This document shows, piece after piece, positions 1 to 64,000 of a stretch of 64,000 bases of DNA. Made by a program: the position numbers and the translations under genes. Position 1 is the first letter of the stretch, and each line of letters begins with the position of its first letter. The stretch covers positions 124,001 to 188,000 of the forward strand of contig JANQPL010000018.1 of assembly GCA_028289425.1 (NCBI GenBank). The letters run 5' to 3'. Below the pieces are notes generated by a model. That model was given only the letters and a program-made list of their open reading frames with translations. It was not told the DNA's origin and did not search any database. This DNA comes from Alphaproteobacteria bacterium. Its GTDB lineage: Bacteria; Pseudomonadota; Alphaproteobacteria; JANQMY01.

Positions 1-1
1 T

Positions 2-1000
2 GTTACGGCAGCTATTCCGTATACTGAAGGGGCCGCAATTGCACAGAGCAGGCGGGCGAGCCTAGGTATTCTGGTACGGGGGCTCGATACTGACGGACTT
101 CGAAACAACAAGCTCCTATCCGAACAGATAGACGAAACGGCGCTGGAGTCGCTCAGCGCGGGAAAAGGCGTCATTCTCGGAAGGAGGCTGGCTGAGACCG
201 CCGGGGTCGGCGTGGGGGATCTCATAAAACTCGTTTCCCCCGAAGGCGATCGAACGCCCTTCGGCATTATTCCGCGCACCAAAGACTATACGGTCTCGGG
301 CATCTTCGAAGCGGGAATGTTCACAATCGACAATACATTTGCATTCCTCGATTTCGACGAGGCTCAATTGTTCTTCGGCTATGGGGGGAACGCCACATCG
401 ATTGAAATCATGCTGGCCGATCCAAATGATGTGGAATGTCCGGACCCTCAAGCCCAATCCTGCGTTCTGCGGCGCCTTCTGATGGCCGGGAACGACCAGG
501 TCTATTTGCGGGATTGGCGGCATTCCAGCGAGGGATTTCTCAATTTTGTCAAAGAACAGCGCAATGTGGTCGCTTTGGTCCTGGGCCTGATCGTGCTTGT
601 GGCGGCGCTCAACATCATCTCGAGCCTGACCATATTGGTCAAAGACAAAGTCGAAGACATTGCCGTACTGCGCACCATGGGAACGTCCCGTGGTTCCGTG
701 ATGCGGGTCTTTCTCATTTCCGGCACGTCGATCGGGGTTGTGGGGGCTTTGCTCGGGCTGTTGCTCGGTGTCGGCGTCACGTCGAACATCGAAACGCTGC
801 GGGCCGTCATAACTTCCCTGACCGGCGCCGACCCCTTCTCTCCAGAGATCTATTTCATCGACAAACTACCGGCGCGCCTCGATCCTTGGGAAACCGGGCT
901 CGTCGTTTCGTTCGCCATTTTGGTCTCCTTTGTTGCAACACTGCTGCCGTCCCGACGCGCGGCCAGAACTGACCCCGTGGAAGCGCTGCGCTATGAGTGA
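2..1000 (+). CDS. LolC/LolE-family lipoprotein-releasing permease, 5' truncated by window edge
   Basis: Inner-membrane permease of the LolCDE ABC exporter, which releases mature lipoproteins from the inner membrane to the carrier LolA. The reading frame is open from base 2, so the N-terminus lies outside the window; 332 residues are visible. The visible part holds the periplasmic MacB-like domain and then the FtsX fold: a membrane segment near LVLGLIVLVAALNIISS, the cytoplasmic coupling motif DIAVLRTMG, two more membrane segments, and the terminal motif [10 protein letters not shown] second homologue follows after 56 bp and LolD after that, so the three form one operon. Whether this copy corresponds to LolC or LolE cannot be decided from sequence alone. 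Confidence 0.9.
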   Translation, partial: VTAAIPYTEGAAIAQSRRASLGILVRGLDTDGLRNNKLLSEQIDETALESLSAGKGVILGRRLAETAGVGVGDLIKLVSPEGDRTPFGIIPRTKDYTVSGIFEAGMFTIDNTFAFLDFDEAQLFFGYGGNATSIEIMLADPNDVECPDPQAQSCVLRRLLMAGNDQVYLRDWRHSSEGFLNFVKEQRNVVALVLGLIVLVAALNIISSLTILVKDKVEDIAVLRTMGTSRGSVMRVFLISGTSIGVVGALLGLLLGVGVTSNIETLRAVITSLTGADPFSPEIYFIDKLPARLDPWETGLVVSFAILVSFVATLLPSRRAARTDPVEALRYE

Positions 1001-1056
1001 CACGTTTGTCGGTGAACCGATGGTGCTTGTGAAAAATAGGCCGGACGCTGTTTGAA

Positions 1057-2301
1057 ATGATCGTTTTCAATCGCCACGAACAGATGTTGGCCTCGAGATA
1101 TCTACGTGCCCGCCGCCGCGAGGGCTCGGCTTCCGTGACGGCTGTGTTTTCGTTTCTCGGGATCATGCTTGGCGTCGCAACGCTCATAATCGTCATGTCC
1201 GTCATGACCGGTCTACGCCAACAATTGCTGGACCTCATTCTGGGTACCGAAGGGCACATCATTGTCGAAGCCGACAGCCGATATTTTGCCGGGTACGAAG
1301 AATTGCAAAACAAAATTCAACAATCACCGCATGTGGCGCGCGTGGCCCCGATCATCAATGGGCAGGCCATGGCGTCGAAAAGATCGCGCGTTGTACCCGG
1401 TCGGGTTCGCGGCGTCGAACCAAGCTATTTCAGTGACCAAAGTGAGTTTTCTCAGCGGGTCCGTCGTGGGTCGCTCGATGATTTTGAAGGGGATGTTGTG
1501 GTGCTCTGGCTGGGCATCTCTTCCCAACTAGGTTTGCGGGTGGGAGACACCGTTACGCTTCTGACGCCGGGGGAGCCTGAGGGTGATTTTCCGGGTGTTC
1601 CGCTTACTCGCAGTTTTGAAATCGTGGCTTTATTTTACGTCGAATATGACTACGAGTTCCCCGAAATACTCATGCCACTGGAGACTGCCAAAGGGTATTT
1701 CGAAACGAATGGCGGCATTAGCGCCCTTGAGGTTTTGGTGGACGAGCCGCTGGCTGTCGACGCCCACCGCGCGGCCATTGAAGCAATGCTCGGCCCTGGT
1801 CAGCGATTGCGCGATTGGCAGCAGATCAACAAATCGCTGGTGAACGCGTTGTATGTGGAACGCAACATGATGTTCTTCATCTTGGTACTGATTGTGTTGG
1901 TTGCGTCCATGAACATTGTGTCGGGGTTGGCCATGTTGGTCAAAGACAAGGCGCGCGACATCGCCATTCTTCGAACTATGGGCGCGACCCAAACATCCGT
2001 AATGCGCATATTTGTGGTTGCCGGCGGCAGTATTGGTTTTTTTGGCACTCTTTTTGGATTTCTCGTGGGCATTCTGTTCTGCCTCAACCTTGAATCGATC
2101 CGCGTTCCGCTCGCACGTCTCATCGGCACCATTGCCGGCGAAGGCCAGGTTTCTTTCGTTGCGCAGTTGCCGGCGGTAATCGATCCTATGGAAGTTACAT
2201 TCGTCGTTGTATTGGGATTCGGTCTTTCCCTTTTGGCCACACTCTATCCGGCCTGGCGGGCCGCTCAATTGGATCCGGTTGAGGCGCTTCGTTATGAATA
2301 G
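1057..2301 (+). CDS. LolC/LolE-family lipoprotein-releasing permease, second tandem copy
   Basis: Full-length 414-residue permease of the lipoprotein-releasing ABC exporter. The first membrane segment is at about residues 28-50, followed by a periplasmic domain to about 265 and a C-terminal FtsX fold with three membrane segments. It shares the DIAxLRTMG coupling motif and the identical last nine residues DPVEALRYE with the gene just upstream, so the two are paralogues expected to pair around LolD. The ATG at 1057 gives a normal N-terminus (ASRYLRARRREG before the first membrane helix). The stop codon overlaps the lolD start by 8 bp, which indicates translational coupling. Confidence 0.93.
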   Translation: MIVFNRHEQMLASRYLRARRREGSASVTAVFSFLGIMLGVATLIIVMSVMTGLRQQLLDLILGTEGHIIVEADSRYFAGYEELQNKIQQSPHVARVAPIINGQAMASKRSRVVPGRVRGVEPSYFSDQSEFSQRVRRGSLDDFEGDVVVLWLGISSQLGLRVGDTVTLLTPGEPEGDFPGVPLTRSFEIVALFYVEYDYEFPEILMPLETAKGYFETNGGISALEVLVDEPLAVDAHRAAIEAMLGPGQRLRDWQQINKSLVNALYVERNMMFFILVLIVLVASMNIVSGLAMLVKDKARDIAILRTMGATQTSVMRIFVVAGGSIGFFGTLFGFLVGILFCLNLESIRVPLARLIGTIAGEGQVSFVAQLPAVIDPMEVTFVVVLGFGLSLLATLYPAWRAAQLDPVEALRYE

Positions 2302-2986
2302 GGTTCCAAGTGAAACAACGATGGAGCTGCGGGACGTCAAGAAATCCTACAAACAAGGAACCTCTGAGCTTCATGTCCTTTCAGGTGTAAGCTTCAAAAT
2401 CGAAAAAGGTGAGGTTGTGGCCCTTGTGGGACCGTCAGGTTCCGGCAAATCGACATTGCTGCACATTGCCGGTTTGCTGGAACAACCAACGTCCGGCGAC
2501 GTGATCGTTAACGGCGCCGAATGTGGCGCTTTAGCCGACAAGGTCCGAACGCAATTGCGCCGTGAATACATCGGTTTCGTTTATCAGTTCCATCATCTGT
2601 TGCCGGAGCTGTCGGCGCTTGAAAACGTCGCGCTGCCCCAAATGATTGCCGGTGCGCGCCAGAACGCCGCGAACGACAAGGCAACGGATTTATTGTCGAA
2701 GTTTGGTTTGAGTGAACGGCTGAACCACCGGCCGGCCCAATTGTCGGGTGGCGAGCAGCAACGCGTTGCCATCGCACGCGCAGTTGCCAACCAACCAAGC
2801 CTGTTGTTAGCAGACGAGCCCACAGGAAATCTGGATCCCAAAACAGCAGATCATGTGTACAGCGAGTTGGTTTCTTTCGTGCGTGATGATGGGCTTGCGG
2901 CGATCATCGCGACCCACAATATGGCGCTGGCCGAGGTCATGGACCGCACTTTTGTTCTGGAAAACGGTCGGTTGGAGGAGGTTTAA
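2294..2986 (+). CDS. lolD: LolD, ATPase of the lipoprotein-releasing exporter
   Basis: ATP-binding subunit that powers lipoprotein release by the two preceding permeases. The 230-residue protein has Walker [10 protein letters not shown] at 46-54, a Q-loop near [18 protein letters not shown], the ABC signature LSGGEQQ at 150-156 and Walker [13 protein letters not shown] at 170-181, with the H-loop in ATHNMA. This is the normal length for LolD. The open frame extends further upstream, but the ATG at 2294 lies 8 bp inside the end of the preceding permease and is the natural coupled start. The LolD-type [14 protein letters not shown] signature and the neighbours argue against MacB or FtsE. Confidence 0.95.
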
Positions 2987-3075
2987 ACCAGCCGTCAAAA
3001 AAGATTTGACACCAAGAACAAAACATGAACACTTGGGCAGTCCATTCGACCACAATCTCACAGCCGGAGTGTTTT

Positions 3076-3174
3076 ATGAAATCGACTGGACTGCCTGTTA
3101 AGGACCTTTGCGCTGGGGTTAGCGTCGCCCTTTTTCTCGGTGGACTTGTTTCTCTCATGGCGATGATGGCATAG
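3076..3174 (+). CDS. possible 32-residue single-pass membrane peptide
   Basis: A short ORF between lolD and dnaE. GGAG at 3065-3068 sits 7 bases before the ATG. The peptide begins MKSTGLPVKDLC and continues as one hydrophobic helix (VSVALFLGGLVSLMAMM) ending in MMA. The layout (short polar N-terminus, one membrane span, stop directly before a hairpin at 3190) resembles a real small membrane protein, but I do not recognise the family. No function can be assigned. It could also be a chance ORF. Confidence 0.4.
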   Translation: MKSTGLPVKDLCAGVSVALFLGGLVSLMAMMA

Positions 3175-3189
3175 GCTCTTCCAACCCTC

Positions 3190-3211
3190 CGCCGACACGC
3201 ATGTGTCGGCG
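3190..3211 (+). terminator. perfect 9-bp stem-loop after lolD operon
   Basis: CGCCGACAC at 3190-3198 pairs perfectly with GTGTCGGCG at 3203-3211 around a GCAT loop. It lies between the last ORF of the lol operon and the dnaE start. There is no T-tract after it, so it is a weak candidate for an intrinsic terminator. It could instead be a processing or stability element, or part of the dnaE leader. Confidence 0.45.
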
Positions 3212-3275
3212 TCTGTCTGCAAGAACCAACCAAGAATCGCGATACAAAATCTCTCCACCAACCGGAGTACGTGAC

Positions 3276-6200
3276 GTGGCGGCTGATCCTCGATTTGTTC
3301 ATCTCAATGTTCGAACGGCTTACTCGTTGCTGGAAGGCGCCATACGGATCAAATCGCTGGCGAAGGTGTGCAAAGAACTTCAAATGCCGGCCATCGCGAT
3401 CACCGATACGGGCAATCTTTTCGGCGCTCTTGAGTTCTCAGAGGCAATGGCCGCGGAAGGAATTCAGCCGATTGTCGGCTGCAGCTTGCCCATCGTCGGT
3501 ACGGGGGAACGGGGCGACGATCAGCGGCCGGCCGGGGTAGGGCAGCGGGCTGGCGCGCCAACTTATCTCACCCTGCTTGCCCAGAATGAATGCGGTTTTC
3601 TTCACTTGATGGACCTTGCTTCACAGGCCTATCTGCAGTCCGCCGACAGCACGTCGCCATGCATCCCGATTTCGCTTTTGGGTGGTCGTACAGAGGGTGT
3701 TATCGCTTTGTCTGGTGGTCCGCGGGGGCCCCTTAACAAAGCGCTGGTCGATGGGCAGACGGAGTTTGCCGAAGACCTATTTGGTCTGTTGCACGAATTG
3801 TTCGAAGATCGTTTCTACGTCGAACTCCAGCGGCACAATCTCGACAATGAGCTGCATGCCGAAGAACAACTGATCGATCTTGCTTATTCGCATTCAGTGC
3901 CGATTGTGGCAACAAATGAGGCCTACTTCCTTGAAGAGAGGGAGTATGAGGCTCATGACGCGCTTCTGTGCATCGCTGATGGTGCGTATGTCATGCAGGA
4001 TGACAGGCGCCGTCTGACCCCCGATCACCGATTGAAATCCCAGTCCGAAATGTTGGCGTTGTTCGCGGACATTCCTGAAGCCACCCAGAACACCATTGAG
4101 ATCGCCCATCGGTGCGCGTTCAGGGTCAACATGCGGAAGGCAATCTTGCCTAGCTTTGACCTGGAAGACGGGCGCGATGAGGCAGCCGCTTTTGCGGAAC
4201 AGGCCAGATCGGGATTGAAAAAGCGCCTATCGCAGGTCGAGCTGTTCGCGCCGGAAAAAGAATATTGGGATCGGTTGGAGTATGAGATCGACATCATCAC
4301 CCGAATGGATTTCCCAGGCTATTTTTTGATCGTCGCGGATTTTATTCAGTGGTCGAAGAACCAAGGGATCCCGGTCGGCCCCGGGCGCGGGTCGGGGGCC
4401 GGGTCCGTTGTCGCTTGGGCGCTGACCATTACCGATCTCGATCCGCTTCGATTTGGGTTGCTGTTCGAACGGTTCCTAAATCCGGAAAGGGTGTCAATGC
4501 CCGATTTCGATATCGATTTTTGTCAGGATCGTCGTGACGAAGTGATCCGCTATGTTCAAGAAAAGTACGGCGAGGATCGGGTCGCCCAAATCATCACATT
4601 CGGAAAGCTAAAGCCGCGGGCGGTCATGCGTGATGTGGGGCGGGTGCTTCAATTGCCCTACGGCCAAGTGGATCGGCTTTGCAAGATGGTTCCCAACAAT
4701 CCGTCCAATCCCGTAACGCTGACGGAAGCGATCGACGGCGAGCCGAGACTGCAAGAGGCGAGGCAAGAAGACGAGTCCGTCGCGCGCATGCTGGACGTTT
4801 CTTTGGTGCTTGAGGGGCTTTATCGGCACGCATCAACCCACGCAGCCGGCGTTGTTATTGGGGATCGGCCTCTTGAAGAGTTGGTTCCGCTCTACCGAGA
4901 CCCGCGGTCCGAAATGCGAGTGACCCAATACAGTATGAAATGGGTCGAGCCGGCCGGGTTGGTGAAGTTTGATTTTCTGGGCTTGAAAACGCTCACCGTT
5001 TTGGAACGCGCCGTGAATTTGGTGAAGGCGCGGGGCATCGATATTGACCTGTCGGCCATTCCGTTAGACGACGCCAGAACCTTCGAAATGCTCGGAAAAG
5101 GCGACGCCACGGGCGTGTTTCAGCTTGAAAGTTCCGGTATGCGGGACACGTTGCGCAGGCTTAAGCCCGACTGCGTCGAAGACATCATCGCTCTTGTCGC
5201 GCTCTACCGTCCCGGTCCGATGGACAATATTCCGGCCTATATCGAACGCAAACGTGGCGACAAAAAGCCCGACTATCTGCATCCTCTCCTGGAACCGGTT
5301 TTGAAGGAAACATACGGCGTCATCATCTACCAAGAACAGGTAATGCAGATTGCTCAGATTCTGTCCGGCTATTCCCTCGGTGAAGCGGATTTGCTCCGTC
5401 GTGCCATGGGCAAAAAGATCAAAGCCGAGATGGATCAGCAAAAGGAGCGATTTGTCGAAGGCGCGGTCAAGAACGATGTGGACCGCGGACGCGCCGGTTT
5501 CATCTTCGAGCTGGTGGAGAAGTTTGCAGGATACGGTTTCAACAAAAGTCATGCGGCGGCCTACGCTCTGGTTGCCTATCAAACCGCCTATCTGAAGGCC
5601 AACTACCCTGTAGAGTTTTTGGCTGCGTCAATGACTCTCGATATGGGCAATACGGATAAATTGAATGTATTCAAACAGGAAGCGGAACGTCTTGAGATCA
5701 AACTGCTTCCGCCGGACATCAACAAATCGACTGCCGACTTCTCAGTGGCTGAGGGAGAAATTTACTATGCGTTGGCCGCTCTAAAGAATGTGGGCAAACA
5801 AGCCATCGAGGGTTTGGTGGCTGAACGTGACAAGAATGGACCCTTCGCCTCGATACAGGACCTAGCCGCACGCATCGATCCAAAGCTGATGAACAGGCGC
5901 GCATTGGAAAGTCTCACAAAGGCGGGCGCCTTTGACTCCTTGAACGCCAACCGCGCTCAATTGTTCTCTTCAATCGACCTGATCCTGTCGGAAGCAAATC
6001 GGGCGGCCGATGATCGGGAAAGTGCGCAGTCGAGCCTATTCGGAGGCGACCAGGCAGCTGAAGTCGGCATGGTTCTACCGGAAACGGATGACTGGCTTCC
6101 CATGGACCGGCTGTCGTTCGAGTTCGAAGCGGTCGGCTTTTATCTGTCCGGGCATCCGTTGGACGAATACAAAAACGCCTTGCGCCGGTGCCGCGTACCC

Positions 6201-6722
6201 TCCTACGCCGACGCATTAATGCAGGTCCGTGAAGGTTCGACACGCGAGGTGCAGCTTGCGGGGATTGTCATGCGCCGCCAAGAACGCAAGTCAAAAAAAG
6301 GCAATCCTTTTGCTTTTGTTGAGTTTTCTGATGCATCAGGCCGTTTCGAGGCGGTTGTGTTTTCCGACGTTCTCAATGCCAGCCGGCAATTGCTCGAGCC
6401 TGGCAAAGGGGTGGTGATCAACACGGAAATCGACCAGCAGGGTGATGACATCAAAATCAGGGTGCAATCGGTCCGCGCCATTGACGATGTGACGTCCAAA
6501 GCCGCGGCGGGCCTGCGCATTTTTGCCGATCGCGAAGAGGTATTTGAAGGCATCAAGAAGCGTCTTCCGCCTCCAGGGCGTGGGGTGATCAGCGTTGTGG
6601 TTTTGGCCGACTCTACCGCCCAAGAAGTGGAACTTCAGGTCCCCGGTGGATACGCCGTAACGCCCCAAATTCGAGGCGCAATCAAAGTCCTGCCCGGCGT
6701 GATGGAGGTCGAAGAGGTTTAG
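3276..6722 (+). CDS. dnaE: DNA polymerase III alpha subunit
   Basis: Catalytic subunit of the replicative DNA polymerase holoenzyme. From the GTG at 3276 the protein is 1148 residues, the normal length for DnaE. It starts with the PHP domain (FVHLNVRTAYSLLEGA, then ITDTGNLFGALEF). The polymerase core carries the aspartates of PDFDIDFCQDRRDEV near residue 409, and later come GPGRGSGAGSVVAWAL, the finger and helix-hairpin-helix regions, and a C-terminal OB domain (LAGIVMRRQERKSKKGNPFAFVE type, split here). GTG was chosen because GGAG at 3264-3267 is 8 bases upstream and FVHL then follows six residues in, as in relatives. A longer reading frame from 3201 would run through the upstream hairpin and is unlikely. 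Confidence 0.96.
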   Translation: MAADPRFVHLNVRTAYSLLEGAIRIKSLAKVCKELQMPAIAITDTGNLFGALEFSEAMAAEGIQPIVGCSLPIVGTGERGDDQRPAGVGQRAGAPTYLTLLAQNECGFLHLMDLASQAYLQSADSTSPCIPISLLGGRTEGVIALSGGPRGPLNKALVDGQTEFAEDLFGLLHELFEDRFYVELQRHNLDNELHAEEQLIDLAYSHSVPIVATNEAYFLEEREYEAHDALLCIADGAYVMQDDRRRLTPDHRLKSQSEMLALFADIPEATQNTIEIAHRCAFRVNMRKAILPSFDLEDGRDEAAAFAEQARSGLKKRLSQVELFAPEKEYWDRLEYEIDIITRMDFPGYFLIVADFIQWSKNQGIPVGPGRGSGAGSVVAWALTITDLDPLRFGLLFERFLNPERVSMPDFDIDFCQDRRDEVIRYVQEKYGEDRVAQIITFGKLKPRAVMRDVGRVLQLPYGQVDRLCKMVPNNPSNPVTLTEAIDGEPRLQEARQEDESVARMLDVSLVLEGLYRHASTHAAGVVIGDRPLEELVPLYRDPRSEMRVTQYSMKWVEPAGLVKFDFLGLKTLTVLERAVNLVKARGIDIDLSAIPLDDARTFEMLGKGDATGVFQLESSGMRDTLRRLKPDCVEDIIALVALYRPGPMDNIPAYIERKRGDKKPDYLHPLLEPVLKETYGVIIYQEQVMQIAQILSGYSLGEADLLRRAMGKKIKAEMDQQKERFVEGAVKNDVDRGRAGFIFELVEKFAGYGFNKSHAAAYALVAYQTAYLKANYPVEFLAASMTLDMGNTDKLNVFKQEAERLEIKLLPPDINKSTADFSVAEGEIYYALAALKNVGKQAIEGLVAERDKNGPFASIQDLAARIDPKLMNRRALESLTKAGAFDSLNANRAQLFSSIDLILSEANRAADDRESAQSSLFGGDQAAEVGMVLPETDDWLPMDRLSFEFEAVGFYLSGHPLDEYKNALRRCRVPSYADALMQVREGSTREVQLAGIVMRRQERKSKKGNPFAFVEFSDASGRFEAVVFSDVLNASRQLLEPGKGVVINTEIDQQGDDIKIRVQSVRAIDDVTSKAAAGLRIFADREEVFEGIKKRLPPPGRGVISVVVLADSTAQEVELQVPGGYAVTPQIRGAIKVLPGVMEVEEV

Positions 6723-6793
6723 CCAGTCGCGTGGACAGAAAAATAGCAGTTTTCTGCCGTTTCCTTAATGGACGTGACTGTAAATGTCGGGGC

Positions 6794-6822
6794 TTGCAAG
6801 AAAACCGGCAACTCCCTATAAC
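6794..6822 (+). promoter_or_regulatory. sigma-70-type promoter for rpsB-tsf
   Basis: TTGCAA at 6794-6799 and TATAAC at 6817-6822 are separated by exactly 17 bases. The predicted transcription start near 6829 leaves about 98 bases of leader before the rpsB start, and that leader contains the hairpin described next. Spacing and match to consensus are good for an alphaproteobacterial housekeeping promoter. Confidence 0.6.
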
Positions 6823-6847
6823 AGCCGCCATTCCGCACGCGGGTGAA

Positions 6848-6897
6848 CGGGCATGCCAGCCCGATCCGGTGTCTTGATTTTTTCAGGGCTATGCCCG
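6848..6897 (+). promoter_or_regulatory. bulged hairpin in rpsB leader, candidate autoregulatory element
   Basis: CGGGCAT at 6848-6854 pairs with ATGCCCG at 6891-6897. After a 3-base bulge (GCC), AGCCC at 6858-6862 pairs with GGGCT at 6886-6890. This gives a 12-bp stem with a bulge and a 23-base apical loop that includes a run of six T. It lies 30-80 bases before the rpsB start and downstream of the predicted promoter. Ribosomal protein S2 operons are autoregulated in other bacteria through leader structure; that this one is the same kind of element is inference. Confidence 0.45.
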
Positions 6898-6926
6898 CGG
6901 AGGCCAACCGGATAAGGAGAAATTGA

Positions 6927-7763
6927 ATGGCGTTGCCAGAATTTACCATGCGGCAGCTTCTAGAAGCTGGCGTGCACTTCGGACACCAGACCCATCGTTG
7001 GAATCCAAAAATGGGTCAATACATTTTCGGGGTCCGAAACAACATACATATCATTGACTTAGCTCAATCGGTTCCACTGTTGCATCAAGCTCTACTGGCG
7101 GTGCGAAACACTGTGGCGTCCGGTGGACGTGTGCTGTTTGTGGGCACGAAACGACAGGCGTCGGAGCCCATTTCCGATGCGGCTCAACGCTGCGCTCAGT
7201 ACTACATCAATCATCGCTGGCTTGGGGGCACGCTGACGAATTGGAAAACCATTTCCAACTCGATCAAACAGCTAAGGACACTGGAAGAGACATTGAGTGC
7301 CGAAGTTGTGGGCCGCACCAAGAAAGAACTGCTTCAATTGACTCGAGAGAAGGACAAGTTGGAGCGGGCGCTCGGCGGCATCAAAGATATGGGCGGCTTG
7401 CCGGATTTGATGTTCGTGATCGACACCAACAAGGAAGCCATTGCCATTCGGGAAGCTTCCAAGTTGGGCATACCGGTAGTGGCCGTACTCGATACCAATT
7501 GCGATCCGGACGGCATCACTTACCCGATTCCCGGCAATGACGACGCCTCCAGGGCCATCAGTCTCTATTGCGATCTCATGGCCCGGTCGGTAATCGACGG
7601 GATTTCTGAAAGCGCCCAGGCAGGCGGCGCCGATATTGGTGAGTCCGAGCAGCCGATTGCCGAGGAATTGCCGCCTGAGACCGAAGAAGCGGTCCCGCCG
7701 ACCGGGGACGCCGGTGCGGATACGGCTGCAGAGCCACCGGCAGAGGCGCCGGCGGCACAATAG
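6927..7763 (+). CDS. rpsB: 30S ribosomal protein S2
   Basis: Small-subunit ribosomal protein S2. The 278-residue protein begins with the family N-terminus ([20 protein letters not shown], here preceded by MALPEFT) and has the conserved [25 protein letters not shown] and [13 protein letters not shown] segments. It is longer than the roughly 240 residues of the E. coli protein because of a C-terminal tail from about residue 230, rich in Ala, Pro and Glu, as in many alphaproteobacteria. AAGGAG lies a few bases before the ATG. It heads the rpsB-tsf-pyrH-frr cluster. Confidence 0.97.
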
Positions 7764-7769
7764 GGCTTT

Positions 7770-7789
7770 CTTAGCATTAACCAGCTAAG
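7770..7789 (+). other. small hairpin between rpsB and tsf
   Basis: CTTAGC at 7770-7775 pairs with GCTAAG at 7784-7789 around an 8-base loop, followed by TGTTTGC. It could partly terminate or stabilise rpsB mRNA ahead of tsf. The stem is short and there is no clear T-tract, so this is weak. Confidence 0.25.
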
Positions 7790-7857
7790 TGTTTGCTAAC
7801 CGGAAAAATCGATGTGTCCCGTCGGTTCTCCACTCATCCAGGTAAAGAGGCAAATTG

Positions 7858-8796
7858 ATGACAGCGATATCGGCCAGCTTGGTGAAGCAGCTCCGAGACC
7901 AAAGTGGCGCGGGCATGATGGACTGCAAAAAGGCGCTCCAGGAAACGGACGGTGACCTGGAAGCGGCGGTGGATTGGCTGCGCACAAAGGGCCTCGCCAA
8001 AGCTGCCAAAAAAGCTGGGCGGGTCGCTGCCGAAGGGCTCGTGGGTGTTGCCGGGCAAGACTCCGGAACGGGCGCAATCGCAGTGGTTGTAGAGGTCAAT
8101 TCCGAAACGGATTTTGTTGCGCGTAACGATCAGTTTCAAAAACTTGTGGCTGATATAGCGGAAGCCGCGTTGTCTGTCGGTGGTGATATGGACAAGCTGG
8201 CCGCCGCGCCATATCCCGGAACGACCCAGACGATTTCGGATTACGTCACCGAAATGGTCGCAACAATCGGCGAAAACATGTCACTTCGCCGGTCGCAGGC
8301 GGTTACCGTCGAAAACGGTATTGTGGCGTCCTATGTGCATAATCAGATTGTGGACGGCCTTGGCAAAATTGGGGTCATTGTTGGTTTGGAGTCGGACGGG
8401 GACAAGTCGAAACTCTCCGCGTTCGGAAAGCAATTGGCCATGCATATTGCTGCGACAAACCCGTTGGCCGTCAGCGTTGAGGAGCTGGATGCGGAAACGG
8501 TCGAGCGTGAGCGGACCGTTTTAGCGGAACAGGCCCGGGAATCAGGCAAGCCGGACAACGTGATCGAAAAGATGATCGAAGGCCGTCTTCGGAAGTACTA
8601 CGAAGAAGTTGTCCTTCTGTCCCAAACCTTCGTCATCGATGGTGAAACACGTATCGAGAAAGCAGTGAAAAACGCTGAGGCAGAGGTTGGAAGTCCTGTG
8701 AAGATCACCGGCTTTTGCCGTTTTGCCCTGGGCGAAGGCATCGAAAAGGAAGAGGATGATTTTGCGGCCGAGGTGGCCGCTGCTGCATCCAATTAA
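7858..8796 (+). CDS. tsf: translation elongation factor Ts
   Basis: Guanine nucleotide exchange factor for EF-Tu. The protein has 312 residues. The N-terminal UBA-like domain carries the family motif [16 protein letters not shown], the core contains [14 protein letters not shown] with the TDFVARN motif that contacts EF-Tu, and the C-terminal subdomain ends with [18 protein letters not shown]. The frame opens with TTG then ATG at 7855/7858; the ATG was chosen, with AGAGG about 9 bases upstream. The gene follows rpsB by 94 bp as in most bacteria. Confidence 0.97.
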
Positions 8797-8836
8797 CATT
8801 TCACCATAACCCTGATTGCTCTTCGGAATTGAGTCC

Positions 8837-9577
8837 ATGGGATCCCCAGAAACCGGCTACAAGCGTGTCCTTCTCAAAGTTTCGGGGGAAGCGCTTATGG
8901 GATCCCAGGCGTTCGGGATCGATCTCGAGACCGTCGACAGAATTGCCGCGGACATTCAAGACGCCCACAAGTCCGGGATAGAAGTCTGTTTAGTCATCGG
9001 TGGTGGCAACATTTTCCGTGGTCTTTCGGGAGCGGCTCAGGGCATGGAGCGGGCGACCGCCGATTACATGGGCATGCTCGCCACTGTCATGAATGCGCTT
9101 GCGATGCAGAATGCGCTTGAGCGCCTTGATATTCAAACGCGGGTGCTTTCCGCCATTCCCATGACATCGGTGTGCGAACCCTATATTCGCCGCCGGGCAA
9201 TCCGCCATTTGGAGCGCGGCCGCGTAGTGATTTTCGCGGCCGGTACCGGGAACCCGTTTTTCACGACCGATACGGCAGCAGCCCTGCGCGCGTCTGAAAT
9301 GGGGTGCGACTGTCTGTTGAAAGGGACCCAGGTGGACGGTGTTTACAGCGCCGATCCAAAGATCGACCCCCAGGCGACCCGCTTCGAAAGGCTTACTTAT
9401 TTGGATGTGCTTTCGAAGGATCTGGGCGTCATGGACGCCCCGGCCGTCAGTCTGGCCCGGCAAAACGAGATCCCTATGATCGTGTTTTCCATTCACGATC
9501 GGGGCTCTTTAGGGAGCGTGTTAAACGGCACCGGACGGTGTACAATCATCTCATCGGACCCCGCAGAGAAGGGATAA
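8837..9577 (+). CDS. pyrH: UMP kinase
   Basis: Phosphorylates UMP to UDP in pyrimidine nucleotide synthesis. The 246-residue protein belongs to the amino-acid kinase fold: [12 protein letters not shown] at the N-terminus, the GGGNIFRG loop, and the nucleotide-binding segment [17 protein letters not shown] followed by [16 protein letters not shown]. The open frame begins at a TTG 21 bases upstream, but the ATG at 8837 gives the normal family start ([14 protein letters not shown]). It lies between tsf and frr, the standard order, and the stop is 6 bp before the frr start, so the two are co-transcribed. Confidence 0.96.
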
Positions 9578-9583
9578 GAAGCC

Positions 9584-10150
9584 ATGTCAGATGATAGCGA
9601 ACCGGATATTGACGACCTTCAAAGACGAATGGATGGAGCACTGACCGCCTTGAAGGCTGAGTTCGGCGGTTTAAGAACCGGACGCGCGTCAGTGAGCCTG
9701 CTCGAACCCGTCATGGTTGAGGCGTATGGCAGCCAAATGCCGATCAACCAGGTGGGGACTGTAGGCGTTCCCGAGCCGCGCATGTTGACGGTTCAGGTAT
9801 GGGACAAGGGATTGGTGGGCGCTACGGAAAAGGCCATCCGTAATGCAGGTCTAGGCATAAACCCGGTGGTCGATGGCCAGCTCATTCGCATTCCCATTCC
9901 TGAACTGAATGAAGAGCGGCGCAGAGAGCTCACAAAGATCGCGAGCAAATATGCGGAGCAAGCACGTGTCGCCGTGCGCAATGTCCGTCGCGATGGCATG
10001 GATGGGCTGAAACGGATGGAGAAAAACCATCAGATCAGTGAAGATGATCATAAGATCTATGCGGACGAAATTCAGTCAATGACCGACGAGTTGATCAAAA
10101 AGATCGATGATGCGCTGGGCGTCAAAGAAGCAGAGATTATGCAGGTGTAG
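9584..10150 (+). CDS. frr: ribosome recycling factor
   Basis: Splits the post-termination ribosome together with EF-G. The 188-residue length is typical. The three-helix bundle region reads [21 protein letters not shown] with the conserved LRTGRAS, then the beta-rich domain II ([21 protein letters not shown]), and the C-terminal [28 protein letters not shown] purine-rich ribosome site (GAGAAGGGATAAGAAG) precedes the ATG. The gene is tightly linked to pyrH and leads into uppS. Confidence 0.97.
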
Positions 10151-10203
10151 GAACTGTTGTGATCCTACGCTGACCGAATTCGCGTTAAGGAAAGGCCCGG
10201 AAG

Positions 10204-10935
10204 ATTAACAGCCCTGCAGAGGAGCTAGATCGCGGCTCAACGGTCCCGCACCACGTCGCCATTATCATGGATGGCAATGGCCGATGGGCTGCAGCCCGCC
10301 ATTTGCCGCGGCGCCTGGGCCATCGCCAAGGCGTCGAAACGGTGCGCAATATTGTGCGCGCCGCCGGTGATCTTGGGATTCGGTACCTCACTCTGTACAG
10401 CTTCTCGTCGGAAAACTGGAAACGTCCCGTGGACGAAGTCAACGATCTGATGGGGTTGTTGCAGGAGTTTGTCCGCCGGCATCTGAAGGAACTGGATGAG
10501 AATGGAGTAAATGTTCGGATCATTGGTGAACGTTCCGGTCTCGCGCCGCACATCATAGACATAATCGATAATGCGGAACGGCAAACCCGAAACAATGATC
10601 GGCTATTTTTGGTCATCGCATTTAACTACGGGGGCCGCACCGAGATCTTTGAGGCTGCCAAGAGATTTGCGAACGATGTTGCAATTGGCAAACTGGGCGT
10701 GGATGCGGTGTCACAGGCCGATTTCGAGTGTTATCTGGACACCAAAGGTATTCCGGATCCGGATCTTATTATCCGTACCAGTGGCGAACAGAGGCTGAGC
10801 AACTTTCTGCTATGGCAGGCAGCCTATGCGGAACTTTTCTTCTGTGAAAAGCTCTGGCCAGACTTTCGTAAGGAAGACCTAGAGCAGGCCGTCTCACATT
10901 TCGCGGGCCGGGAGCGCAGATTTGGCGCTCGATAG
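10204..10935 (+). CDS. uppS: undecaprenyl diphosphate synthase, probable AUU start
   Basis: Cis-prenyltransferase that makes the C55 lipid carrier for peptidoglycan and LPS. The core has the catalytic MDGNGRWA motif, [26 protein letters not shown] and near the C-terminus [15 protein letters not shown], all diagnostic. The first in-frame ATG (10267) is the methionine of MDGNGRW itself and would remove the HVAII strand that every family member has. The frame stays open upstream to a TAA at 10186, with no ATG, GTG or TTG. The only sensible start is ATT at 10204, eight bases after AAGGAAAGG, giving 243 residues, the normal length. A start-codon sequencing error is the alternative. Confidence 0.85.
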
Positions 10936-11006
10936 ACCGGCAGCAGCAAGTCGCAAGCCAATGCTCGGCGAGGCAATTTGTATGCTGATGATAAAGATAG
11001 ACTAGA

Positions 11007-11807
11007 ATGATCTCATACATTGCCGGAGCGGTGATGGCGGCGGGCGCCGCCTTTTGCATATTTGCGGGACTTTGGCCTTTTGCGGCTTTGGTGGCGGTTA
11101 TCGCAGCCCTTATGGCTTATGAGCACGCTACGATCGTTTTCGGAGAAAGGGCCCGTTTCGAATTGCTTTTGGAAGGCGGGGCACTTGCTGCAGCCCCTTT
11201 ATTGATGGCTGCGTCGATGCCCCTTCTGGCGATCGGACTTGTGTGCCTGATAGCCTTAGCAGTGACATTTCGGGCCAAAGCCAGCGGAACCTCGAAGCGT
11301 TGGGGTGGTGGAGCCGTCGTCTACATTGGGCTGGCGTTGATGGCGGTCGTTTGGCTACGCGACCAGCAAAACGGCGCACTGATTACGATCTGGCTTTTCG
11401 TTTCGATTTGGGCAACAGACAGCTTTGCTCAGATCGTCGGTCGCCGCGTTGGCGGTCCGAAACTTGCGCCCATCACCTCGCCCAACAAGACGTGGAGCGG
11501 TCTTATCGGCGGTATGGCAGGCGCGGCCACGGTTGGCGTGCTAACAGGCTTGGTGCTGCAAGCCGGCTTCGAAAACACCGTTGCGCTCGGCTTCCTGGGA
11601 CTGTTCTTGGCCCTAAGTGGCCAATTGGGAGATTTGCTGGAATCTGCCTTCAAGAGGCATTTCGACGTCAAAGATTCCAGCAACCTGATTCCCGGCCATG
11701 GCGGTGTCCTGGACCGGGTTGATGGGCTCGCGCTGGCGGCAATCATCCTTGTGGTGCTAATAGCAGGATTTGGCTCAGGCCCGTTCGAAACCGCCAGTTT
11801 TGGTTAA
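11007..11807 (+). CDS. cdsA: phosphatidate cytidylyltransferase
   Basis: Converts phosphatidic acid and CTP to CDP-diacylglycerol, the precursor of all phospholipids, in the inner membrane. The 266-residue protein has at least six hydrophobic segments and the CdsA signature near the end: SAFKRHFDVKDSSN followed by LIPGHGGVLDRVDGL, with the conserved KR, KD and DRxD residues. It follows uppS by 71 bp in the usual order. The start at 11007 has only a poor ribosome site. In most alphaproteobacteria dxr comes next; here it does not. Confidence 0.94.
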   Translation: MISYIAGAVMAAGAAFCIFAGLWPFAALVAVIAALMAYEHATIVFGERARFELLLEGGALAAAPLLMAASMPLLAIGLVCLIALAVTFRAKASGTSKRWGGGAVVYIGLALMAVVWLRDQQNGALITIWLFVSIWATDSFAQIVGRRVGGPKLAPITSPNKTWSGLIGGMAGAATVGVLTGLVLQAGFENTVALGFLGLFLALSGQLGDLLESAFKRHFDVKDSSNLIPGHGGVLDRVDGLALAAIILVVLIAGFGSGPFETASFG

Positions 11808-12110
11808 ATTTACCTAACCTGAAAGTTCTGACGCGGAAGTGACCCGGAATGGGTCGGTTTGCTTGCAATGGCGGGTGCCGCCCCCTACTATCCGGGCTTC
11901 TGCTTGAAAGAAAATTGCCTTCAAAAATCGAGCAAATCTCGGGGAAAGCGGAAACGGGTTAGGGTGGTGTCCAATGTTTAGTCGGCGTACAGCTTCAAGC
12001 GAACCACCGAATTGACAGCGCATGTCTGGCTGCGAATGCCGGGCTGCACCTGAAGCCTCCGAGCCGGGATTTCGCGGCGACGGATGGACATTCGATTTGG
12101 AAGTTAAAAC
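11808..12110. other. 303-bp intergenic gap at the usual dxr position
   Basis: No credible coding region on either strand. The stretch contains the weak hairpin at 11840 and otherwise unremarkable sequence running to the rseP ribosome site (GGAAG, 8 bases before the ATG). Nothing in it resembles a dxr remnant. It probably holds the promoter for the rseP-bamA-lpx cluster, but I could not pick out convincing -35 and -10 boxes. Confidence 0.6.
11840..11859 (+). terminator. hairpin after cdsA
   Basis: GACCC at 11841-11845 pairs with GGGTC at 11851-11855 around GGAAT, extended by a T-G pair, and is followed by GGTTTG. It is a plausible but weak intrinsic terminator for the rpsB-to-cdsA cluster, 33 bases after the cdsA stop. 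Confidence 0.4.
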
Positions 12111-13568
12111 ATGGAACTGCTTGGCTACGTCATTCCATTCTTGTTCGTCCTAACGATTGTCGTGTTTTTCCACGAATTGGGTCATTTTTCCGTAGCGCGT
12201 TGGTTCGATGTCCGTGTCGACACGTTTTCAATTGGATTTGGCGGTAAGATATTCGGCTGGGTCGATCGAAAGGGCACTGTTTGGAAAATCGGTTGGATCC
12301 CACTCGGAGGCTACGTCAAGTTCCATGGTGACGAAAGTGTCGCCTCCACTCCCGATCGTGAGAAGTTAGGCGAGATTGCTTCCGGCGCCACCTCGCCACT
12401 TCAGACCGCAGGTTCGGAAAGTCATTTGGCCGAAGCGCAGGGTATGTCGGCCGCCGAGCAAGAGCAGTGTTTCCATTTCAAGCCACTTTACCAGCGAGCG
12501 TTGATCGTCGCTGCTGGCCCGATCGCAAACTTCATCCTGGCCGTTTTCATTTTCGCAATTTTGTTCAGCGTCGTCGGCCAGAGAATGATTCCCCCTCGGA
12601 TCGACGCCATCATCGACGACAGCCCCGCTCAGCTAGCCGGGTTTTTGGTCGGCGACGTGGTCAAGGAAATAAACGGCCGCAAGATTACCAATTTTTCTCA
12701 AGTGCACGAGATCGTCAGCATAAGCGCAAATGAGCCTTTGACGATTGTTGTTGAGCGTCAAGGTGAACTTGTCGAAATCCGGGTAATGCCCGAGCAGGTC
12801 ACAGTGACAGACCAATTCGGGAATACGCACAAGGTCGGACAGATTGGTGTCGAACGCGTGTTACCGCCAGTTGTCGATGCGCTTAGTCCTGCCGGTCCAG
12901 CAGAGACGGCAGGGCTGCAACCGGGAGATATTGTGCGACAGATCAATGGCGAGGAAATAAACAGTTTCCTGGCAATGCAACAGGTCGTGGAGAAAAGTGC
13001 AGGTATACCGCTTCAATTCACGATCGAGCGGGACGGCAGACTGATTGAAGTCGAGATTACGCCGGCCCCCGTAAAGATTACCGATAGAGACGGCAAAGAA
13101 GTTGACGTGGGCAGGATCGGCATCCAAGGACACGACAACATTACCGATTATGACATTGTCCGTGTCAATTTCTTCGAAGGGCTCGTGATGGGGGTCGGTC
13201 GGACTTGGTTCATCATCGAAAGGACATTCGATTTTCTCGGTGGGCTATTCGTTGGGCATGAAGATGCAAGCCAACTGAGCGGACCGTTGGGAATTGCAAA
13301 AGTTTCGGGTGAGGTGGCTCAAGGGGGCCTCGTTCCCTTGATATCGCTCGCTGCGATCCTGTCGGTGAGTATCGGTCTTCTGAATTTGTTCCCGATTCCC
13401 ATGCTTGATGGTGGGCACCTGCTCTATTATGCCTATGAGGCAGTGGCTGGACAGCCATTGGGCGAGCGGGCACAGGAAGTTGGGTTTAGAATAGGGCTGG
13501 CCTTGGTGATTTCCTTAATGCTGTTTGCGACCTGGAATGATCTCGTAAAGTTTAGGATTTTCGGTTAG
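12111..13568 (+). CDS. rseP: RseP/MmpA-type site-2 zinc metalloprotease with two PDZ domains
   Basis: Intramembrane protease that cleaves anti-sigma factors and signal-peptide remnants. Zinc motif HELGH is at residues 21-25 in the first membrane helix, and the second metal motif PMLDGGH is near residue 433 in a C-terminal helix. Between them are two consecutive PDZ repeats of about 87 residues each (roughly 161-247 and 251-338). Both have the same architecture: GDVVKEINGRKI versus GDIVRQINGEEI, and VGQIGV versus VGRIGI at the end. At 485 residues it is longer than typical single-PDZ alphaproteobacterial homologues. A 50-residue polar insert follows the first helix region (about 75-125). It heads the outer-membrane biogenesis cluster with bamA. 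Confidence 0.94.
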   Translation: MELLGYVIPFLFVLTIVVFFHELGHFSVARWFDVRVDTFSIGFGGKIFGWVDRKGTVWKIGWIPLGGYVKFHGDESVASTPDREKLGEIASGATSPLQTAGSESHLAEAQGMSAAEQEQCFHFKPLYQRALIVAAGPIANFILAVFIFAILFSVVGQRMIPPRIDAIIDDSPAQLAGFLVGDVVKEINGRKITNFSQVHEIVSISANEPLTIVVERQGELVEIRVMPEQVTVTDQFGNTHKVGQIGVERVLPPVVDALSPAGPAETAGLQPGDIVRQINGEEINSFLAMQQVVEKSAGIPLQFTIERDGRLIEVEITPAPVKITDRDGKEVDVGRIGIQGHDNITDYDIVRVNFFEGLVMGVGRTWFIIERTFDFLGGLFVGHEDASQLSGPLGIAKVSGEVAQGGLVPLISLAAILSVSIGLLNLFPIPMLDGGHLLYYAYEAVAGQPLGERAQEVGFRIGLALVISLMLFATWNDLVKFRIFG

Positions 13569-13628
13569 AAGACAGCCAACAAAAACAAAAGTCGCTTCGT
13601 TTAGGGGTAAAGTGGGTAAGAGCTGCAT

Positions 13629-15944
13629 ATGACACGCGTGACCACCGTTGTGGGGGCAATTCTCTGTCTGTTTGTCGCAGGCGTTCTATCGGGGTTTGTT
13701 TCCGGCGCTGCCGCCCAGCAATCGGTTATTCAACAGATCCGTGTTGAAGGGAATCAGCGGATTGAAGCGGCGACCGTTGTCTCTTACCTGACGATTGCGC
13801 CCGGTGACCCCGTCGATGCCGCCGAGATCGACCGTTCGCTGAAGACACTTTTTGTTACCGGTCTTTTCGCGGACGTGACCTTGCGCCAGGAAGGCGACGT
13901 TCTTGTGGTCAGTGTGGTCGAGAACCCGATCATCAATCGCGTCGCCTTTGAAGGAAACCGGAAACTTGATTCGGACGATTTCGAAGAAGAAATCCAGCTC
14001 AAGCCGCGCATTGTCTATACCCGCTCGAAAGTGCAAACGGACGTTCAACGTATCATTGAATTGTATCGGCGTTCCGGACGGTTTGCCGCGACCGTAGAAC
14101 CCAAAGTCATACAACTGCCACAGAACCGGGTCGACCTGGTCTTTGAAATCAATGAAGGACCGGTGACAGGTGTTCGGCGCATCAACTTTCTTGGGAACAA
14201 GAAATACAGTGCGGGCCGGTTGCGCCAGGAAATTGCTACCAAAGAAACCAGGTTTTGGCGTTTTCTCACGTCGAACGACAATTACGACCCCGACAGGCTG
14301 ACGTTCGACCGGGAGGTGTTGCGGCGTTTCTATTTGGAGCGCGGCTATGCCGATTTCCGGGTGATTTCGGCCGTTGCGGAATTGACCCGAGACGGCAAGG
14401 ATTTTTTCATCACCTTCACTGTCGATGAAGGGGAGCGGTATCGCATAGGTGAGGTGAACATCAACACCCAGCTTGCGGAACTCGACCCTGAAACGCTCCG
14501 TCCTCTGATAAGATTTGAGAGCGGCGAAATTTATAACGCAGAGCTCATTGACGACACGATTGATGCATTAACGTTTGCTGCGGGTGTTCGCGGTTTTGCA
14601 TTTGTTGATGTGCGGCCAAGGGTTCGCCGCGATCGAGACAACCAACTGATTAACATCACCTTTGAGGTCAATGAGGGACCGCGCGTCTACATCGAACGGA
14701 TCGATATCGTTGGCAATACGCGCACCTTGGATCGTGTCATTCGCCGTCAAATCAGTTTGGTTGAGGGTGATGCGTTTAACCGTGTACTGATTGATCGTTC
14801 GAAAGCGGCAATTCGTGGATTGACGTTCTTCAGCGAAGTCGAAATCAATGAAGAGCCGGGGTCCGCCGCCGACAGAACCGTATTGACGGTTGAGGTCGAA
14901 GAACAATCGACGGGTGAACTTTCGATCGGTGCGGGCTTTTCGTCGACGGATAGCATTATCGGCGACTTCAGCGTGTCAGAGCGGAACCTGCTCGGTCGCG
15001 GGCAGTTCATCCGCTTGCGCGTTTCTGTGAGCCGGCGCCGCCAGCAAGTGGACATCCGATTTACGGAACCATATTTCCTTGGGAGAAATCTGGCCGCTGG
15101 TTTTGACTTGTTCCGCATTCGAACGGATTTTGAGGATGAATCGGGGTTTGACACCGACAGTATCGGTTTGGGACTTCGAGCGGGTTTCCCGTTAACCCGC
15201 TTCGGTAAGATCTCGACGCGATACACGCTTCGGCAGGATGACATCCGGGTCGATGACTTTTCCTGTCAGTTCGGGTTCATCTCGCTGTCTGTGTGTTCCG
15301 CAGCAGGGGAAACCACGTCATCGATCTTGGGGTACACCTATTTTTACGACCGCCGGGACGATCCAATCGAGCCGACGCGCGGCTGGGATTTCAACCTGTC
15401 ACAGGATGTTGCCGGTGTTGGTGGTACCGAAGCGTATCTACGCTCTGAAGTCCGCGCCAATTGGTACCATCCGATACCGATATTCGGTGCCGAGAACATT
15501 ATTGCAAATCTGAGAGCGACCGGCGGTTACATCTTCGGCCTTGGCCGCGATGTTCGCCTAAATGACCGTTTCTTCCGTGGGGGGCCCTCGTTCCGCGGCT
15601 TTGAGACCTCCGGTATTGGCCCACGAGATGTGGTCACCAGTGATGCTGTTGGTGGCCAGTTGTTCGGGATCGGTACCGCTGAGATCGTCTTTCCTCTGGG
15701 CTTGCCGGACGAATTTGGCATAAAAGGGGCGATTTTTTCGGATGTTGGTACGCTGGGCATTGTCGACGAAGATCAATTCACGACAAATGTTGACGATTCG
15801 CTCGGCTTAAGGTTATCCGTGGGCTTTAGTGTTCTGTGGGATTCTCCTTTTGGGCCTATTCGCCTGGACTTCGCAAATCCGCTGATACGGGAACCCTTCG
15901 ATCAGGAAGAAGCGTTCCGATTTAGCGCTGGTACAAGGTTTTAG
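13629..15944 (+). CDS. bamA: outer membrane protein assembly factor BamA
   Basis: Omp85-family insertase of the BAM complex. The 771-residue protein begins with a signal peptide (about residues 1-30, ending near SGAAAQQ). Five POTRA repeats of about 75 residues follow, recognisable from INxVxFEGNRKL, VRRINFLGNKKY and IERIDIVGNTRT. The C-terminal beta-barrel includes the RGF motif region (FFRGGPSFRGFE) and ends FRFSAGTRF with the C-terminal phenylalanine needed for barrel insertion. A pair of cysteines 14 residues apart lies in one barrel loop (near 15263-15300). It is followed after 2 bp by the skp homologue, so the two are co-translated. Confidence 0.97.
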   Translation: MTRVTTVVGAILCLFVAGVLSGFVSGAAAQQSVIQQIRVEGNQRIEAATVVSYLTIAPGDPVDAAEIDRSLKTLFVTGLFADVTLRQEGDVLVVSVVENPIINRVAFEGNRKLDSDDFEEEIQLKPRIVYTRSKVQTDVQRIIELYRRSGRFAATVEPKVIQLPQNRVDLVFEINEGPVTGVRRINFLGNKKYSAGRLRQEIATKETRFWRFLTSNDNYDPDRLTFDREVLRRFYLERGYADFRVISAVAELTRDGKDFFITFTVDEGERYRIGEVNINTQLAELDPETLRPLIRFESGEIYNAELIDDTIDALTFAAGVRGFAFVDVRPRVRRDRDNQLINITFEVNEGPRVYIERIDIVGNTRTLDRVIRRQISLVEGDAFNRVLIDRSKAAIRGLTFFSEVEINEEPGSAADRTVLTVEVEEQSTGELSIGAGFSSTDSIIGDFSVSERNLLGRGQFIRLRVSVSRRRQQVDIRFTEPYFLGRNLAAGFDLFRIRTDFEDESGFDTDSIGLGLRAGFPLTRFGKISTRYTLRQDDIRVDDFSCQFGFISLSVCSAAGETTSSILGYTYFYDRRDDPIEPTRGWDFNLSQDVAGVGGTEAYLRSEVRANWYHPIPIFGAENIIANLRATGGYIFGLGRDVRLNDRFFRGGPSFRGFETSGIGPRDVVTSDAVGGQLFGIGTAEIVFPLGLPDEFGIKGAIFSDVGTLGIVDEDQFTTNVDDSLGLRLSVGFSVLWDSPFGPIRLDFANPLIREPFDQEEAFRFSAGTRF

Positions 15945-15946
15945 AA

Positions 15947-16534
15947 ATGACGCGTACATACAAAAATCTGGCTCTGATTACCTTTGCTGCATTTGCCTCT
16001 TTGGCAATGTTGGCTATGGGAACGGCGGCGACCTACGCGCAAGCCGACAGCAACGCCAAAATCATCACCGTCGATCGGAACTCTTTCTTTGTAGACTCAG
16101 AGGCGGCCAAAGACATCGCGAAGCAGGTTAAAACACTGCGCGAGGGCATCGAATCTGAACTCAACAAGAAGATGGAAGCTTTGACCACGGAACGTGATCA
16201 ATTGGCCGGACAGCAAACCATCCTGACGCAAGAAGTCTTCGAAGAGAAAGCAAAGCAGCTGCAGGAACGTTTTGTGGCGCTTCAAGCCGAAGCGGAGAAT
16301 AAGCAACGTCAGCTTCAGGCAGCCGTCGCAAAAGCGCAGTCAAAGATATTGGAAGCCGTATCTCCGATTTTGGATGAGATCCTTAAAGAAAAGAATGCCA
16401 ACCTCATGCTTGAGCGCGGCATAATCGTTAAGGGCGCGGTGGATATTGATGTGACCGCGACAGCGATGTTGCGACTTAATGAAAAGCTGCCCACCGTCAA
16501 AGTGGAGCTTGCGCAGGCAAAGGCCGGCAATTAG
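15947..16534 (+). CDS. skp: periplasmic chaperone Skp/OmpH
   Basis: Periplasmic chaperone that delivers unfolded outer-membrane proteins to BamA. The 195-residue protein has a signal peptide (hydrophobic LITFAAFASLAMLAMGTAA, cleaved near YAQA), a short beta segment (AKIITVDRNSFF), and then two long coiled-coil arms rich in Lys, Glu, Gln and Ala from about residue 50 to 140. It ends with the second part of the trimer body (GIIVKGAVDIDVTATAM). Position between bamA and lpxD is standard, and the start overlaps the bamA end region. Confidence 0.93.
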   Translation: MTRTYKNLALITFAAFASLAMLAMGTAATYAQADSNAKIITVDRNSFFVDSEAAKDIAKQVKTLREGIESELNKKMEALTTERDQLAGQQTILTQEVFEEKAKQLQERFVALQAEAENKQRQLQAAVAKAQSKILEAVSPILDEILKEKNANLMLERGIIVKGAVDIDVTATAMLRLNEKLPTVKVELAQAKAGN

Positions 16535-16556
16535 GTGCCAAAGAGGCGCGAGGTGA

Positions 16557-17597
16557 ATGGCCGATCCCCGCTTCTTTGAGAATCGCGGGCCCTTTAAGCT
16601 GGAAACTCTGGCAGAATTGGTTTCAGGGTCTTTGGGTGAGGGAGCCGATCCCTCATTTCTTGTGCGAGATGTCTCGGGACTGGACGACGCTGAGGCGTCT
16701 CACCTGACATTCCTCAAGGATAAGAAGTACTTAGAGAGCCTTGCGGAGACCCGGGCGGGTGTCTGCGTGTTGACGAAGGATTTCCTCGAAAAGGCGCCCG
16801 GCGGGCTCAATCTCCTGATCTCCGACGATCCCGAACGTGCCTTTGCTAAAATTGCACATGCTTTCTATCCCCAGTCACCTCTAAAGAGAGGATCGATCGA
16901 TAGGCATGCGCTGGTCGATGAGGCGGCTTCTCTTGGCGATGATGTGACCATTGAGGCGGGGGCGGTTGTGGGGCCGGGGGCGTCGATCGGTCAGGGCAGC
17001 CATGTCTGCTCCTGTGCTGTGATCGGGCCTGGGGTCCAAATCGGCCAGAATGTCCATATCGGCGCCCATGCTTCCATCGGCTATGCCTTGGTGGGAGATC
17101 GGGTCATCATTCATGCCGGGGCGCGCATCGGAGAAGACGGCTTCGGATTTGCCATGGGCCCCCAGGGACACCAAAAAATACCTCAACTGGGCCGGGTCAT
17201 CATTCAGGATGACGTGGAAATTGGCGCCAACACAACGATTGACAGGGGTGCGGGCCGCGACACGGTCATCGGTGAAGGCTCAAAGATTGATAATCTGGTT
17301 CAGATCGGGCACAACGTACAAATTGGCCGAGGTTGTATTATTGCCGGGCAGGCTGGTGTTTCGGGCAGCACGGTGCTTGGCGACTTTGTCGCGCTGGGTG
17401 GCCAGGTTGGGTTGGCGGATCACGTAACGATCGGCGCGGGCGCACAGGTTGCCGCGAACGCCGGCGTAATGCGCGATATTCCGGCCGGCGCCGTCTATTG
17501 CGGGGCGCCCGCCAAACCTATTCGCGAATTCATGCGCGAGGTCGCCACCCTGACCAAGCTCGCGCAGGCAAGAGGGAAGAGGACGAAGAATGAGTGA
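16557..17597 (+). CDS. lpxD: UDP-3-O-acyl-glucosamine N-acyltransferase
   Basis: Third step of lipid A synthesis: adds an N-linked hydroxyacyl chain. The 346-residue protein has an N-terminal uridine-binding domain (LAELVSGSLGEGADP then HLTFLKDKKY) and a left-handed beta-helix of hexapeptide repeats from about residue 115 to 310. The segment VQIGHNVQIGRGCIIAG carries the catalytic histidine position. A short helical tail ends the protein. The GTG/ATG choice is simple, with GAGG just before the ATG. The last 8 bases overlap the fabZ start. Confidence 0.96.
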   Translation: MADPRFFENRGPFKLETLAELVSGSLGEGADPSFLVRDVSGLDDAEASHLTFLKDKKYLESLAETRAGVCVLTKDFLEKAPGGLNLLISDDPERAFAKIAHAFYPQSPLKRGSIDRHALVDEAASLGDDVTIEAGAVVGPGASIGQGSHVCSCAVIGPGVQIGQNVHIGAHASIGYALVGDRVIIHAGARIGEDGFGFAMGPQGHQKIPQLGRVIIQDDVEIGANTTIDRGAGRDTVIGEGSKIDNLVQIGHNVQIGRGCIIAGQAGVSGSTVLGDFVALGGQVGLADHVTIGAGAQVAANAGVMRDIPAGAVYCGAPAKPIREFMREVATLTKLAQARGKRTKNE

Positions 17598-18072
17598 TGT
17601 TGCTGCGCCGGACGCCATGGGGGTTGCCGAAATTGCACGCATCATGGAACTGCTTCCGCATCGTTACCCGATGCTGCTGGTGGACAAAGTAGTGGATATG
17701 GTACCGGGCAAGAGCGCAACCGGTATCAAGAATGTCACCATAAACGAACCATTCTTCACAGGACATTTTCCGGCCCAACCTGTGATGCCGGGTGTGCTGA
17801 TCATCGAGTCGATGGCCCAAACAGCCGCAGCACTGGTTGTGCATTCCCTAGGTACCGATATGGACGGTAAGATCGTTTACTTCATGACCGTCGATAAGGG
17901 CAGGTTTCGGCAGCCCGTTGCGCCGGGCGACACACTTCATATGCCCGTCACGGTATTGCGCGGTCATGGCAGCGTGTGGAAATTTTCTGGACAAGCGAAA
18001 GTCGGCGACACGTTGGTGGCCGAAGCGGAATACAGCGCGATGATCGTTGACCCTAAGGGCCAGCGCGCATGA
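17590..18072 (+). CDS. fabZ: 3-hydroxyacyl-ACP dehydratase FabZ
   Basis: Dehydrates 3-hydroxyacyl-ACP in fatty acid elongation and so competes with lipid A synthesis for hydroxymyristoyl-ACP. The 160-residue hot-dog-fold protein has [14 protein letters not shown] and the active-site motif [20 protein letters not shown], with the catalytic histidine in GHFP and the glutamate in IIESMAQ. Start overlaps lpxD by 8 bp and stop overlaps lpxA by 4 bp (ATGA), so the lpxD-fabZ-lpxA block is translationally coupled. Confidence 0.97.
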
Positions 18073-18869
18073 GTTTTGTTCATCCGACGGCGGTAATCGA
18101 AGACGGGGCGGTCATTGGCGATAGTGTCTTTGTGGGTCCTTTTTCGTGCATAGGTCCACAGGTGGCACTGCATGACGGCGTCAAGCTCCATTCCCACGTA
18201 GTTGTCGCCGGCGACACGGAGATTGGCGACAGTACCGAAGTGTTTCCTTTCGTATCTCTCGGGCATCCACCGCAGCATCTTTCCCAAATTGATCCGACCA
18301 CGAAACTGGTGATCGGAAAGAACAACGTAATTCGGGAAAGCGTAACCATGAATCCCGGCACGAAAACCGGTTCGGGCGTCACGCGGGTGGGTGATGGTGG
18401 TTACTTTATGGCGAATTCGCATGTAGCCCATGACTGCGTTGTCGGAGACAGCGTTGTGTTCGCCAACTGTGCCACGCTGGGGGGGCACGCGCATGTGGAT
18501 GACCATGTAATCATTGGCGGCTTGGCAGCCGTGCACCAGCATGTGCGGGTGGGCAAGCACGCCATTATCGGAGGGATGACGGGCGTTGAATTTGATGTGA
18601 TCCCCTACGGATCAATTATGGGTAACCGGGCCTATCTGGCCGGACTAAACCTCATCGGTCTCAAGCGCAGAGGGTATACACGCGGACAGATTCATGATTT
18701 GCGGAATGCTTACCGATTGTTGTTTGCGGAAGAGGGCACGTTCCAAGAACGTCTGGTAGACGTGGCCGAATTGTTTGCCGCCAACAAAGAGGCGATGGAG
18801 ATCGTCAATTTCGTTCGCGCCGATTCAGCAAGGGGCCTGACCATGCCCAAGAACAACCGCACGGGATAG
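18069..18869 (+). CDS. lpxA: UDP-N-acetylglucosamine acyltransferase
   Basis: First committed step of lipid A synthesis. The 266-residue protein is a left-handed beta-helix followed by a C-terminal helical domain ([23 protein letters not shown]). The segment [15 protein letters not shown] contains the catalytic histidine, and [15 protein letters not shown] and [16 protein letters not shown] are characteristic of LpxA. Its ATG overlaps the fabZ stop. Confidence 0.97.
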
Positions 18870-18885
18870 CGATCGCAGAGGCACT

Positions 18886-19737
18886 GTGACTTACGGAAAA
18901 CTGGGAATCCTCTCGGGTGGCGGCGAATTGCCCAAGATCCTGGTAGACGCGTGCCTCGAGGCTGACAAACCATTTCATGTTCTGGCAATTGACGGTGCTT
19001 GCGGCCTTGCATGGCTGCAAAAGCTGCCTCACCACGTCATTCAAATGGGGACACTAAAGCGGACTCGGTCGATACTGGAAGATGAGGGCTGCGATGCCAT
19101 TGTCATGGTGGGCCGGGTGGCGCGTCCGAACTTCGCAAATCTGAAAGTCGACATGCTGGGGGCTAAACTTCTGCCGAAGGTGGTTTTGGCCGCGCGGAAT
19201 GGCGATGACGCTCTTTTGCGGGTTTTGGTCGATCAGTTTGAAGCGTTTGGGTTTACGGTTCTTGGTGCGGATGATGTGGTTGAAAGCCTGCTCATTGGGG
19301 GTGAATGTCTAACGAAATCACAGCCCAATGATGCCCAGCAGGCTGATATTGAGAAGGCATTTAATGCGGCGAAGGAGCTTGGGCGTCTCGATATTGGACA
19401 AGCGGCCGTGGTATGCCGCGGGGTTGTTCTGGCAGTGGAAGCCGCCGAGGGAACGGACCAAATGCTCCGCAGATGCGCTGCCCTGCCGGAGAATGTCAGG
19501 GGGACTGTGGGCGCGCGCGATGGCGTATTGGTCAAAGTAAAAAAGCCCAATCAAGAGCGCCGCACAGATCTTCCGGTTATTGGGGTGGAAACTGTCGATC
19601 GCGCTGCAGATGCCGGTCTGGCGGGCATCGCATTGGAAGCGGGCAACGCCCTGGTGCTTAACCGTAAGCGGGTGGCAGAGCGTGCGGATGCTCTGAACTT
19701 GTTCGTTGTCGGCGTTAACAGGGGCGCCGGTCGATGA
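18886..19737 (+). CDS. lpxI: UDP-2,3-diacylglucosamine pyrophosphatase LpxI
   Basis: Hydrolyses UDP-2,3-diacylglucosamine to lipid X, using the alphaproteobacterial enzyme that replaces LpxH. The 283-residue protein begins GKLGILSGGGELPKILVDAC, the N-terminal domain, and its C-terminal catalytic domain includes KVKKPNQERRTDLPVIGVETV with the conserved DLPxIG. A GTG start at 18886 with GAGG close upstream was used. No metallophosphoesterase motif is present, as expected for LpxI. It is flanked by lpxA and lpxB. Confidence 0.94.
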   Translation: MTYGKLGILSGGGELPKILVDACLEADKPFHVLAIDGACGLAWLQKLPHHVIQMGTLKRTRSILEDEGCDAIVMVGRVARPNFANLKVDMLGAKLLPKVVLAARNGDDALLRVLVDQFEAFGFTVLGADDVVESLLIGGECLTKSQPNDAQQADIEKAFNAAKELGRLDIGQAAVVCRGVVLAVEAAEGTDQMLRRCAALPENVRGTVGARDGVLVKVKKPNQERRTDLPVIGVETVDRAADAGLAGIALEAGNALVLNRKRVAERADALNLFVVGVNRGAGR

Positions 19738-19749
19738 CGCCGTCTGGAT

Positions 19750-20931
19750 ATGTCTCAACCTAGAAGCATCTTCATTGTCGCGGGCGAGACTTCCGGCGAT
19801 CTATTGGGTGCGCAGCTCATGCGTGCCATATCCGAAACTTCGAAGGCGCCGGTTCGGTTCTCCGGTGTCGGGGGGCACAAGATGCAGGAGGCCGGGCTCT
19901 ACCCCGTGTTTCCGATGCGCGACATTGCGCTCATGGGGGCGGCGGAGATCGTTCCGCGTCTTAGGAACATTTTTCAGCGCATGAATGCGACGGCTAAGAT
20001 CGCCGCAAAATCGGTACCTGATTTGGTCGTCCTTATCGACTCTCCGGAATTCAATCTCCGGCTGGCGAAACGGATAAAGCGGCGCAACCCCTCGATTCCT
20101 GTAACGTTGTATGTGGCTCCTCAGGTTTGGGCGTCACGCCCCGGCCGTGTCCGAAAAATGGCAAAGTTCGTCGATCATATCTTTGCCCTGTTCCCATTTG
20201 AAAAGACGTTCTTTGAAGAGGCAGGCATTCCCTGCACCATCGTTGGCCATCCGGTGGTCGAAAGAAAGAATATGATGGTAGGCGGAATGGCATTTCGTCA
20301 GACCCATGACATTCTCTCGACATCGAACTTGATCTGCTTGTTGCCGGGAAGCCGCTTAAACGAAGTTCGTCGTCTTTTACCGATTTTCGAAGGCGCCTTG
20401 GAACTGCTTCTGGAAGAGTTTCCGGATACTAAGGTCGCGGTCCCCGTCGTTCCTCATGTGCGAGAACACGTTTTGCCGCGACTAAAGGAGTGGGCCCGGG
20501 CGCCAATAATTGTTGAAGAAGAGGCTGAAAAGTACGCCCTGTTTAATGCGGCTGACGTGGCGCTCGCCGCGTCCGGCACAGTCGCCCTGGAATTGGCTCT
20601 TGCTAGAACACCTGCGGTTATTGCCTATCGGGTCGATCCTGTTACGGCATTTGTCGCCCGCCGGATTATCACGACGCGCTTTGTGAACCTGATCAACCTC
20701 ATTGTGGACCACCCGGCCATTCCCGAGCTTTTGCAAGAGAATTGTACAGCCGACAAGTTGGCTCATGCCGTGGGTGAACTCCTTCGCTCTGAGGCGGCCC
20801 GCAAAGAACAACTTTCTTATGTGGACAAAGCGGTCTCAGCTCTTGGTACGGACGATCTGGCACCAAGTATCCGCGCGGCGCGCGCCGTTCTGGCATTGCT
20901 CGAGAAAAAGGGCGCCAAGGCCAGCCCCTAA
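19750..20931 (+). CDS. lpxB: lipid-A-disaccharide synthase
   Basis: Glycosyltransferase (GT19) that joins lipid X to UDP-diacylglucosamine. The 393-residue protein has IFIVAGETSGDLLGAQLM at the N-terminus, DSPEFNLRLAKRIK, the YVAPQVWASRPGR segment, the LLPGSRLNEVRRLLP motif, and near the end AASGTVALELALARTPAVIAY split by the nucleotide-binding loop. It closes the lpx cluster and runs towards gltA with only 26 bp between. Confidence 0.96.
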   Translation: MSQPRSIFIVAGETSGDLLGAQLMRAISETSKAPVRFSGVGGHKMQEAGLYPVFPMRDIALMGAAEIVPRLRNIFQRMNATAKIAAKSVPDLVVLIDSPEFNLRLAKRIKRRNPSIPVTLYVAPQVWASRPGRVRKMAKFVDHIFALFPFEKTFFEEAGIPCTIVGHPVVERKNMMVGGMAFRQTHDILSTSNLICLLPGSRLNEVRRLLPIFEGALELLLEEFPDTKVAVPVVPHVREHVLPRLKEWARAPIIVEEEAEKYALFNAADVALAASGTVALELALARTPAVIAYRVDPVTAFVARRIITTRFVNLINLIVDHPAIPELLQENCTADKLAHAVGELLRSEAARKEQLSYVDKAVSALGTDDLAPSIRAARAVLALLEKKGAKASP

Positions 20932-20957
20932 CGCCCATCAATGCTTGTTGCCGCGGT

Positions 20958-22271
20958 CTATCGCGATGTAATCGCCACGTAGTCGCGGCGCTCTTCACCG
21001 GTGTAGAGCTGACGCGGGCGGCCGATTTTCTGATTGGGATCCGCGATCATTTCAGCCCATTGGGCGATCCAACCAACGGTTCTTGCCAACGCGAACAATA
21101 CGGTGAACATTTCGGTCGGAAAGCCCAGCGCCCGAAGGGTTATGCCGGAATAGAAATCGATGTTGGGATAGAGCTTCTTTTCGACGAAGTACTCATCTTC
21201 CAAGGCAATCCGTTCCAATTCCATCGCCACATCAAGTAGCGGATCGTCTTTAATGCCCAGCACTTCAAGCACCTCATGACAGGTTTGCTGCATGACGCGC
21301 GCACGAGGGTCGTAGTTCTTGTAGACGCGGTGTCCAAATCCCATGAGGCGGAAGGGATCGTCCTTGTCTTTTGCCTTGCCCACATATTCAGAGATGCGGT
21401 CTTTTGTTCCGATTTCCTCAAGCATATTGAGGGCAGCTTCATTCGCTCCACCGTGTGCCGGACCCCACAGGCATGCGATTCCGGCTGCGATGCACGCGAA
21501 GGGGTTTGCACCTGAGGACCCCGCCAATCGCACAGTCGATGTGGATGCATTTTGCTCGTGATCCGCGTGCAGAATGAAAATCCGGTCCATGGCGCGCGCC
21601 AGCACAGGATTGGACTGATATTCTTCACAGGGTACGGCAAAACACATGCGCAAGAAATTGTCCGAGTAATCAAGGTCGTTGCGCGGATAAATGAAAGGTT
21701 GGCCTTGCGAGTACTTGTAGGCCATGGCCGCAATGGTCGGCATTTTCGCGATCATGCGACGGCTCGCAATCATCCGTTGCTGCGGGTCGTTGATATCGGT
21801 CGAGTCGTGATAGAACGCCGAAAGGGCGCCAACCACACCGCATACGATCGCCATCGGGTGGGCATCCCGTCGGAAGCCCCGATAGAAGTTCATGAGCTGC
21901 TCATGAACCATGGAATGGTAAGTGATGGCGTGATCGAAGTCTTCTAGTTGCTCTTTGGTCGGAAGATCGCCGTACAGTAGAACATAGCAGGTTTCCATGA
22001 AGTTGCCCTGTTCCGCGAGCTGTTCGATAGGATAACCGCGATACAGGAGGACGCCTTCGTTGCCATCGATATAGGTGATTGAACTCTCTGTGCTTGCCGT
22101 GGACGTAAAACCCGGATCATAGGTAAACATGCCCGTCTGAGCGTAAAGCTTACGAACGTCAATGACTTCGGGGCCGACGCTGCCCCCTAATATTGGCGCT
22201 TCCACCGATTTGTTGTTGGCCGTAATTGTGGCCGTGCCGACCGGCTTCCCTGGCTTTAGCAGTCCGTCCAT
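20958..22271 (-). CDS. gltA: citrate synthase (type II)
   Basis: Condenses acetyl-CoA and oxaloacetate to citrate. The 437-residue length and N-terminal beta domain (residues 1-60, before [17 protein letters not shown]) are those of the hexameric, NADH-sensitive bacterial type. Catalytic residues are visible in [20 protein letters not shown], in [10 protein letters not shown] (histidine), and in [13 protein letters not shown] and the downstream aspartate region DVAMELE. Its start is 138 bp downstream of gltX on the same strand, enough for its own promoter. Confidence 0.97.
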
Positions 22272-22409
22272 ACCGTCCTCATCTATGTGAAATCTTGCGC
22301 CTTATATGTCCGGCCCTTGGCGGGAAGGCAAGTACGCATTTGATTGTGAGAATTGCTGCCCCGTCATAATACGATGCTTGAGGGCAAGAAGTACAATAAA
22401 ATCATTATG

Positions 22410-23798
22410 TTAGATGTCTCTTAGGCGATCAATTGTCTCCTTTTTGCCGATCAATGCAGCAATATCAAAGATGCCGGGGGCTGCTGTCTTGCCGGTCAAG
22501 GCAACCCGCAGGGCGGGACCGATCTTGCCCAGTTTGAGGCCGGCATTTTCCGCAAAGCCTCGAATGGTGCTGCCGATATTGTCGACGGTCCAATCATCCA
22601 CGGCCCCCAGCTCAGTCGCTAGATTCCCAATGAGTGCCCGGGTTTCCGGCGTCAATAGATTTTGACCTTTATCATCCGGCTGGATGGGGCGTTCCGCCAA
22701 AACAAAGTCAACCTGATCGGCAAGATCGATGAGCGTTTTCGACCGCTCCTTAACCAGTGGCATAGCGCGCGCCACGAGCTGCTCTTGTGGTGGATCAAGC
22801 GACCAGTTTTTGAACCAAATCAATGTCTTGGCTAAGTCAGCGTCCGGCGTGGTGCGGAGATAGTGGGCGTTCAGGTTTTCCAATTTCGCTAAATCAAACC
22901 GCGCCGGGCCTTTGCCGATGGCCTCGAGGTTGAACCACTCAATGGCTTGTGCAGTTGAGATGATCTCGTCATCACCGTGGCTCCATCCCAAGCGCAGGAG
23001 GTAGTTTCTCACGGCCTCAGGCAACATGCCCATATCGCGATAAGCATCGACACCCAGCGCGCCGTGGCGCTTCGAGAGTTTTGCGCCATCGTCCCCATGA
23101 ATGAGGGGAATGTGTGCGTATTGAGGACGCGGCCACTGCAAAGCATCGATGAGCTGCGCCTGACGCGCCGCATTGTTTAAATGGTCATCGCCGCGGATCA
23201 AGTGAGTCACACCCATGTCGTGGTCGTCAACCACGACCGCAAGCATATATGTCGGCGTACCATCACTCCGCACCAAGATCATGTCGTCGAGCTGATCGTT
23301 TGAAAACGTAACCTCGCCTTGAACACTGTCTCGAATAACCGTGACCCCGCTTTCTGGGGCGCGGAACCGAATTGCCGGCGGCCGGCCGGGAGGCGCTTCG
23401 TTAGCCGGACGGTCGCGCCAGCGGCCGTCATACTTGAGGGGGCGGCCTTCGCTGCGCGCCTTATCGCGCATCTCCTGCAGTTCCTCCGGTGTCGCATAGC
23501 AATGATAGGCATGCCCAGCCGCCAATAAGGTTTGGGCCACCTCCAAATGGCGTTCCGCCTGTTTGTGTTGAAAGAGCGGTGCCTCGTCCCAATCCAGGCC
23601 CAGCCAGATCAGCCCCTCTAGAATGGCATCTATGGCTTCTTGGGTGGATCGGGCACGGTCGGTATCTTCGACCCGTAGAAGGTACTTTCCGCCTTGATTC
23701 CGCGCATACAGCCAGTTGAAAAGGGCCGTACGTGCGCCGCCGATGTGAAGGAATCCAGTTGGTGATGGGGCGAAGCGAGTGACGACGGGGCTGGACAT
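22410..23798 (-). CDS. gltX: glutamyl-tRNA synthetase
   Basis: Charges tRNA-Glu with glutamate. The 462-residue class I synthetase has the HIGH-type motif in [20 protein letters not shown] (20 residues), [11 protein letters not shown], and the KLSKRHG signature in the middle. The C-terminal anticodon-binding region is helical. It starts directly with [15 protein letters not shown]. Alphaproteobacteria often have a second gltX; only this copy is in the window. It is divergent from the molybdoenzyme gene with 189 bp between. Confidence 0.96.
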
Positions 23799-23987
23799 GC
23801 AAAATGACCGTGTTGAAGGTGGCTGTTTAGCTTTCGGGAGAAACCGGGCTTTCTTAGCACATTTGTCCCATCCTCATGAACAGCGACAAAAATGCCCATT
23901 TGCTGCTCACCTGGGTCGGAAAGTTAGTCTTGAAATAAGACCCAAAATCAGGAAGCATGGTCCTCCAACCGTCCAAAGGAGAGCGCC

Positions 23988-26336
23988 ATGGGAGCTGAAG
24001 TCGTCGTGCATCGGTCAATTTCCAGAACACCCATTCCAAGCGAAGCCAAGGATCTTCCTACGGTGTGCGTGCTGTGCAGCCACAATTGCGGAATCACGGT
24101 CGACGTGAGCGACGGACAAATCACGAAAATTCAGCCGGATAAATCCAATCCAATCACCGAAGGGTATATCTGCAACAAGGTTATGTCGGTGGACAAATAT
24201 GCCCGGCACGCCCAACGTCTTGAATACCCGATGAGGCGGCGGCCAGATGGGACGTTTGAGCAAGTCAGTTGGGACACGGCGCTTTCCGAGATCGCGCAGA
24301 AGCTCAGCGACATCCGCCACACACATTCGCCGGAAGCGATCGGCCTCATCGGCATTGGTGGTCAGGCGAACCATATGGATGGCGCATATGGGCTGAATTT
24401 TCTTTCGGCTCTTGGGTCTAAGCGGTGGTTCAATGCATTTGCTCAAGAAAAGCATCAGCATTTCTTGATTAGCCACTGGATGTTCGACGCTCCGCCAACG
24501 GCATTCTACCATCCGGATACCGCGAACACGGATTATCTGCTGGTTATGGGCACAAATCCCAAAATCAGCAATCGGGGTCACAATGCGAACGACACGTTCC
24601 GAGATCTCGCAAAAGATGACTCGGTTCAGATTGTTATCGTTGATCCCCGTGACACGGAGACAACCCGCCTCGCCAATCGGCATCTGAAAGCAAAGCCTGG
24701 AACGGACGCATATTTACTACTTGGCATCGCCGCAACTCTGACTCGCGAAGGGGGACTGATCGATCCTGATTACATCGAACAAAACACGGTGGACTACGAT
24801 GCATTGTGCGCAGCTCTTGCGGATGTCGATTTGGATGAGATGGCGCGGCGGTGCGGTCTCACTCGGGAAATTATTGAAGAAACGGCAAGGGACTTCGCCA
24901 GGGCAGAGCGGGCCGCCATTATGTGGGACCTGGCGATCGAGCAGATACCATTCTCAACGCTCGTGTCTTATTTCCTTCATATGATTCCGGCCATCACCGG
25001 CAATGTGGGCAAAGAAGGTGGTATGCATTTCATGGGTACCGCAACGCCGCCCGAGTGGAATTCCAAGCGGTTTGATGAGCCGGTGCGCGCCCATGTGTCG
25101 GGCATTCGCGCGATTTCGGCTTTGGGTGGATTTGCCATGTTTTCGCCGACCCTGGTGCCCGAGGAAATTTTGTCGGACAGAGACGATCGGCTGCGGGCCG
25201 TGATCGTTGAAGGGTCCAATCCATATTTGTCTTACTCAGATACGTCCCGTTGGCGCGAGGCGCGCAAGAAGCTCGATTTGATGGTCGTGATCGAACCTGC
25301 GATGACGGAAACCGCATGGGACGCGGACTACGTTCTGCCGGTCCCAACGGGATATGAAAAATGGGAGCAGGCGGGCTTTCCAAAGGGGTTCCCTGGGATT
25401 TACATGCAGCTTCGGCCGCCTGTGCTGGCCGCCGAAGGCGACGTGCTGCCTGAGCCTGAAATCTATATTCAGCTTGCTGAGAAAATGAGCTTGGTACCGT
25501 CGGTTCCGGCAAAGCTGCATGAACTTGCTAAAGGGGCGCGAACCGCAAAAGGGGCCGCCGCATTTTTGATGGAAGCGCAGCAATCGGCACCTAATGCAGC
25601 GGCGATGATCGCTTGGACCTATCGCACCGTCGGGGAATACTTACCATCGCCCGCGCTTGCCGCCATATGGCTGCAAGCCTTTGGCAACGCGCTTGTAAGA
25701 CCTGACGCGATTAAGCGTGTCTTTGGCAAACGAATGGATACGGACGATCCTTTCGAAATCGGACATCAGCTATTCGAGGAAATCCTTGCCCATCCGGAGG
25801 GGCTTGAAATCGCCCGCTTGAATCCGGAAACGAATCTGCAAGATCACACAGGGTGGGAAGACAAAAAGATTAGGCTGTTGCCGCAAGAGCTGACGACGGA
25901 AATTGCCCGGTGCAAGTCAACGCCGCCTGAAACGGATGACAATTTCCCATTCGTTCTTGCGGCGGGTCTGCGCACATCGTGGACGGCGAACACCATTCAA
26001 CGAGACCCATCCTGGCGCAAAGGAAGAGGGCCACACTGCACGCTGCATCTTTCTCCTGAAGATGCGCAAAGCCTGAGCATAGAGACAGGAGACCCCATTC
26101 GGGTGTCCACACGGCGCGGCCAGGTTGAGCTTCCCGCCGAAGTGGATAAGCGGTGCCAGCGAGGTCATGTGTGGATCCCAAATGGATTTGGCATGATTAC
26201 GCCGAACTCTGATCCCAAACGGCCCGTGCTGGACGGCGTCAACACCAATGAATTGACGGATGTTGCCGACCGCGATCCGATTTCCGGATGCCCGCACCAC
26301 AAATACACGCTGTGTCAGTTGGAACGGGTAGCCTGA
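23988..26336 (+). CDS. molybdopterin-dependent oxidoreductase, substrate unknown
   Basis: Large DMSO-reductase-superfamily enzyme of 782 residues. A [4Fe-4S] site is given by C27, C30, C34 and C62 (Cx2Cx3Cx27C). The catalytic domain follows (SWDTALSEIAQKL, MGTNPKISNRGHN, VDPRDTETTRLANRHL, KPGTDAYLLLGIA), and the C-terminal molybdopterin-dinucleotide-binding domain includes PFVLAAGLRTSWTANTIQRD. The region that normally carries the Mo ligand (about 152-166) reads QEKHQHFLISHWMF and has no Cys or Sec. There is no Tat signal, so it is probably cytoplasmic. No partner iron-sulfur, diaphorase or fdhD gene is adjacent. AAAGGAGAG precedes the ATG. Formate-dehydrogenase-like is the closest description; the substrate is not known. 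Confidence 0.88.
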   Translation: MGAEVVVHRSISRTPIPSEAKDLPTVCVLCSHNCGITVDVSDGQITKIQPDKSNPITEGYICNKVMSVDKYARHAQRLEYPMRRRPDGTFEQVSWDTALSEIAQKLSDIRHTHSPEAIGLIGIGGQANHMDGAYGLNFLSALGSKRWFNAFAQEKHQHFLISHWMFDAPPTAFYHPDTANTDYLLVMGTNPKISNRGHNANDTFRDLAKDDSVQIVIVDPRDTETTRLANRHLKAKPGTDAYLLLGIAATLTREGGLIDPDYIEQNTVDYDALCAALADVDLDEMARRCGLTREIIEETARDFARAERAAIMWDLAIEQIPFSTLVSYFLHMIPAITGNVGKEGGMHFMGTATPPEWNSKRFDEPVRAHVSGIRAISALGGFAMFSPTLVPEEILSDRDDRLRAVIVEGSNPYLSYSDTSRWREARKKLDLMVVIEPAMTETAWDADYVLPVPTGYEKWEQAGFPKGFPGIYMQLRPPVLAAEGDVLPEPEIYIQLAEKMSLVPSVPAKLHELAKGARTAKGAAAFLMEAQQSAPNAAAMIAWTYRTVGEYLPSPALAAIWLQAFGNALVRPDAIKRVFGKRMDTDDPFEIGHQLFEEILAHPEGLEIARLNPETNLQDHTGWEDKKIRLLPQELTTEIARCKSTPPETDDNFPFVLAAGLRTSWTANTIQRDPSWRKGRGPHCTLHLSPEDAQSLSIETGDPIRVSTRRGQVELPAEVDKRCQRGHVWIPNGFGMITPNSDPKRPVLDGVNTNELTDVADRDPISGCPHHKYTLCQLERVA

Positions 26337-26536
26337 CCTCTGGGGAAGGTTCTCACATTAGCCGCGCATGACGTCGCCGATGCTGCACAGGTCAATGGTT
26401 TGAGCATCCAAACCAATCCCTCTCATGTGTTCCGTATTCGTTCTCGCCAAGGGTTACGTCGAGAATATTAGTTTGGCCGCTGCACTCGGCGTATGTCACA
26501 CTCCTGGCAACACTCTCCGCCTTGTGTCTTCATCAG

Positions 26537-28711
26537 ATGGCCACATCAAGTCTTTCATCCGCATGGAAGTTGCTTCCTGGGGCCGCCTCAGGAGTTGTAA
26601 GGCAGTTCGGTCACAAGCTATCTGCCGTTACTGCGTGGTGTGCGGATCAGTGGACGCGCGACAAAGATCGTGTCGTTCTTTGGATACCGGTTTTTCTGGG
26701 GGCGGGCGTTGCGCTGTATTTTTCCATACACACGGAGCCGCCAGCTCATTCGGCGCTCGTGGTGGCGCTGCCAATAATCTTGGGATTGATGGGCCTCTGG
26801 CGAGGTCGTTTGCCACTCGTTCGCATGTGGCTGTTCGCGGCGCTGCTTGTGGCAATCGGGTTTGAGCTGGCGCAATTGCGTACGTGGTCGTTGACAGCGC
26901 CCACATTGTCAGACGTCGACCGCCCGCGAACGGTTTCGGGACAGGTCTTCAAGGTGTCCCAAATGTCACCGTCGGGCGTCAAACTCCTGCTGAGCCCCAG
27001 CTCGATCGAGCATGTCAATGCGGAAGACTTGCCGCGCCGCCTCAAAGTAACGGTCCGATCCAAGCGGCCTGACCTGATGCCGGGAGATTGGGTAGAGTTC
27101 CCCGCTATCCTTGGGCCCCCGCCAGGCCCTGTTGCTCCCGGAGCTTTCGATTTCCGCCGGCTTTATTGGTTTGATCAAATCGGCGGCGTTGGATTCGCAG
27201 TAGGAACTGTCAATCTGGTCGATCCGCAACGGAAGAATACGTTTTGGGAAAGCAGCGCCCTCGCGGCCGCCCGTTTTCGCGCAGGAGTCACAAACAAAAT
27301 TCAATTATCGCTGCCCGGAGAGGAAGGGGCGGTTGCCTCTGCCCTCATGACAGGCGAACGGACAGCGATCTCGAAAGATGACTTGCAAGCACTGAGAGAT
27401 TCAGGCTTGGCGCATTTGCTGGCGATTTCAGGGCTCCATATGGGACTTGCGGGGTTTGGTATCTTTCTAGCCGTCAGGTTTCTGTTGTCCCTATCCGAAA
27501 GGCTGACACTTAACTTTCCGATAAAAAAATGGGCGGCGGGCGCAGCCCTATTCGGCATCCTCTTCTATCTTGTCGCGTCCGGCATGGCCGTGTCCGCACA
27601 AAGAGCGTTCATCATGGCGGGGATTGTCTTCATCGCAATGATGTTAGATCGGTCTGCGATCACGCTACGCACGGTCGCTATTGCCGCGACCGCGATTATT
27701 TGCGTCACACCAGAAGTGGTGGTTGAAGCCGGATTTCAGATGTCGTTCTCTGCGGTGATTTGTCTAGTGGCGGCCTATGAGTTTATCCGATCACGGAATT
27801 ATTCTTACGCCGCACGGATTTGGGATCGCCCGATTGCTTGGGCCGCGATCTATGTTGTCGGCATAATCGTCACCAGTCTCGTGGCCAGCATGGCTACGTC
27901 GCCAATGGCTGCATACCATTTTCACCGGGTGCCCCATTACAGTGTCATTGGGGATCTGGTGGCCATGCCGCTCATGGCCTTTGTGGTCATGCCAAGCGCA
28001 ATCGTCACGTTTTTGACCATGCCCTTTGGCCTTGAATATGCGCCCCTTCAGCTGATGGGCTGGGGCATCCGCCAAATCCTTTCTGTCGGCCAGTTTGTTT
28101 CATCAATCCCCGGCGCCGTGACCGGCGTGCCGGCTTGGCCACCCGTGGCGTTCGGGCTGATTGTGTTTGGCGGCCTTTGGTTATGCCTTTGGCGCGAAAC
28201 ATGGCGCGTGCTTGGGCTGCCGATCATGGCGGCTGGTCTAACGGTCGGTCTGGTGGCGGACCAACCTGATATCCTCGTGTCCGGTGACGGAAATCAGGTT
28301 TTGTACCGCGGTCCGTCCGGATTCGTTGCATTGGATGCGCGGCGCAAGAAATTTGAAGCTGAATCCTGGCTCAGGCGGGCCGGGGATTTGCGCTCCCTGA
28401 AAGCTGCAGCATCGAAGGACTCCGTCCCTCACAAATGTGATGCGACCGGTTGCGCGGCGACGCTCCACACACAGCATTTGATGGCCATATCGCTTGATTT
28501 GGAGTCATTGTATGAGGATTGTATGAGGGCCGATATCGTGATTAGCATACGTCCCATCCGCAATCGGTGCGTCGGCCCGGAGCTTGTTATCGACAAGTTC
28601 GATCTATGGCGCAACGGCACCTATGCCATCTGGCTGACACGGGACGCCATTTCCTACACAACAAATAAGGCTGCGGAAGGCGATCGGTTGTGGACGCGCC
28701 GCGGCTCCTAA
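26537..28711 (+). CDS. comEC: ComEC/Rec2 family competence-type membrane protein
   Basis: Polytopic inner-membrane protein related to the ComEC DNA channel. It has 724 residues from the ATG at 26537; the frame opens at a TTG 15 bases earlier. There is an N-terminal membrane pair, an OB-like soluble domain (about 120-250) and the Competence domain with GERTAISKDDLQALRDSGLAHLLAISGLHM (GLAHLLAISGLHM is the signature) and about ten membrane helices. The C-terminal 170 residues occupy the place of the metallo-beta-lactamase-like domain but lack an HxHxDH motif. Competence has not been shown for most alphaproteobacteria, so DNA uptake is a family inference. It runs convergently into lexA, 9 bp away. 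Confidence 0.9.
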   Translation: MATSSLSSAWKLLPGAASGVVRQFGHKLSAVTAWCADQWTRDKDRVVLWIPVFLGAGVALYFSIHTEPPAHSALVVALPIILGLMGLWRGRLPLVRMWLFAALLVAIGFELAQLRTWSLTAPTLSDVDRPRTVSGQVFKVSQMSPSGVKLLLSPSSIEHVNAEDLPRRLKVTVRSKRPDLMPGDWVEFPAILGPPPGPVAPGAFDFRRLYWFDQIGGVGFAVGTVNLVDPQRKNTFWESSALAAARFRAGVTNKIQLSLPGEEGAVASALMTGERTAISKDDLQALRDSGLAHLLAISGLHMGLAGFGIFLAVRFLLSLSERLTLNFPIKKWAAGAALFGILFYLVASGMAVSAQRAFIMAGIVFIAMMLDRSAITLRTVAIAATAIICVTPEVVVEAGFQMSFSAVICLVAAYEFIRSRNYSYAARIWDRPIAWAAIYVVGIIVTSLVASMATSPMAAYHFHRVPHYSVIGDLVAMPLMAFVVMPSAIVTFLTMPFGLEYAPLQLMGWGIRQILSVGQFVSSIPGAVTGVPAWPPVAFGLIVFGGLWLCLWRETWRVLGLPIMAAGLTVGLVADQPDILVSGDGNQVLYRGPSGFVALDARRKKFEAESWLRRAGDLRSLKAAASKDSVPHKCDATGCAATLHTQHLMAISLDLESLYEDCMRADIVISIRPIRNRCVGPELVIDKFDLWRNGTYAIWLTRDAISYTTNKAAEGDRLWTRRGS

Positions 28712-28720
28712 TTGTCGCAT

Positions 28721-29434
28721 TTAATAACGGCGCAGCAAGCCCACCAGTTTGCCTTGAACCTTCACCCGGTCGGGGCCAAAGATGCGGGTCTCATAGGCCG
28801 GATTGGCGGCTTCGAGAGCTACCGAGTTACCCTTTTTGCGCAGCCTTTTAAGGGTCGCCTCCACATCATCGATCAACGCCACGACGATTTCGCCGTTCAC
28901 GGCGGTTTCGCATCGCCTCAAGATCACCACATCCCCGTCCAAAATGCCGGCATCGATCATCGAATCGCCGGTCACCTCAAGAGCGTAATGTTCTCCGCCG
29001 GCAATCATGTCGGCCGGCACGCCCACTTGATTACCTTTTTCGGACAGAGCTTCGATGGGCGTACCCGCAGCAATTCTGCCCAGGACCGGCACATCAACCG
29101 TACCCGCATAGTGGGGCGAAAGTTCAGGCGGTTCATTGCTCTCGTCAGGGCGCCATCGACTACCCCCTTCGATAACGCTGGGTGAAAAGCCCTTCGGCCT
29201 TGGAGGCGTTTGGGAAGATGTCTCGGGCAGCCGAACCACTTCGAGCGCGCGCGCCCGGTGGGCGAGGCGACGGATAAACCCACGCTCCTCCAGCGCCGTA
29301 ATCAAACGATGAATGCCCGACTTCGATCGAAGGTCGAGAGCTTCTTTCATTTCGTCGAAGGATGGGGAAACACCCGTCTCTTTGATCCGCTGATTGATGA
29401 AAAGAAGGAGCTCATACTGCTTTCGCGTCAGCAT
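28721..29434 (-). CDS. lexA: LexA repressor
   Basis: SOS repressor that self-cleaves when RecA is activated. From the ATG at 29434 it has 237 residues, the usual alphaproteobacterial length. The N-terminal winged helix reads [17 protein letters not shown] and [20 protein letters not shown]. The cleavage site Ala-Gly is in [11 protein letters not shown], the catalytic serine in [10 protein letters not shown] and the lysine in VEATLKRL. The nine residues encoded upstream of this ATG (from 29461) are outside the family N-terminus and were excluded; GGTGGA lies 4 bases before the chosen start. Autoregulation is supported by the operator at 29480. Confidence 0.96.
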
Positions 29435-29479
29435 GTTTCCACCCAAATCTTGATAGAACAAAACAAAAACATACGAAAT

Positions 29480-29508
29480 GTTCTAGTTTGGTTCTTCGGG
29501 TTCGTCAA
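29480..29508 (-). promoter_or_regulatory. lexA promoter with overlapping SOS box
   Basis: On the minus strand TTGACG (29508-29503) and TAGAAC (29485-29480) are 17 bases apart. The alphaproteobacterial LexA operator GTTC-N7-GTTC occupies 29480-29494 on the plus strand and covers the -10 box and part of the spacer. The box ends 45 bases before the lexA start codon. A repressor bound there would block polymerase, so lexA should be autorepressed and SOS-induced. Confidence 0.8.
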
Positions 29509-29589
29509 GCAACAGAAAGTAAACGGGAGAACTTTCGACCAAATTCGAGCTTTTCCACAATAAAGTCGTTGCGGAGGGGCGAATTGACT

Positions 29590-30792
29590 CTAGAGATCCG
29601 CAAACAGAAGCACGTTCGCCAGATCACCTTTTTTTGCTGCCGGGGCCCCCGCCTCGCGAATCAGCAAACAGTCTGAGCGCGCCAGGATCGACAACATTGA
29701 GCTGTCTTGAGTTTCGAAGGGAACCACGGTTTCTTTGCCCTGTTCGTCTGTCACGAGCTTCGAGCGCATGAAGTCCTTTCGTGACCCGTTCGCCGAGATA
29801 TCTGTTCCAAGGGGATAGGAGGCGAGGGAATGCCGATAGTTTGTTTGTCCGCTCAGTTTGGCTATAGCGGGATTGAGGAACAGTAAGGCTCCCACGTAAG
29901 CGGAAACCGGATTTCCCGGGAGGCCAATGACGATCGTTTTGTTGATTGATCCAAACATGAGCGGTTTGCCGGGCCGCATGGCAATTTTCCAAAAATCGAC
30001 TTCAAGTCCGATCGGTACGAGGCTTGATTGGACGAGATCGTGATCTCCCACCGATGCACCGCCGATGGTCACTAAAAGATCCGCCTCTAGGGCGCGCGAC
30101 GCACGTTCCTGCAGATCCTCCACCTCATCCCGGGCAATGCCCAAGTCGATTGCCATGCCGCCGGACTGTTCAATCATGGCGGCAAGCCCCAGTGAATTCG
30201 ACGAGACGATCTGGTTTTCCCCAATGGGATCACCGGGTTGCACAAGCTCGTTACCATTGGCAAGTAGCGCGATCCGGGGGCGCCGATAGACCGAAAGCCA
30301 CGGCATGTTCATCGCCGCCGCCAAACTAATATCCCTGGGCGAAAGCTTTTGGCCCCTCTCCAGCGCGACCCTACCGGCTTGGAGGTCCAGACCTCCGCGC
30401 CGAATATGGCGACCGGCAACAGTCCCTTCGTTTACCGTGATAGTTTCGCCAGCGGCGGTGACGTCTTCCTGCAGCACAATCGTGTCCGCCCCCTTCGGCA
30501 CTGTCCCGCCGGTAAAGATGCGCACGGCTTCCTTGGGGCCAACTGTCCCAGTGAAGGCACCGCCCGCTGCGGCTTCTCCGACCTGCTTCAGGGTTGCAGG
30601 CGCCGCGGTAACATCCGCTGCCCGCACGGCATAGCCGTCCATCGCCGAAACATCATGGGGTGGATGTGTTCGCCTAGATATCAGGTCTTCAGAGAGCACG
30701 CGGCCGGCAGCTTCAGAAAGCGAAATCGTTTCGCTCGAAACCGGGGTGATCGCTTTCGTGATGCGCGTTAAAGCTTCTTCGACGGATATCAT
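29590..30792 (-). CDS. moeA: molybdopterin molybdenumtransferase
   Basis: Inserts molybdate into adenylated molybdopterin. The 400-residue protein has the MoeA N-terminal domains ([25 protein letters not shown] shows the conserved [12 protein letters not shown]), the MPT-binding central domain with [14 protein letters not shown] and PGKPLMFG, and the C-terminal beta barrel. ATG overlaps the moaC stop by 4 bp (ATGA). It is likely to serve the molybdoenzyme 3 kb away among others, but this pair at this site is also the normal alphaproteobacterial order. Confidence 0.95.
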
Positions 30793-31271
30793 CGGTTTTC
30801 GTTATATGTGCCTGACTTGCCGCCGCTTTTGTGAGCCAGGCGTATGTCGCTGATCGACATGGCACGATCAACTGCCTTGGCCATATCGTAAATCGTCAGG
30901 GCGGCTACCGACACGGCAGTCAGGGCTTCCATCTCAACGCCGGTCCGTCCAGCTACTTTGGCAGTTCCGGAAATTTCGATGGCGCAGTTGGCGTCATCGA
31001 TTTCAAATTCTACAGAGACCCTGCTCAGCGCCAGTGGATGGCACAATGGGATCAAGTCGGAGGTTTTCTTTGCGGCCATAATACCCGCCAGCCTTGCCAC
31101 AGACAGCACGTCTCCCTTGGCGATGCCGCCGGCCTTTATGAGGTTGAGAGTTTCTTTGCTCATCATGATGCGGCCCTTAGCGACTGCAACCCGCTCGGTC
31201 GTCTCTTTGTCCGAGATGTCCACCATTGTGGCATTGCCGTCATCGTCGATGTGCGAGAGCTTCTTAGTCAT
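30789..31271 (-). CDS. moaC: cyclic pyranopterin monophosphate synthase
   Basis: Second half of the first step of molybdenum cofactor synthesis: converts the MoaA product to cPMP. The 160-residue protein has the motifs [30 protein letters not shown], the conserved [20 protein letters not shown] and KAVDRAMSI with the catalytic lysine and aspartate region. It lies between trpC (8 bp upstream) and moeA (4-bp overlap) in one minus-strand operon. Confidence 0.96.
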
Positions 31272-31279
31272 GACTACTC

Positions 31280-32080
31280 TCAGCCGGTGCCTTTTCCAAG
31301 AAGATCTGCGGTTGCTTTTTCGACATCTGCTTGGCGCATCAAACTTTCACCAACGAGGAAACAAGAAACGCCGATTTGCCGCAGCCGCTTAATGTCGGCC
31401 TGCGAGGCAATCCCACTTTCGCCGACCAGTGTTTTGTCGCTCGGCACAAGAGGGGCCAATTGCTCTGTGGTTTCCAGGGTTGTCTTGAACGACTTCAAAT
31501 CGCGGTTGTTGATTCCGATAAGCTTGCTTTGCAGAATCAAAGCCCTATCGAGCTCTTCTTTATTGTGCACTTCAACAAGGACATCCATTTCGCACTCTAT
31601 GGCCGCTGCCTCCAATGCCTTGGCCTCATCGTCAGTGACAGCCCCGATGATGATGAGAATGCAATCGGCTGACCAGGAGCGTGCTTCGTACACTTGGTAA
31701 GGCTCGAACATAAAGTCCTTGCGTAATACGGGAAGGGAACACGCCTCCCGGGCTTGCTCCAAATAATGTGGGGCGCCTTGGAACGACGGCGTGTCTGTCA
31801 AAACAGAAAGGCATGTGGCACCGCCTCGCGCGTAGGCGCGCGCCAGGTCGGCCGGGTCAAAATCCTCGCGAATGAGTCCCTTCGATGGGCTTGCCTTTTT
31901 GATCTCCGCAATGAGGGCCGGCTTGCCGGATTTTATTGTCTCTTCAATAGCGCCCAAGAAGCCGCGTGGGGGGCTTGCGTCGAGTGCCCGCTGCCGGATC
32001 TCTGCCATCGGAATGCGCTCTTTCGCCTGAGCGATTTCCTGACGCTTGTAGGCTGAAATTTTCTCAAGAATATCCATCAT
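31280..32080 (-). CDS. trpC: indole-3-glycerol phosphate synthase
   Basis: Converts CDRP to indole-3-glycerol phosphate in tryptophan synthesis. The 266-residue TIM barrel has [17 protein letters not shown] (catalytic lysine and phosphate contacts), [26 protein letters not shown] and VGESGIAS. The first of two adjacent ATG codons (32080) forms an ATGA overlap with the trpD stop and was chosen. It is monofunctional; no TrpF domain is fused. Confidence 0.96.
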
Positions 32081-33102
32081 TTACTTGTGCTTTCTTGAGA
32101 TGTTCGCACAAGTAAATCCAGTTTTTCCAGTGCCTTGCCGCTATCGATCGATTGCCGCGCCATAGACAATCCGTCCTGAAGATGATCTGCCTTCTCTGCG
32201 ACGATCAATGCCGCCGCGCTGTTTAGCAGAACGATGTCCCGATAGGCGCCCGGGTGTCCTTCCAAGACTTGTCGCAGGGCCTTGGCGTTCTCCGATGGCG
32301 TTCCCCCCACCAATTCGCCCGGCTCCACCGTATCGAGGCCTACTTCCTCCGGCGTAACTTCAAATTCCCTGATCTTTCCATCTTCAAGCGCCACAACCGC
32401 TGATTTTCCCGTTGTTGTCAGCTCATCCAGTCCGTCCGAACCGTGCACAATCCACGCACGGGTCGTGCCTAGTTCTTGCAGTACCTCCGCCAATGGGCGC
32501 AGCCATTGCCGGTCAAAGACGCCAATGAGCTGTCTTTTGGTGCCGGCCGGGTTGGACAAAGGGCCAAGCAGATTGAAGATCGTCCGTGTCCCAAGTTCCT
32601 GACGCGTAGGACCCACATGCTTCATGGCCGAATGGTGCAGGGGGGCCATCATGAAACCGATGCCTGCTTGCTCGACGCACCGGGTTATGTCTGTTGGGCT
32701 TAGATCGATTTTCACGCCCAGCTCGGACAGCACTTCGGCGGAGCCTGACTTGGACGATAAGGCTCTGTTGCCGTGCTTTGCGATCCGTACGCCGGAACCC
32801 GCAACAACAAAACTCGCCGCCGTCGAAATGTTGTAGGTGCCTTTGGCGTCGCCTCCGGTGCCGCAGGTATCGATGGCATCTTCCGGCACGGTAACGTGGA
32901 CAGCTTTCTGCCGCATGATACGTGCGCCTGCGGCAATTTCGGTGACGGATTCGCCGCGTACCCGTAGACCCATGAGGAAGGCCCCGATCTGGGATGGTGT
33001 CGCTTCGCCCGACATGATTGCCTCAAAAGCACCCATGGCTTCCTCGGGCTCTAGCGAAGCCCCGCTGGCAATTTTTGCAAGGATGGGCTTTAGAGCATCC
33101 AT
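32077..33102 (-). CDS. trpD: anthranilate phosphoribosyltransferase
   Basis: Transfers phosphoribose from PRPP to anthranilate. The 341-residue protein has an N-terminal helical domain ([20 protein letters not shown]) and the PRPP motif [18 protein letters not shown], then [21 protein letters not shown], and [18 protein letters not shown]-like sequence ([20 protein letters not shown]). Start is 9 bp after the trpG stop and the end overlaps trpC, so trpG-D-C are one transcript. Confidence 0.97.
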
Positions 33103-33111
33103 TGTGTGTCC

Positions 33112-33696
33112 TCAGGCAGCGAGTTTGCCGGTGGAAAGATCCAAAAAGTTCTGCAAGAGCATTTTGCCCTCGAAGGTGCCGATGCTTTCCGGGTGGAATT
33201 GTACACCGTGGACCGGGTGATCCTTGTGCTGCAGCCCCATAATCACGCCATCTTCCGTTTTCGCCGTAACTTCTAAGCAGTCTGGAACTTTGTCAGGGTC
33301 TACAATCAGGCTGTGATATCGGATCGCTTCAAATCCGCTCGTTAGTCCTCGAAACACCCCACGATTGTCATGAAAAATCTTACTTGATTTGCCATGCATA
33401 CATTCCGGCGCGCGTATAATCGTGCCACCATAGGCCTGGCCGATAGACTGATGCCCCAGGCAAACGCCCAAAAGCGGAATTTGACCGTTGTTCTGAGAAA
33501 TGAGTTCCAAGCAGATTCCCGCTTTGTCGGGGTCGCAGGGCCCTGGCGACAGGACGATTGCTGACGGTTGGCGGGCCAGCGCTGCGTCGACCGAGATCTT
33601 GTCATTGCGAAACACGCTGACTTCTGCGCCTAGCTCGCCCAAATACTGGACGAGGTTGTAGGTGAAGCTGTCGTAATTATCGATCAACAGGATCAT
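33112..33696 (-). CDS. trpG: anthranilate synthase glutamine amidotransferase subunit
   Basis: Class I glutamine amidotransferase that supplies ammonia to TrpE. The 194-residue protein has [12 protein letters not shown], the nucleophile cysteine in [15 protein letters not shown] and the His-Glu pair in [11 protein letters not shown]. It heads the trpGDC-moaC-moeA block. It is separated from trpE by 397 bp holding a plus-strand small ORF, so it probably has its own promoter. Dual use with PabB for folate is possible and cannot be excluded. Confidence 0.96.
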
Positions 33697-33799
33697 GGCA
33701 GTTCAAACTCGAGGCCAGGCGCACGTAACGAGGCGCCAGTTTTTTACAAAGCCTGCCTTCCTAGCAAACTGTGGACTGAGAGGAAAGATGGTGTAAATC

Positions 33800-33836
33800 G
33801 GCTGGGACAATAGCGGTCCCCGGACAGCCGCTTTTT
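33800..33836 (+). promoter_or_regulatory. competing hairpins with T-tract upstream of small ORF
   Basis: On the plus strand AGCGG (33812-33816) pairs with CCGCT (33828-33832), which is followed by five T, the form of an intrinsic terminator. GGGAC (33804-33808) can instead pair with GTCCC (33816-33820), and this pairing shares base 33816 and encloses the terminator's 5' arm. The two folds exclude each other, as in an attenuator. It lies 58-95 bases before the small plus-strand ORF at 33895. Function is inference. Confidence 0.3.
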
Positions 33837-33894
33837 AGTGTAAAACAGGGTTAATCCCGATTCTCGAACCACGCCCTCCGGAGACTGACTTCCA

Positions 33895-34092
33895 ATGCAA
33901 TTTGACATCGTTCACTCGGAACGCCGGCGCAGTGTTTGGTGGTTTGAGGCCCAACAGGGCCGGCGCCAGCTCTATCTCGCATCCGCGGTTACCATTCTGC
34001 TGGGGCTGTTGATCGGCTTTATCGCCGGGCAGTTTCTCAGTTTGGACAGTATGGCCCAAGGCACTCCGACGATGAATCAAATCGACAGTTGA
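33895..34092 (+). CDS. 65-residue single-pass membrane protein of unknown function
   Basis: Small protein encoded antisense in the gap between trpE and trpG. The charged N-terminal third (HSERRRSVWWFEAQQGRRQ) precedes one clear membrane helix, LYLASAVTILLGLLIGFIAG, and a short polar tail. GGAG lies about 11 bases before the ATG. The stop is one base from the end of the convergent trpE, so the ORF fills the gap exactly, which favours a real gene. I do not recognise the family; the positive-inside rule would put the N-terminus in the cytoplasm. Confidence 0.55.
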   Translation: MQFDIVHSERRRSVWWFEAQQGRRQLYLASAVTILLGLLIGFIAGQFLSLDSMAQGTPTMNQIDS

Positions 34093-34093
34093 G

Positions 34094-35620
34094 CTATCGG
34101 TTCTTGCCGTCCGCCGAGGCAAACCTGACGGCTTCTTCCGCTGCCTGAAATAGAGCTTTTGCCTTATTGACCGTTTCCTCGTATTCGGTCTCTCCCACGG
34201 AGTCTGCCACCACGCCGCCGCCGGCTTGAACGTAGAGCGTGCCGTCCTTGATCACGGCCGTTCTTAAGGCGATGCAGTTGTCCATCGATCCGTCTGCAGA
34301 GAAATACCCAACGGCGCCCGCATAGACACCGCGCTTTTCTTTCTCAATTTCATCGATGATTTCCATGGCCCGGATCTTTGGGGCGCCGGATACGGTGCCG
34401 GCCGGAAAGCCGGCAATGAGTGCGGAAAGGGAATCGTATTCGTCCGACAATTGGCCTTCCACATTTGATGTGATGTGCATGACGTGGGAGAAATATTCGA
34501 CAAAGAATGAGTCGGTCACATTCACCGACCCCACTTCAGAGACCCGGCCTGTGTCGTTGCGCCCCAAATCCAGCAGCATCATGTGCTCTGCGATTTCCTT
34601 GGGGTCCTCCAACATTTCTTTTTCCAACTGTTTGTCATGCTCTCGCGTGTTGCCTCGCGGGCGTGTACCGGCAATAGGACGTATGGTGACCTTTTTGCCT
34701 TCAGTACGGACCAGGATCTCCGGGCTCGACCCGACAATCGAAAACTCCCCAAAATTTAGAAAGAACATGTAGGGCGACGGGTTGATACGGCGTAACGCAC
34801 GGTAGAGAGCAATCGGCGGCAATGAAAACGGCACACGAAATCGTTGGCTTGGAACGATCTGGAAGGCGTCGCCAGCGCGAATGTATTCTTTCGCTTTTTC
34901 CACCATCGCCACATATTCTTCATGGGTCGTATTGGAAACAGGTTCAGAGACGGATTCCAGTGCTGTTTCCGGTGCAATGGTTTGGGGCAGGGAGCGCTCC
35001 AAATCGGCTACAACATCGTTCAGCCGTTCGCCCGCCCGCGCATAGGCGGCCCGTGCGGACACGCCGTCTTCCGCCCTGACCGGTGTCACAATCGTGACCA
35101 CATCGCGAACCACGTCGAATATGGCGACGATACTCGGCCGCATGAGTATCGCATCCGGAACGTTCAATATATCTGGATTGACGTCCGGCAAATGCTCCAT
35201 CAGCCGCACCATGTCATACCCGAGATAACCAAATAGCCCGGCGGACATAGGAGGAAGGTTTGACGGCAGCGCAATCTTTGAGCTCTCCACCAGCTCCCGC
35301 AAAGAGTCCAGCGGCGGTAGCTGCACCGGTTCGAATCCGTCCGGTTGATAGAGCGCTTTGCGGTTTACTTCGGCGGTTCCGTCACAACAGCGCCAGATGA
35401 GATCGGGCTTTAGCCCAATTATGGAATAGCGGTCCCGTACTTCGGCGCCATCGGCGATGCGGATCGATTCCAAAAGGAAAGAGTTGGCGCGATCTTCCGC
35501 CAGCTTGAGGAATGCGCCAACCGGCGTCATCAAATCCGAAACAAGTTCCGTCCAGACTGCTTGTGGCGCGCCCGCTAAATACTGTTCCTCAAACTTTTTG
35601 TAAGCGGGTTCAACGCGCAT
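34094..35620 (-). CDS. trpE: anthranilate synthase component I
   Basis: Makes anthranilate from chorismate with TrpG. The 508-residue protein has the N-terminal tryptophan feedback motif FLLES near residue 47, and the chorismate-binding core with IAGTRPRGNTREHDKQL, LDLGRNDTGRVS, the AGFPAGTVSGAPKIRAM motif, RGVYAGAVGYFS and a C-terminal GGGVVADS. It is separate from TrpG rather than fused, unlike the TrpEG of classical rhizobia. It starts 7 bp after the ppiD stop with AGGAAG before the ATG, so it is co-transcribed with ppiD. Confidence 0.97.
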   Translation of the reverse strand: MRVEPAYKKFEEQYLAGAPQAVWTELVSDLMTPVGAFLKLAEDRANSFLLESIRIADGAEVRDRYSIIGLKPDLIWRCCDGTAEVNRKALYQPDGFEPVQLPPLDSLRELVESSKIALPSNLPPMSAGLFGYLGYDMVRLMEHLPDVNPDILNVPDAILMRPSIVAIFDVVRDVVTIVTPVRAEDGVSARAAYARAGERLNDVVADLERSLPQTIAPETALESVSEPVSNTTHEEYVAMVEKAKEYIRAGDAFQIVPSQRFRVPFSLPPIALYRALRRINPSPYMFFLNFGEFSIVGSSPEILVRTEGKKVTIRPIAGTRPRGNTREHDKQLEKEMLEDPKEIAEHMMLLDLGRNDTGRVSEVGSVNVTDSFFVEYFSHVMHITSNVEGQLSDEYDSLSALIAGFPAGTVSGAPKIRAMEIIDEIEKEKRGVYAGAVGYFSADGSMDNCIALRTAVIKDGTLYVQAGGGVVADSVGETEYEETVNKAKALFQAAEEAVRFASADGKNR

Positions 35621-35627
35621 TTCTTCC

Positions 35628-37517
35628 TCAGTTCACCGCTCCTACGGCGCGGTCGATCATTGTTGGATAGGTTTCGACACCAAGTCCTGTGCGGACATCA
35701 TTGATATAATGCGTTATCAACTCATTGGAGAACGAGCCGCTCGTTTCAATTTGCATGCGGGCGATGCCTTCGGCGCTGGCGGACAGTTCGGGCTCAATAA
35801 TCTCGATGACTTGCGCCACGACGAAGCTCTCGCCAATGCCGACGGGCCCCACGACGAACTGATCCTTTTCGGCCGCAAAAAGATCATCCACCAATTCCCG
35901 TGAGAATGTTTCGTTCGATCCACCACGTGGAATGGGTGGGCTTATGGTGATTGCTCGTTCGAGCTCTGCGCCCAGCTCCTCGAATTTCGCGCCATTGTTG
36001 CCCCGTTCCGCAAGGTTGTTTGCAAGCGACAGCAGTTTGTTCTTACGTTCCGCGGTGAGCCAGTTTGACATCACCTCTTCCTTCACTTCGTCGAAATCTT
36101 GAAGCCGTGACGGCTCGGAATCCTTAACCTCCACGACAAAGTACGATCCATCGGCGGCTTCCTGCATGTAATTCTCTTGGCCAATTTCATTTTGAAACGC
36201 TTCCTGCACGATTGCCGGATGGTTCGCGAGGGATTCGATTTCTTTGCCGGCCTTATCTTGTCCATTGCGGTCGGCCGCTTCTACTTGGGTCAGGGTGAGG
36301 CCCAACTCGTCGGCCACTTCACTAAGTGTTGCGCCTCCGGCAAGCTGATCTTCGATAGCGTTATATATGTCGAAGAGTTCCGCTTGCGCGCGTTCGAGCG
36401 CCAGCTGGCGCTTGATCTGGTCCTTAACTTCTTCGAAGGTTACCGTCGTACCTTCCGTAACCGTCAGAACACGAACAATTACCCAACCGAATGGCCCATC
36501 GATCGGTTCGGTAATGGCGCCGGCTTCGGTGGCAAACACCACTTCTGCAATTTCGTCGTCGAGATCGTTGCGGGTCACATCACCGATAGCAATGTCATCG
36601 GGCGTCAGCCCCTTATCCAATGCGATCTTGAGGAACCGTGTGCCTTCCGCAAGGCTAGCGGCTGCCGCGCGTGCTTCTTCTTCGCTGCCGAAACGAATCT
36701 GCTCGATGTCCCGTTCCTCCGGCGTTTCGTAGTTTGACCGGTTGAACTCGAACTGTTTGCTCACCTCTTCATCGGTGACTTCTACCAGGGGAATCAAACT
36801 TTCCGACGTGACGTGGATGAAATCGAACGCCCGGTATTCGGGGGTCCGAAACTCAGCTTCGTTTTCTTGATAATAGGCTTCCAAGTCTGATGGGCTTGGC
36901 TCCGGGATCGTGCCGGCAAGTTCGGGCGCCAGCACCAGGAATTTGGTCTTGCGCTTTTGTTGACGATGAATAAACAGCGTTTCGATGTAGCCTTTGGGCG
37001 CGGTCACGCCGGACTCGATGCTGTCAAGGAGCTGCGCGCGCGACAGATCTTTGCGCACGCCGTCCAGGTAAAATGCTTCGTTGATACCCGCTGACGACAT
37101 TTGCTGTTGAAAGATGGCCCGGTCGAATGTGCCGAAGGCGCCTTGAAAGGCCGGGTCGGTTTGAACATTGGTGCGAATGGCTTCATCGGGTGTCGCCAAT
37201 CCCAGCTCGTTGGTTTTTATGTCCAGGGCTGTACGGTTGATAATGCGTTCGAGTACCCGCCGATGCTCGCCAAAGGCGATGGCGACTTGCGTGTCGATTT
37301 GGCCGCCGGAGTTTTGGGCCAACTGCCGGACTTGGAGGCGGAACTCCCGCGCCAATTCATCGCTGGCGATATCCACCTCGCCAATCTTCGCGACCGCATC
37401 GGCCATACGGCCACGAAATATGTCGTTTACCCCCCACAAGCCAAAGGCCAAGACCAAAGGCACGATGAGGACGAGGGCAAAGGCGCTTCCAACAAAGCTG
37501 CGTATCGATTTGAGCAT
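35628..37517 (-). CDS. ppiD: PpiD-type membrane-anchored peptidyl-prolyl isomerase
   Basis: Periplasmic folding factor anchored in the inner membrane and active near the Sec translocon. The 629-residue protein has an N-terminal anchor (FVGSAFALVLIVPLVLAFGLWGV split here, about residues 8-30), a SurA-like N-terminal helical domain (about 35-200), a parvulin-like rotamase domain (about 265-360, containing the FLKIALDKGLTPDDIAIGDV type segment) and a second helical region. The order in front of trpE is standard for alphaproteobacteria. It is divergent from tpiA with 167 bp between. Confidence 0.92.
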   Translation of the reverse strand: MLKSIRSFVGSAFALVLIVPLVLAFGLWGVNDIFRGRMADAVAKIGEVDIASDELAREFRLQVRQLAQNSGGQIDTQVAIAFGEHRRVLERIINRTALDIKTNELGLATPDEAIRTNVQTDPAFQGAFGTFDRAIFQQQMSSAGINEAFYLDGVRKDLSRAQLLDSIESGVTAPKGYIETLFIHRQQKRKTKFLVLAPELAGTIPEPSPSDLEAYYQENEAEFRTPEYRAFDFIHVTSESLIPLVEVTDEEVSKQFEFNRSNYETPEERDIEQIRFGSEEEARAAAASLAEGTRFLKIALDKGLTPDDIAIGDVTRNDLDDEIAEVVFATEAGAITEPIDGPFGWVIVRVLTVTEGTTVTFEEVKDQIKRQLALERAQAELFDIYNAIEDQLAGGATLSEVADELGLTLTQVEAADRNGQDKAGKEIESLANHPAIVQEAFQNEIGQENYMQEAADGSYFVVEVKDSEPSRLQDFDEVKEEVMSNWLTAERKNKLLSLANNLAERGNNGAKFEELGAELERAITISPPIPRGGSNETFSRELVDDLFAAEKDQFVVGPVGIGESFVVAQVIEIIEPELSASAEGIARMQIETSGSFSNELITHYINDVRTGLGVETYPTMIDRAVGAVN

Positions 37518-37625
37518 GATCGACCGGTCTCAGTTATTCTTCCATTCAGGTATTGCCAAGTTTCAGGCGCGTGATTAATGAGCCAGGAACAATTATCGCG
37601 CAACCAATATCTGACGGGATTGGGC

Positions 37626-37647
37626 CCATCTTGTGTCGCTAAGATGG
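37626..37647. promoter_or_regulatory. inverted repeat upstream of tpiA
   Basis: CCATCTT at 37626-37632 and AAGATGG at 37641-37647 are perfect inverted repeats separated by 8 bases, in the divergent ppiD/tpiA intergenic region, 37 bases before tpiA. It could be an operator or an mRNA leader hairpin. Nothing identifies a regulator. Confidence 0.3.
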
Positions 37648-37684
37648 TGCCGTTCTAACCCGCAAAAAAGAGGATCAAACACCC

Positions 37685-38446
37685 ATGCCGCAATCCCGTG
37701 TGAAGCCCCTTATCGCCGGCAATTGGAAAATGAATGGTGTACGCAGCAATATGCGGGAACTCAAACGCATCGCTGAGGCCTGCAAGAAAGCCCCAAAACC
37801 GCGCGGCGACGTGCTGATCTGTCCACCGTTTCAGGTATTGTGGCCTTACAAAGAGGCTGTAAAGGGCTCGCCGGTGCGGCTGGGCGGCCAAGACTGCCAT
37901 ACCAGCGTTTCTGGCGCGCATACCGGGGATGTGTCGGCGGAAATGCTCGCGGATATTGGCGCGACGGCAATCATCGTCGGACATTCGGAACGCCGCACAG
38001 ATCATGGAGAAACGAACGTTCTGGTGCGGGCGAAGGCCGAAGCCGTGCATGCCGCCGGTCTCATCGCCATTATCTGTCTTGGTGAAACCGAAAAGGAGCG
38101 GGATGCTGGCCAGACAATTCGCGTGATCAGCAAACAACTCAAGGAGTCGGTGCCAAATGGCAGCACGGCCAAAAACACGGTCATCGCCTACGAGCCGGTT
38201 TGGGCAATCGGCACCGGTCGAACGCCCACTTCTGATGACATAAAGAAGGCTCACAAGGCTCTGCGAACAAGACTTGAGAAGCGTTTTGGTCCTGATGGGG
38301 CCAAGTTCCGGCTGCTTTATGGGGGATCGGTCAAACCCGGCAACGCGGAAGAGATTTTGGCGTTAGATAATGTGAACGGCGCCTTGGTTGGAGGGGCAAG
38401 CCTCAAATCTTCGGATTTTGTGCCAATTATTCGCGCGGCGAAGTAA
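37685..38446 (+). CDS. tpiA: triosephosphate isomerase
   Basis: Interconverts dihydroxyacetone phosphate and glyceraldehyde 3-phosphate. The 253-residue TIM barrel has GNWKMNG (catalytic lysine), GHSERR (catalytic histidine), YEPVWAIGTGRTPT (catalytic glutamate) and the phosphate loop YGGSVKPGNAEEI. An AAAAAGAGGA ribosome site precedes the ATG. A likely intrinsic terminator follows 14 bases after the stop. Confidence 0.97.
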   Translation: MPQSRVKPLIAGNWKMNGVRSNMRELKRIAEACKKAPKPRGDVLICPPFQVLWPYKEAVKGSPVRLGGQDCHTSVSGAHTGDVSAEMLADIGATAIIVGHSERRTDHGETNVLVRAKAEAVHAAGLIAIICLGETEKERDAGQTIRVISKQLKESVPNGSTAKNTVIAYEPVWAIGTGRTPTSDDIKKAHKALRTRLEKRFGPDGAKFRLLYGGSVKPGNAEEILALDNVNGALVGGASLKSSDFVPIIRAAK

Positions 38447-38460
38447 TAACCGCGCATGGA

Positions 38461-38485
38461 ATGCCCGAGTTTCGGCCATCTTTTT
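38461..38485 (+). terminator. intrinsic terminator after tpiA
   Basis: ATG-C-CCGA at 38461-38468 pairs with TCGG-C-CAT at 38472-38479 around GTT, with a single C-C mismatch, and is followed by C and five T. Short but well placed. Confidence 0.55.
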
Positions 38486-38593
38486 GTTGCAGAACTGTGG
38501 CCCCAGGCGGACTGGAACGTATCAATTTATTTGCAGTTACCGGCCATCCTGACTATATGTCCGGCCTTGGCCTGCTGATGGAATGAAGAACCG

Positions 38594-38947
38594 ATGGAAA
38601 CCGTCGTCCTAGTTGTACACATCATAATCGCAGTGGCTCTCGTCGTGGTCGTTCTATTGCAACGCTCCGAAGGGGGCGGCCTCGGCATTGGCGGCGGTGG
38701 AGGTGGCGGTGCCGGTGGCTTCATGACAACCCGGGGCGCGGCCGATGCCTTGACCCGTACAACGGCCTATCTTGCGGCGGCCTTCTTCGCGACGAGCATT
38801 ACTCTATCTGTTCTAAGCCGGGGCGGCGAACAACCCGGTTCGATCCTGGACGTGGTCGATGATTCGCCGGTGCCGGCACAATCTGAACCGGCCGAACCAA
38901 GTCCGCCCGCAGAATCCGAAATTCCAGGCATCCCGACCCCCCAATAG
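38594..38947 (+). CDS. secG: preprotein translocase subunit SecG
   Basis: Accessory subunit of the SecYEG translocon. The 117-residue protein has two membrane helices (VVLVVHIIIAVALVVVVLL and TAYLAAAFFATSITLSVL) joined by the conserved cytoplasmic loop LQRSEGGGLGIGGG, glycine-rich and ending GGFMTTRGAAD. The C-terminal tail is Pro, Glu and Ser rich. Located before pyrG as in most alphaproteobacteria. Confidence 0.95.
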   Translation: METVVLVVHIIIAVALVVVVLLQRSEGGGLGIGGGGGGGAGGFMTTRGAADALTRTTAYLAAAFFATSITLSVLSRGGEQPGSILDVVDDSPVPAQSEPAEPSPPAESEIPGIPTPQ

Positions 38948-39073
38948 GTCAGATTCAAACACTGTCATAACCCCCTGATTCCTTGAAGGTTTTTGGGGTG
39001 CCGATGCGTTGTTTTTTGATTGCTGGCGCCGAACGCTATTGTTCGCGCTTTCAATGTTGTAACCTGTTGTTCC

Positions 39074-40702
39074 ATGGCGCGGTTCATATTCATAACTGGC
39101 GGCGTGGTCTCTTCACTCGGAAAAGGGTTGGCGTCAGCGGCACTCGGGGCGTTGCTTCAAGCGCGCGGATTCCGCGTGCGGCTCCGAAAGCTGGACCCCT
39201 ATCTGAACGTGGATCCGGGGACCATGAGCCCACACCAGCACGGCGAAGTGTTTGTCACTGATGATGGCGCAGAGACGGACCTTGATCTGGGGCATTATGA
39301 GCGCTTTACGGGTGTGCCGTCGTCCCGGGCGGACAACGTTACCACCGGCAAGATCTACCAAGAAATCATTGCACGCGAACGGCGCGGCGACTATCTGGGC
39401 GGAACGGTGCAGGTCATCCCGCATGTGACCGACGCCATCAAAGAATTCATCGTCAACGACACGGACGATCTGGATTTCGTGTTGTGCGAAATCGGCGGCA
39501 CGGTCGGTGACATAGAGGGGCTGCCCTTCTTCGAGGCGATCCGCCAGCTCAATAATGAGCTCCCTCGGCAGAGCACAATGTTTGTGCATCTGACACTCAT
39601 TCCCTTTGTGGCGAGCGCCGGCGAACTCAAAACGAAACCAACGCAACACTCCGTCAAAGAGCTGAGATCAATCGGTATCCAGCCCGATGTGCTGTTGTGC
39701 CGATGTGATCGGGCAATCCCTCCCGACGAACGGCGCAAAATTGCCCTGTTTTGCAATGTCCGCCCTGAAGCCGTGATTCAAGCACTCGATGTGGGCTCCA
39801 TTTACGATGTCCCGATCAGCTATCACGACGAAGGGTTCGACGATCAGGTGCTTGCTGTGTTCGGCATGAACGGAGTCACTCCGCCGGATCTGTCAAAATG
39901 GCAGGAGATTAGTCGTCGTGTTCGGGAGCCGGAAGGCAAGGTTCGCATCGGTATCGTGGGCAAATATATGGGCCTGAAGGATGCCTACAAATCCCTGACC
40001 GAGGCACTGGTGCATGGCGGCATTGCTAACAATGTAGAAGTCAATCTCGAATGGTTCGAATCTGAGATATTCGAACAGGATTCGGCCGTCCAAGACCTCG
40101 AGAATGTTCACGGCATTCTCGTGCCAGGCGGGTTCGGGGAGCGGGGATCGGAAGGAAAAATAGCGGCGGCCCATTTTGCGCGAACCCGCCAGATCCCCTA
40201 TTTCGGCATTTGTTTTGGTATGCAAATGGCGGTGATTGAAGCCCTGCGAAATTTGGCGGGAATGCCGCAGGCCGGCTCTTCCGAATTCGGGCCGTGTCAA
40301 AATCCGGTTGTCGGTCTCATGAAAGAATGGATGAAAGAGGGCGAGCTGCAAAGCCGTAGTGAACGCAGCGATTTGGGCGGCACCATGCGCCTTGGTTCAT
40401 ATGACGCCATTTTGGCGCACGGCAGCCAGGCAGCCAAGATCTATGGCCGTGAACAGATCCAGGAACGCCACCGTCATCGTTACGAAGTGAACATGCAGTA
40501 CCGATCACAGCTGGAAGAGGTTGGCGTGCAGGTTTCCGGGGTGTCGCCGGATGGCCTGTTACCCGAGATCATCGAAATTCCCGATCACCCTTGGTTTGTT
40601 GGCGTTCAGTTTCATCCGGAACTCAAGTCAAAACCGTTTGATCCACATCCCCTTTTCGCTTCATTTATAGAGGCGGCAGTCGCTCAGTCCCGTCTGGTTT
40701 GA
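39074..40702 (+). CDS. pyrG: CTP synthase
   Basis: Makes CTP from UTP using glutamine. The frame is open from 39020, but the ATG at 39074 gives the family start [18 protein letters not shown] and exactly the usual 542 residues. The synthetase domain has the P-loop [17 protein letters not shown]; the glutaminase domain has the nucleophile in [13 protein letters not shown] and the His-Glu pair in [11 protein letters not shown]. The ribosome site before ATG is weak. kdsA follows after 22 bp. Confidence 0.97.
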
Positions 40703-40724
40703 ACGGCTTTCATAATGGCAAAGG

Positions 40725-41573
40725 GTGTCGAGTTTGACCCAAGCAAACCAAACCGTCGAAATCGGTTCCATAAAGGTAGGTAACGATCGCCCTTTGTCGG
40801 TGATTGCTGGGCCTTGCGCGCTCGAAAGTCGAGACCATGCGATTGAGATGGCAACAGCGCTTAAGGAAATCTCGGACAAGACGGGCATCGGCATTGTTTA
40901 CAAGACGTCATTTGACAAGGCCAATCGCACCAGCCTTACGTCGGGCAGGGGAATAGGCCTTGAAAAAGCTTTGCCGATTTTTGGGGAGGTTAAGGAACGT
41001 ACCGGCCTTCCTGTTCTGACCGATGTACACGAAGTGCAGCAATGTGCGGAAGTTGCCGCCGTTGTCGACGTGCTGCAAATACCTGCATTCCTCTGCAGAC
41101 AAACTAATTTGGTCGTTGCAGCCGCGAAAACGGGACGGGTCGTGAATGTTAAGAAGGGACAGTTTCTTGCGCCCTGGGACATGAAGAATGTGGTCGCCAA
41201 AGTGACGGAGACCGGTAATCCGAATGTTCTCGTCACGGAACGCGGTGCCAGCTTCGGTTACAACACGCTCGTATCCGACATGCGCGCATTGCCGGTTCTT
41301 GCGGAGACCGGAGCGCCTGTGGTTTTCGATGCAACACACTCCGTTCAGCAACCAGGCGGCCAGGGAGCGTCTACCGGGGGCGATCGGCGCTTTGTGCCTG
41401 TCTTGGCACGTGCCGCCGTTGCGGTAGGGGTCGCGGCCGTATTTCTTGAAACCCACCAAGATCCGGACAATGCCCCGTCAGATGGGCCGAACATGCTTCG
41501 TTTAAAGGATCTTCAAGGTCTTCTCGAAGAATTGTCTGAAATTGACAAACTGACAAAGTCGCGCGGGAGATAG
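40725..41573 (+). CDS. kdsA: KDO-8-phosphate synthase
   Basis: Condenses PEP and arabinose 5-phosphate to KDO 8-phosphate for LPS inner core. The 282-residue barrel has VIAGPCALESRDHA, YKTSFDKANRTS, LTDVHEVQQ, FLCRQTNL, KKGQFLAPWDMKNV and FDATHSVQQPGG. GTG at 40725 is the longest start; TTG at 40734 has the better-spaced ribosome site (AAGG 9 bases upstream) and would remove three residues. Located between pyrG and eno in the conserved order. Confidence 0.95.
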   Translation: MSSLTQANQTVEIGSIKVGNDRPLSVIAGPCALESRDHAIEMATALKEISDKTGIGIVYKTSFDKANRTSLTSGRGIGLEKALPIFGEVKERTGLPVLTDVHEVQQCAEVAAVVDVLQIPAFLCRQTNLVVAAAKTGRVVNVKKGQFLAPWDMKNVVAKVTETGNPNVLVTERGASFGYNTLVSDMRALPVLAETGAPVVFDATHSVQQPGGQGASTGGDRRFVPVLARAAVAVGVAAVFLETHQDPDNAPSDGPNMLRLKDLQGLLEELSEIDKLTKSRGR

Positions 41574-41619
41574 CCCACTAGGGGCCGTACATGACGCGTT
41601 TGAATAATGGGAGGGGAAG

Positions 41620-42993
41620 TTGGCGGTAGCAGCAGGTCATCATAGTCATTGGTCGTCGCGGGTCGGCTTCTTACTTGCCGCGGTCGGTTCGGCTGTGGGG
41701 CTCGGCAACTTTTGGCGTTTTCCTTATGAAGCGGGCCAGAATGGCGGCGGCGCTTTTGTCATTGTGTATCTCGCATGCATTTTATTGATCGCGATGCCAC
41801 TGGTTTTGGCAGAGCTGTCGATCGGCCGTCGGGGTGGTCTGAACGCGGTGGACAGCGTCAAGAAGGTCGCAAAGGACGAGGGACGTTCCCCCGCCTGGTC
41901 CATATTCGGCTGGACCGGTATGATAGCGGCGTTCATGGTGCTGACGTTTTATTCCGTGATCGGCGGATGGGTGATCTCTTACGTTATCAGCGCCGCACAA
42001 GGCACCTTCGCAACGGCAACCCCCGCCGCGGTGGCAAAACAGTTTGAAGATCTGCTCAGCGACCCATGGCAGCTGACCCTCTATCACGCAGCGTTTATGG
42101 CGCTAACAGGATTCATCGTCTCTCGCGGTCTGCAACGCGGAATCGAGCCTGCGGTCGAAATCCTGATGCCGTCGCTTGCACTGATGATGTTGGGTCTCGT
42201 GATATTTGCGGCAGTCGTCGGGGATTTTGCCGGCGCTATCGAGTTTCTGTTCTACGCTGACTTCTCGAAGATCACGCCGCAAGTCATTCTGGCAGCCATC
42301 GGTCAGGCATTCTTCTCCGTCGGCGTGGGCGCTGCGATCATGCTCACCTACGGATCCTATTTGAACAAGGACGTGAATCTGCCTCAATCCGCAGTCGTCA
42401 TTTCATTGGCCGATACGGGCATCGCCATCTTGGCGGGTTTGCTCATTTTCCCGATCGTATTCCAGTTTGGTCTGGAGCCGGGACAGGGCCCCGGATTGGT
42501 CTTTGTCACGCTTCCGGTCGCGTTCGGCCAAATGCCGTTCGGCGGCGTGGTTTCGTTTGTGTTCTTCCTGTTGCTACTGGTCGCAGCGATCACGTCGTCT
42601 ATTTCATTGCTGGAAATCTTCGTGGCGTGGGTGGAAGAAAATCTCGATATCAGCCGTCGGACCGCCGCAATCGCGGGATCCTCCACGGCTTGGGTGATTG
42701 GGCTCGGGTCAGTGTTGTCCTTCAATTTGTGGGCCGAGTGGCAACCGCTGGGTTTCATCCCTCTGTTGGAAGGTAAGAATTGGTTCGACACATTCGACTA
42801 CATTGCTTCCAACATACTCTTGCCGTTGGGCGGCATGCTCATCGCCATTTTCACCGGTTGGATTATGTCCAAATCCTCGGTTCTCGAGGAAACGGGAATG
42901 CAGGAGAACGCCTTGTTCCGCCTGTGGTTCTTCCTGATCCGTTTTGCCGCACCTATTGCGATTGGTGCTGTATTTCTCGTCAATTTGACCTAG
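41620..42993 (+). CDS. SNF-family sodium-dependent transporter
   Basis: Member of the neurotransmitter:sodium symporter family, which imports amino acids or similar solutes with sodium. The 457-residue protein carries the family signature at residues 13-40 (VGFLLAAVGSAVGLGNFWRF followed by PYEAGQNGGGAF) with the sodium-site residues, and about eleven hydrophobic helices. The start is TTG at 41620, behind a strong GGGAGGGG site; no ATG is available nearby. It sits between kdsA and eno, a position that usually has no transporter, so it is an insertion relative to the common order. Substrate cannot be predicted; an amino acid is likely from the family. Confidence 0.92.
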   Translation: MAVAAGHHSHWSSRVGFLLAAVGSAVGLGNFWRFPYEAGQNGGGAFVIVYLACILLIAMPLVLAELSIGRRGGLNAVDSVKKVAKDEGRSPAWSIFGWTGMIAAFMVLTFYSVIGGWVISYVISAAQGTFATATPAAVAKQFEDLLSDPWQLTLYHAAFMALTGFIVSRGLQRGIEPAVEILMPSLALMMLGLVIFAAVVGDFAGAIEFLFYADFSKITPQVILAAIGQAFFSVGVGAAIMLTYGSYLNKDVNLPQSAVVISLADTGIAILAGLLIFPIVFQFGLEPGQGPGLVFVTLPVAFGQMPFGGVVSFVFFLLLLVAAITSSISLLEIFVAWVEENLDISRRTAAIAGSSTAWVIGLGSVLSFNLWAEWQPLGFIPLLEGKNWFDTFDYIASNILLPLGGMLIAIFTGWIMSKSSVLEETGMQENALFRLWFFLIRFAAPIAIGAVFLVNLT

Positions 42994-44334
<1,341 letters not shown>

Positions 44335-44342
44335 ACACAAGA

Positions 44343-44439
44343 GCGCGATCAGGTTAAGTGGAATCCGGTTAACCGTCCGGTCGCGCGACCAACAAAGAAT
44401 CCGGGGCATGATCATGTTTCCATGAAAAATGATCATGCC
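44343..44439. repeat. palindromic mosaic repeat and bidirectional terminator after eno
   Basis: Two hairpins in series. The first: GCGCGA (44343-44348) pairs with TCGCGC (44381-44386). The second is an 11-bp perfect stem, GGCATGATCAT (44405-44415) with ATGATCATGCC (44429-44439), around a 13-base loop. The two-part arrangement and the words AGTGGAATCCGGTT and CATGATCATG resemble an intergenic repeat family I recall from Hyphomicrobiales genomes. The second stem includes the stop codon of the convergent GST gene. It lies exactly between two convergent genes and can terminate both. Confidence 0.65.
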
Positions 44440-45230
44440 TTAGTCGGTTGCCTTTCGAAGATCTTCTCAAAATAAGACCCAAGGTCCTGCGAAAAATTAG
44501 GCTCATTGCTGAGCGATCCTAAATGTGCTGATGCATTTTTGTAGTCAAACAGTTTGGGCAGCAATGGCGGCACATTTGCGTCGTCGAGTGCTGGCTGCAT
44601 ATAGATCTCGTTCGAAAACAGACAAATCTCGCACGCAAATGCGATGTCAGCCAATGTGAGGTCCGGCCCCGCCAAATATTGATCGGCGCTTAGCGCCTGA
44701 TCGACCCCACTCAAATACGAAGTAAGGGCGTTGTCCATATCCGTGTACAGAGCTTTGCTGATTCCCGACTGGCGGGATAAGAGATAGCGTTGTGAATCTC
44801 TTGCAAATATCAAGGCGCGATCAAGAAATCCGTCGATACGGGACTGCTGTAGCGGACCGCCGCCATAAAGGGCGGGCGCATCGCTGCCAAGCCGGGCGGC
44901 GGCCCGCATAATGCTGTTCGACTCAAACAACCCCACCGCGCCATCATCGCCGAAGGCCGCCGGCACGTCGCCAAACGGGTTCGCTTTAAGAAATGCATCG
45001 GTTTTGAACAAAGTTCCCTGAAAACCGGTCTTTGCGATCCTGGCATAGGGGGACTCTTGTGAGCGTTCTTCCTCCGGCAGTTCGCGGGCGTCGTAATCCC
45101 AAAGCCAGGTGGCCAATTCACGCGGTTTCGTCCCGATGATTTCGATGGTTGCACCGGAATAGCGCGCCGCGATGGTTGCTTTAAACAATCTGGGATTTGG
45201 CAGGTATGAGAAGATACGAATATCGGCCAT
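44433..45230 (-). CDS. glutathione S-transferase family protein resembling the eEF1B-gamma N-terminus
   Basis: A 265-residue GST-fold protein. The thioredoxin-like N-terminus IRIFSYLPNPRLFKATIAAR followed by YSGATIEIIGT, and NPFGDVPAAFGDDGAVGLFESNSIMRAAA, look more like the GST domain of eukaryotic elongation factor 1B gamma than like classical bacterial GSTs. Between them is an acidic insert of about 35 residues (roughly 37-70). The C-terminal all-helical domain contains YLAGPDLTLADIAFACEI with the N-capping box. No Tyr, Ser or Cys at the usual catalytic site is obvious. The ATG at 45230 has GAGGGG about 6 bases upstream; a GTG two codons earlier is less likely. Role unknown. Confidence 0.82.
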   Translation of the reverse strand: MADIRIFSYLPNPRLFKATIAARYSGATIEIIGTKPRELATWLWDYDARELPEEERSQESPYARIAKTGFQGTLFKTDAFLKANPFGDVPAAFGDDGAVGLFESNSIMRAAARLGSDAPALYGGGPLQQSRIDGFLDRALIFARDSQRYLLSRQSGISKALYTDMDNALTSYLSGVDQALSADQYLAGPDLTLADIAFACEICLFSNEIYMQPALDDANVPPLLPKLFDYKNASAHLGSLSNEPNFSQDLGSYFEKIFERQPTKA

Positions 45231-45491
45231 GGCCACCCCCTCAGACTAGTAGGTCTTAAGTTAATACTTTGCCAGATTAACCGGTGGGCGTTAAGGAGCA
45301 TTTCCGCGCTTTGGTTTGCGAGTTTTCGAACACTGAGAGTTGAAACTACAGGTTCGATAATTGTTCTTCATTTCCATGTTAACACCGTCAACATGTAACG
45401 CTTTGTTAACCGTTTTCCTTGAGAAAGACTTAAGCCTATTTGCAAAAGACGCAGGTAACGCCCCGAATCTATTGGTAGTTTCAACGCCCAA
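45231..45491. other. divergent intergenic region between GST gene and ftsB
   Basis: This 261-bp gap must contain promoters for both genes. It is AT-richer than its surroundings and has several TTAA words. One inverted repeat, CATGTT (45375-45380) and AACATG (45390-45395), could be an operator. No complete CtrA site (TTAA-N7-TTAA) was found. Confidence 0.35.
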
Positions 45492-45803
45492 ATGAACCAA
45501 ACACTCTTCCGCCGATTGTTAACTCAGGGACGCTTGCCACTGATTTGCAGCGCTATTGTGCTGTATTACGCTTATCACGCCATCTACGGCGCCCATGGCT
45601 TGATCACCCGTGTCGAATTTGAAAAGCGTATTGCCCATAAGGAAGAACAGCTTAACCAGCTTGTTTCTCAGAGGCAGGAAATCGAGCGGCGTATCGAGTT
45701 GATGAAACCGGGACAAGTGGAGCCCGACATCCTCGACGAGCGCCTTCGCGCTTTGCTCGGTTATGGCCGCTCGGACGAGATTGTAATTTTCAGGGATCGC
45801 TAA
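45492..45803 (+). CDS. ftsB: FtsB/DivIC family septum formation protein
   Basis: Small bitopic division protein of the FtsQLB complex. The 103-residue protein has one membrane helix near the N-terminus (LPLICSAIVLYYAYHAIYG), then a coiled coil (EFEKRIAHKEEQLNQLVSQR with QEIERRIELM) and a C-terminal domain containing DILDERLRALLGYGRSDEIV. It lies between eno and pdhA as in nearly all alphaproteobacteria, which supports the assignment over any other short coiled-coil protein. Confidence 0.9.
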   Translation: MNQTLFRRLLTQGRLPLICSAIVLYYAYHAIYGAHGLITRVEFEKRIAHKEEQLNQLVSQRQEIERRIELMKPGQVEPDILDERLRALLGYGRSDEIVIFRDR

Positions 45804-45920
45804 TCCATATGTGATGATGCTTGGGTTGGATCGTCGAGGACTTGTTGAAATCGGCGTGCTATAGCTCGCCCTGAAATAATTGCCTTTCGTTATGGTGCTT
45901 GCAGAGTTTGCCCGACCAAT

Positions 45921-46958
45921 ATGACCACATCCAAAACCCCCCGAAGCAAATCCGCCTCAAAAAAGGGAAACGGCAAGGCGGCGTCGCCTGACAAAGACGT
46001 CTTGCTCCAATACTACCGGGACATGCTGCTGATCCGGCGTTTTGAAGAAAAAGCGGGCCAGATGTATGGCATGGGCCTGATCGGGGGTTTCTGCCACCTC
46101 TATATCGGACAAGAGGCCGTCGTGGTGGGCATGCAGGCAGCGATCGAAGACGGCGACCAGGTCATCACCGGTTACCGAGACCACGGCCACATGCTTGCCT
46201 GCGGCATGGACCCGCGCGGTGTGATGGCGGAGCTCACGGGGCGGTCGGGCGGCCTGTCAAAGGGCAAAGGCGGGTCTATGCACATGTTCAGCCGCGAAAA
46301 GAATTTCTTCGGCGGGCACGGCATCGTGGCGGCGCAGGTGTCGTTGGGAACCGGCATCGCCTTCGCCAATTCCTACAATGACAATGGGCGTGTTTGCTTG
46401 ACCTATTTCGGCGATGGGGCCGCAAATCAAGGGCAGGTTTACGAAAGCTTCAACATGGCGGAACTCTGGTCGCTGCCCGTCGTTTACATCATTGAAAACA
46501 ATCAATATGCGATGGGAACCTCGGTACAACGCGCCAGCGCCGAAACCCATCTTTACCGTCGTGGCGCAAGCTTCAATATCCCGGGTGAAGAAGTGGATGG
46601 CATGGATGTGGTTGCCGTGAATGAAGCGGGTAAGAAAGCGGTCCAGTCGTGTAGAGAGGGCAACGGCCCCTACATATTGGAAATGAAGACCTATCGCTAT
46701 CGCGGCCACTCCATGTCCGATCCCGCCAAATACCGAACGAAAGAAGAAGTCAAAGAAGTGCGCGAGCACCATGACCCGATTGAACTGGTGAAAGAGCGGT
46801 TGATGGTAGAGGGCCACGCAACAGAAACTGATCTTAAAGAGATCGACAAAGAGATCAGGGCGGTCGTGGCAGATTCAGCCGATTTTGCTCAGACGAGCCC
46901 GGAACCTGATCCGACTGAGTTGTATACGGACATTTTGCTTGAAGCGGTTCCGGATTAG
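45921..46958 (+). CDS. pdhA: pyruvate dehydrogenase E1 component, alpha subunit
   Basis: Thiamine-diphosphate enzyme subunit that decarboxylates pyruvate. The 345-residue protein has [20 protein letters not shown], the TPP motif [20 protein letters not shown] ending at ENNQYAMGT, and the phosphorylation-loop-like [19 protein letters not shown]. The N-terminal 25 residues are basic and low-complexity. It is the first gene of the pdhABC operon; pdhB starts 22 bp after its stop. Confidence 0.96.
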
Positions 46959-46980
46959 GCGCGCTGGAGATCGTAAACCA

Positions 46981-48339
46981 ATGGCCATCGATATTCTCAT
47001 GCCCGCCCTGTCGCCCACCATGGAAGAAGGCACGCTGGCAAAATGGTTTGTCAAAGAAGGCGATTCCGTTTCATCCGGCGATGTGATTGCTGAAATAGAA
47101 ACCGATAAGGCGACCATGGAAGTGGAAGCCGTTGATGAGGGAACAATTAGCAAGATTCTCGTTCCTGAAGGCAGTGAAGGCGTCAAGGTAAATGTACCGA
47201 TCGCTCAAATAGCCAGCGACGATGACAGCACGCCCGTACAGCCGCCGGCACCGAAGGAGGCAAAGGCTAAAGCACCTGCGCCACCTAAACCTAAGGCGGT
47301 CGAGCCGACAAAGCCGCAGGTCCAGGCGCCGGCAGCGGAGCCGGAGTTTGACGGTCCCGTGATTACCCAAACCGTTCGCGAGGCCTTGCGTGATGCCATG
47401 GCTGAGGAAATGCGCCGGGACCCGGCCGTATTCGTAATGGGCGAGGAGGTTGCCGAGTATCAGGGGGCTTACAAGGTAACTCAAGGCCTGCTGGAAGAAT
47501 TCGGCGCTAAGCGGGTGATCGATACGCCGATTACCGAGCATGGATTCGCCGGCCTTGGTGTGGGCGCCGGGTTTGCCGGCTTGCGGCCCATCGTTGAGTT
47601 CATGACCATGAACTTTGCCATGCAAGCCATTGATCAGATTATCAATTCGGCAGCCAAAACGCTCTACATGTCCGGTGGACAGATGGGCTGTCCCATCGTG
47701 TTTAGAGGGCCGAATGGCGCTGCATCGCGGGTTGCCGCCCAGCACTCTCAAGACTATTCGTCTTGGTATGCTCATGTTCCTGGGTTGAAAGTGGTTGCCC
47801 CCTATAGCGCCGCGGATGCGAAGGGCTTGCTGAAAGCAGCCATACGCGATCCGAACCCGGTCGTCTTTCTTGAAAACGAAATCATGTACGGCCAAAAGTT
47901 TGATGTTCCCGATACGGATGACTGGATCGTTCCGATCGGCAAAGCAAAGGTCGTACGCAGTGGGACCGATGCAACGATCACCGCTCACAGCCGGGCCGTT
48001 GCGTATGCGATGGAAGCCGCACAGCTTCTTGAGCAAGAAGGCATTAACGTCGAGATTATCGATTTGCGCACTCTTCGGCCGCTCGACACCGGGACGGTCC
48101 TAGAATCGGTCCGTAAAACCAACCGCCTTGTCACGGTGGAAGAAGGGTGGCCCACCTGTGGGATCGGCGCCGAGATATCCGCAACGGTCATGGAACACGC
48201 ATTTGATTATCTGGACGCGCCGGTTACGCGCGTTTCCGGCGAAGATGTTCCGATGCCCTATGCGGCAAATCTGGAGTCATTGGCGCTCCCGACACCGGCC
48301 GAGATTGTGACGGCCGTCAAAGCTGTCTGCTATCGGTAG
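46981..48339 (+). CDS. pdhB: pyruvate dehydrogenase E1 component, beta subunit with N-terminal lipoyl domain
   Basis: Partner of PdhA in E1. From the ATG at 46981 it has 452 residues. A lipoyl domain occupies 1-80, with the lipoylated lysine K43 in [17 protein letters not shown], followed by an Ala-Pro-Lys linker to about 125. The transketolase-like E1-beta domain follows ([44 protein letters not shown], and the C-terminal [13 protein letters not shown]). The extra lipoyl domain is typical of alphaproteobacteria. The frame is open upstream to 46885 but those residues lie inside pdhA. Its first 41 coding bases after codon 2 match pdhC exactly. Confidence 0.96.
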
Positions 48340-48350
48340 GACGTACCGCC

Positions 48351-49670
48351 ATGCCGATCGATATTCTCATGCCCGCCCTGTCGCCCACCATGGAAGAGGG
48401 GACACTTGCCAAATGGCTGGTGAAGGAAGGCGACACCATCGAGCCCGGCGACGTGATCGCCGAAATTGAAACCGACAAAGCGACCATGGAAGTAGAGGCG
48501 GTCGACGAAGGCACGCTTGCCAAAATCGTCGTCGATGAAGGCACCGAAAACGTGCCGGTCAACAATGTGATTGCTGTTATCCTTCAAGAGGGGGAGGAGG
48601 GTGCTGATTTAGACGCCGTAGAATCCCCACCGACTGCGCCAAAGCCGCAAGAAGAAGGCAAACCGGCGAAAGAAGCGGCCGATGCGGGACCGGCCCCCTC
48701 GGGGACGGCCAGCCCACCGGCCTTATCTTCGCGAAGCAACGGCACACGGGTTTTTGCAAGTCCCCTTGCACGCCGTATCGCCACACAAAACAACCTTTCC
48801 ATTGATGCGCTAGAGGGGTCGGGTCCCCGGGGGCGGATCATTAAGCGGGATGTTGATGCGGCACTGGCGGCGGGTGTGGGAACGAAACCTGCGCAGGCCA
48901 AGCAAGCGCCGGCGCCAACACCGTCGGCCCCATTACCGGCCGGACTGCCGGACGCCCGTGCATTCTTCGAAGACGGCAGCTTCGAGGAAGTGCCCCATGA
49001 CCAAATGCGCAAGACCATTGCAAAGCGTCTGACGGCCGCTAAGCAAGGCATGCCGCATTTCCGGCTCAACATTTCATGTGAAATTGACAAGCTGCTGGCC
49101 GTGCGGAGAGAACTCAACGCAAAGTCGCCCGAAGGCGACGGAGCGTTCAAGATCAGCGTCAATGACTTCATCATCAAGGCGCTGGCGATGGCTTTGATGC
49201 GTGTGCCCGCCGCCAACGCGAGCTGGACCGACGAGTCAATGCTCCGTCACAAGCATGCCGATATTGGTGTCGCCGTGGCGATCGAAGGGGGGCTCATCAC
49301 CCCCATCGTCAGAATGGCAGACACCAAAGGCCTTTCCACGATTTCGGGGGAAATGGTCGACCTGGCCGGGCGGGCGCGAGAGAGAAAACTCAAGCCCAAC
49401 GAGTTCGAAGGCGGATCGTTCGCCGTTTCGAATTTGGGCATGTATGGCATCGACCATTTCGATGCGGTGATCAATCCGCCCCATGCAGGCATCCTGGCAA
49501 TCGGTGCCGGCGCGCAGCAGCCCGTCGTCAAAGACGGGGCGCTGTCCATCGCAACTGTCATGAATGTGACAATGTCCTGCGATCACCGTGTCATTGACGG
49601 CGCCCTGGGCGCAGAACTGCTTGGCGTTTTTAAAGGATATGTTGAAGATCCCTCGACAATGCTATTGTAA
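48351..49670 (+). CDS. pdhC: dihydrolipoamide acetyltransferase, E2 of pyruvate dehydrogenase
   Basis: Core acetyltransferase of the complex. The 439-residue protein has one lipoyl domain (K43 in the same motif as pdhB), an Ala-Pro-rich linker, the E1/E3-binding domain near 130-165 (FASPLARRIATQNNLSIDAL and GSGPRGRIIKRDVD), a second linker, and the catalytic domain ending with SCDHRVIDGALGAELL carrying the active histidine and aspartate. It starts 11 bp after pdhB. Confidence 0.97.
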   Translation: MPIDILMPALSPTMEEGTLAKWLVKEGDTIEPGDVIAEIETDKATMEVEAVDEGTLAKIVVDEGTENVPVNNVIAVILQEGEEGADLDAVESPPTAPKPQEEGKPAKEAADAGPAPSGTASPPALSSRSNGTRVFASPLARRIATQNNLSIDALEGSGPRGRIIKRDVDAALAAGVGTKPAQAKQAPAPTPSAPLPAGLPDARAFFEDGSFEEVPHDQMRKTIAKRLTAAKQGMPHFRLNISCEIDKLLAVRRELNAKSPEGDGAFKISVNDFIIKALAMALMRVPAANASWTDESMLRHKHADIGVAVAIEGGLITPIVRMADTKGLSTISGEMVDLAGRARERKLKPNEFEGGSFAVSNLGMYGIDHFDAVINPPHAGILAIGAGAQQPVVKDGALSIATVMNVTMSCDHRVIDGALGAELLGVFKGYVEDPSTMLL

Positions 49671-49743
49671 CGAAGCGCCCTTGTCTGGGTGCAGGCCGGG
49701 TCAATTCAGGCGGGGAGGGGTCATCATTATTCGGTTTGCGATC

Positions 49744-50250
49744 ATGGCAATGCTCGTGTGCTTGATTGGATTGGCGCCAAATGGGCCCGTCTATTCCTAC
49801 GATAGCACCTTCAATTCGGCGCCGCCGTCTCTGCCCCAAGTCATTCGCTCGTTCGAGCGTGAGAGTTTTGACTTTGAATATGTCGAAACGGCGCGCATCT
49901 CTTACGAAGACTTTGAAGATCTTGAAGGCTCGGTCTTGGCCATCTCAGTCACGGTGCCGGAGGCGACCGACCGTTCGATGGAGAGCTTTGCGGCGAGCAG
50001 AGACCGCTACAAGAATGACGTCCGTATTATTTTGGCGAGCGTTTGCGGCATATTGATCGAACTAAACGCCCTTGAGGATTACGATCGTTTGGTCGTCGCT
50101 TTGCTAAAGGGCCGCTATGGCGATGAGCTTCGCGATTTCGGTGTGTGCCGGCAGCTTGCCGGGGTTTCGTCCGTCGAGCTCATTGCGGACAAGCTTGACC
50201 CTTATCTCACCACGTTTGACTTTCACGTGGGCAAGACAATCAAACATTAG
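49744..50250 (+). CDS. exported protein of unknown function inside the pdh operon
   Basis: A 168-residue protein from the ATG at 49744; not a family I recognise. A short hydrophobic segment (MLVCLIGLAPNGPVYS) precedes a likely cleavage site, so it is probably periplasmic. The mature part is acidic and helical, with two cysteines (in ASVCGILIEL and FGVCRQLAG) that could pair. The start is uncertain: TTG 49681 and ATT 49729 are also in frame. ATT 49729 is attractive because GGGGAGGGG ends 8 bases before it and it would give a signal peptide beginning MRFAIMAM. It lies between pdhC and lpdA on the same strand, so it is co-transcribed with the complex. Confidence 0.75.
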   Translation: MAMLVCLIGLAPNGPVYSYDSTFNSAPPSLPQVIRSFERESFDFEYVETARISYEDFEDLEGSVLAISVTVPEATDRSMESFAASRDRYKNDVRIILASVCGILIELNALEDYDRLVVALLKGRYGDELRDFGVCRQLAGVSSVELIADKLDPYLTTFDFHVGKTIKH

Positions 50251-50287
50251 CCCACCGCAAGAGTGTGGGTGTTTCGAAGGATTCCTT

Positions 50288-51688
50288 ATGTCGGAAAAGA
50301 ACTACGACCTGGTGGTGATTGGCTCCGGGCCCGGCGGATATGTTGCAGCCATCCGCAGTGCCCAACTAGGTATGAAAACGGCCGTCATCGAGCGGGAACA
50401 TTTGGGCGGCATATGCCTCAATTGGGGATGTATTCCAACCAAGGCGCTTTTGCGCTCGTCTGAGATCTTTCACACATTGCACCGCCTGGAGGAATTCGGC
50501 TTGAGCGCAAAGGAGCTCTCCTTCGACATAGAAAAGGTGGTTCAGCGGAGTCGAGCGGTCGCGGATCAACTCTCGAACGGTGTCAAATTCCTGTTGAAGA
50601 AGAACAAAGTCGATGTGATCGACGGTGAGGCCTCATTTGACACACCAAATTCGATTAGTGTTCGAAGTAAGAAAGGGGAAACATCGGTTAGTGCCAACAA
50701 CACGATCATTGCTACGGGCGCCCGCGCGCGAACACTTCCAGGTTTGGAGCCCGACGGAAAACTGATCTGGACCTACAAAGAGGCGATGGTTCCAGATGTC
50801 ATGCCAAAATCTCTTTTGGTTATTGGGTCCGGTGCGATCGGAATAGAATTCGCGAGTTTCTTCCAAACACTCGGGGCTCAGGTGACCGTGGTTGAGGTGC
50901 TCGACCGGGTTTTGCCGGTCGAAGACGCTGAAATCTCAGAATTGGCGGCAAAGGCCTTCAAGAAGCAGGGGATGGAAATCCTCACCGGCGCGAGCGTTGA
51001 GTCTTTGAAGCCATCCGGAAAATCCGTAACCGCTACGATTAAGACCACGACAGGCGAAGAACAGTCCAAAGATTTTGAGCGGGTGATCCTGGCGATCGGT
51101 ATCACGGGCAATACGGAGAATATTGGTCTGGAGAAGATCGGCGTTAATGTGGATCGTGGCCACATTGTCATCAATGAATGGGGAGAGACCGGCGTTCCCG
51201 GTGTCTACGCGATCGGTGATGTTGCCGGCCCACCCTGGCTGGCCCACAAAGCAAGCCATGAAGGGGTTGTCTGCGTTGAGAAAATCGCGGGCGTTCAGGG
51301 GCTTCATCCCCTCAATATGTCGAACATTCCGGGGTGTACCTACTGCCACCCACAAGTAGCTTCGGTAGGGCTTACCGAAGAAAAAGCGCGGTCTGAAGGG
51401 TATAAGGTTAACGTTGGCCGGTTTCCCTTTTTGGGAAACGGAAAGGCGATTGCTCTTGGCGAGCCGGAAGGATTGGTAAAAACGGTTTTTGATTCAAAAA
51501 CGGGGGAACTTCTTGGCGCCCACATGATTGGGGCGGAGGTCACAGAACTCATTCAGGGGTACACGGTGGCGAGAACGCTCGAGTCGACCGAAGCGGATCT
51601 GATGCACACGGTATTTCCGCACCCGACGCTTAGTGAGATGATGCATGAATCTGTGTTGGATGCCTTTGGAAAAGTGATCCATATCTAG
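50288..51688 (+). CDS. lpdA: dihydrolipoamide dehydrogenase, E3 component
   Basis: Reoxidises dihydrolipoamide with NAD. From the ATG at 50288 it has 466 residues, the standard length. It has the FAD-binding GSGPGGYVAAIRSAQLG, the redox disulfide GGICLNWGCIPTKALL, the NAD-binding GSGAIGIEFASFFQTLG, and the C-terminal HPTLSEMMHESVLDAFGK with the catalytic His-Glu pair. The frame is open from 50117, but those residues overlap the preceding gene and lack family similarity. It is the last gene of the pdh operon here. Confidence 0.97.
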   Translation: MSEKNYDLVVIGSGPGGYVAAIRSAQLGMKTAVIEREHLGGICLNWGCIPTKALLRSSEIFHTLHRLEEFGLSAKELSFDIEKVVQRSRAVADQLSNGVKFLLKKNKVDVIDGEASFDTPNSISVRSKKGETSVSANNTIIATGARARTLPGLEPDGKLIWTYKEAMVPDVMPKSLLVIGSGAIGIEFASFFQTLGAQVTVVEVLDRVLPVEDAEISELAAKAFKKQGMEILTGASVESLKPSGKSVTATIKTTTGEEQSKDFERVILAIGITGNTENIGLEKIGVNVDRGHIVINEWGETGVPGVYAIGDVAGPPWLAHKASHEGVVCVEKIAGVQGLHPLNMSNIPGCTYCHPQVASVGLTEEKARSEGYKVNVGRFPFLGNGKAIALGEPEGLVKTVFDSKTGELLGAHMIGAEVTELIQGYTVARTLESTEADLMHTVFPHPTLSEMMHESVLDAFGKVIHI

Positions 51689-51699
51689 GGTCGTGCACG

Positions 51700-51716
51700 A
51701 TTGAGGCTCAATTTTT
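51700..51716 (+). terminator. short intrinsic terminator after lpdA
   Basis: ATTGA (51700-51704) and TCAAT (51708-51712) form a 5-bp stem around GGC, followed by a run of T to 51716, 11 bases after the lpdA stop. AT-rich stem, so weak, but placement is right. Confidence 0.5.
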
Positions 51717-51872
51717 CCTATAATCCGCATTAAGTCCCGTCACTAAGGCATTGAAATATAATACATTAATTATGTGACTTGATAAGCCGTGGTCTGAACA
51801 TAATATTTACATTAATGAACTAATGATCAGTGGCCGCAATAGTGGCGCACTCATGCTTATGGTCGGTGGTTC
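51717..51872. other. AT-rich gap between lpdA terminator and Tad operon trailer
   Basis: No convincing ORF. Bases 51718-51830 are clearly richer in A and T than the rest of the window and include two TATAAT words (51719-51724 and 51757-51762) without matching -35 boxes. A repeated word ACATTAAT is also present. It could hide a small RNA or be a relic of insertion; nothing further can be supported. Confidence 0.4.
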
Positions 51873-51935
51873 CTCTCCAGGAAAGGTTTAAAGCCTCAGT
51901 CATCCCAAACTTGGCCCTTTCTCGGGGCCGCCGGC
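51873..51935 (-). repeat. trailer repeat copy A, terminator of first Tad operon
   Basis: About 63 bp that match 54674-54743 closely. The core at 51890-51917 is identical over 28 bases. Read on the minus strand it contains GGCCC and GGGCC as inverted repeats around CGAGAAA, followed by AAGTTT. It begins about 75 bases after the stop of the last gene of the operon at 52010, so it probably terminates that operon. Confidence 0.6.
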
Positions 51936-52009
51936 CGCCAGCAGAACTTCCCCAATAAGTCGAAGAACTCCTGATACGTACAAATCAAATCGTGTACGTC
52001 AGAATTGGC

Positions 52010-52564
52010 TTATGGCTCGTAGGCAATTTGGGAGATGAGCCGAGGCCGGCGGATGGCGAATTGATCCGCATCGACGACACCCGACCAAAGATCCAGGAAG
52101 ACCGGCTGAAACTCCGCATCCAGCTCCGCTAGGATGATGCTCTCGCCGACGGGGATTGGAGGCAGAGAGATCTCAAAATCGTTGGGTAGTGTTCCGGAAC
52201 GTTCCAGCCCGTCTTCATTCGCGACACTCCAAAGGACCTGGTAGTTGCCGTCCGCATCTTGTTCGATGCTGCTGAGGATGACCTCCACCTGTCCCGGCAC
52301 TGCGTAGCGGTCCAGCAGAGCATCGGCCGTCACGAACATGGCATCGCGATTGGCCGCATCCAACACCTGAAGGCGGCTGGTAAGGTCAGCCACGATATCA
52401 ACCGCGTTGGAGGCGCGCCGCACACCACGATAAGCGTCAAACCCGTTTACCGAGAACATCAACAGCGAGACCAGCACCGGTGCGATAATCGCAAACTCCA
52501 CCGTGGCAGCGCCACGTGCATTTCCAACCAGCCTATTGAGGGCATTACCGAAGAAATTGATCAT
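52010..52564 (-). CDS. TadE-family pilus assembly protein (third gene, proximal copy)
   Basis: A 184-residue pseudopilin-like protein. The N-terminus has ARGAATVEFAIIAP: Gly followed by Glu at the fifth position, as in TadE/TadF proteins processed by prepilin peptidase, then a membrane helix (VLVSLLMFSVNGFDAYRG). The rest is a soluble periplasmic domain without known motif. The frame is open from 52654, but the ATG at 52564 has AGGAAG 7 bases upstream and removes 30 residues that overlap the preceding gene. Its paralogue is at 54772-55323, with the same RRASxAVD and ALLDRYA segments. Confidence 0.85.
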   Translation of the reverse strand: MINFFGNALNRLVGNARGAATVEFAIIAPVLVSLLMFSVNGFDAYRGVRRASNAVDIVADLTSRLQVLDAANRDAMFVTADALLDRYAVPGQVEVILSSIEQDADGNYQVLWSVANEDGLERSGTLPNDFEISLPPIPVGESIILAELDAEFQPVFLDLWSGVVDADQFAIRRPRLISQIAYEP

Positions 52565-52574
52565 GGGGTGCTTC

Positions 52575-53123
52575 CTAGAAGGGCTCGTTGACAAACGCCA
52601 GCGACGTGACGATCGCATAATTGTCGTTTGCCGTTTTGGGGAGGGCCAAACCAAGGCCGAGACCCGGCGTGAGGATGGGAACTGTTACGCACACACGAAC
52701 AAAAACGATTTCCTGTTGTGCGCCCGGGTTAAACGTGGTGGTTGGATTAATGTCGTCGCCGCTTTCATCGCAAACCGCATCTGTTTCCGGAAGCGCATCG
52801 AATCCCGTAACGGTCTGAACCTCAACTTCAATACTATCCGCACAGGAAACAAAACCGGCCGTCCCCGCACAGATCATGTTTGCTACATCGGTCTGGGTGA
52901 GTCCGCCGGACTGTGCTGCACCCGTATAGATTTGACGTGAGGCTGCCTGGGTCGCGTCCTCGATGATGGCGATACGGGTGAAAAGCAGACCCGCTTCGAA
53001 CAAGGAAAACAGGAAACCGAAGAAAACCGGGCTCACCATGGCAAACTCGACGGCGGCGCCGCCTTTGTTGTCGGCGGTAAGGCGTTTCACCTTCCGCCGC
53101 ACTTTTCTGTAGATACTAAACAT
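52575..53123 (-). CDS. TadE-family pilus assembly protein (second gene, proximal copy)
   Basis: A 182-residue TadE-like pseudopilin. The basic N-terminus ends in KGGAAVEFAMVSP with the prepilin-type Gly and Glu spacing, then a membrane helix (FFGFLFSLFEAGLLF) and EDATQAASRQIYTGAAQ, which is typical of TadE. The periplasmic part has four cysteines (MICAGTAGFVSCAD, AVCDE, RVCVTV) likely to form disulfides, and ends with ILTPGLGLGLALPK. It is exactly as long as its paralogue at 55337-55885 and matches it throughout. It lies 10 bp upstream of the third gene and 8 bp downstream of the vWA gene. Confidence 0.88.
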   Translation of the reverse strand: MFSIYRKVRRKVKRLTADNKGGAAVEFAMVSPVFFGFLFSLFEAGLLFTRIAIIEDATQAASRQIYTGAAQSGGLTQTDVANMICAGTAGFVSCADSIEVEVQTVTGFDALPETDAVCDESGDDINPTTTFNPGAQQEIVFVRVCVTVPILTPGLGLGLALPKTANDNYAIVTSLAFVNEPF

Positions 53124-53131
53124 CGGTTTAC

Positions 53132-54478
<1,347 letters not shown>

Positions 54479-54535
54479 GAGTCAATGTCCACACCGTTGA
54501 ATTCACATATCGGTGCGGTTGCAGCAACAAGCGTG

Positions 54536-54556
54536 CCGGTGGCTCAAAGCCGCCGG
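54536..54556 (-). promoter_or_regulatory. hairpin in leader of proximal vWA gene
   Basis: CCGGTGGC (54536-54543) and GCCGCCGG (54549-54556) pair with one mismatch around TCAAA, 58-78 bases upstream of the vWA start at 54478. It may lie in the mRNA leader or act as an operator; the rest of the gap 54479-54673 shows no ORF and no clear promoter. Confidence 0.3.
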
Positions 54557-54673
54557 ATTTGACTAAAGTTATCGCCAAGCGTTTCAGTATGGGGCAGGCT
54601 GTCCGTGCACTGTGTTGCAATATCGAACAGGTACCAATGTGTCGCTAAAGGTTAATTTTTGTTAGTTCTTTCG

Positions 54674-54743
54674 CTCTCCATGGAGAAGGTTTCTTGAAAG
54701 CCTCAGTCATCCCAAACTTGGCCCATATCTCGGGGCCGACGGC
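54674..54743 (-). repeat. trailer repeat copy B, terminator of second Tad operon
   Basis: About 70 bp matching copy A (51873-51935), identical over 54697-54724. On the minus strand GGCCC and GGGCC bracket CGAGATAT, then AAGTTT. It begins 29 bases after the stop of the gene ending at 54772, so each Tad operon ends with its own copy, which suggests the duplication included the trailer. Confidence 0.6.
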
Positions 54744-54771
54744 TTTTTATGTAGTTTGGCGTTCCCTCATT

Positions 54772-55323
54772 TTACTCGTACGCAATTTTCGCCAGAAGGC
54801 GCGGTCGGGAGATGGAGATTTGATCTGCATCCACAGCGCCAACCCACAAATCTTGAAATGTGGGGCGGAATGAAAAGTCCAGCTCCGTCAATATGACGCT
54901 TTCGCCGTCGGGAATGGCCGGGAGTTCGCTGGCCACCTCTGCCGGCAAAAACTCGCCATGAGCGGTGGCGTTATCATTCGCGACGCTCCAGAGAATGACG
55001 TAATTGTCGTCTTCGTCCTGTTCCACGCTCGAAATGGTCATGCCAAGGGTATTGCCCGTTGCATATCTGTCGAGAAGGGCTTCAGCCGTGACAAAGAGAG
55101 CATCGCGCTGAGCATCATTCATGACCTGTTTGCGGCTGACCAAATCACTCACGGTATCTACGGCGACGGAAGCACGCCGAAGGCCGCGATAAGCATCAAA
55201 TCCGTTCACGGAAAAGATAAGCAATGCCACCAGCACCGGGCCGATTATCGCAAATTCAACGGTCGCGACGCCACGAATGTTGCGCACAAATTTGCGGATG
55301 AGTTGAGAGATTGTCGAGGTCAT
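54772..55323 (-). CDS. TadE-family pilus assembly protein (third gene, distal copy)
   Basis: A 183-residue pseudopilin-like protein, paralogue of 52010-52564. The N-terminus shows IRGVATVEFAIIGP with Gly and Glu correctly spaced, then the membrane helix VLVALLIFSVNGFDAYRG. The conserved FVTAEALLDRYA and a C-terminal VDADQISISRPRLLAKIAYE follow. The ATG at 55323 has TAAGGGG about 8 bases upstream and falls 13 bp after the stop of the preceding TadE gene; the longer frame from 55362 would overlap that gene. Confidence 0.85.
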   Translation of the reverse strand: MTSTISQLIRKFVRNIRGVATVEFAIIGPVLVALLIFSVNGFDAYRGLRRASVAVDTVSDLVSRKQVMNDAQRDALFVTAEALLDRYATGNTLGMTISSVEQDEDDNYVILWSVANDNATAHGEFLPAEVASELPAIPDGESVILTELDFSFRPTFQDLWVGAVDADQISISRPRLLAKIAYE

Positions 55324-55336
55324 TGTTGGTCGCCCC

Positions 55337-55885
55337 TTAGAATGGCTCGTTTTCGAAGGCAAGTGACGTGACGATCGAATACTTGTTGCCGGCGGATTTC
55401 GGAAGCGCCAGGCCTAGCCCTAAACCGGGAGTTAGGATCGGCACGGTCACACAAACGCGTACAAAGGTTGTTTCGGTTGTTGCCCCCGGCGTGTATTCCA
55501 CCACCGGATTGATCTCGTCGTCGCTTTCGTCGCAGACCGCATTGGTATTTGGAATGGACGAGAAATCCGTAATGGTTTGGACTTCGAGGGTGATGCTGTC
55601 CGCGCAGGAAATAAACCCGTACGTGTTGTCACAGATAATTTGCTTTAGGTCGTCTTGGGTGACACCGCCGGTTTGGGCAGCGCCAGTATAAATCTGCCGC
55701 GACGCTGTTCGCGTAGCGTCTTCAACCAATGCGATCCGCGTAAACAGCAGCCCAGCTTCGACCAGCGAAAATATGAAGGCGAAGAACAACGGGCTTACCA
55801 AGGCAAACTCGACCGCTGTGGCGCCGCGGCTGTTGCCGCTTAAGCGCTTGATATTGCGGCGGAGGTTTCCAAACAATCTCAACAT
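55337..55885 (-). CDS. TadE-family pilus assembly protein (second gene, distal copy)
   Basis: A 182-residue TadE-like pseudopilin with SRGATAVEFALVSP at the prepilin-type site, a membrane helix (FFAFIFSLVEAGLLF) and EDATRTASRQIYTGAAQ. Its four cysteines lie in the same places as in the copy at 52575-53123, and the C-terminus RVCVTVPILTPGLGLGLALP is the same. It is 10 bp from the vWA gene upstream, in the same operon. Confidence 0.88.
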   Translation of the reverse strand: MLRLFGNLRRNIKRLSGNSRGATAVEFALVSPLFFAFIFSLVEAGLLFTRIALVEDATRTASRQIYTGAAQTGGVTQDDLKQIICDNTYGFISCADSITLEVQTITDFSSIPNTNAVCDESDDEINPVVEYTPGATTETTFVRVCVTVPILTPGLGLGLALPKSAGNKYSIVTSLAFENEPF

Positions 55886-55895
55886 GGACTCTTCC

Positions 55896-57224
55896 TCAGC
55901 TCGTCACGCGGAGCTTCGCGATGCTTTCAAAAATGGTGTCGAATTCATCCGCCAAGCTGCTGTCACCGGAAAGCAGATACTGGCTGGCATTGTTGGGGCA
56001 CTGGCTGAGCAGTTGGTCTGCTTCACCGCCTTCATCGATCTGAAAGCCGATGGCCCAGACGGACACATCGTTGGCTTTTGCAGCGTTGCAGACAGCGAGA
56101 AAACGATTCCCAGCGACGGCTTTAGAAACATCCGCATCGTGAGGATTGATCTTACCGTCCGTCATCACGACAAGGATCTTATAGGCTTCATCTCCACCGA
56201 GTTGGGTGGGGCGGTCGGCGAATACTGCGTCGCCGCCAAGCCGGCCACGCCAGCTATCGGAAAGAGCATTGTAACCCCACATGGTCGCCACATGCATGGC
56301 GGTTTCGCCACTGGCAACATAGCTGCCGATTTGGTTCGTCAGCGTTGTCACGTTCTGCGATAGAAAGATGGGTTCCACACCGGGACGGCAATCATCCTTG
56401 CCATTGTCTTCATTTGGGGAAGCCGTTTCGTTGCGACCGTTGAATGGGAGCAGACTGCCGTCAAAATCGGTTGATTCATACTCAAGACAACCGTTCCATA
56501 CCGCAACCGCCGCGACTTCCTTCTCTTCATCGGTGAAGTCGTCGATGCTGCAGCCAGGGCCCGCGCTTTCACAAAGATGATCTTCGATTGCATCTTCGTC
56601 GATTGAGTCTTTGTCTAAATAGTTTGAGAAAGTCGCTTTGTTGAGCGTTACGTTGCTTGAATAGGGAACGACACTGATTGATGTCGAATCGGCCGGTGAC
56701 GCGTCCAGCATTTCGGTCACGAAGTTGGCGGCATCCGTGCGCAGCGCAGCGATCTTGTCGCCACTCATCGATCCGGAAACGTCAAGCACCAAAGAAATTT
56801 CCACATTGGCGATGCCGTGTGTCGCACTCGATGTCACCGCAACGGGCACCGTATGAAACCCAATAACATCGACAAAGTCCGTATCGATATTGAAATTCGC
56901 CGCGACTTCTATGTTCGAAAACCGACCTGTCTTTTCGGCCGTTACATTCAGCGTGATGGAAGCAGGATCGATAATGGTGGGGTCCACATTGGTGTCCAGA
57001 TACTCACGGATCACGGTTTCGGGATCGCGTGGGTTTGTCAGGGAGGCCGCGGCCAAGATGCCGGCATCGAGCGCGCCGAGAACTTCGCTGCGCGCGCCTG
57101 CGATTTTCATTAAATCGACGGCGCCACCGGCCAGAACCAGCAACGGCACGGCCAACAAAGCGGACAGAAGGGCGATGTTGCCGCGTTTGCTTCGGCTGAA
57201 GCGCGCAATAACGGAAGGCTGCAT
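55896..57224 (-). CDS. TadG-like von Willebrand factor A protein, distal copy
   Basis: A 442-residue paralogue of 53132-54478 with the same layout. The N-terminal anchor is KRGNIALLSALLAVPLLVL, and GALDAGILAAASLTNPRDPE follows. The vWA domain begins near 140 with DVSGSMSG, then SVVPYSSNVTLN, TAMHVATMWGYNALSD and VVMTDGKINPHD. The region corresponding to the poly-Asp insert is an ordinary acidic loop (DKDSIDEDAIEDHLCESAGP). It is the first gene of the distal operon; AGGGGG is 7-8 bases before the ATG. It is divergent from lipA with 285 bp between that contain no other gene. Confidence 0.88.
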   Translation of the reverse strand: MQPSVIARFSRSKRGNIALLSALLAVPLLVLAGGAVDLMKIAGARSEVLGALDAGILAAASLTNPRDPETVIREYLDTNVDPTIIDPASITLNVTAEKTGRFSNIEVAANFNIDTDFVDVIGFHTVPVAVTSSATHGIANVEISLVLDVSGSMSGDKIAALRTDAANFVTEMLDASPADSTSISVVPYSSNVTLNKATFSNYLDKDSIDEDAIEDHLCESAGPGCSIDDFTDEEKEVAAVAVWNGCLEYESTDFDGSLLPFNGRNETASPNEDNGKDDCRPGVEPIFLSQNVTTLTNQIGSYVASGETAMHVATMWGYNALSDSWRGRLGGDAVFADRPTQLGGDEAYKILVVMTDGKINPHDADVSKAVAGNRFLAVCNAAKANDVSVWAIGFQIDEGGEADQLLSQCPNNASQYLLSGDSSLADEFDTIFESIAKLRVTS

Positions 57225-57509
57225 TGCAGTTCCCCCTGAAAAATGTTGTTTTCCACCGCTGGGCGAACCGCAAATCTCGTGCCGAGCTATTTCTTAAGAA
57301 AATCAGTTCAATTTGAAACAATTGCGCCGTTTTGGTACGTCTCGCCGTCCGAACCGGGGTTTGGTCAAAGCTGATGGGTCAATTTGGAACACTGGGCCGC
57401 ACCCCCTTGACTGTGCGACACGGATGGCCATTCTCTTTAGAGAAAGGCTCGCGCAAATGTACGAGCCAAGCGGGGAAGCCAAGTTTTTCGGGATTGAGAC
57501 AAGCACAAA

Positions 57510-58487
57510 ATGGCCGTCATCTACGAAAGTGTTAAAGAGGCAGCTGAGCAACGGGACCGGCCACGGCATCCCGAAAAGATGTCAAATCCTGATTCCCCGG
57601 TACTCCGCAAACCACCATGGCTTCGGGTGAAAGCGCCCACATCTCCCGGTTATCAAGGTACACGGAAGATCGTTCGCGACCACAATTTGGTGACTGTTTG
57701 CGAGGAAGCGGGTTGCCCGAATATCGGCGAGTGCTGGGAGAAGAAACACGCCACCATGATGATCATGGGCGATACCTGCACCCGTGCCTGCGCGTTCTGC
57801 AATGTCAAAACAGGCCTGCCAGAACCGCTCGATGCGAATGAGCCCGACAATGTCGCCAAGGCTGTTCAAAAGCTTGGTCTATCACATGTGGTGATCACTT
57901 CGGTCGATAGAGATGATTTGGCGGATGGTGGGGCCGCTCATTTTGCGCACGTAATTGCGGAGATCCGCGCTGCATCGCCGTCAACCACCATTGAAGTTTT
58001 GACACCCGATTTCCTGCGCAAGGACGGTGCCCTTGACGTTGTCGTTAACGCAAAACCGGACGTCTTTAACCACAATCTGGAGACCGTACCCGCGCTTTAT
58101 CTCCGTGTACGGCCTGGTGCGCGATATTTTGCCTCTCTTCGTTTGCTGCAAAATGCCAAAGAGATCAATCCCAGCATTTTCACCAAGTCCGGCATTATGG
58201 TGGGCCTCGGTGAATCCCGAGAAGAAGTGATGCAAGTGATGGACGATCTGCGAGCGGCGGATGTGGATTTTCTGACCATTGGGCAGTATCTACAGCCCAC
58301 GCGCAAGCATCACCCCATTGATCGGTTTGTGACGCCGGAAGAGTTTAAGGCGTTTGAAGCAACGGCCTATGCCAAAGGCTTCTTGATGGTATCCGCAAGT
58401 CCGCTAACCAGATCGTCTCATCATGCGGGCGATGATTTTCAAAGGCTCAAGGCGGCGCGATCGAAGGCGTCGGGACAGGCGCACTAA
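57510..58487 (+). CDS. lipA: lipoyl synthase
   Basis: Radical SAM enzyme that inserts sulfur into octanoyl-lysine, making the lipoyl group of PdhB and PdhC above. The 325-residue protein has the auxiliary cluster [12 protein letters not shown], the radical-SAM motif CTRACAFC, and a C-terminal [14 protein letters not shown] with the serine that ligates the auxiliary cluster. The start at 57510 includes RPRHPEK, which is conserved in relatives, and so was preferred over ATG 57582. It is separated from lpdA by the Tad-like cassette, whereas the two are usually neighbours. Confidence 0.96.
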
Positions 58488-58491
58488 TCCG

Positions 58492-58992
58492 ATGACGACA
58501 CATCAAGAGAGAAGGGCGCTGCCATACCGCGCAGATCAAATGTTCGATCTGGTGGCGGATGTGGAGAATTACCCATCCTTTCTGCCGTGGTGCGTCGGTC
58601 TGCGCGTTCGGCAACGGGAAATGAAGGACGAGCTTGAGATGTTGACGGCCGATATGGCGGTCGCGTTCAAAGTATTCCGCGAGCAGTTCACAAGCCGGGT
58701 TGCCCTGAATTCCAATGCTCAGGAAATCGATGTTCAGTACATCAACGGTCCGTTTCGGTATTTGATCAACCGTTGGCGCTTTGAACCGAATGCAGAAGGG
58801 GGATGCACGGTCGACTTCTTTATCGAGTTCGAGTTTCGCAGCCGGACCCTGCAGAAGATGATGTCGAAAGTGTTCACCAGCGCGGTTCTGAAAATGGTGA
58901 CGGCCTTCGAAAATCGGGCACACGCCCTTTACAAAGACGCGGCGCCGTTGCCTTTGGGCCCCCTTAATCCAATTGACGTTGGAGAAGCGTGA
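58492..58992 (+). CDS. COQ10/RatA-family START domain protein
   Basis: Small START-domain protein of the coenzyme Q-binding family, thought to help ubiquinone function. The 166-residue protein has ALPYRADQMFDLVADVENYP, FLPWCVGLRV and the family motif VQYINGPFRYLINRWRF. The frame opens at 58423, but the ATG at 58492 follows the lipA stop by 4 bp and gives the normal start. Located directly after lipA as in most alphaproteobacteria. Bacterial relatives have been called RatA toxins, but the genomic position favours the Coq10-type role. The end overlaps cinA by 29 bp. Confidence 0.92.
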   Translation: MTTHQERRALPYRADQMFDLVADVENYPSFLPWCVGLRVRQREMKDELEMLTADMAVAFKVFREQFTSRVALNSNAQEIDVQYINGPFRYLINRWRFEPNAEGGCTVDFFIEFEFRSRTLQKMMSKVFTSAVLKMVTAFENRAHALYKDAAPLPLGPLNPIDVGEA

Positions 58993-59455
58993 GCGCCATC
59001 TCCAGCGATTTCATGCGCACCTCGCCGCGCCCAATATCCCCGAATAGGCATTTCTCGTGAATGATGCTTCGTCCTGTGCGGGCACATGCTAAATGCACCA
59101 ATCCGACCGGTTTCAGATCGGTGCCGCCTCCAGGCCCCGCCACGCCCGTCACCGATACCGCAATAGACGCCAGGGAATTGTTGATGGCGCCTTCCGCCAT
59201 GGCTCGGGCCACGGGTTCGGAAACCGCACCGTAGTCTGCAATCAGATCGCCGGGCACGCCCAGCATGTCGCGCTTGGCTTCATTGGAGTAGGTCACAAAG
59301 CCTCTATCCACAACATCCGATGAACCGGCAATTTCGGTAAGGCAGGCCGCAATCATTCCGCCGGTGCAGGATTCGGCCGTCGCAAGTTTGATTTCCTGTT
59401 CACGGCATTGGGCCAAGATGAGTTGCGCATGGCGAATGAAGGTGTTTTCGAACAT
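58964..59455 (-). CDS. pncC: CinA C-terminal domain protein, nicotinamide-nucleotide amidohydrolase
   Basis: Deamidates nicotinamide mononucleotide to nicotinic acid mononucleotide. The 163-residue protein is a stand-alone CinA C-terminal domain: LATAESCTGGMIAACLTEIA, GSSDVVDRGFVTYSNEAKRD, and GVAGPGGGTDLKPVGLVHLA. The N-terminal MoCF domain of full CinA is absent, as is common here. It overlaps the coq10-type gene tail to tail and follows pgpA by 3 bp. Confidence 0.94.
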   Translation of the reverse strand: MFENTFIRHAQLILAQCREQEIKLATAESCTGGMIAACLTEIAGSSDVVDRGFVTYSNEAKRDMLGVPGDLIADYGAVSEPVARAMAEGAINNSLASIAVSVTGVAGPGGGTDLKPVGLVHLACARTGRSIIHEKCLFGDIGRGEVRMKSLEMALTLLQRQLD

Positions 59456-59458
59456 CGG

Positions 59459-59953
59459 CTATCCCACAAAGAAAGACCAAGCGGCCCACGAAAGTATCAG
59501 GGCAACAATTCCGGCAGCAACATCATCAACCATAACGCCCATGGCCCCCTCAATGTTTTTATCGAGCCAGCCGATGGGCCATGGCTTCAAGATATCGAAA
59601 ATTCGAAACAAGGCGAAAGCGAGCAAAAAAGCCCACACATTCAGCGGAAGGAATAGAACTGCGATCCATTGCCCGACCACCTCATCGATGACGATGGCGG
59701 AGGCATCGTGCTCACCGGTCGACTGCCCATAAGCGGCGGCCGCCCAAAGGCCGGCGCCGAAGGCAGCAAAACAAGCGATGACCAAAAGACCTGCGCCCCC
59801 CAGCCACATTATCAACCAGGCGACCGGCAGGGCCGCTAGTGACCCCCAGGTTCCGGGTGCCGGACGAAGCAATCCAATGCCGCCCCATGTGGCAATCAGA
59901 ACCGCTGCGCTGAAGAACTTCAGATTTGAGGGCAGGGGGCTGACCAGCTTCAT
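59459..59953 (-). CDS. pgpA: phosphatidylglycerophosphatase A
   Basis: Removes phosphate from phosphatidylglycerophosphate in the inner membrane. The 164-residue protein has GLLRPAPGTWGSLAALPVAW, DEVVGQWIAVLFLPLN, FDILKPWPIGWLDKN and VMVDDVAAG with the conserved acidic residues, and four hydrophobic helices. It lies between ispDF and cinA in one minus-strand operon. Confidence 0.95.
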   Translation of the reverse strand: MKLVSPLPSNLKFFSAAVLIATWGGIGLLRPAPGTWGSLAALPVAWLIMWLGGAGLLVIACFAAFGAGLWAAAAYGQSTGEHDASAIVIDEVVGQWIAVLFLPLNVWAFLLAFALFRIFDILKPWPIGWLDKNIEGAMGVMVDDVAAGIVALILSWAAWSFFVG

Positions 59954-59959
59954 CGATGA

Positions 59960-61138
59960 TCAGCGTGGCACCGAAATGGTGGCGACGGCTTGCGCGGCAA
60001 TTCCTTCCTCGCGCCCAGTGAACCCCAGTTTTTCGGTGGTCGTGGCTTTGACGCTGATATCCGCGACCGGTATCGACAGAATTTCCGATAGGCGCCGCCG
60101 CATCGCGTCCCGATGGGGGCCGACTTTTGGACGCTCACAGATAATGGTCACGTCAACATGGGTGATTTCGCCCTCTCGTTGACGCACACGCTCTGCTGCG
60201 AACTCAAGGAACTTGTGCGACGGGGCACCCTTCCATTGCGGATCGCTCGGCGGAAAATGATCACCGATGTCCCCATCACCCAGCGCCCCGAGTACCGCGT
60301 CGGTAATCGCATGAAGCGCAACGTCGGCATCGGAATGGCCGGCAAGCTTAGCGGTGTGCGGCACGTCAATACCGCACAACGTCACCGCATCGCCGGGCTC
60401 GAATCTGTGTACGTCATATCCTAATCCTGTTTTTGAACTCATCATGGCAGACTCTTGATTTGCCTGGACGAGGGTTTCCGCACGCGCAAAATCCTCCGTG
60501 GACGTGATTTTGATGTTTCGATCGCTGCCTAAAACGATCTTCACCTGAAGCCCGGCCGCTTCGGCGACGGCAGCATCATCGGTCAGTTCGCGGCCCTTGG
60601 CCTCTTGGTGCGCAGCGAGGATGGGGCCGAAATGGAACCCCTGAGGCGTCTGTGCGCGCCACAGCGCGGACCGATCCACCGTCTGGCTGATGATGCCGTC
60701 ATCCGCGCGTTTGATGGTGTCGGTCACGGCCAGAGCGGGTATGGCACCCTGGTACTCCGTCAAAGCGCCGATCACATCCGAAATGGTGTTCGCTGAGATG
60801 AAGGGGCGGGCGGCATCGTGAATGAGAACGTAGTCCGGTTCGAGCTCGCTCAAACTTTCCAGCCCGAGCCTCACTGAGTCTTGGCGGGTCGCTCCCCCAT
60901 GGACCGGCGGCAAGAGGTCGTGTCCGGCCGCGGCGCCATCGTAAAGAGCCTGATCATCGGGATGTATCACCACGCGCACAGCATCGATCGCTTCATGGCT
61001 TGAGAAAGCATGCAGTGTGTGGGTAAGAACGGCTTTCCCCGAAATCCGCCGATATTGCTTGGGCATGCCGCCTCCGGCGCGAATTCCGCGTCCGGCCGAC
61101 ACAATAAGAGCAACTGTTTTAGCGGGTAGCATGGGCAT
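59960..61138 (-). CDS. ispDF: bifunctional MEP-pathway enzyme IspD/IspF
   Basis: Fused enzymes for two steps of isoprenoid precursor synthesis. The 392-residue protein has the cytidylyltransferase domain in residues 1-230 (SAGRGIRAGGGMPKQYRRIS, LIHDAARPFI, QTPQGFHFG) and the cyclodiphosphate synthase domain from about 235 (GLGYDVHRFEPGD, GHSDADVALHAITDAVLGAL, DIGDHFPPSDPQW, with the zinc-binding Asp and His). The fusion is common in alphaproteobacteria. The first of two close ATG codons (61138) has AGGA upstream. Its products feed uppS; dxr of the same pathway is not in its usual place in this window. Confidence 0.96.
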   Translation of the reverse strand: MPMLPAKTVALIVSAGRGIRAGGGMPKQYRRISGKAVLTHTLHAFSSHEAIDAVRVVIHPDDQALYDGAAAGHDLLPPVHGGATRQDSVRLGLESLSELEPDYVLIHDAARPFISANTISDVIGALTEYQGAIPALAVTDTIKRADDGIISQTVDRSALWRAQTPQGFHFGPILAAHQEAKGRELTDDAAVAEAAGLQVKIVLGSDRNIKITSTEDFARAETLVQANQESAMMSSKTGLGYDVHRFEPGDAVTLCGIDVPHTAKLAGHSDADVALHAITDAVLGALGDGDIGDHFPPSDPQWKGAPSHKFLEFAAERVRQREGEITHVDVTIICERPKVGPHRDAMRRRLSEILSIPVADISVKATTTEKLGFTGREEGIAAQAVATISVPR

Positions 61139-61269
61139 TAATTCCTGATTGAGCGGCGCACCCTATCTTCGGGAAGGCCGGCTGCCAAGGCGCCTTTCCA
61201 CGCTTGCCAGACCGGTGGGAATGCACTATTTTGCTTATTTGGTGGGCAGTAGGTTAAGTTGCACAAATA

Positions 61270-62265
61270 ATGACCATTTCTATCGGTCCAGTAAGGCTAT
61301 CGAGCCGCGTCATCCTGGCGCCCATGTCGGGCATCACGGATGCGCCGTTCCGCGCCCTGGTGAGCGAGCTGGGGGTCGGTCTTGTGGTGTCCGAAATGAT
61401 CGCCAGTCAGGAAATGATCCAGCGGCGTGCGGTCGCTCAGCGCAAAGTGGCCGGCGTTGAACGCCATGGGTCTATGTCCGTGCAAATTGCCGGGCGTGAG
61501 GCCCGTTGGATGGCAGAGGCGGCCCGCATCGCCGAGGCGGAAGGAGCCGCCATTATCGACATCAATATGGGATGCCCGGCCAAGCAGGTCACCAATGGCT
61601 ATTCGGGGTCGGCGCTGATGCGCGATCTGGATCATGCGCTCACCCTGATCGAGGCGACCGTCGAGGCCGTGAATGTCCCCGTGACCTTGAAAATGCGTAC
61701 CGGCTGGAATGAAGCCAACCGAAACGCGCCTGAGCTTGCATGGCGCGCGGAACAGGCGGGTGTGCAACTGGTCACGGTGCATGGCCGCACCCGTTCGCAA
61801 TTCTACAAAGGTAAAGCGGACTGGGATTTTATCGGCGAAGTAAAACGCCGGGTCTCCATCCCCGTCATTGCCAATGGTGATCTGGTGCGATGCGAAGATG
61901 CGGAGCCCATGCTGCGCAATTCCGGCGCGGATGGCGTGATGATCGGACGCGGTGCCTATGGCCGCCCCTGGTTTCCGTCGCAGGTCGAGGCCTATCTGGA
62001 GGATGGGTCAACTGTTGAAGATCCGACCGGCGACCAAAAGCTTGAAATCATTCTTCGTCACTACACGGACATGCTTCACCATTACGGCACGGAAAGAGGC
62101 ATGCGCAATGCCCGAAAGCACTTGTGCTGGTATCTGGAGCCGCATGCGGGCGCCGAAGCAACCCGTCAACGTGTTTGCCGAATGGAAAACCCGAATGAGG
62201 TCATCAACGAGCTGACGGACTTTTTCTCGCGCGATCCGGAACCCTGTTTGCGGGAGGCGGCGTGA
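61270..62265 (+). CDS. dusB: tRNA-dihydrouridine synthase B (NifR3)
   Basis: FMN enzyme that reduces uridine in tRNA. The 331-residue protein has LAPMSGITDAPFRALV, the catalytic cysteine in NMGCPAKQVTNGYSGSALMR, LKMRTGWNE, HGRTRSQFYKGKADWDFI and VIANGDL. It is upstream of ntrBC with 3 bp to ntrB, the nifR3-ntrB-ntrC operon of alphaproteobacteria. Confidence 0.96.
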   Translation: MTISIGPVRLSSRVILAPMSGITDAPFRALVSELGVGLVVSEMIASQEMIQRRAVAQRKVAGVERHGSMSVQIAGREARWMAEAARIAEAEGAAIIDINMGCPAKQVTNGYSGSALMRDLDHALTLIEATVEAVNVPVTLKMRTGWNEANRNAPELAWRAEQAGVQLVTVHGRTRSQFYKGKADWDFIGEVKRRVSIPVIANGDLVRCEDAEPMLRNSGADGVMIGRGAYGRPWFPSQVEAYLEDGSTVEDPTGDQKLEIILRHYTDMLHHYGTERGMRNARKHLCWYLEPHAGAEATRQRVCRMENPNEVINELTDFFSRDPEPCLREAA

Positions 62266-62268
62266 GAG

Positions 62269-63393
62269 ATGGTCGAAGCGGCGCCGATTTCAGGGTCTAC
62301 AGTGAACGCCTTCTTAAGCGATCACGGCGCCCTGCTTAACGCGTTGGCGCACCCTATTCTGCATATCAATGCGGAGGGGCGGATTATCTTTGCCAACGCG
62401 GCGGCGGAACAATTCTTTGACACAAGTGCCGTCATGCTGCGCCGGCAGCAGATGGAAGAACTGGTGCCGTTCGGCAGCCCTCTCATTGGTCTTATCGAAC
62501 AAGTTCAGAGCGCCGGCTCATCGGTCGCGGAATACGGGATCGACTTGTCCTCGCCTCGCATCGGGGAAAAAACCGTCGATGTTCAAGTGGCCGGCGTGCC
62601 GGAACAGCCGGGCACCGTTCTGCTCATGATGCTTGAACGCACCATGGCCCAGAAGATGAACCGGCAATTAACCCACCGGGGCGCCGCCAGATCGGTCACC
62701 GGCATGGCCGCGGTTCTGGCGCACGAGATCAAGAACCCGCTGGCTGGCATCCGCGCGGCAGCCCAGCTTCTTGAGATTAAGGCGGATACGGATGACCGCG
62801 TGATGACCCGCCTTATCTGCGATGAGGCTGACCGCATTCGCAAGCTCGTCGACCGGATGGAGATCTTCAGCGACAGCCGTCCGGTGGAGCGTTCGCCGGT
62901 CAATATCCACAAAGTGCTGGAGCGGGTGCGCGCCATCGGCGACACCAGCTTCGCGAAGAACATCAAAATCCAAGAGGAATACGATCCATCGCTGCCACCG
63001 GTGTACGGCAATGAGGATCAACTGATCCAAGTATTCTTGAACCTCTACAAAAACGCCTGCGACGCCGTGCCGTCAGAAGGCGGAGAAATTGTGCTCTCCA
63101 CTGCTTTCCGCCCGGGAATCAGACTGTCCGTCATGTCCAGCCGGGACAGGGTGAGCCTGCCGCTGGAAGTCTGCGTTCGCGACAACGGGGTGGGCGTGCC
63201 CCCGGATCTCAAACAGCACTTGTTCGAGCCGTTCGTCACCACCAAGAATTCGGGCACCGGTTTGGGCCTGGCGCTGGTGGCAAAAATCGTGGGGGATCAC
63301 GGTGGGGTCATCGAATGCGATTCAATTCCCCAACGGACGGTCTTTAGGGTCTTGTTGCCCATGTACATCTCTTCAGAGAAAGAAACCGATTAG
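62269..63393 (+). CDS. ntrB: nitrogen regulation sensor histidine kinase NtrB
   Basis: Soluble sensor kinase that phosphorylates NtrC when nitrogen is low, controlled by PII. The 374-residue protein has a PAS domain in residues 15-120 ([20 protein letters not shown]), the phosphoacceptor H-box [20 protein letters not shown], and ATPase motifs [15 protein letters not shown] (N-box), [10 protein letters not shown] (G1) and [15 protein letters not shown] (G2). No membrane segment. The stop adjoins the ntrC start. Confidence 0.95.
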
Positions 63394-64000
63394 ATGCCTG
63401 CAGGAACCATACTTGTCGCCGATGACGATGTCTCGATCCGGACCGTGCTCAATCGCGCATTAGGTCAGGTGGGTTACAATGTGCGCGCGACGGGGAATGC
63501 CTCCACATTGTGGCGTTGGACGCAGCAGGGCGATGGCGATCTCATCATATCCGATGTCATCATGCCCGACGAAAATGCGTTCGACCTGCTGCCGCGTATC
63601 AAGAAACTCCGGCCGGACCTGCCGGTGATTGTGATGAGCGCTCAGAACACCTTGATGACCGCCATCACAGCAGCCGAAAAAGGCGCCTACGAATATTTGC
63701 CCAAGCCGTTCGATTTGAACGAGTTGATGAACGTGGTCGAGCGCGCCATGTCGCGGCCAAAATCAACCCCGTCGTCCGGTGACATCGAGGGCGATGAAGA
63801 AATGCCCTTGATCGGTCGCTCTCCGGCCATGCAGGAGATCTACCGGGTGCTCGCCCGGCTGATGCAGACCGATTTGACCGTCATGATCTCAGGCGAATCC
63901 GGCACCGGCAAGGAACTTGTTGCCCGCGCGCTCCATGAATATGGCCGCCGGCGGAAGGGGCCGTTCGTGGCCGTCAACATGGCGGCGATCCCGAGGGAGC
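63394..64000 (+). CDS. ntrC: nitrogen regulation response regulator NtrC, 3' truncated by window edge
   Basis: Sigma-54-dependent activator. The ATG follows the ntrB stop directly. The 202 visible residues hold the receiver domain ([20 protein letters not shown], phosphoacceptor aspartate in [14 protein letters not shown], lysine in EYLPKPFD), a linker and the start of the AAA+ domain with Walker [17 protein letters not shown]. The frame is open to the window end, so the rest of the AAA+ domain and the DNA-binding helix-turn-helix lie beyond. Confidence 0.95.

What the first reader, a model, noticed from the sequence alone, without database searches (positions are those of the whole stretch)
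51873..57224. Tandem duplication of a TadG-TadE-TadE operon between lpdA and lipA
Two complete minus-strand operons lie head to tail. Each has a vWA protein (448 and 442 residues), a TadE-like protein (182 and 182) and a second TadE-like protein (184 and 183), with near-identical spacing and the same trailer. All four TadE proteins keep the prepilin-peptidase Gly and Glu spacing. No TadA, B, C, V or Z gene is nearby. The cassette splits a normally adjacent lpdA-lipA pair. Two divergent copies suggest separate structures or heteromeric partners rather than a recent neutral duplication.
Basis: partly seen in the sequence, partly recalled or inferred. Interest (0 to 1): 0.65.

Follow-up and report, generated by a model that had tools for sequence, protein, structure and literature searches.

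The report
Tandem spare tips for Tad pili
Two side-by-side, strongly diverged sets of three genes probably make alternative end-pieces for a bacterial adhesion pilus whose motor is encoded elsewhere in the genome, and beside them sits an unexplained stretch of non-coding DNA that has stayed letter-perfect between two species while everything around it changed.

Summary
Two complete minus-strand TadG-TadE-TadF operons lie head to tail between lpdA and lipA. They are 53-66% identical in protein, under purifying selection, and each ends in the same trailer. The genome has a complete Tad/Cpa locus with its own TadE/F/G on contig C4, and a second Tad engine on C19 with no TadE/F/G nearby, so the window operons are orphan tip cassettes. 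The only congener held (a MAG from coral skeleton) has ONE such operon at the same place. The core cassette is 90% identical between the two species, the orphan one only 64%. The best reading is alternative, fast-evolving pilus-tip cassettes, like the interchangeable Myxococcus Tips and the orphan tadGEF of Bradyrhizobium. This is a known kind; the tandem pair and a 26-Asp tract in one vWA domain are variant features. It has a conserved promoter-like sequence, folds better on the + strand, matches no Rfam family and was found only in this genus: a candidate regulatory RNA, function untested. The order of duplication and speciation is unresolved.

The parts
55896..57224 (-). TadG of copy b, 442 aa, Tad + vWA domains
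55337..55885 (-). TadE of copy b, 182 aa, minor pilin
54772..55323 (-). TadF (second TadE-like) of copy b, 183 aa
54676..54746 (+). Diverged copy of the conserved element between the operons; keeps 28 nt identical to the congener (54697-54724) and has a terminator-like hairpin on the + strand
53132..54478 (-). TadG of copy a, 448 aa, Tad + vWA domains
53765..53842 (-). Tract of 26 consecutive Asp codons (GAC/GAT mixed) in a loop of the TadG a vWA domain
52575..53123 (-). TadE of copy a, 182 aa, minor pilin
52010..52564 (-). TadF (second TadE-like) of copy a, 184 aa
51857..51943 (+). 87-nt non-coding element, identical in the congener; long hairpin on the + strand; candidate regulatory RNA
51768..51810 (+). 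Second conserved non-coding block (42 of 43 identical) with TTGATA-N16-TAATAT at 51779-51806, a promoter-like sequence towards the element
50288..51688 (+). lpdA, flanking gene
57510..58487 (+). lipA, flanking gene

Best explanation
The two operons are orphan, alternative tip cassettes for a Tad (type IVc) pilus. Each encodes one vWA-bearing TadG and two minor pilins, TadE and TadF. These should be processed by the genome's prepilin peptidase, form a heterotrimer that starts the pilus and rides on its tip, and expose the TadG vWA domain, whose metal site and variable insertion contact the surface. The motor and the Flp pilin come from elsewhere, most likely the C4 Cpa locus, whose own TadE/F/G is the housekeeping tip. 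An old duplication gave two cassettes that evolve several times faster than the core tip, as expected of parts that face a changing target. Shown here: gene content, domains, metal-site residues, the engines elsewhere, purifying selection, rapid divergence. Inferred: tip position, trimer, shared pilus, ligand binding. The conserved element beside them is most likely a small or antisense RNA read from the + strand that regulates the convergent operon(s); that part is much less certain (about 0.35).
For: TadG/E/F domains and order. Only three Tad-vWA proteins and five TadE hits in the genome, the third set sitting in a complete Cpa/Tad locus on C4. D148, S152, T308 and D356 of the vWA metal site invariant in ten TadGs. 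Model of TadG b: long N-terminal helix, pilin-like sheet, vWA domain; best PDB fold matches are the pilus-tip adhesins SpaC and Mfa5; sequence profile also finds Mfa5 and the vWA pilin PilB. Core cassette 89.5% identical between the species, orphan cassettes 55-64%; purifying selection. Precedents: interchangeable TadE/F/G-like Tips in Myxococcus (PMC12075869), CpaL-CpaJ-CpaK tip model in Caulobacter (PMC12607857), orphan tadGEF needed for root adhesion in Bradyrhizobium (PMC10934763). Element: 87-nt identity, promoter-like block, + strand fold.
Against: No expression or protein data. Complex formation was not modelled (monomer predictions only, mean pLDDT about 72). The C19 engine without local tips could be the partner instead. 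TadG lacks the Glu5 of ordinary pilins. The element's fold rests on three sequences without any change on both sides of a pair, and there is no clear terminator after the copy next to lpdA.
Confidence: 0.72

Rival explanations
1. The orphan cassettes are the dedicated tips of the second Tad engine (C19), which has its own Flp pilin and motor but no TadE/F/G at its locus.
For: C19 has Flp, CpaB, CpaC, CpaE, CpaF, TadB, TadC, TadD and no TadE/F/G; the congener has the same engine (L112) and also an orphan cassette.
Against: In G140 and G208 the TadE pairs beside C19-type engines are not recognisably related to a/b; the TadEs outside the genus that are closest to a/b score higher with the C4 TadE, and most lie beside C4-type engines.
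Confidence: 0.25
2. The two copies are partners in one mixed tip: subunits of a and b assemble together rather than as alternatives.
For: TadE is the best conserved of the three between copies (66% against 59% and 53%), which would allow sharing.
Against: Each copy keeps a full set of three genes; the congener manages with one set.
Confidence: 0.1
3. The repeated element is a recombination relic or integration site: direct repeats around operon a mark how it was gained in this genome or lost in the congener.
For: Operon a is bounded by the two element copies and the congener has one operon and one element.
Against: A relic would not stay identical over 87 nt between species whose neutral sites are saturated; there is a conserved promoter-like block and a strand bias of folding. 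No mobile-element match. It may still have served as the crossover point.
Confidence: 0.15
4. The element is read on the minus strand and encodes a short peptide beginning MTEA (MTEALNLSWRGTTDH... beside lpdA and in the congener, MTEAFKKPSPWRAKE... between the operons).
For: Reading the minus strand, the length difference between the two copies up to the shared Trp-Arg codons is 6 nt, which keeps the frame (read by eye).
Against: Identity covers third codon positions and about 40 nt upstream of the ATG alike, the spacing of a Shine-Dalgarno-like sequence is poor, and the C-terminal ends differ completely.
Confidence: 0.1

Closest known systems
Orphan tadGEF (cluster 4) of Bradyrhizobium diazoefficiens USDA 110 (Mongiardini 2016, cited in PMC10934763 and PMC12918737)
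   Same: tadG, tadE, tadF away from the engine clusters of an alphaproteobacterium; loss impairs adhesion to roots
   Different: One set rather than a tandem pair; no linked conserved element reported in the passages read; sequence relation not tested here
Kil Tip1-Tip4 complexes (KilL, KilM, KilN) of Myxococcus xanthus (PMC12075869)
   Same: Several TadE/F/G-like sets in one genome, interchangeable on one Tad pilus
   Different: The KilN head is described as without structural homology in the PDB, not vWA; predatory system; sets dispersed
CpaJ-CpaK-CpaL of Caulobacter crescentus (PMC12607857)
   Same: Two minor pilins plus a large pilin fused to vWA, modelled at the pilus tip; CpaL called the TadG ortholog
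   Different: Single set serving one Tad system; CpaL is larger, with a beta-rich insertion
SpaC of Lactobacillus rhamnosus, Mfa5 of Porphyromonas gingivalis, PilB of Streptococcus sanguinis
   Same: vWA domain at or on a pilus tip
   Different: Other pilus classes; similarity limited to the vWA part

Membership tests
TadG/E/F minor-pilin cassette of Tad (type IVc) pili | TadE-domain pilins with a prepilin peptidase site (G-X4-E) | tested here: met
   PF07811 in three of four over the cut-off and one at 22.3 against 22.9 bits; motif in all four
TadG/E/F minor-pilin cassette of Tad (type IVc) pili | Large TadG with Tad N-terminal domain and vWA domain | tested here: met
   PF13400 and PF00092 over cut-off in both; model
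TadG/E/F minor-pilin cassette of Tad (type IVc) pili | A Tad engine with Flp pilin and peptidase in the same genome | tested here: met
   C4 complete, C19 without peptidase or tips
TadG/E/F minor-pilin cassette of Tad (type IVc) pili | Located at the pilus tip and needed for piliation or adhesion | not testable with these tools
   Needs microscopy and mutants
Metal-binding (MIDAS) vWA domain | DxSxS, Thr and Asp metal-site residues | tested here: met
   LDVSGSM at 148-152, T308, D356 in copy b; D, S152, T and D invariant in ten TadGs; metal binding itself not tested
Any Rfam RNA family (for the conserved element) | Match above the family's gathering score | tested here: not met
   None in the window; permissive search of the interval gives only weak, unrelated hits
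Conserved structured RNA | Covariation supporting the fold | tested here: inconclusive
   Three sequences, no change on both sides of a pair, three one-sided consistent changes, outer helix missing in copy b
Bacterial small RNA gene | Own promoter, transcript and terminator | tested here: inconclusive
   Promoter-like block conserved; no clear terminator after the copy next to lpdA; transcript not testable here

The most novel reading that the evidence does not exclude
The element is an undescribed regulatory RNA that travels with a Tad tip cassette: read from its own promoter towards the operon, it base-pairs with the 3' ends of both tip mRNAs (the b trailer keeps a 28-nt perfect complement) and sets which tip, and how much of it, is made, so that one pilus is fitted with alternative vWA heads, one of them carrying a poly-Asp patch suited to calcium or mineral binding in a lineage whose only known relative lives in coral skeleton.
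Probability: 0.12. Interest if true: 0.75.

Novelty: new variant of a known kind. Interest (0 to 1): 0.45.

Why it matters
It would extend exchangeable Tad tips, shown so far in a predatory myxobacterium, to an alphaproteobacterium with clear vWA heads. It also gives a compact natural set (one core tip, two orphan tips, two engines) in which tip-engine pairing and tip specificity can be tested. The 87-nt element is a concrete candidate for RNA control of tip choice; the brief literature search made here turned up no such control.

Tried and rejected
Chance repeat for the trailer: rejected. Known RNA family or tRNA: none. Mobile or phage origin of the element: no match in viral contigs, plasmids or phages. 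A wider family: the exact 19-mer in 84,980 genomes found only the congener plus a chance hit inside a coding gene; a covariance model in 385 same-class genomes found only the genus. The 3-mismatch hit in G056 is about what chance gives. Dating the duplication by synonymous divergence: saturated. Rooting by trees: unresolved (the tree holds one wrongly read row, L042, so only its a/b/G001 part is used; the tree has an internal translation choice by longest open frame and two suspect long rows, and is used only for the a/b/G001 clade and the distance of the C19-local pairs). Trans targets of the element core at translation starts of Tad, Flp, lpdA and lipA genes: nothing clearly better than shuffles (the very stable pairing with the b 3' end there simply follows from the repeat). 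The first lpdA adjacency script used a wrong reading frame and was redone.

Full report
What is there. On the minus strand between lpdA (ends 51688) and lipA (starts 57510) lie two complete operons, b (57224-54772, next to lipA) and a (54478-52010, next to lpdA). Pfam gives PF13400 and PF00092 for both large proteins and TadE for the small ones, with weak TadF for one of the second pilins. The order matches the core locus, where a TadE ending in NEPF is followed by a second pilin, so the operons are TadG-TadE-TadF. Copies a and b are 53%, 66% and 59% identical in TadG, TadE and TadF.

The rest of the machine is elsewhere. The genome has exactly three Tad-vWA proteins and five TadE hits: a, b and a third set on contig C4. 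C4 carries a complete Cpa/Tad locus: Flp pilin, CpaA peptidase, CpaB, C, D, E, F, TadB, C, D. A second engine on C19 has its own Flp, CpaB, CpaC, CpaE, CpaF, TadB, TadC and TadD but no TadE/F/G. The two engines are 25-49% identical. The window operons are therefore orphan tip cassettes in a cell with two engines, one of which lacks local tips.

The relative. One congeneric genome was held (G001). By element position and contig length its contig is JANQMY010000163.1, MAG PL25b_bin.64; the sample name PL25b belongs to a study of Porites lutea coral skeleton (PMC9868349). It has ONE operon at the same lpdA-lipA place on a single contig, no other a/b-type TadE, and both engines. Concatenated TadE+F+G identity is 89.5% for the core cassette between the species but only 64.0% for b-G001, 57.6% for a-b and 55.1% for a-G001. 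The orphan cassettes thus evolve several times faster than the core one, while the copies stay under purifying selection (dN/dS 0.136 for TadE and 0.151 for TadF a-b; TadG a-b saturated). a, b and G001 form one clade against other TadEs (100/100). Inside it the data do not decide between duplication before or after the species split (AU p 0.365 for b+G001).

The trailer. Aligned with the congener, window 51857-51943 is an unbroken run of 87 identical bases in a 69% background. It is the longest exact run in any region compared between the two species; the next is 69 nt inside the C19 Flp pilin gene. Fourfold-degenerate sites in lpdA are 35% identical, so neutral sequence would retain almost nothing: the block is under strong constraint. 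A second block, 51768-51810 (42 of 43 identical), contains TTGATA-N16-TAATAT on the + strand. The bases between the blocks are not conserved, but the predicted RNA of about 130 nt has a small 5' hairpin and the same long 3' hairpin in both species. The + strand of the element folds to -38.5 kcal/mol (z -3.0) against z -0.2 for the - strand, which argues for a + strand RNA that faces the operons. The copy between the operons (54676-54746) keeps 28 nt identical to the congener and most inner pairs, but not the outer stem; its own fold is unremarkable (z 0.19) and it ends in a terminator-like hairpin. No Rfam family matches, and nothing outside the genus was found.

Function. TadG models show a long N-terminal helix, a pilin-like sheet and a vWA domain. 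The metal-site positions D148, S152, T308 and D356 are invariant in ten TadGs, and Foldseek's top PDB matches include the pilus-tip adhesins SpaC and Mfa5. Literature supplies the mechanism: in Myxococcus four TadE/F/G-like sets are interchangeable tips of one Tad pilus (PMC12075869); Caulobacter CpaL is modelled at the tip with CpaJ and CpaK (PMC12607857); in Bradyrhizobium an orphan tadGEF is needed for root adhesion (PMC10934763). Alternative tips for a shared pilus is therefore the best reading. The C4 pilus is the likelier partner: TadEs outside the genus that are closest to a/b mostly lie beside C4-type engines and score higher with the C4 TadE than with a/b, while the TadE pairs at C19-type engines of other genomes are not recognisably related. 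The tip-less C19 engine keeps the rival alive.

Poly-Asp. TadG a carries 26 consecutive Asp (GAC/GAT mixed) at residues 213-238, in a low-confidence loop of the vWA domain; b and the congener lack it. A TadG of another genome (L099) has a separate poly-Asp/poly-Gly insert elsewhere in the vWA insertion region. That such a tract binds calcium or carbonate mineral is general knowledge plus inference, not shown.

Verdict. As tip cassettes they are a new variant of a known kind. The conserved element is the least explained part and the reason the score is not lower.

Noticed in passing
L093 (G000:C19:207000-226000), 4852-13875: A second Tad engine with its own Flp pilin but no TadE/F/G and no CpaA; the same type is tip-less at its locus in the congener (L112) and in G220 and G308, while G140 and G208 have local TadE pairs.
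   Followed up: partly
L022 (G001:C506), 979-4234: The congener has a further cassette of a TadE and two Tad/Tad_C proteins without vWA (two tandem 432/437-aa paralogues) that has no counterpart among the TadE hits of the window's genome.
   Followed up: no
L099:10423-12054: TadG of another alphaproteobacterium carries a poly-Asp plus poly-Gly insert in its vWA insertion region, so acidic low-complexity inserts arise more than once in TadG heads.
   Followed up: no
L093:4866-4934 against L112: 69 identical bases between the species inside the C19 Flp pilin gene, unusual where synonymous sites are close to saturated.
   Followed up: no
window 51764-51807: The conserved promoter-like block holds an inverted repeat ATTATGT...ACATAAT that could be an operator or opposed promoters instead of a single + strand promoter.
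   Followed up: no
L102 (G340:C23:88000-107900), 7426-11296: Another same-class genome has two TadE genes on opposite strands flanking one TadG at its engine locus, another local doubling of tip parts.
   Followed up: no
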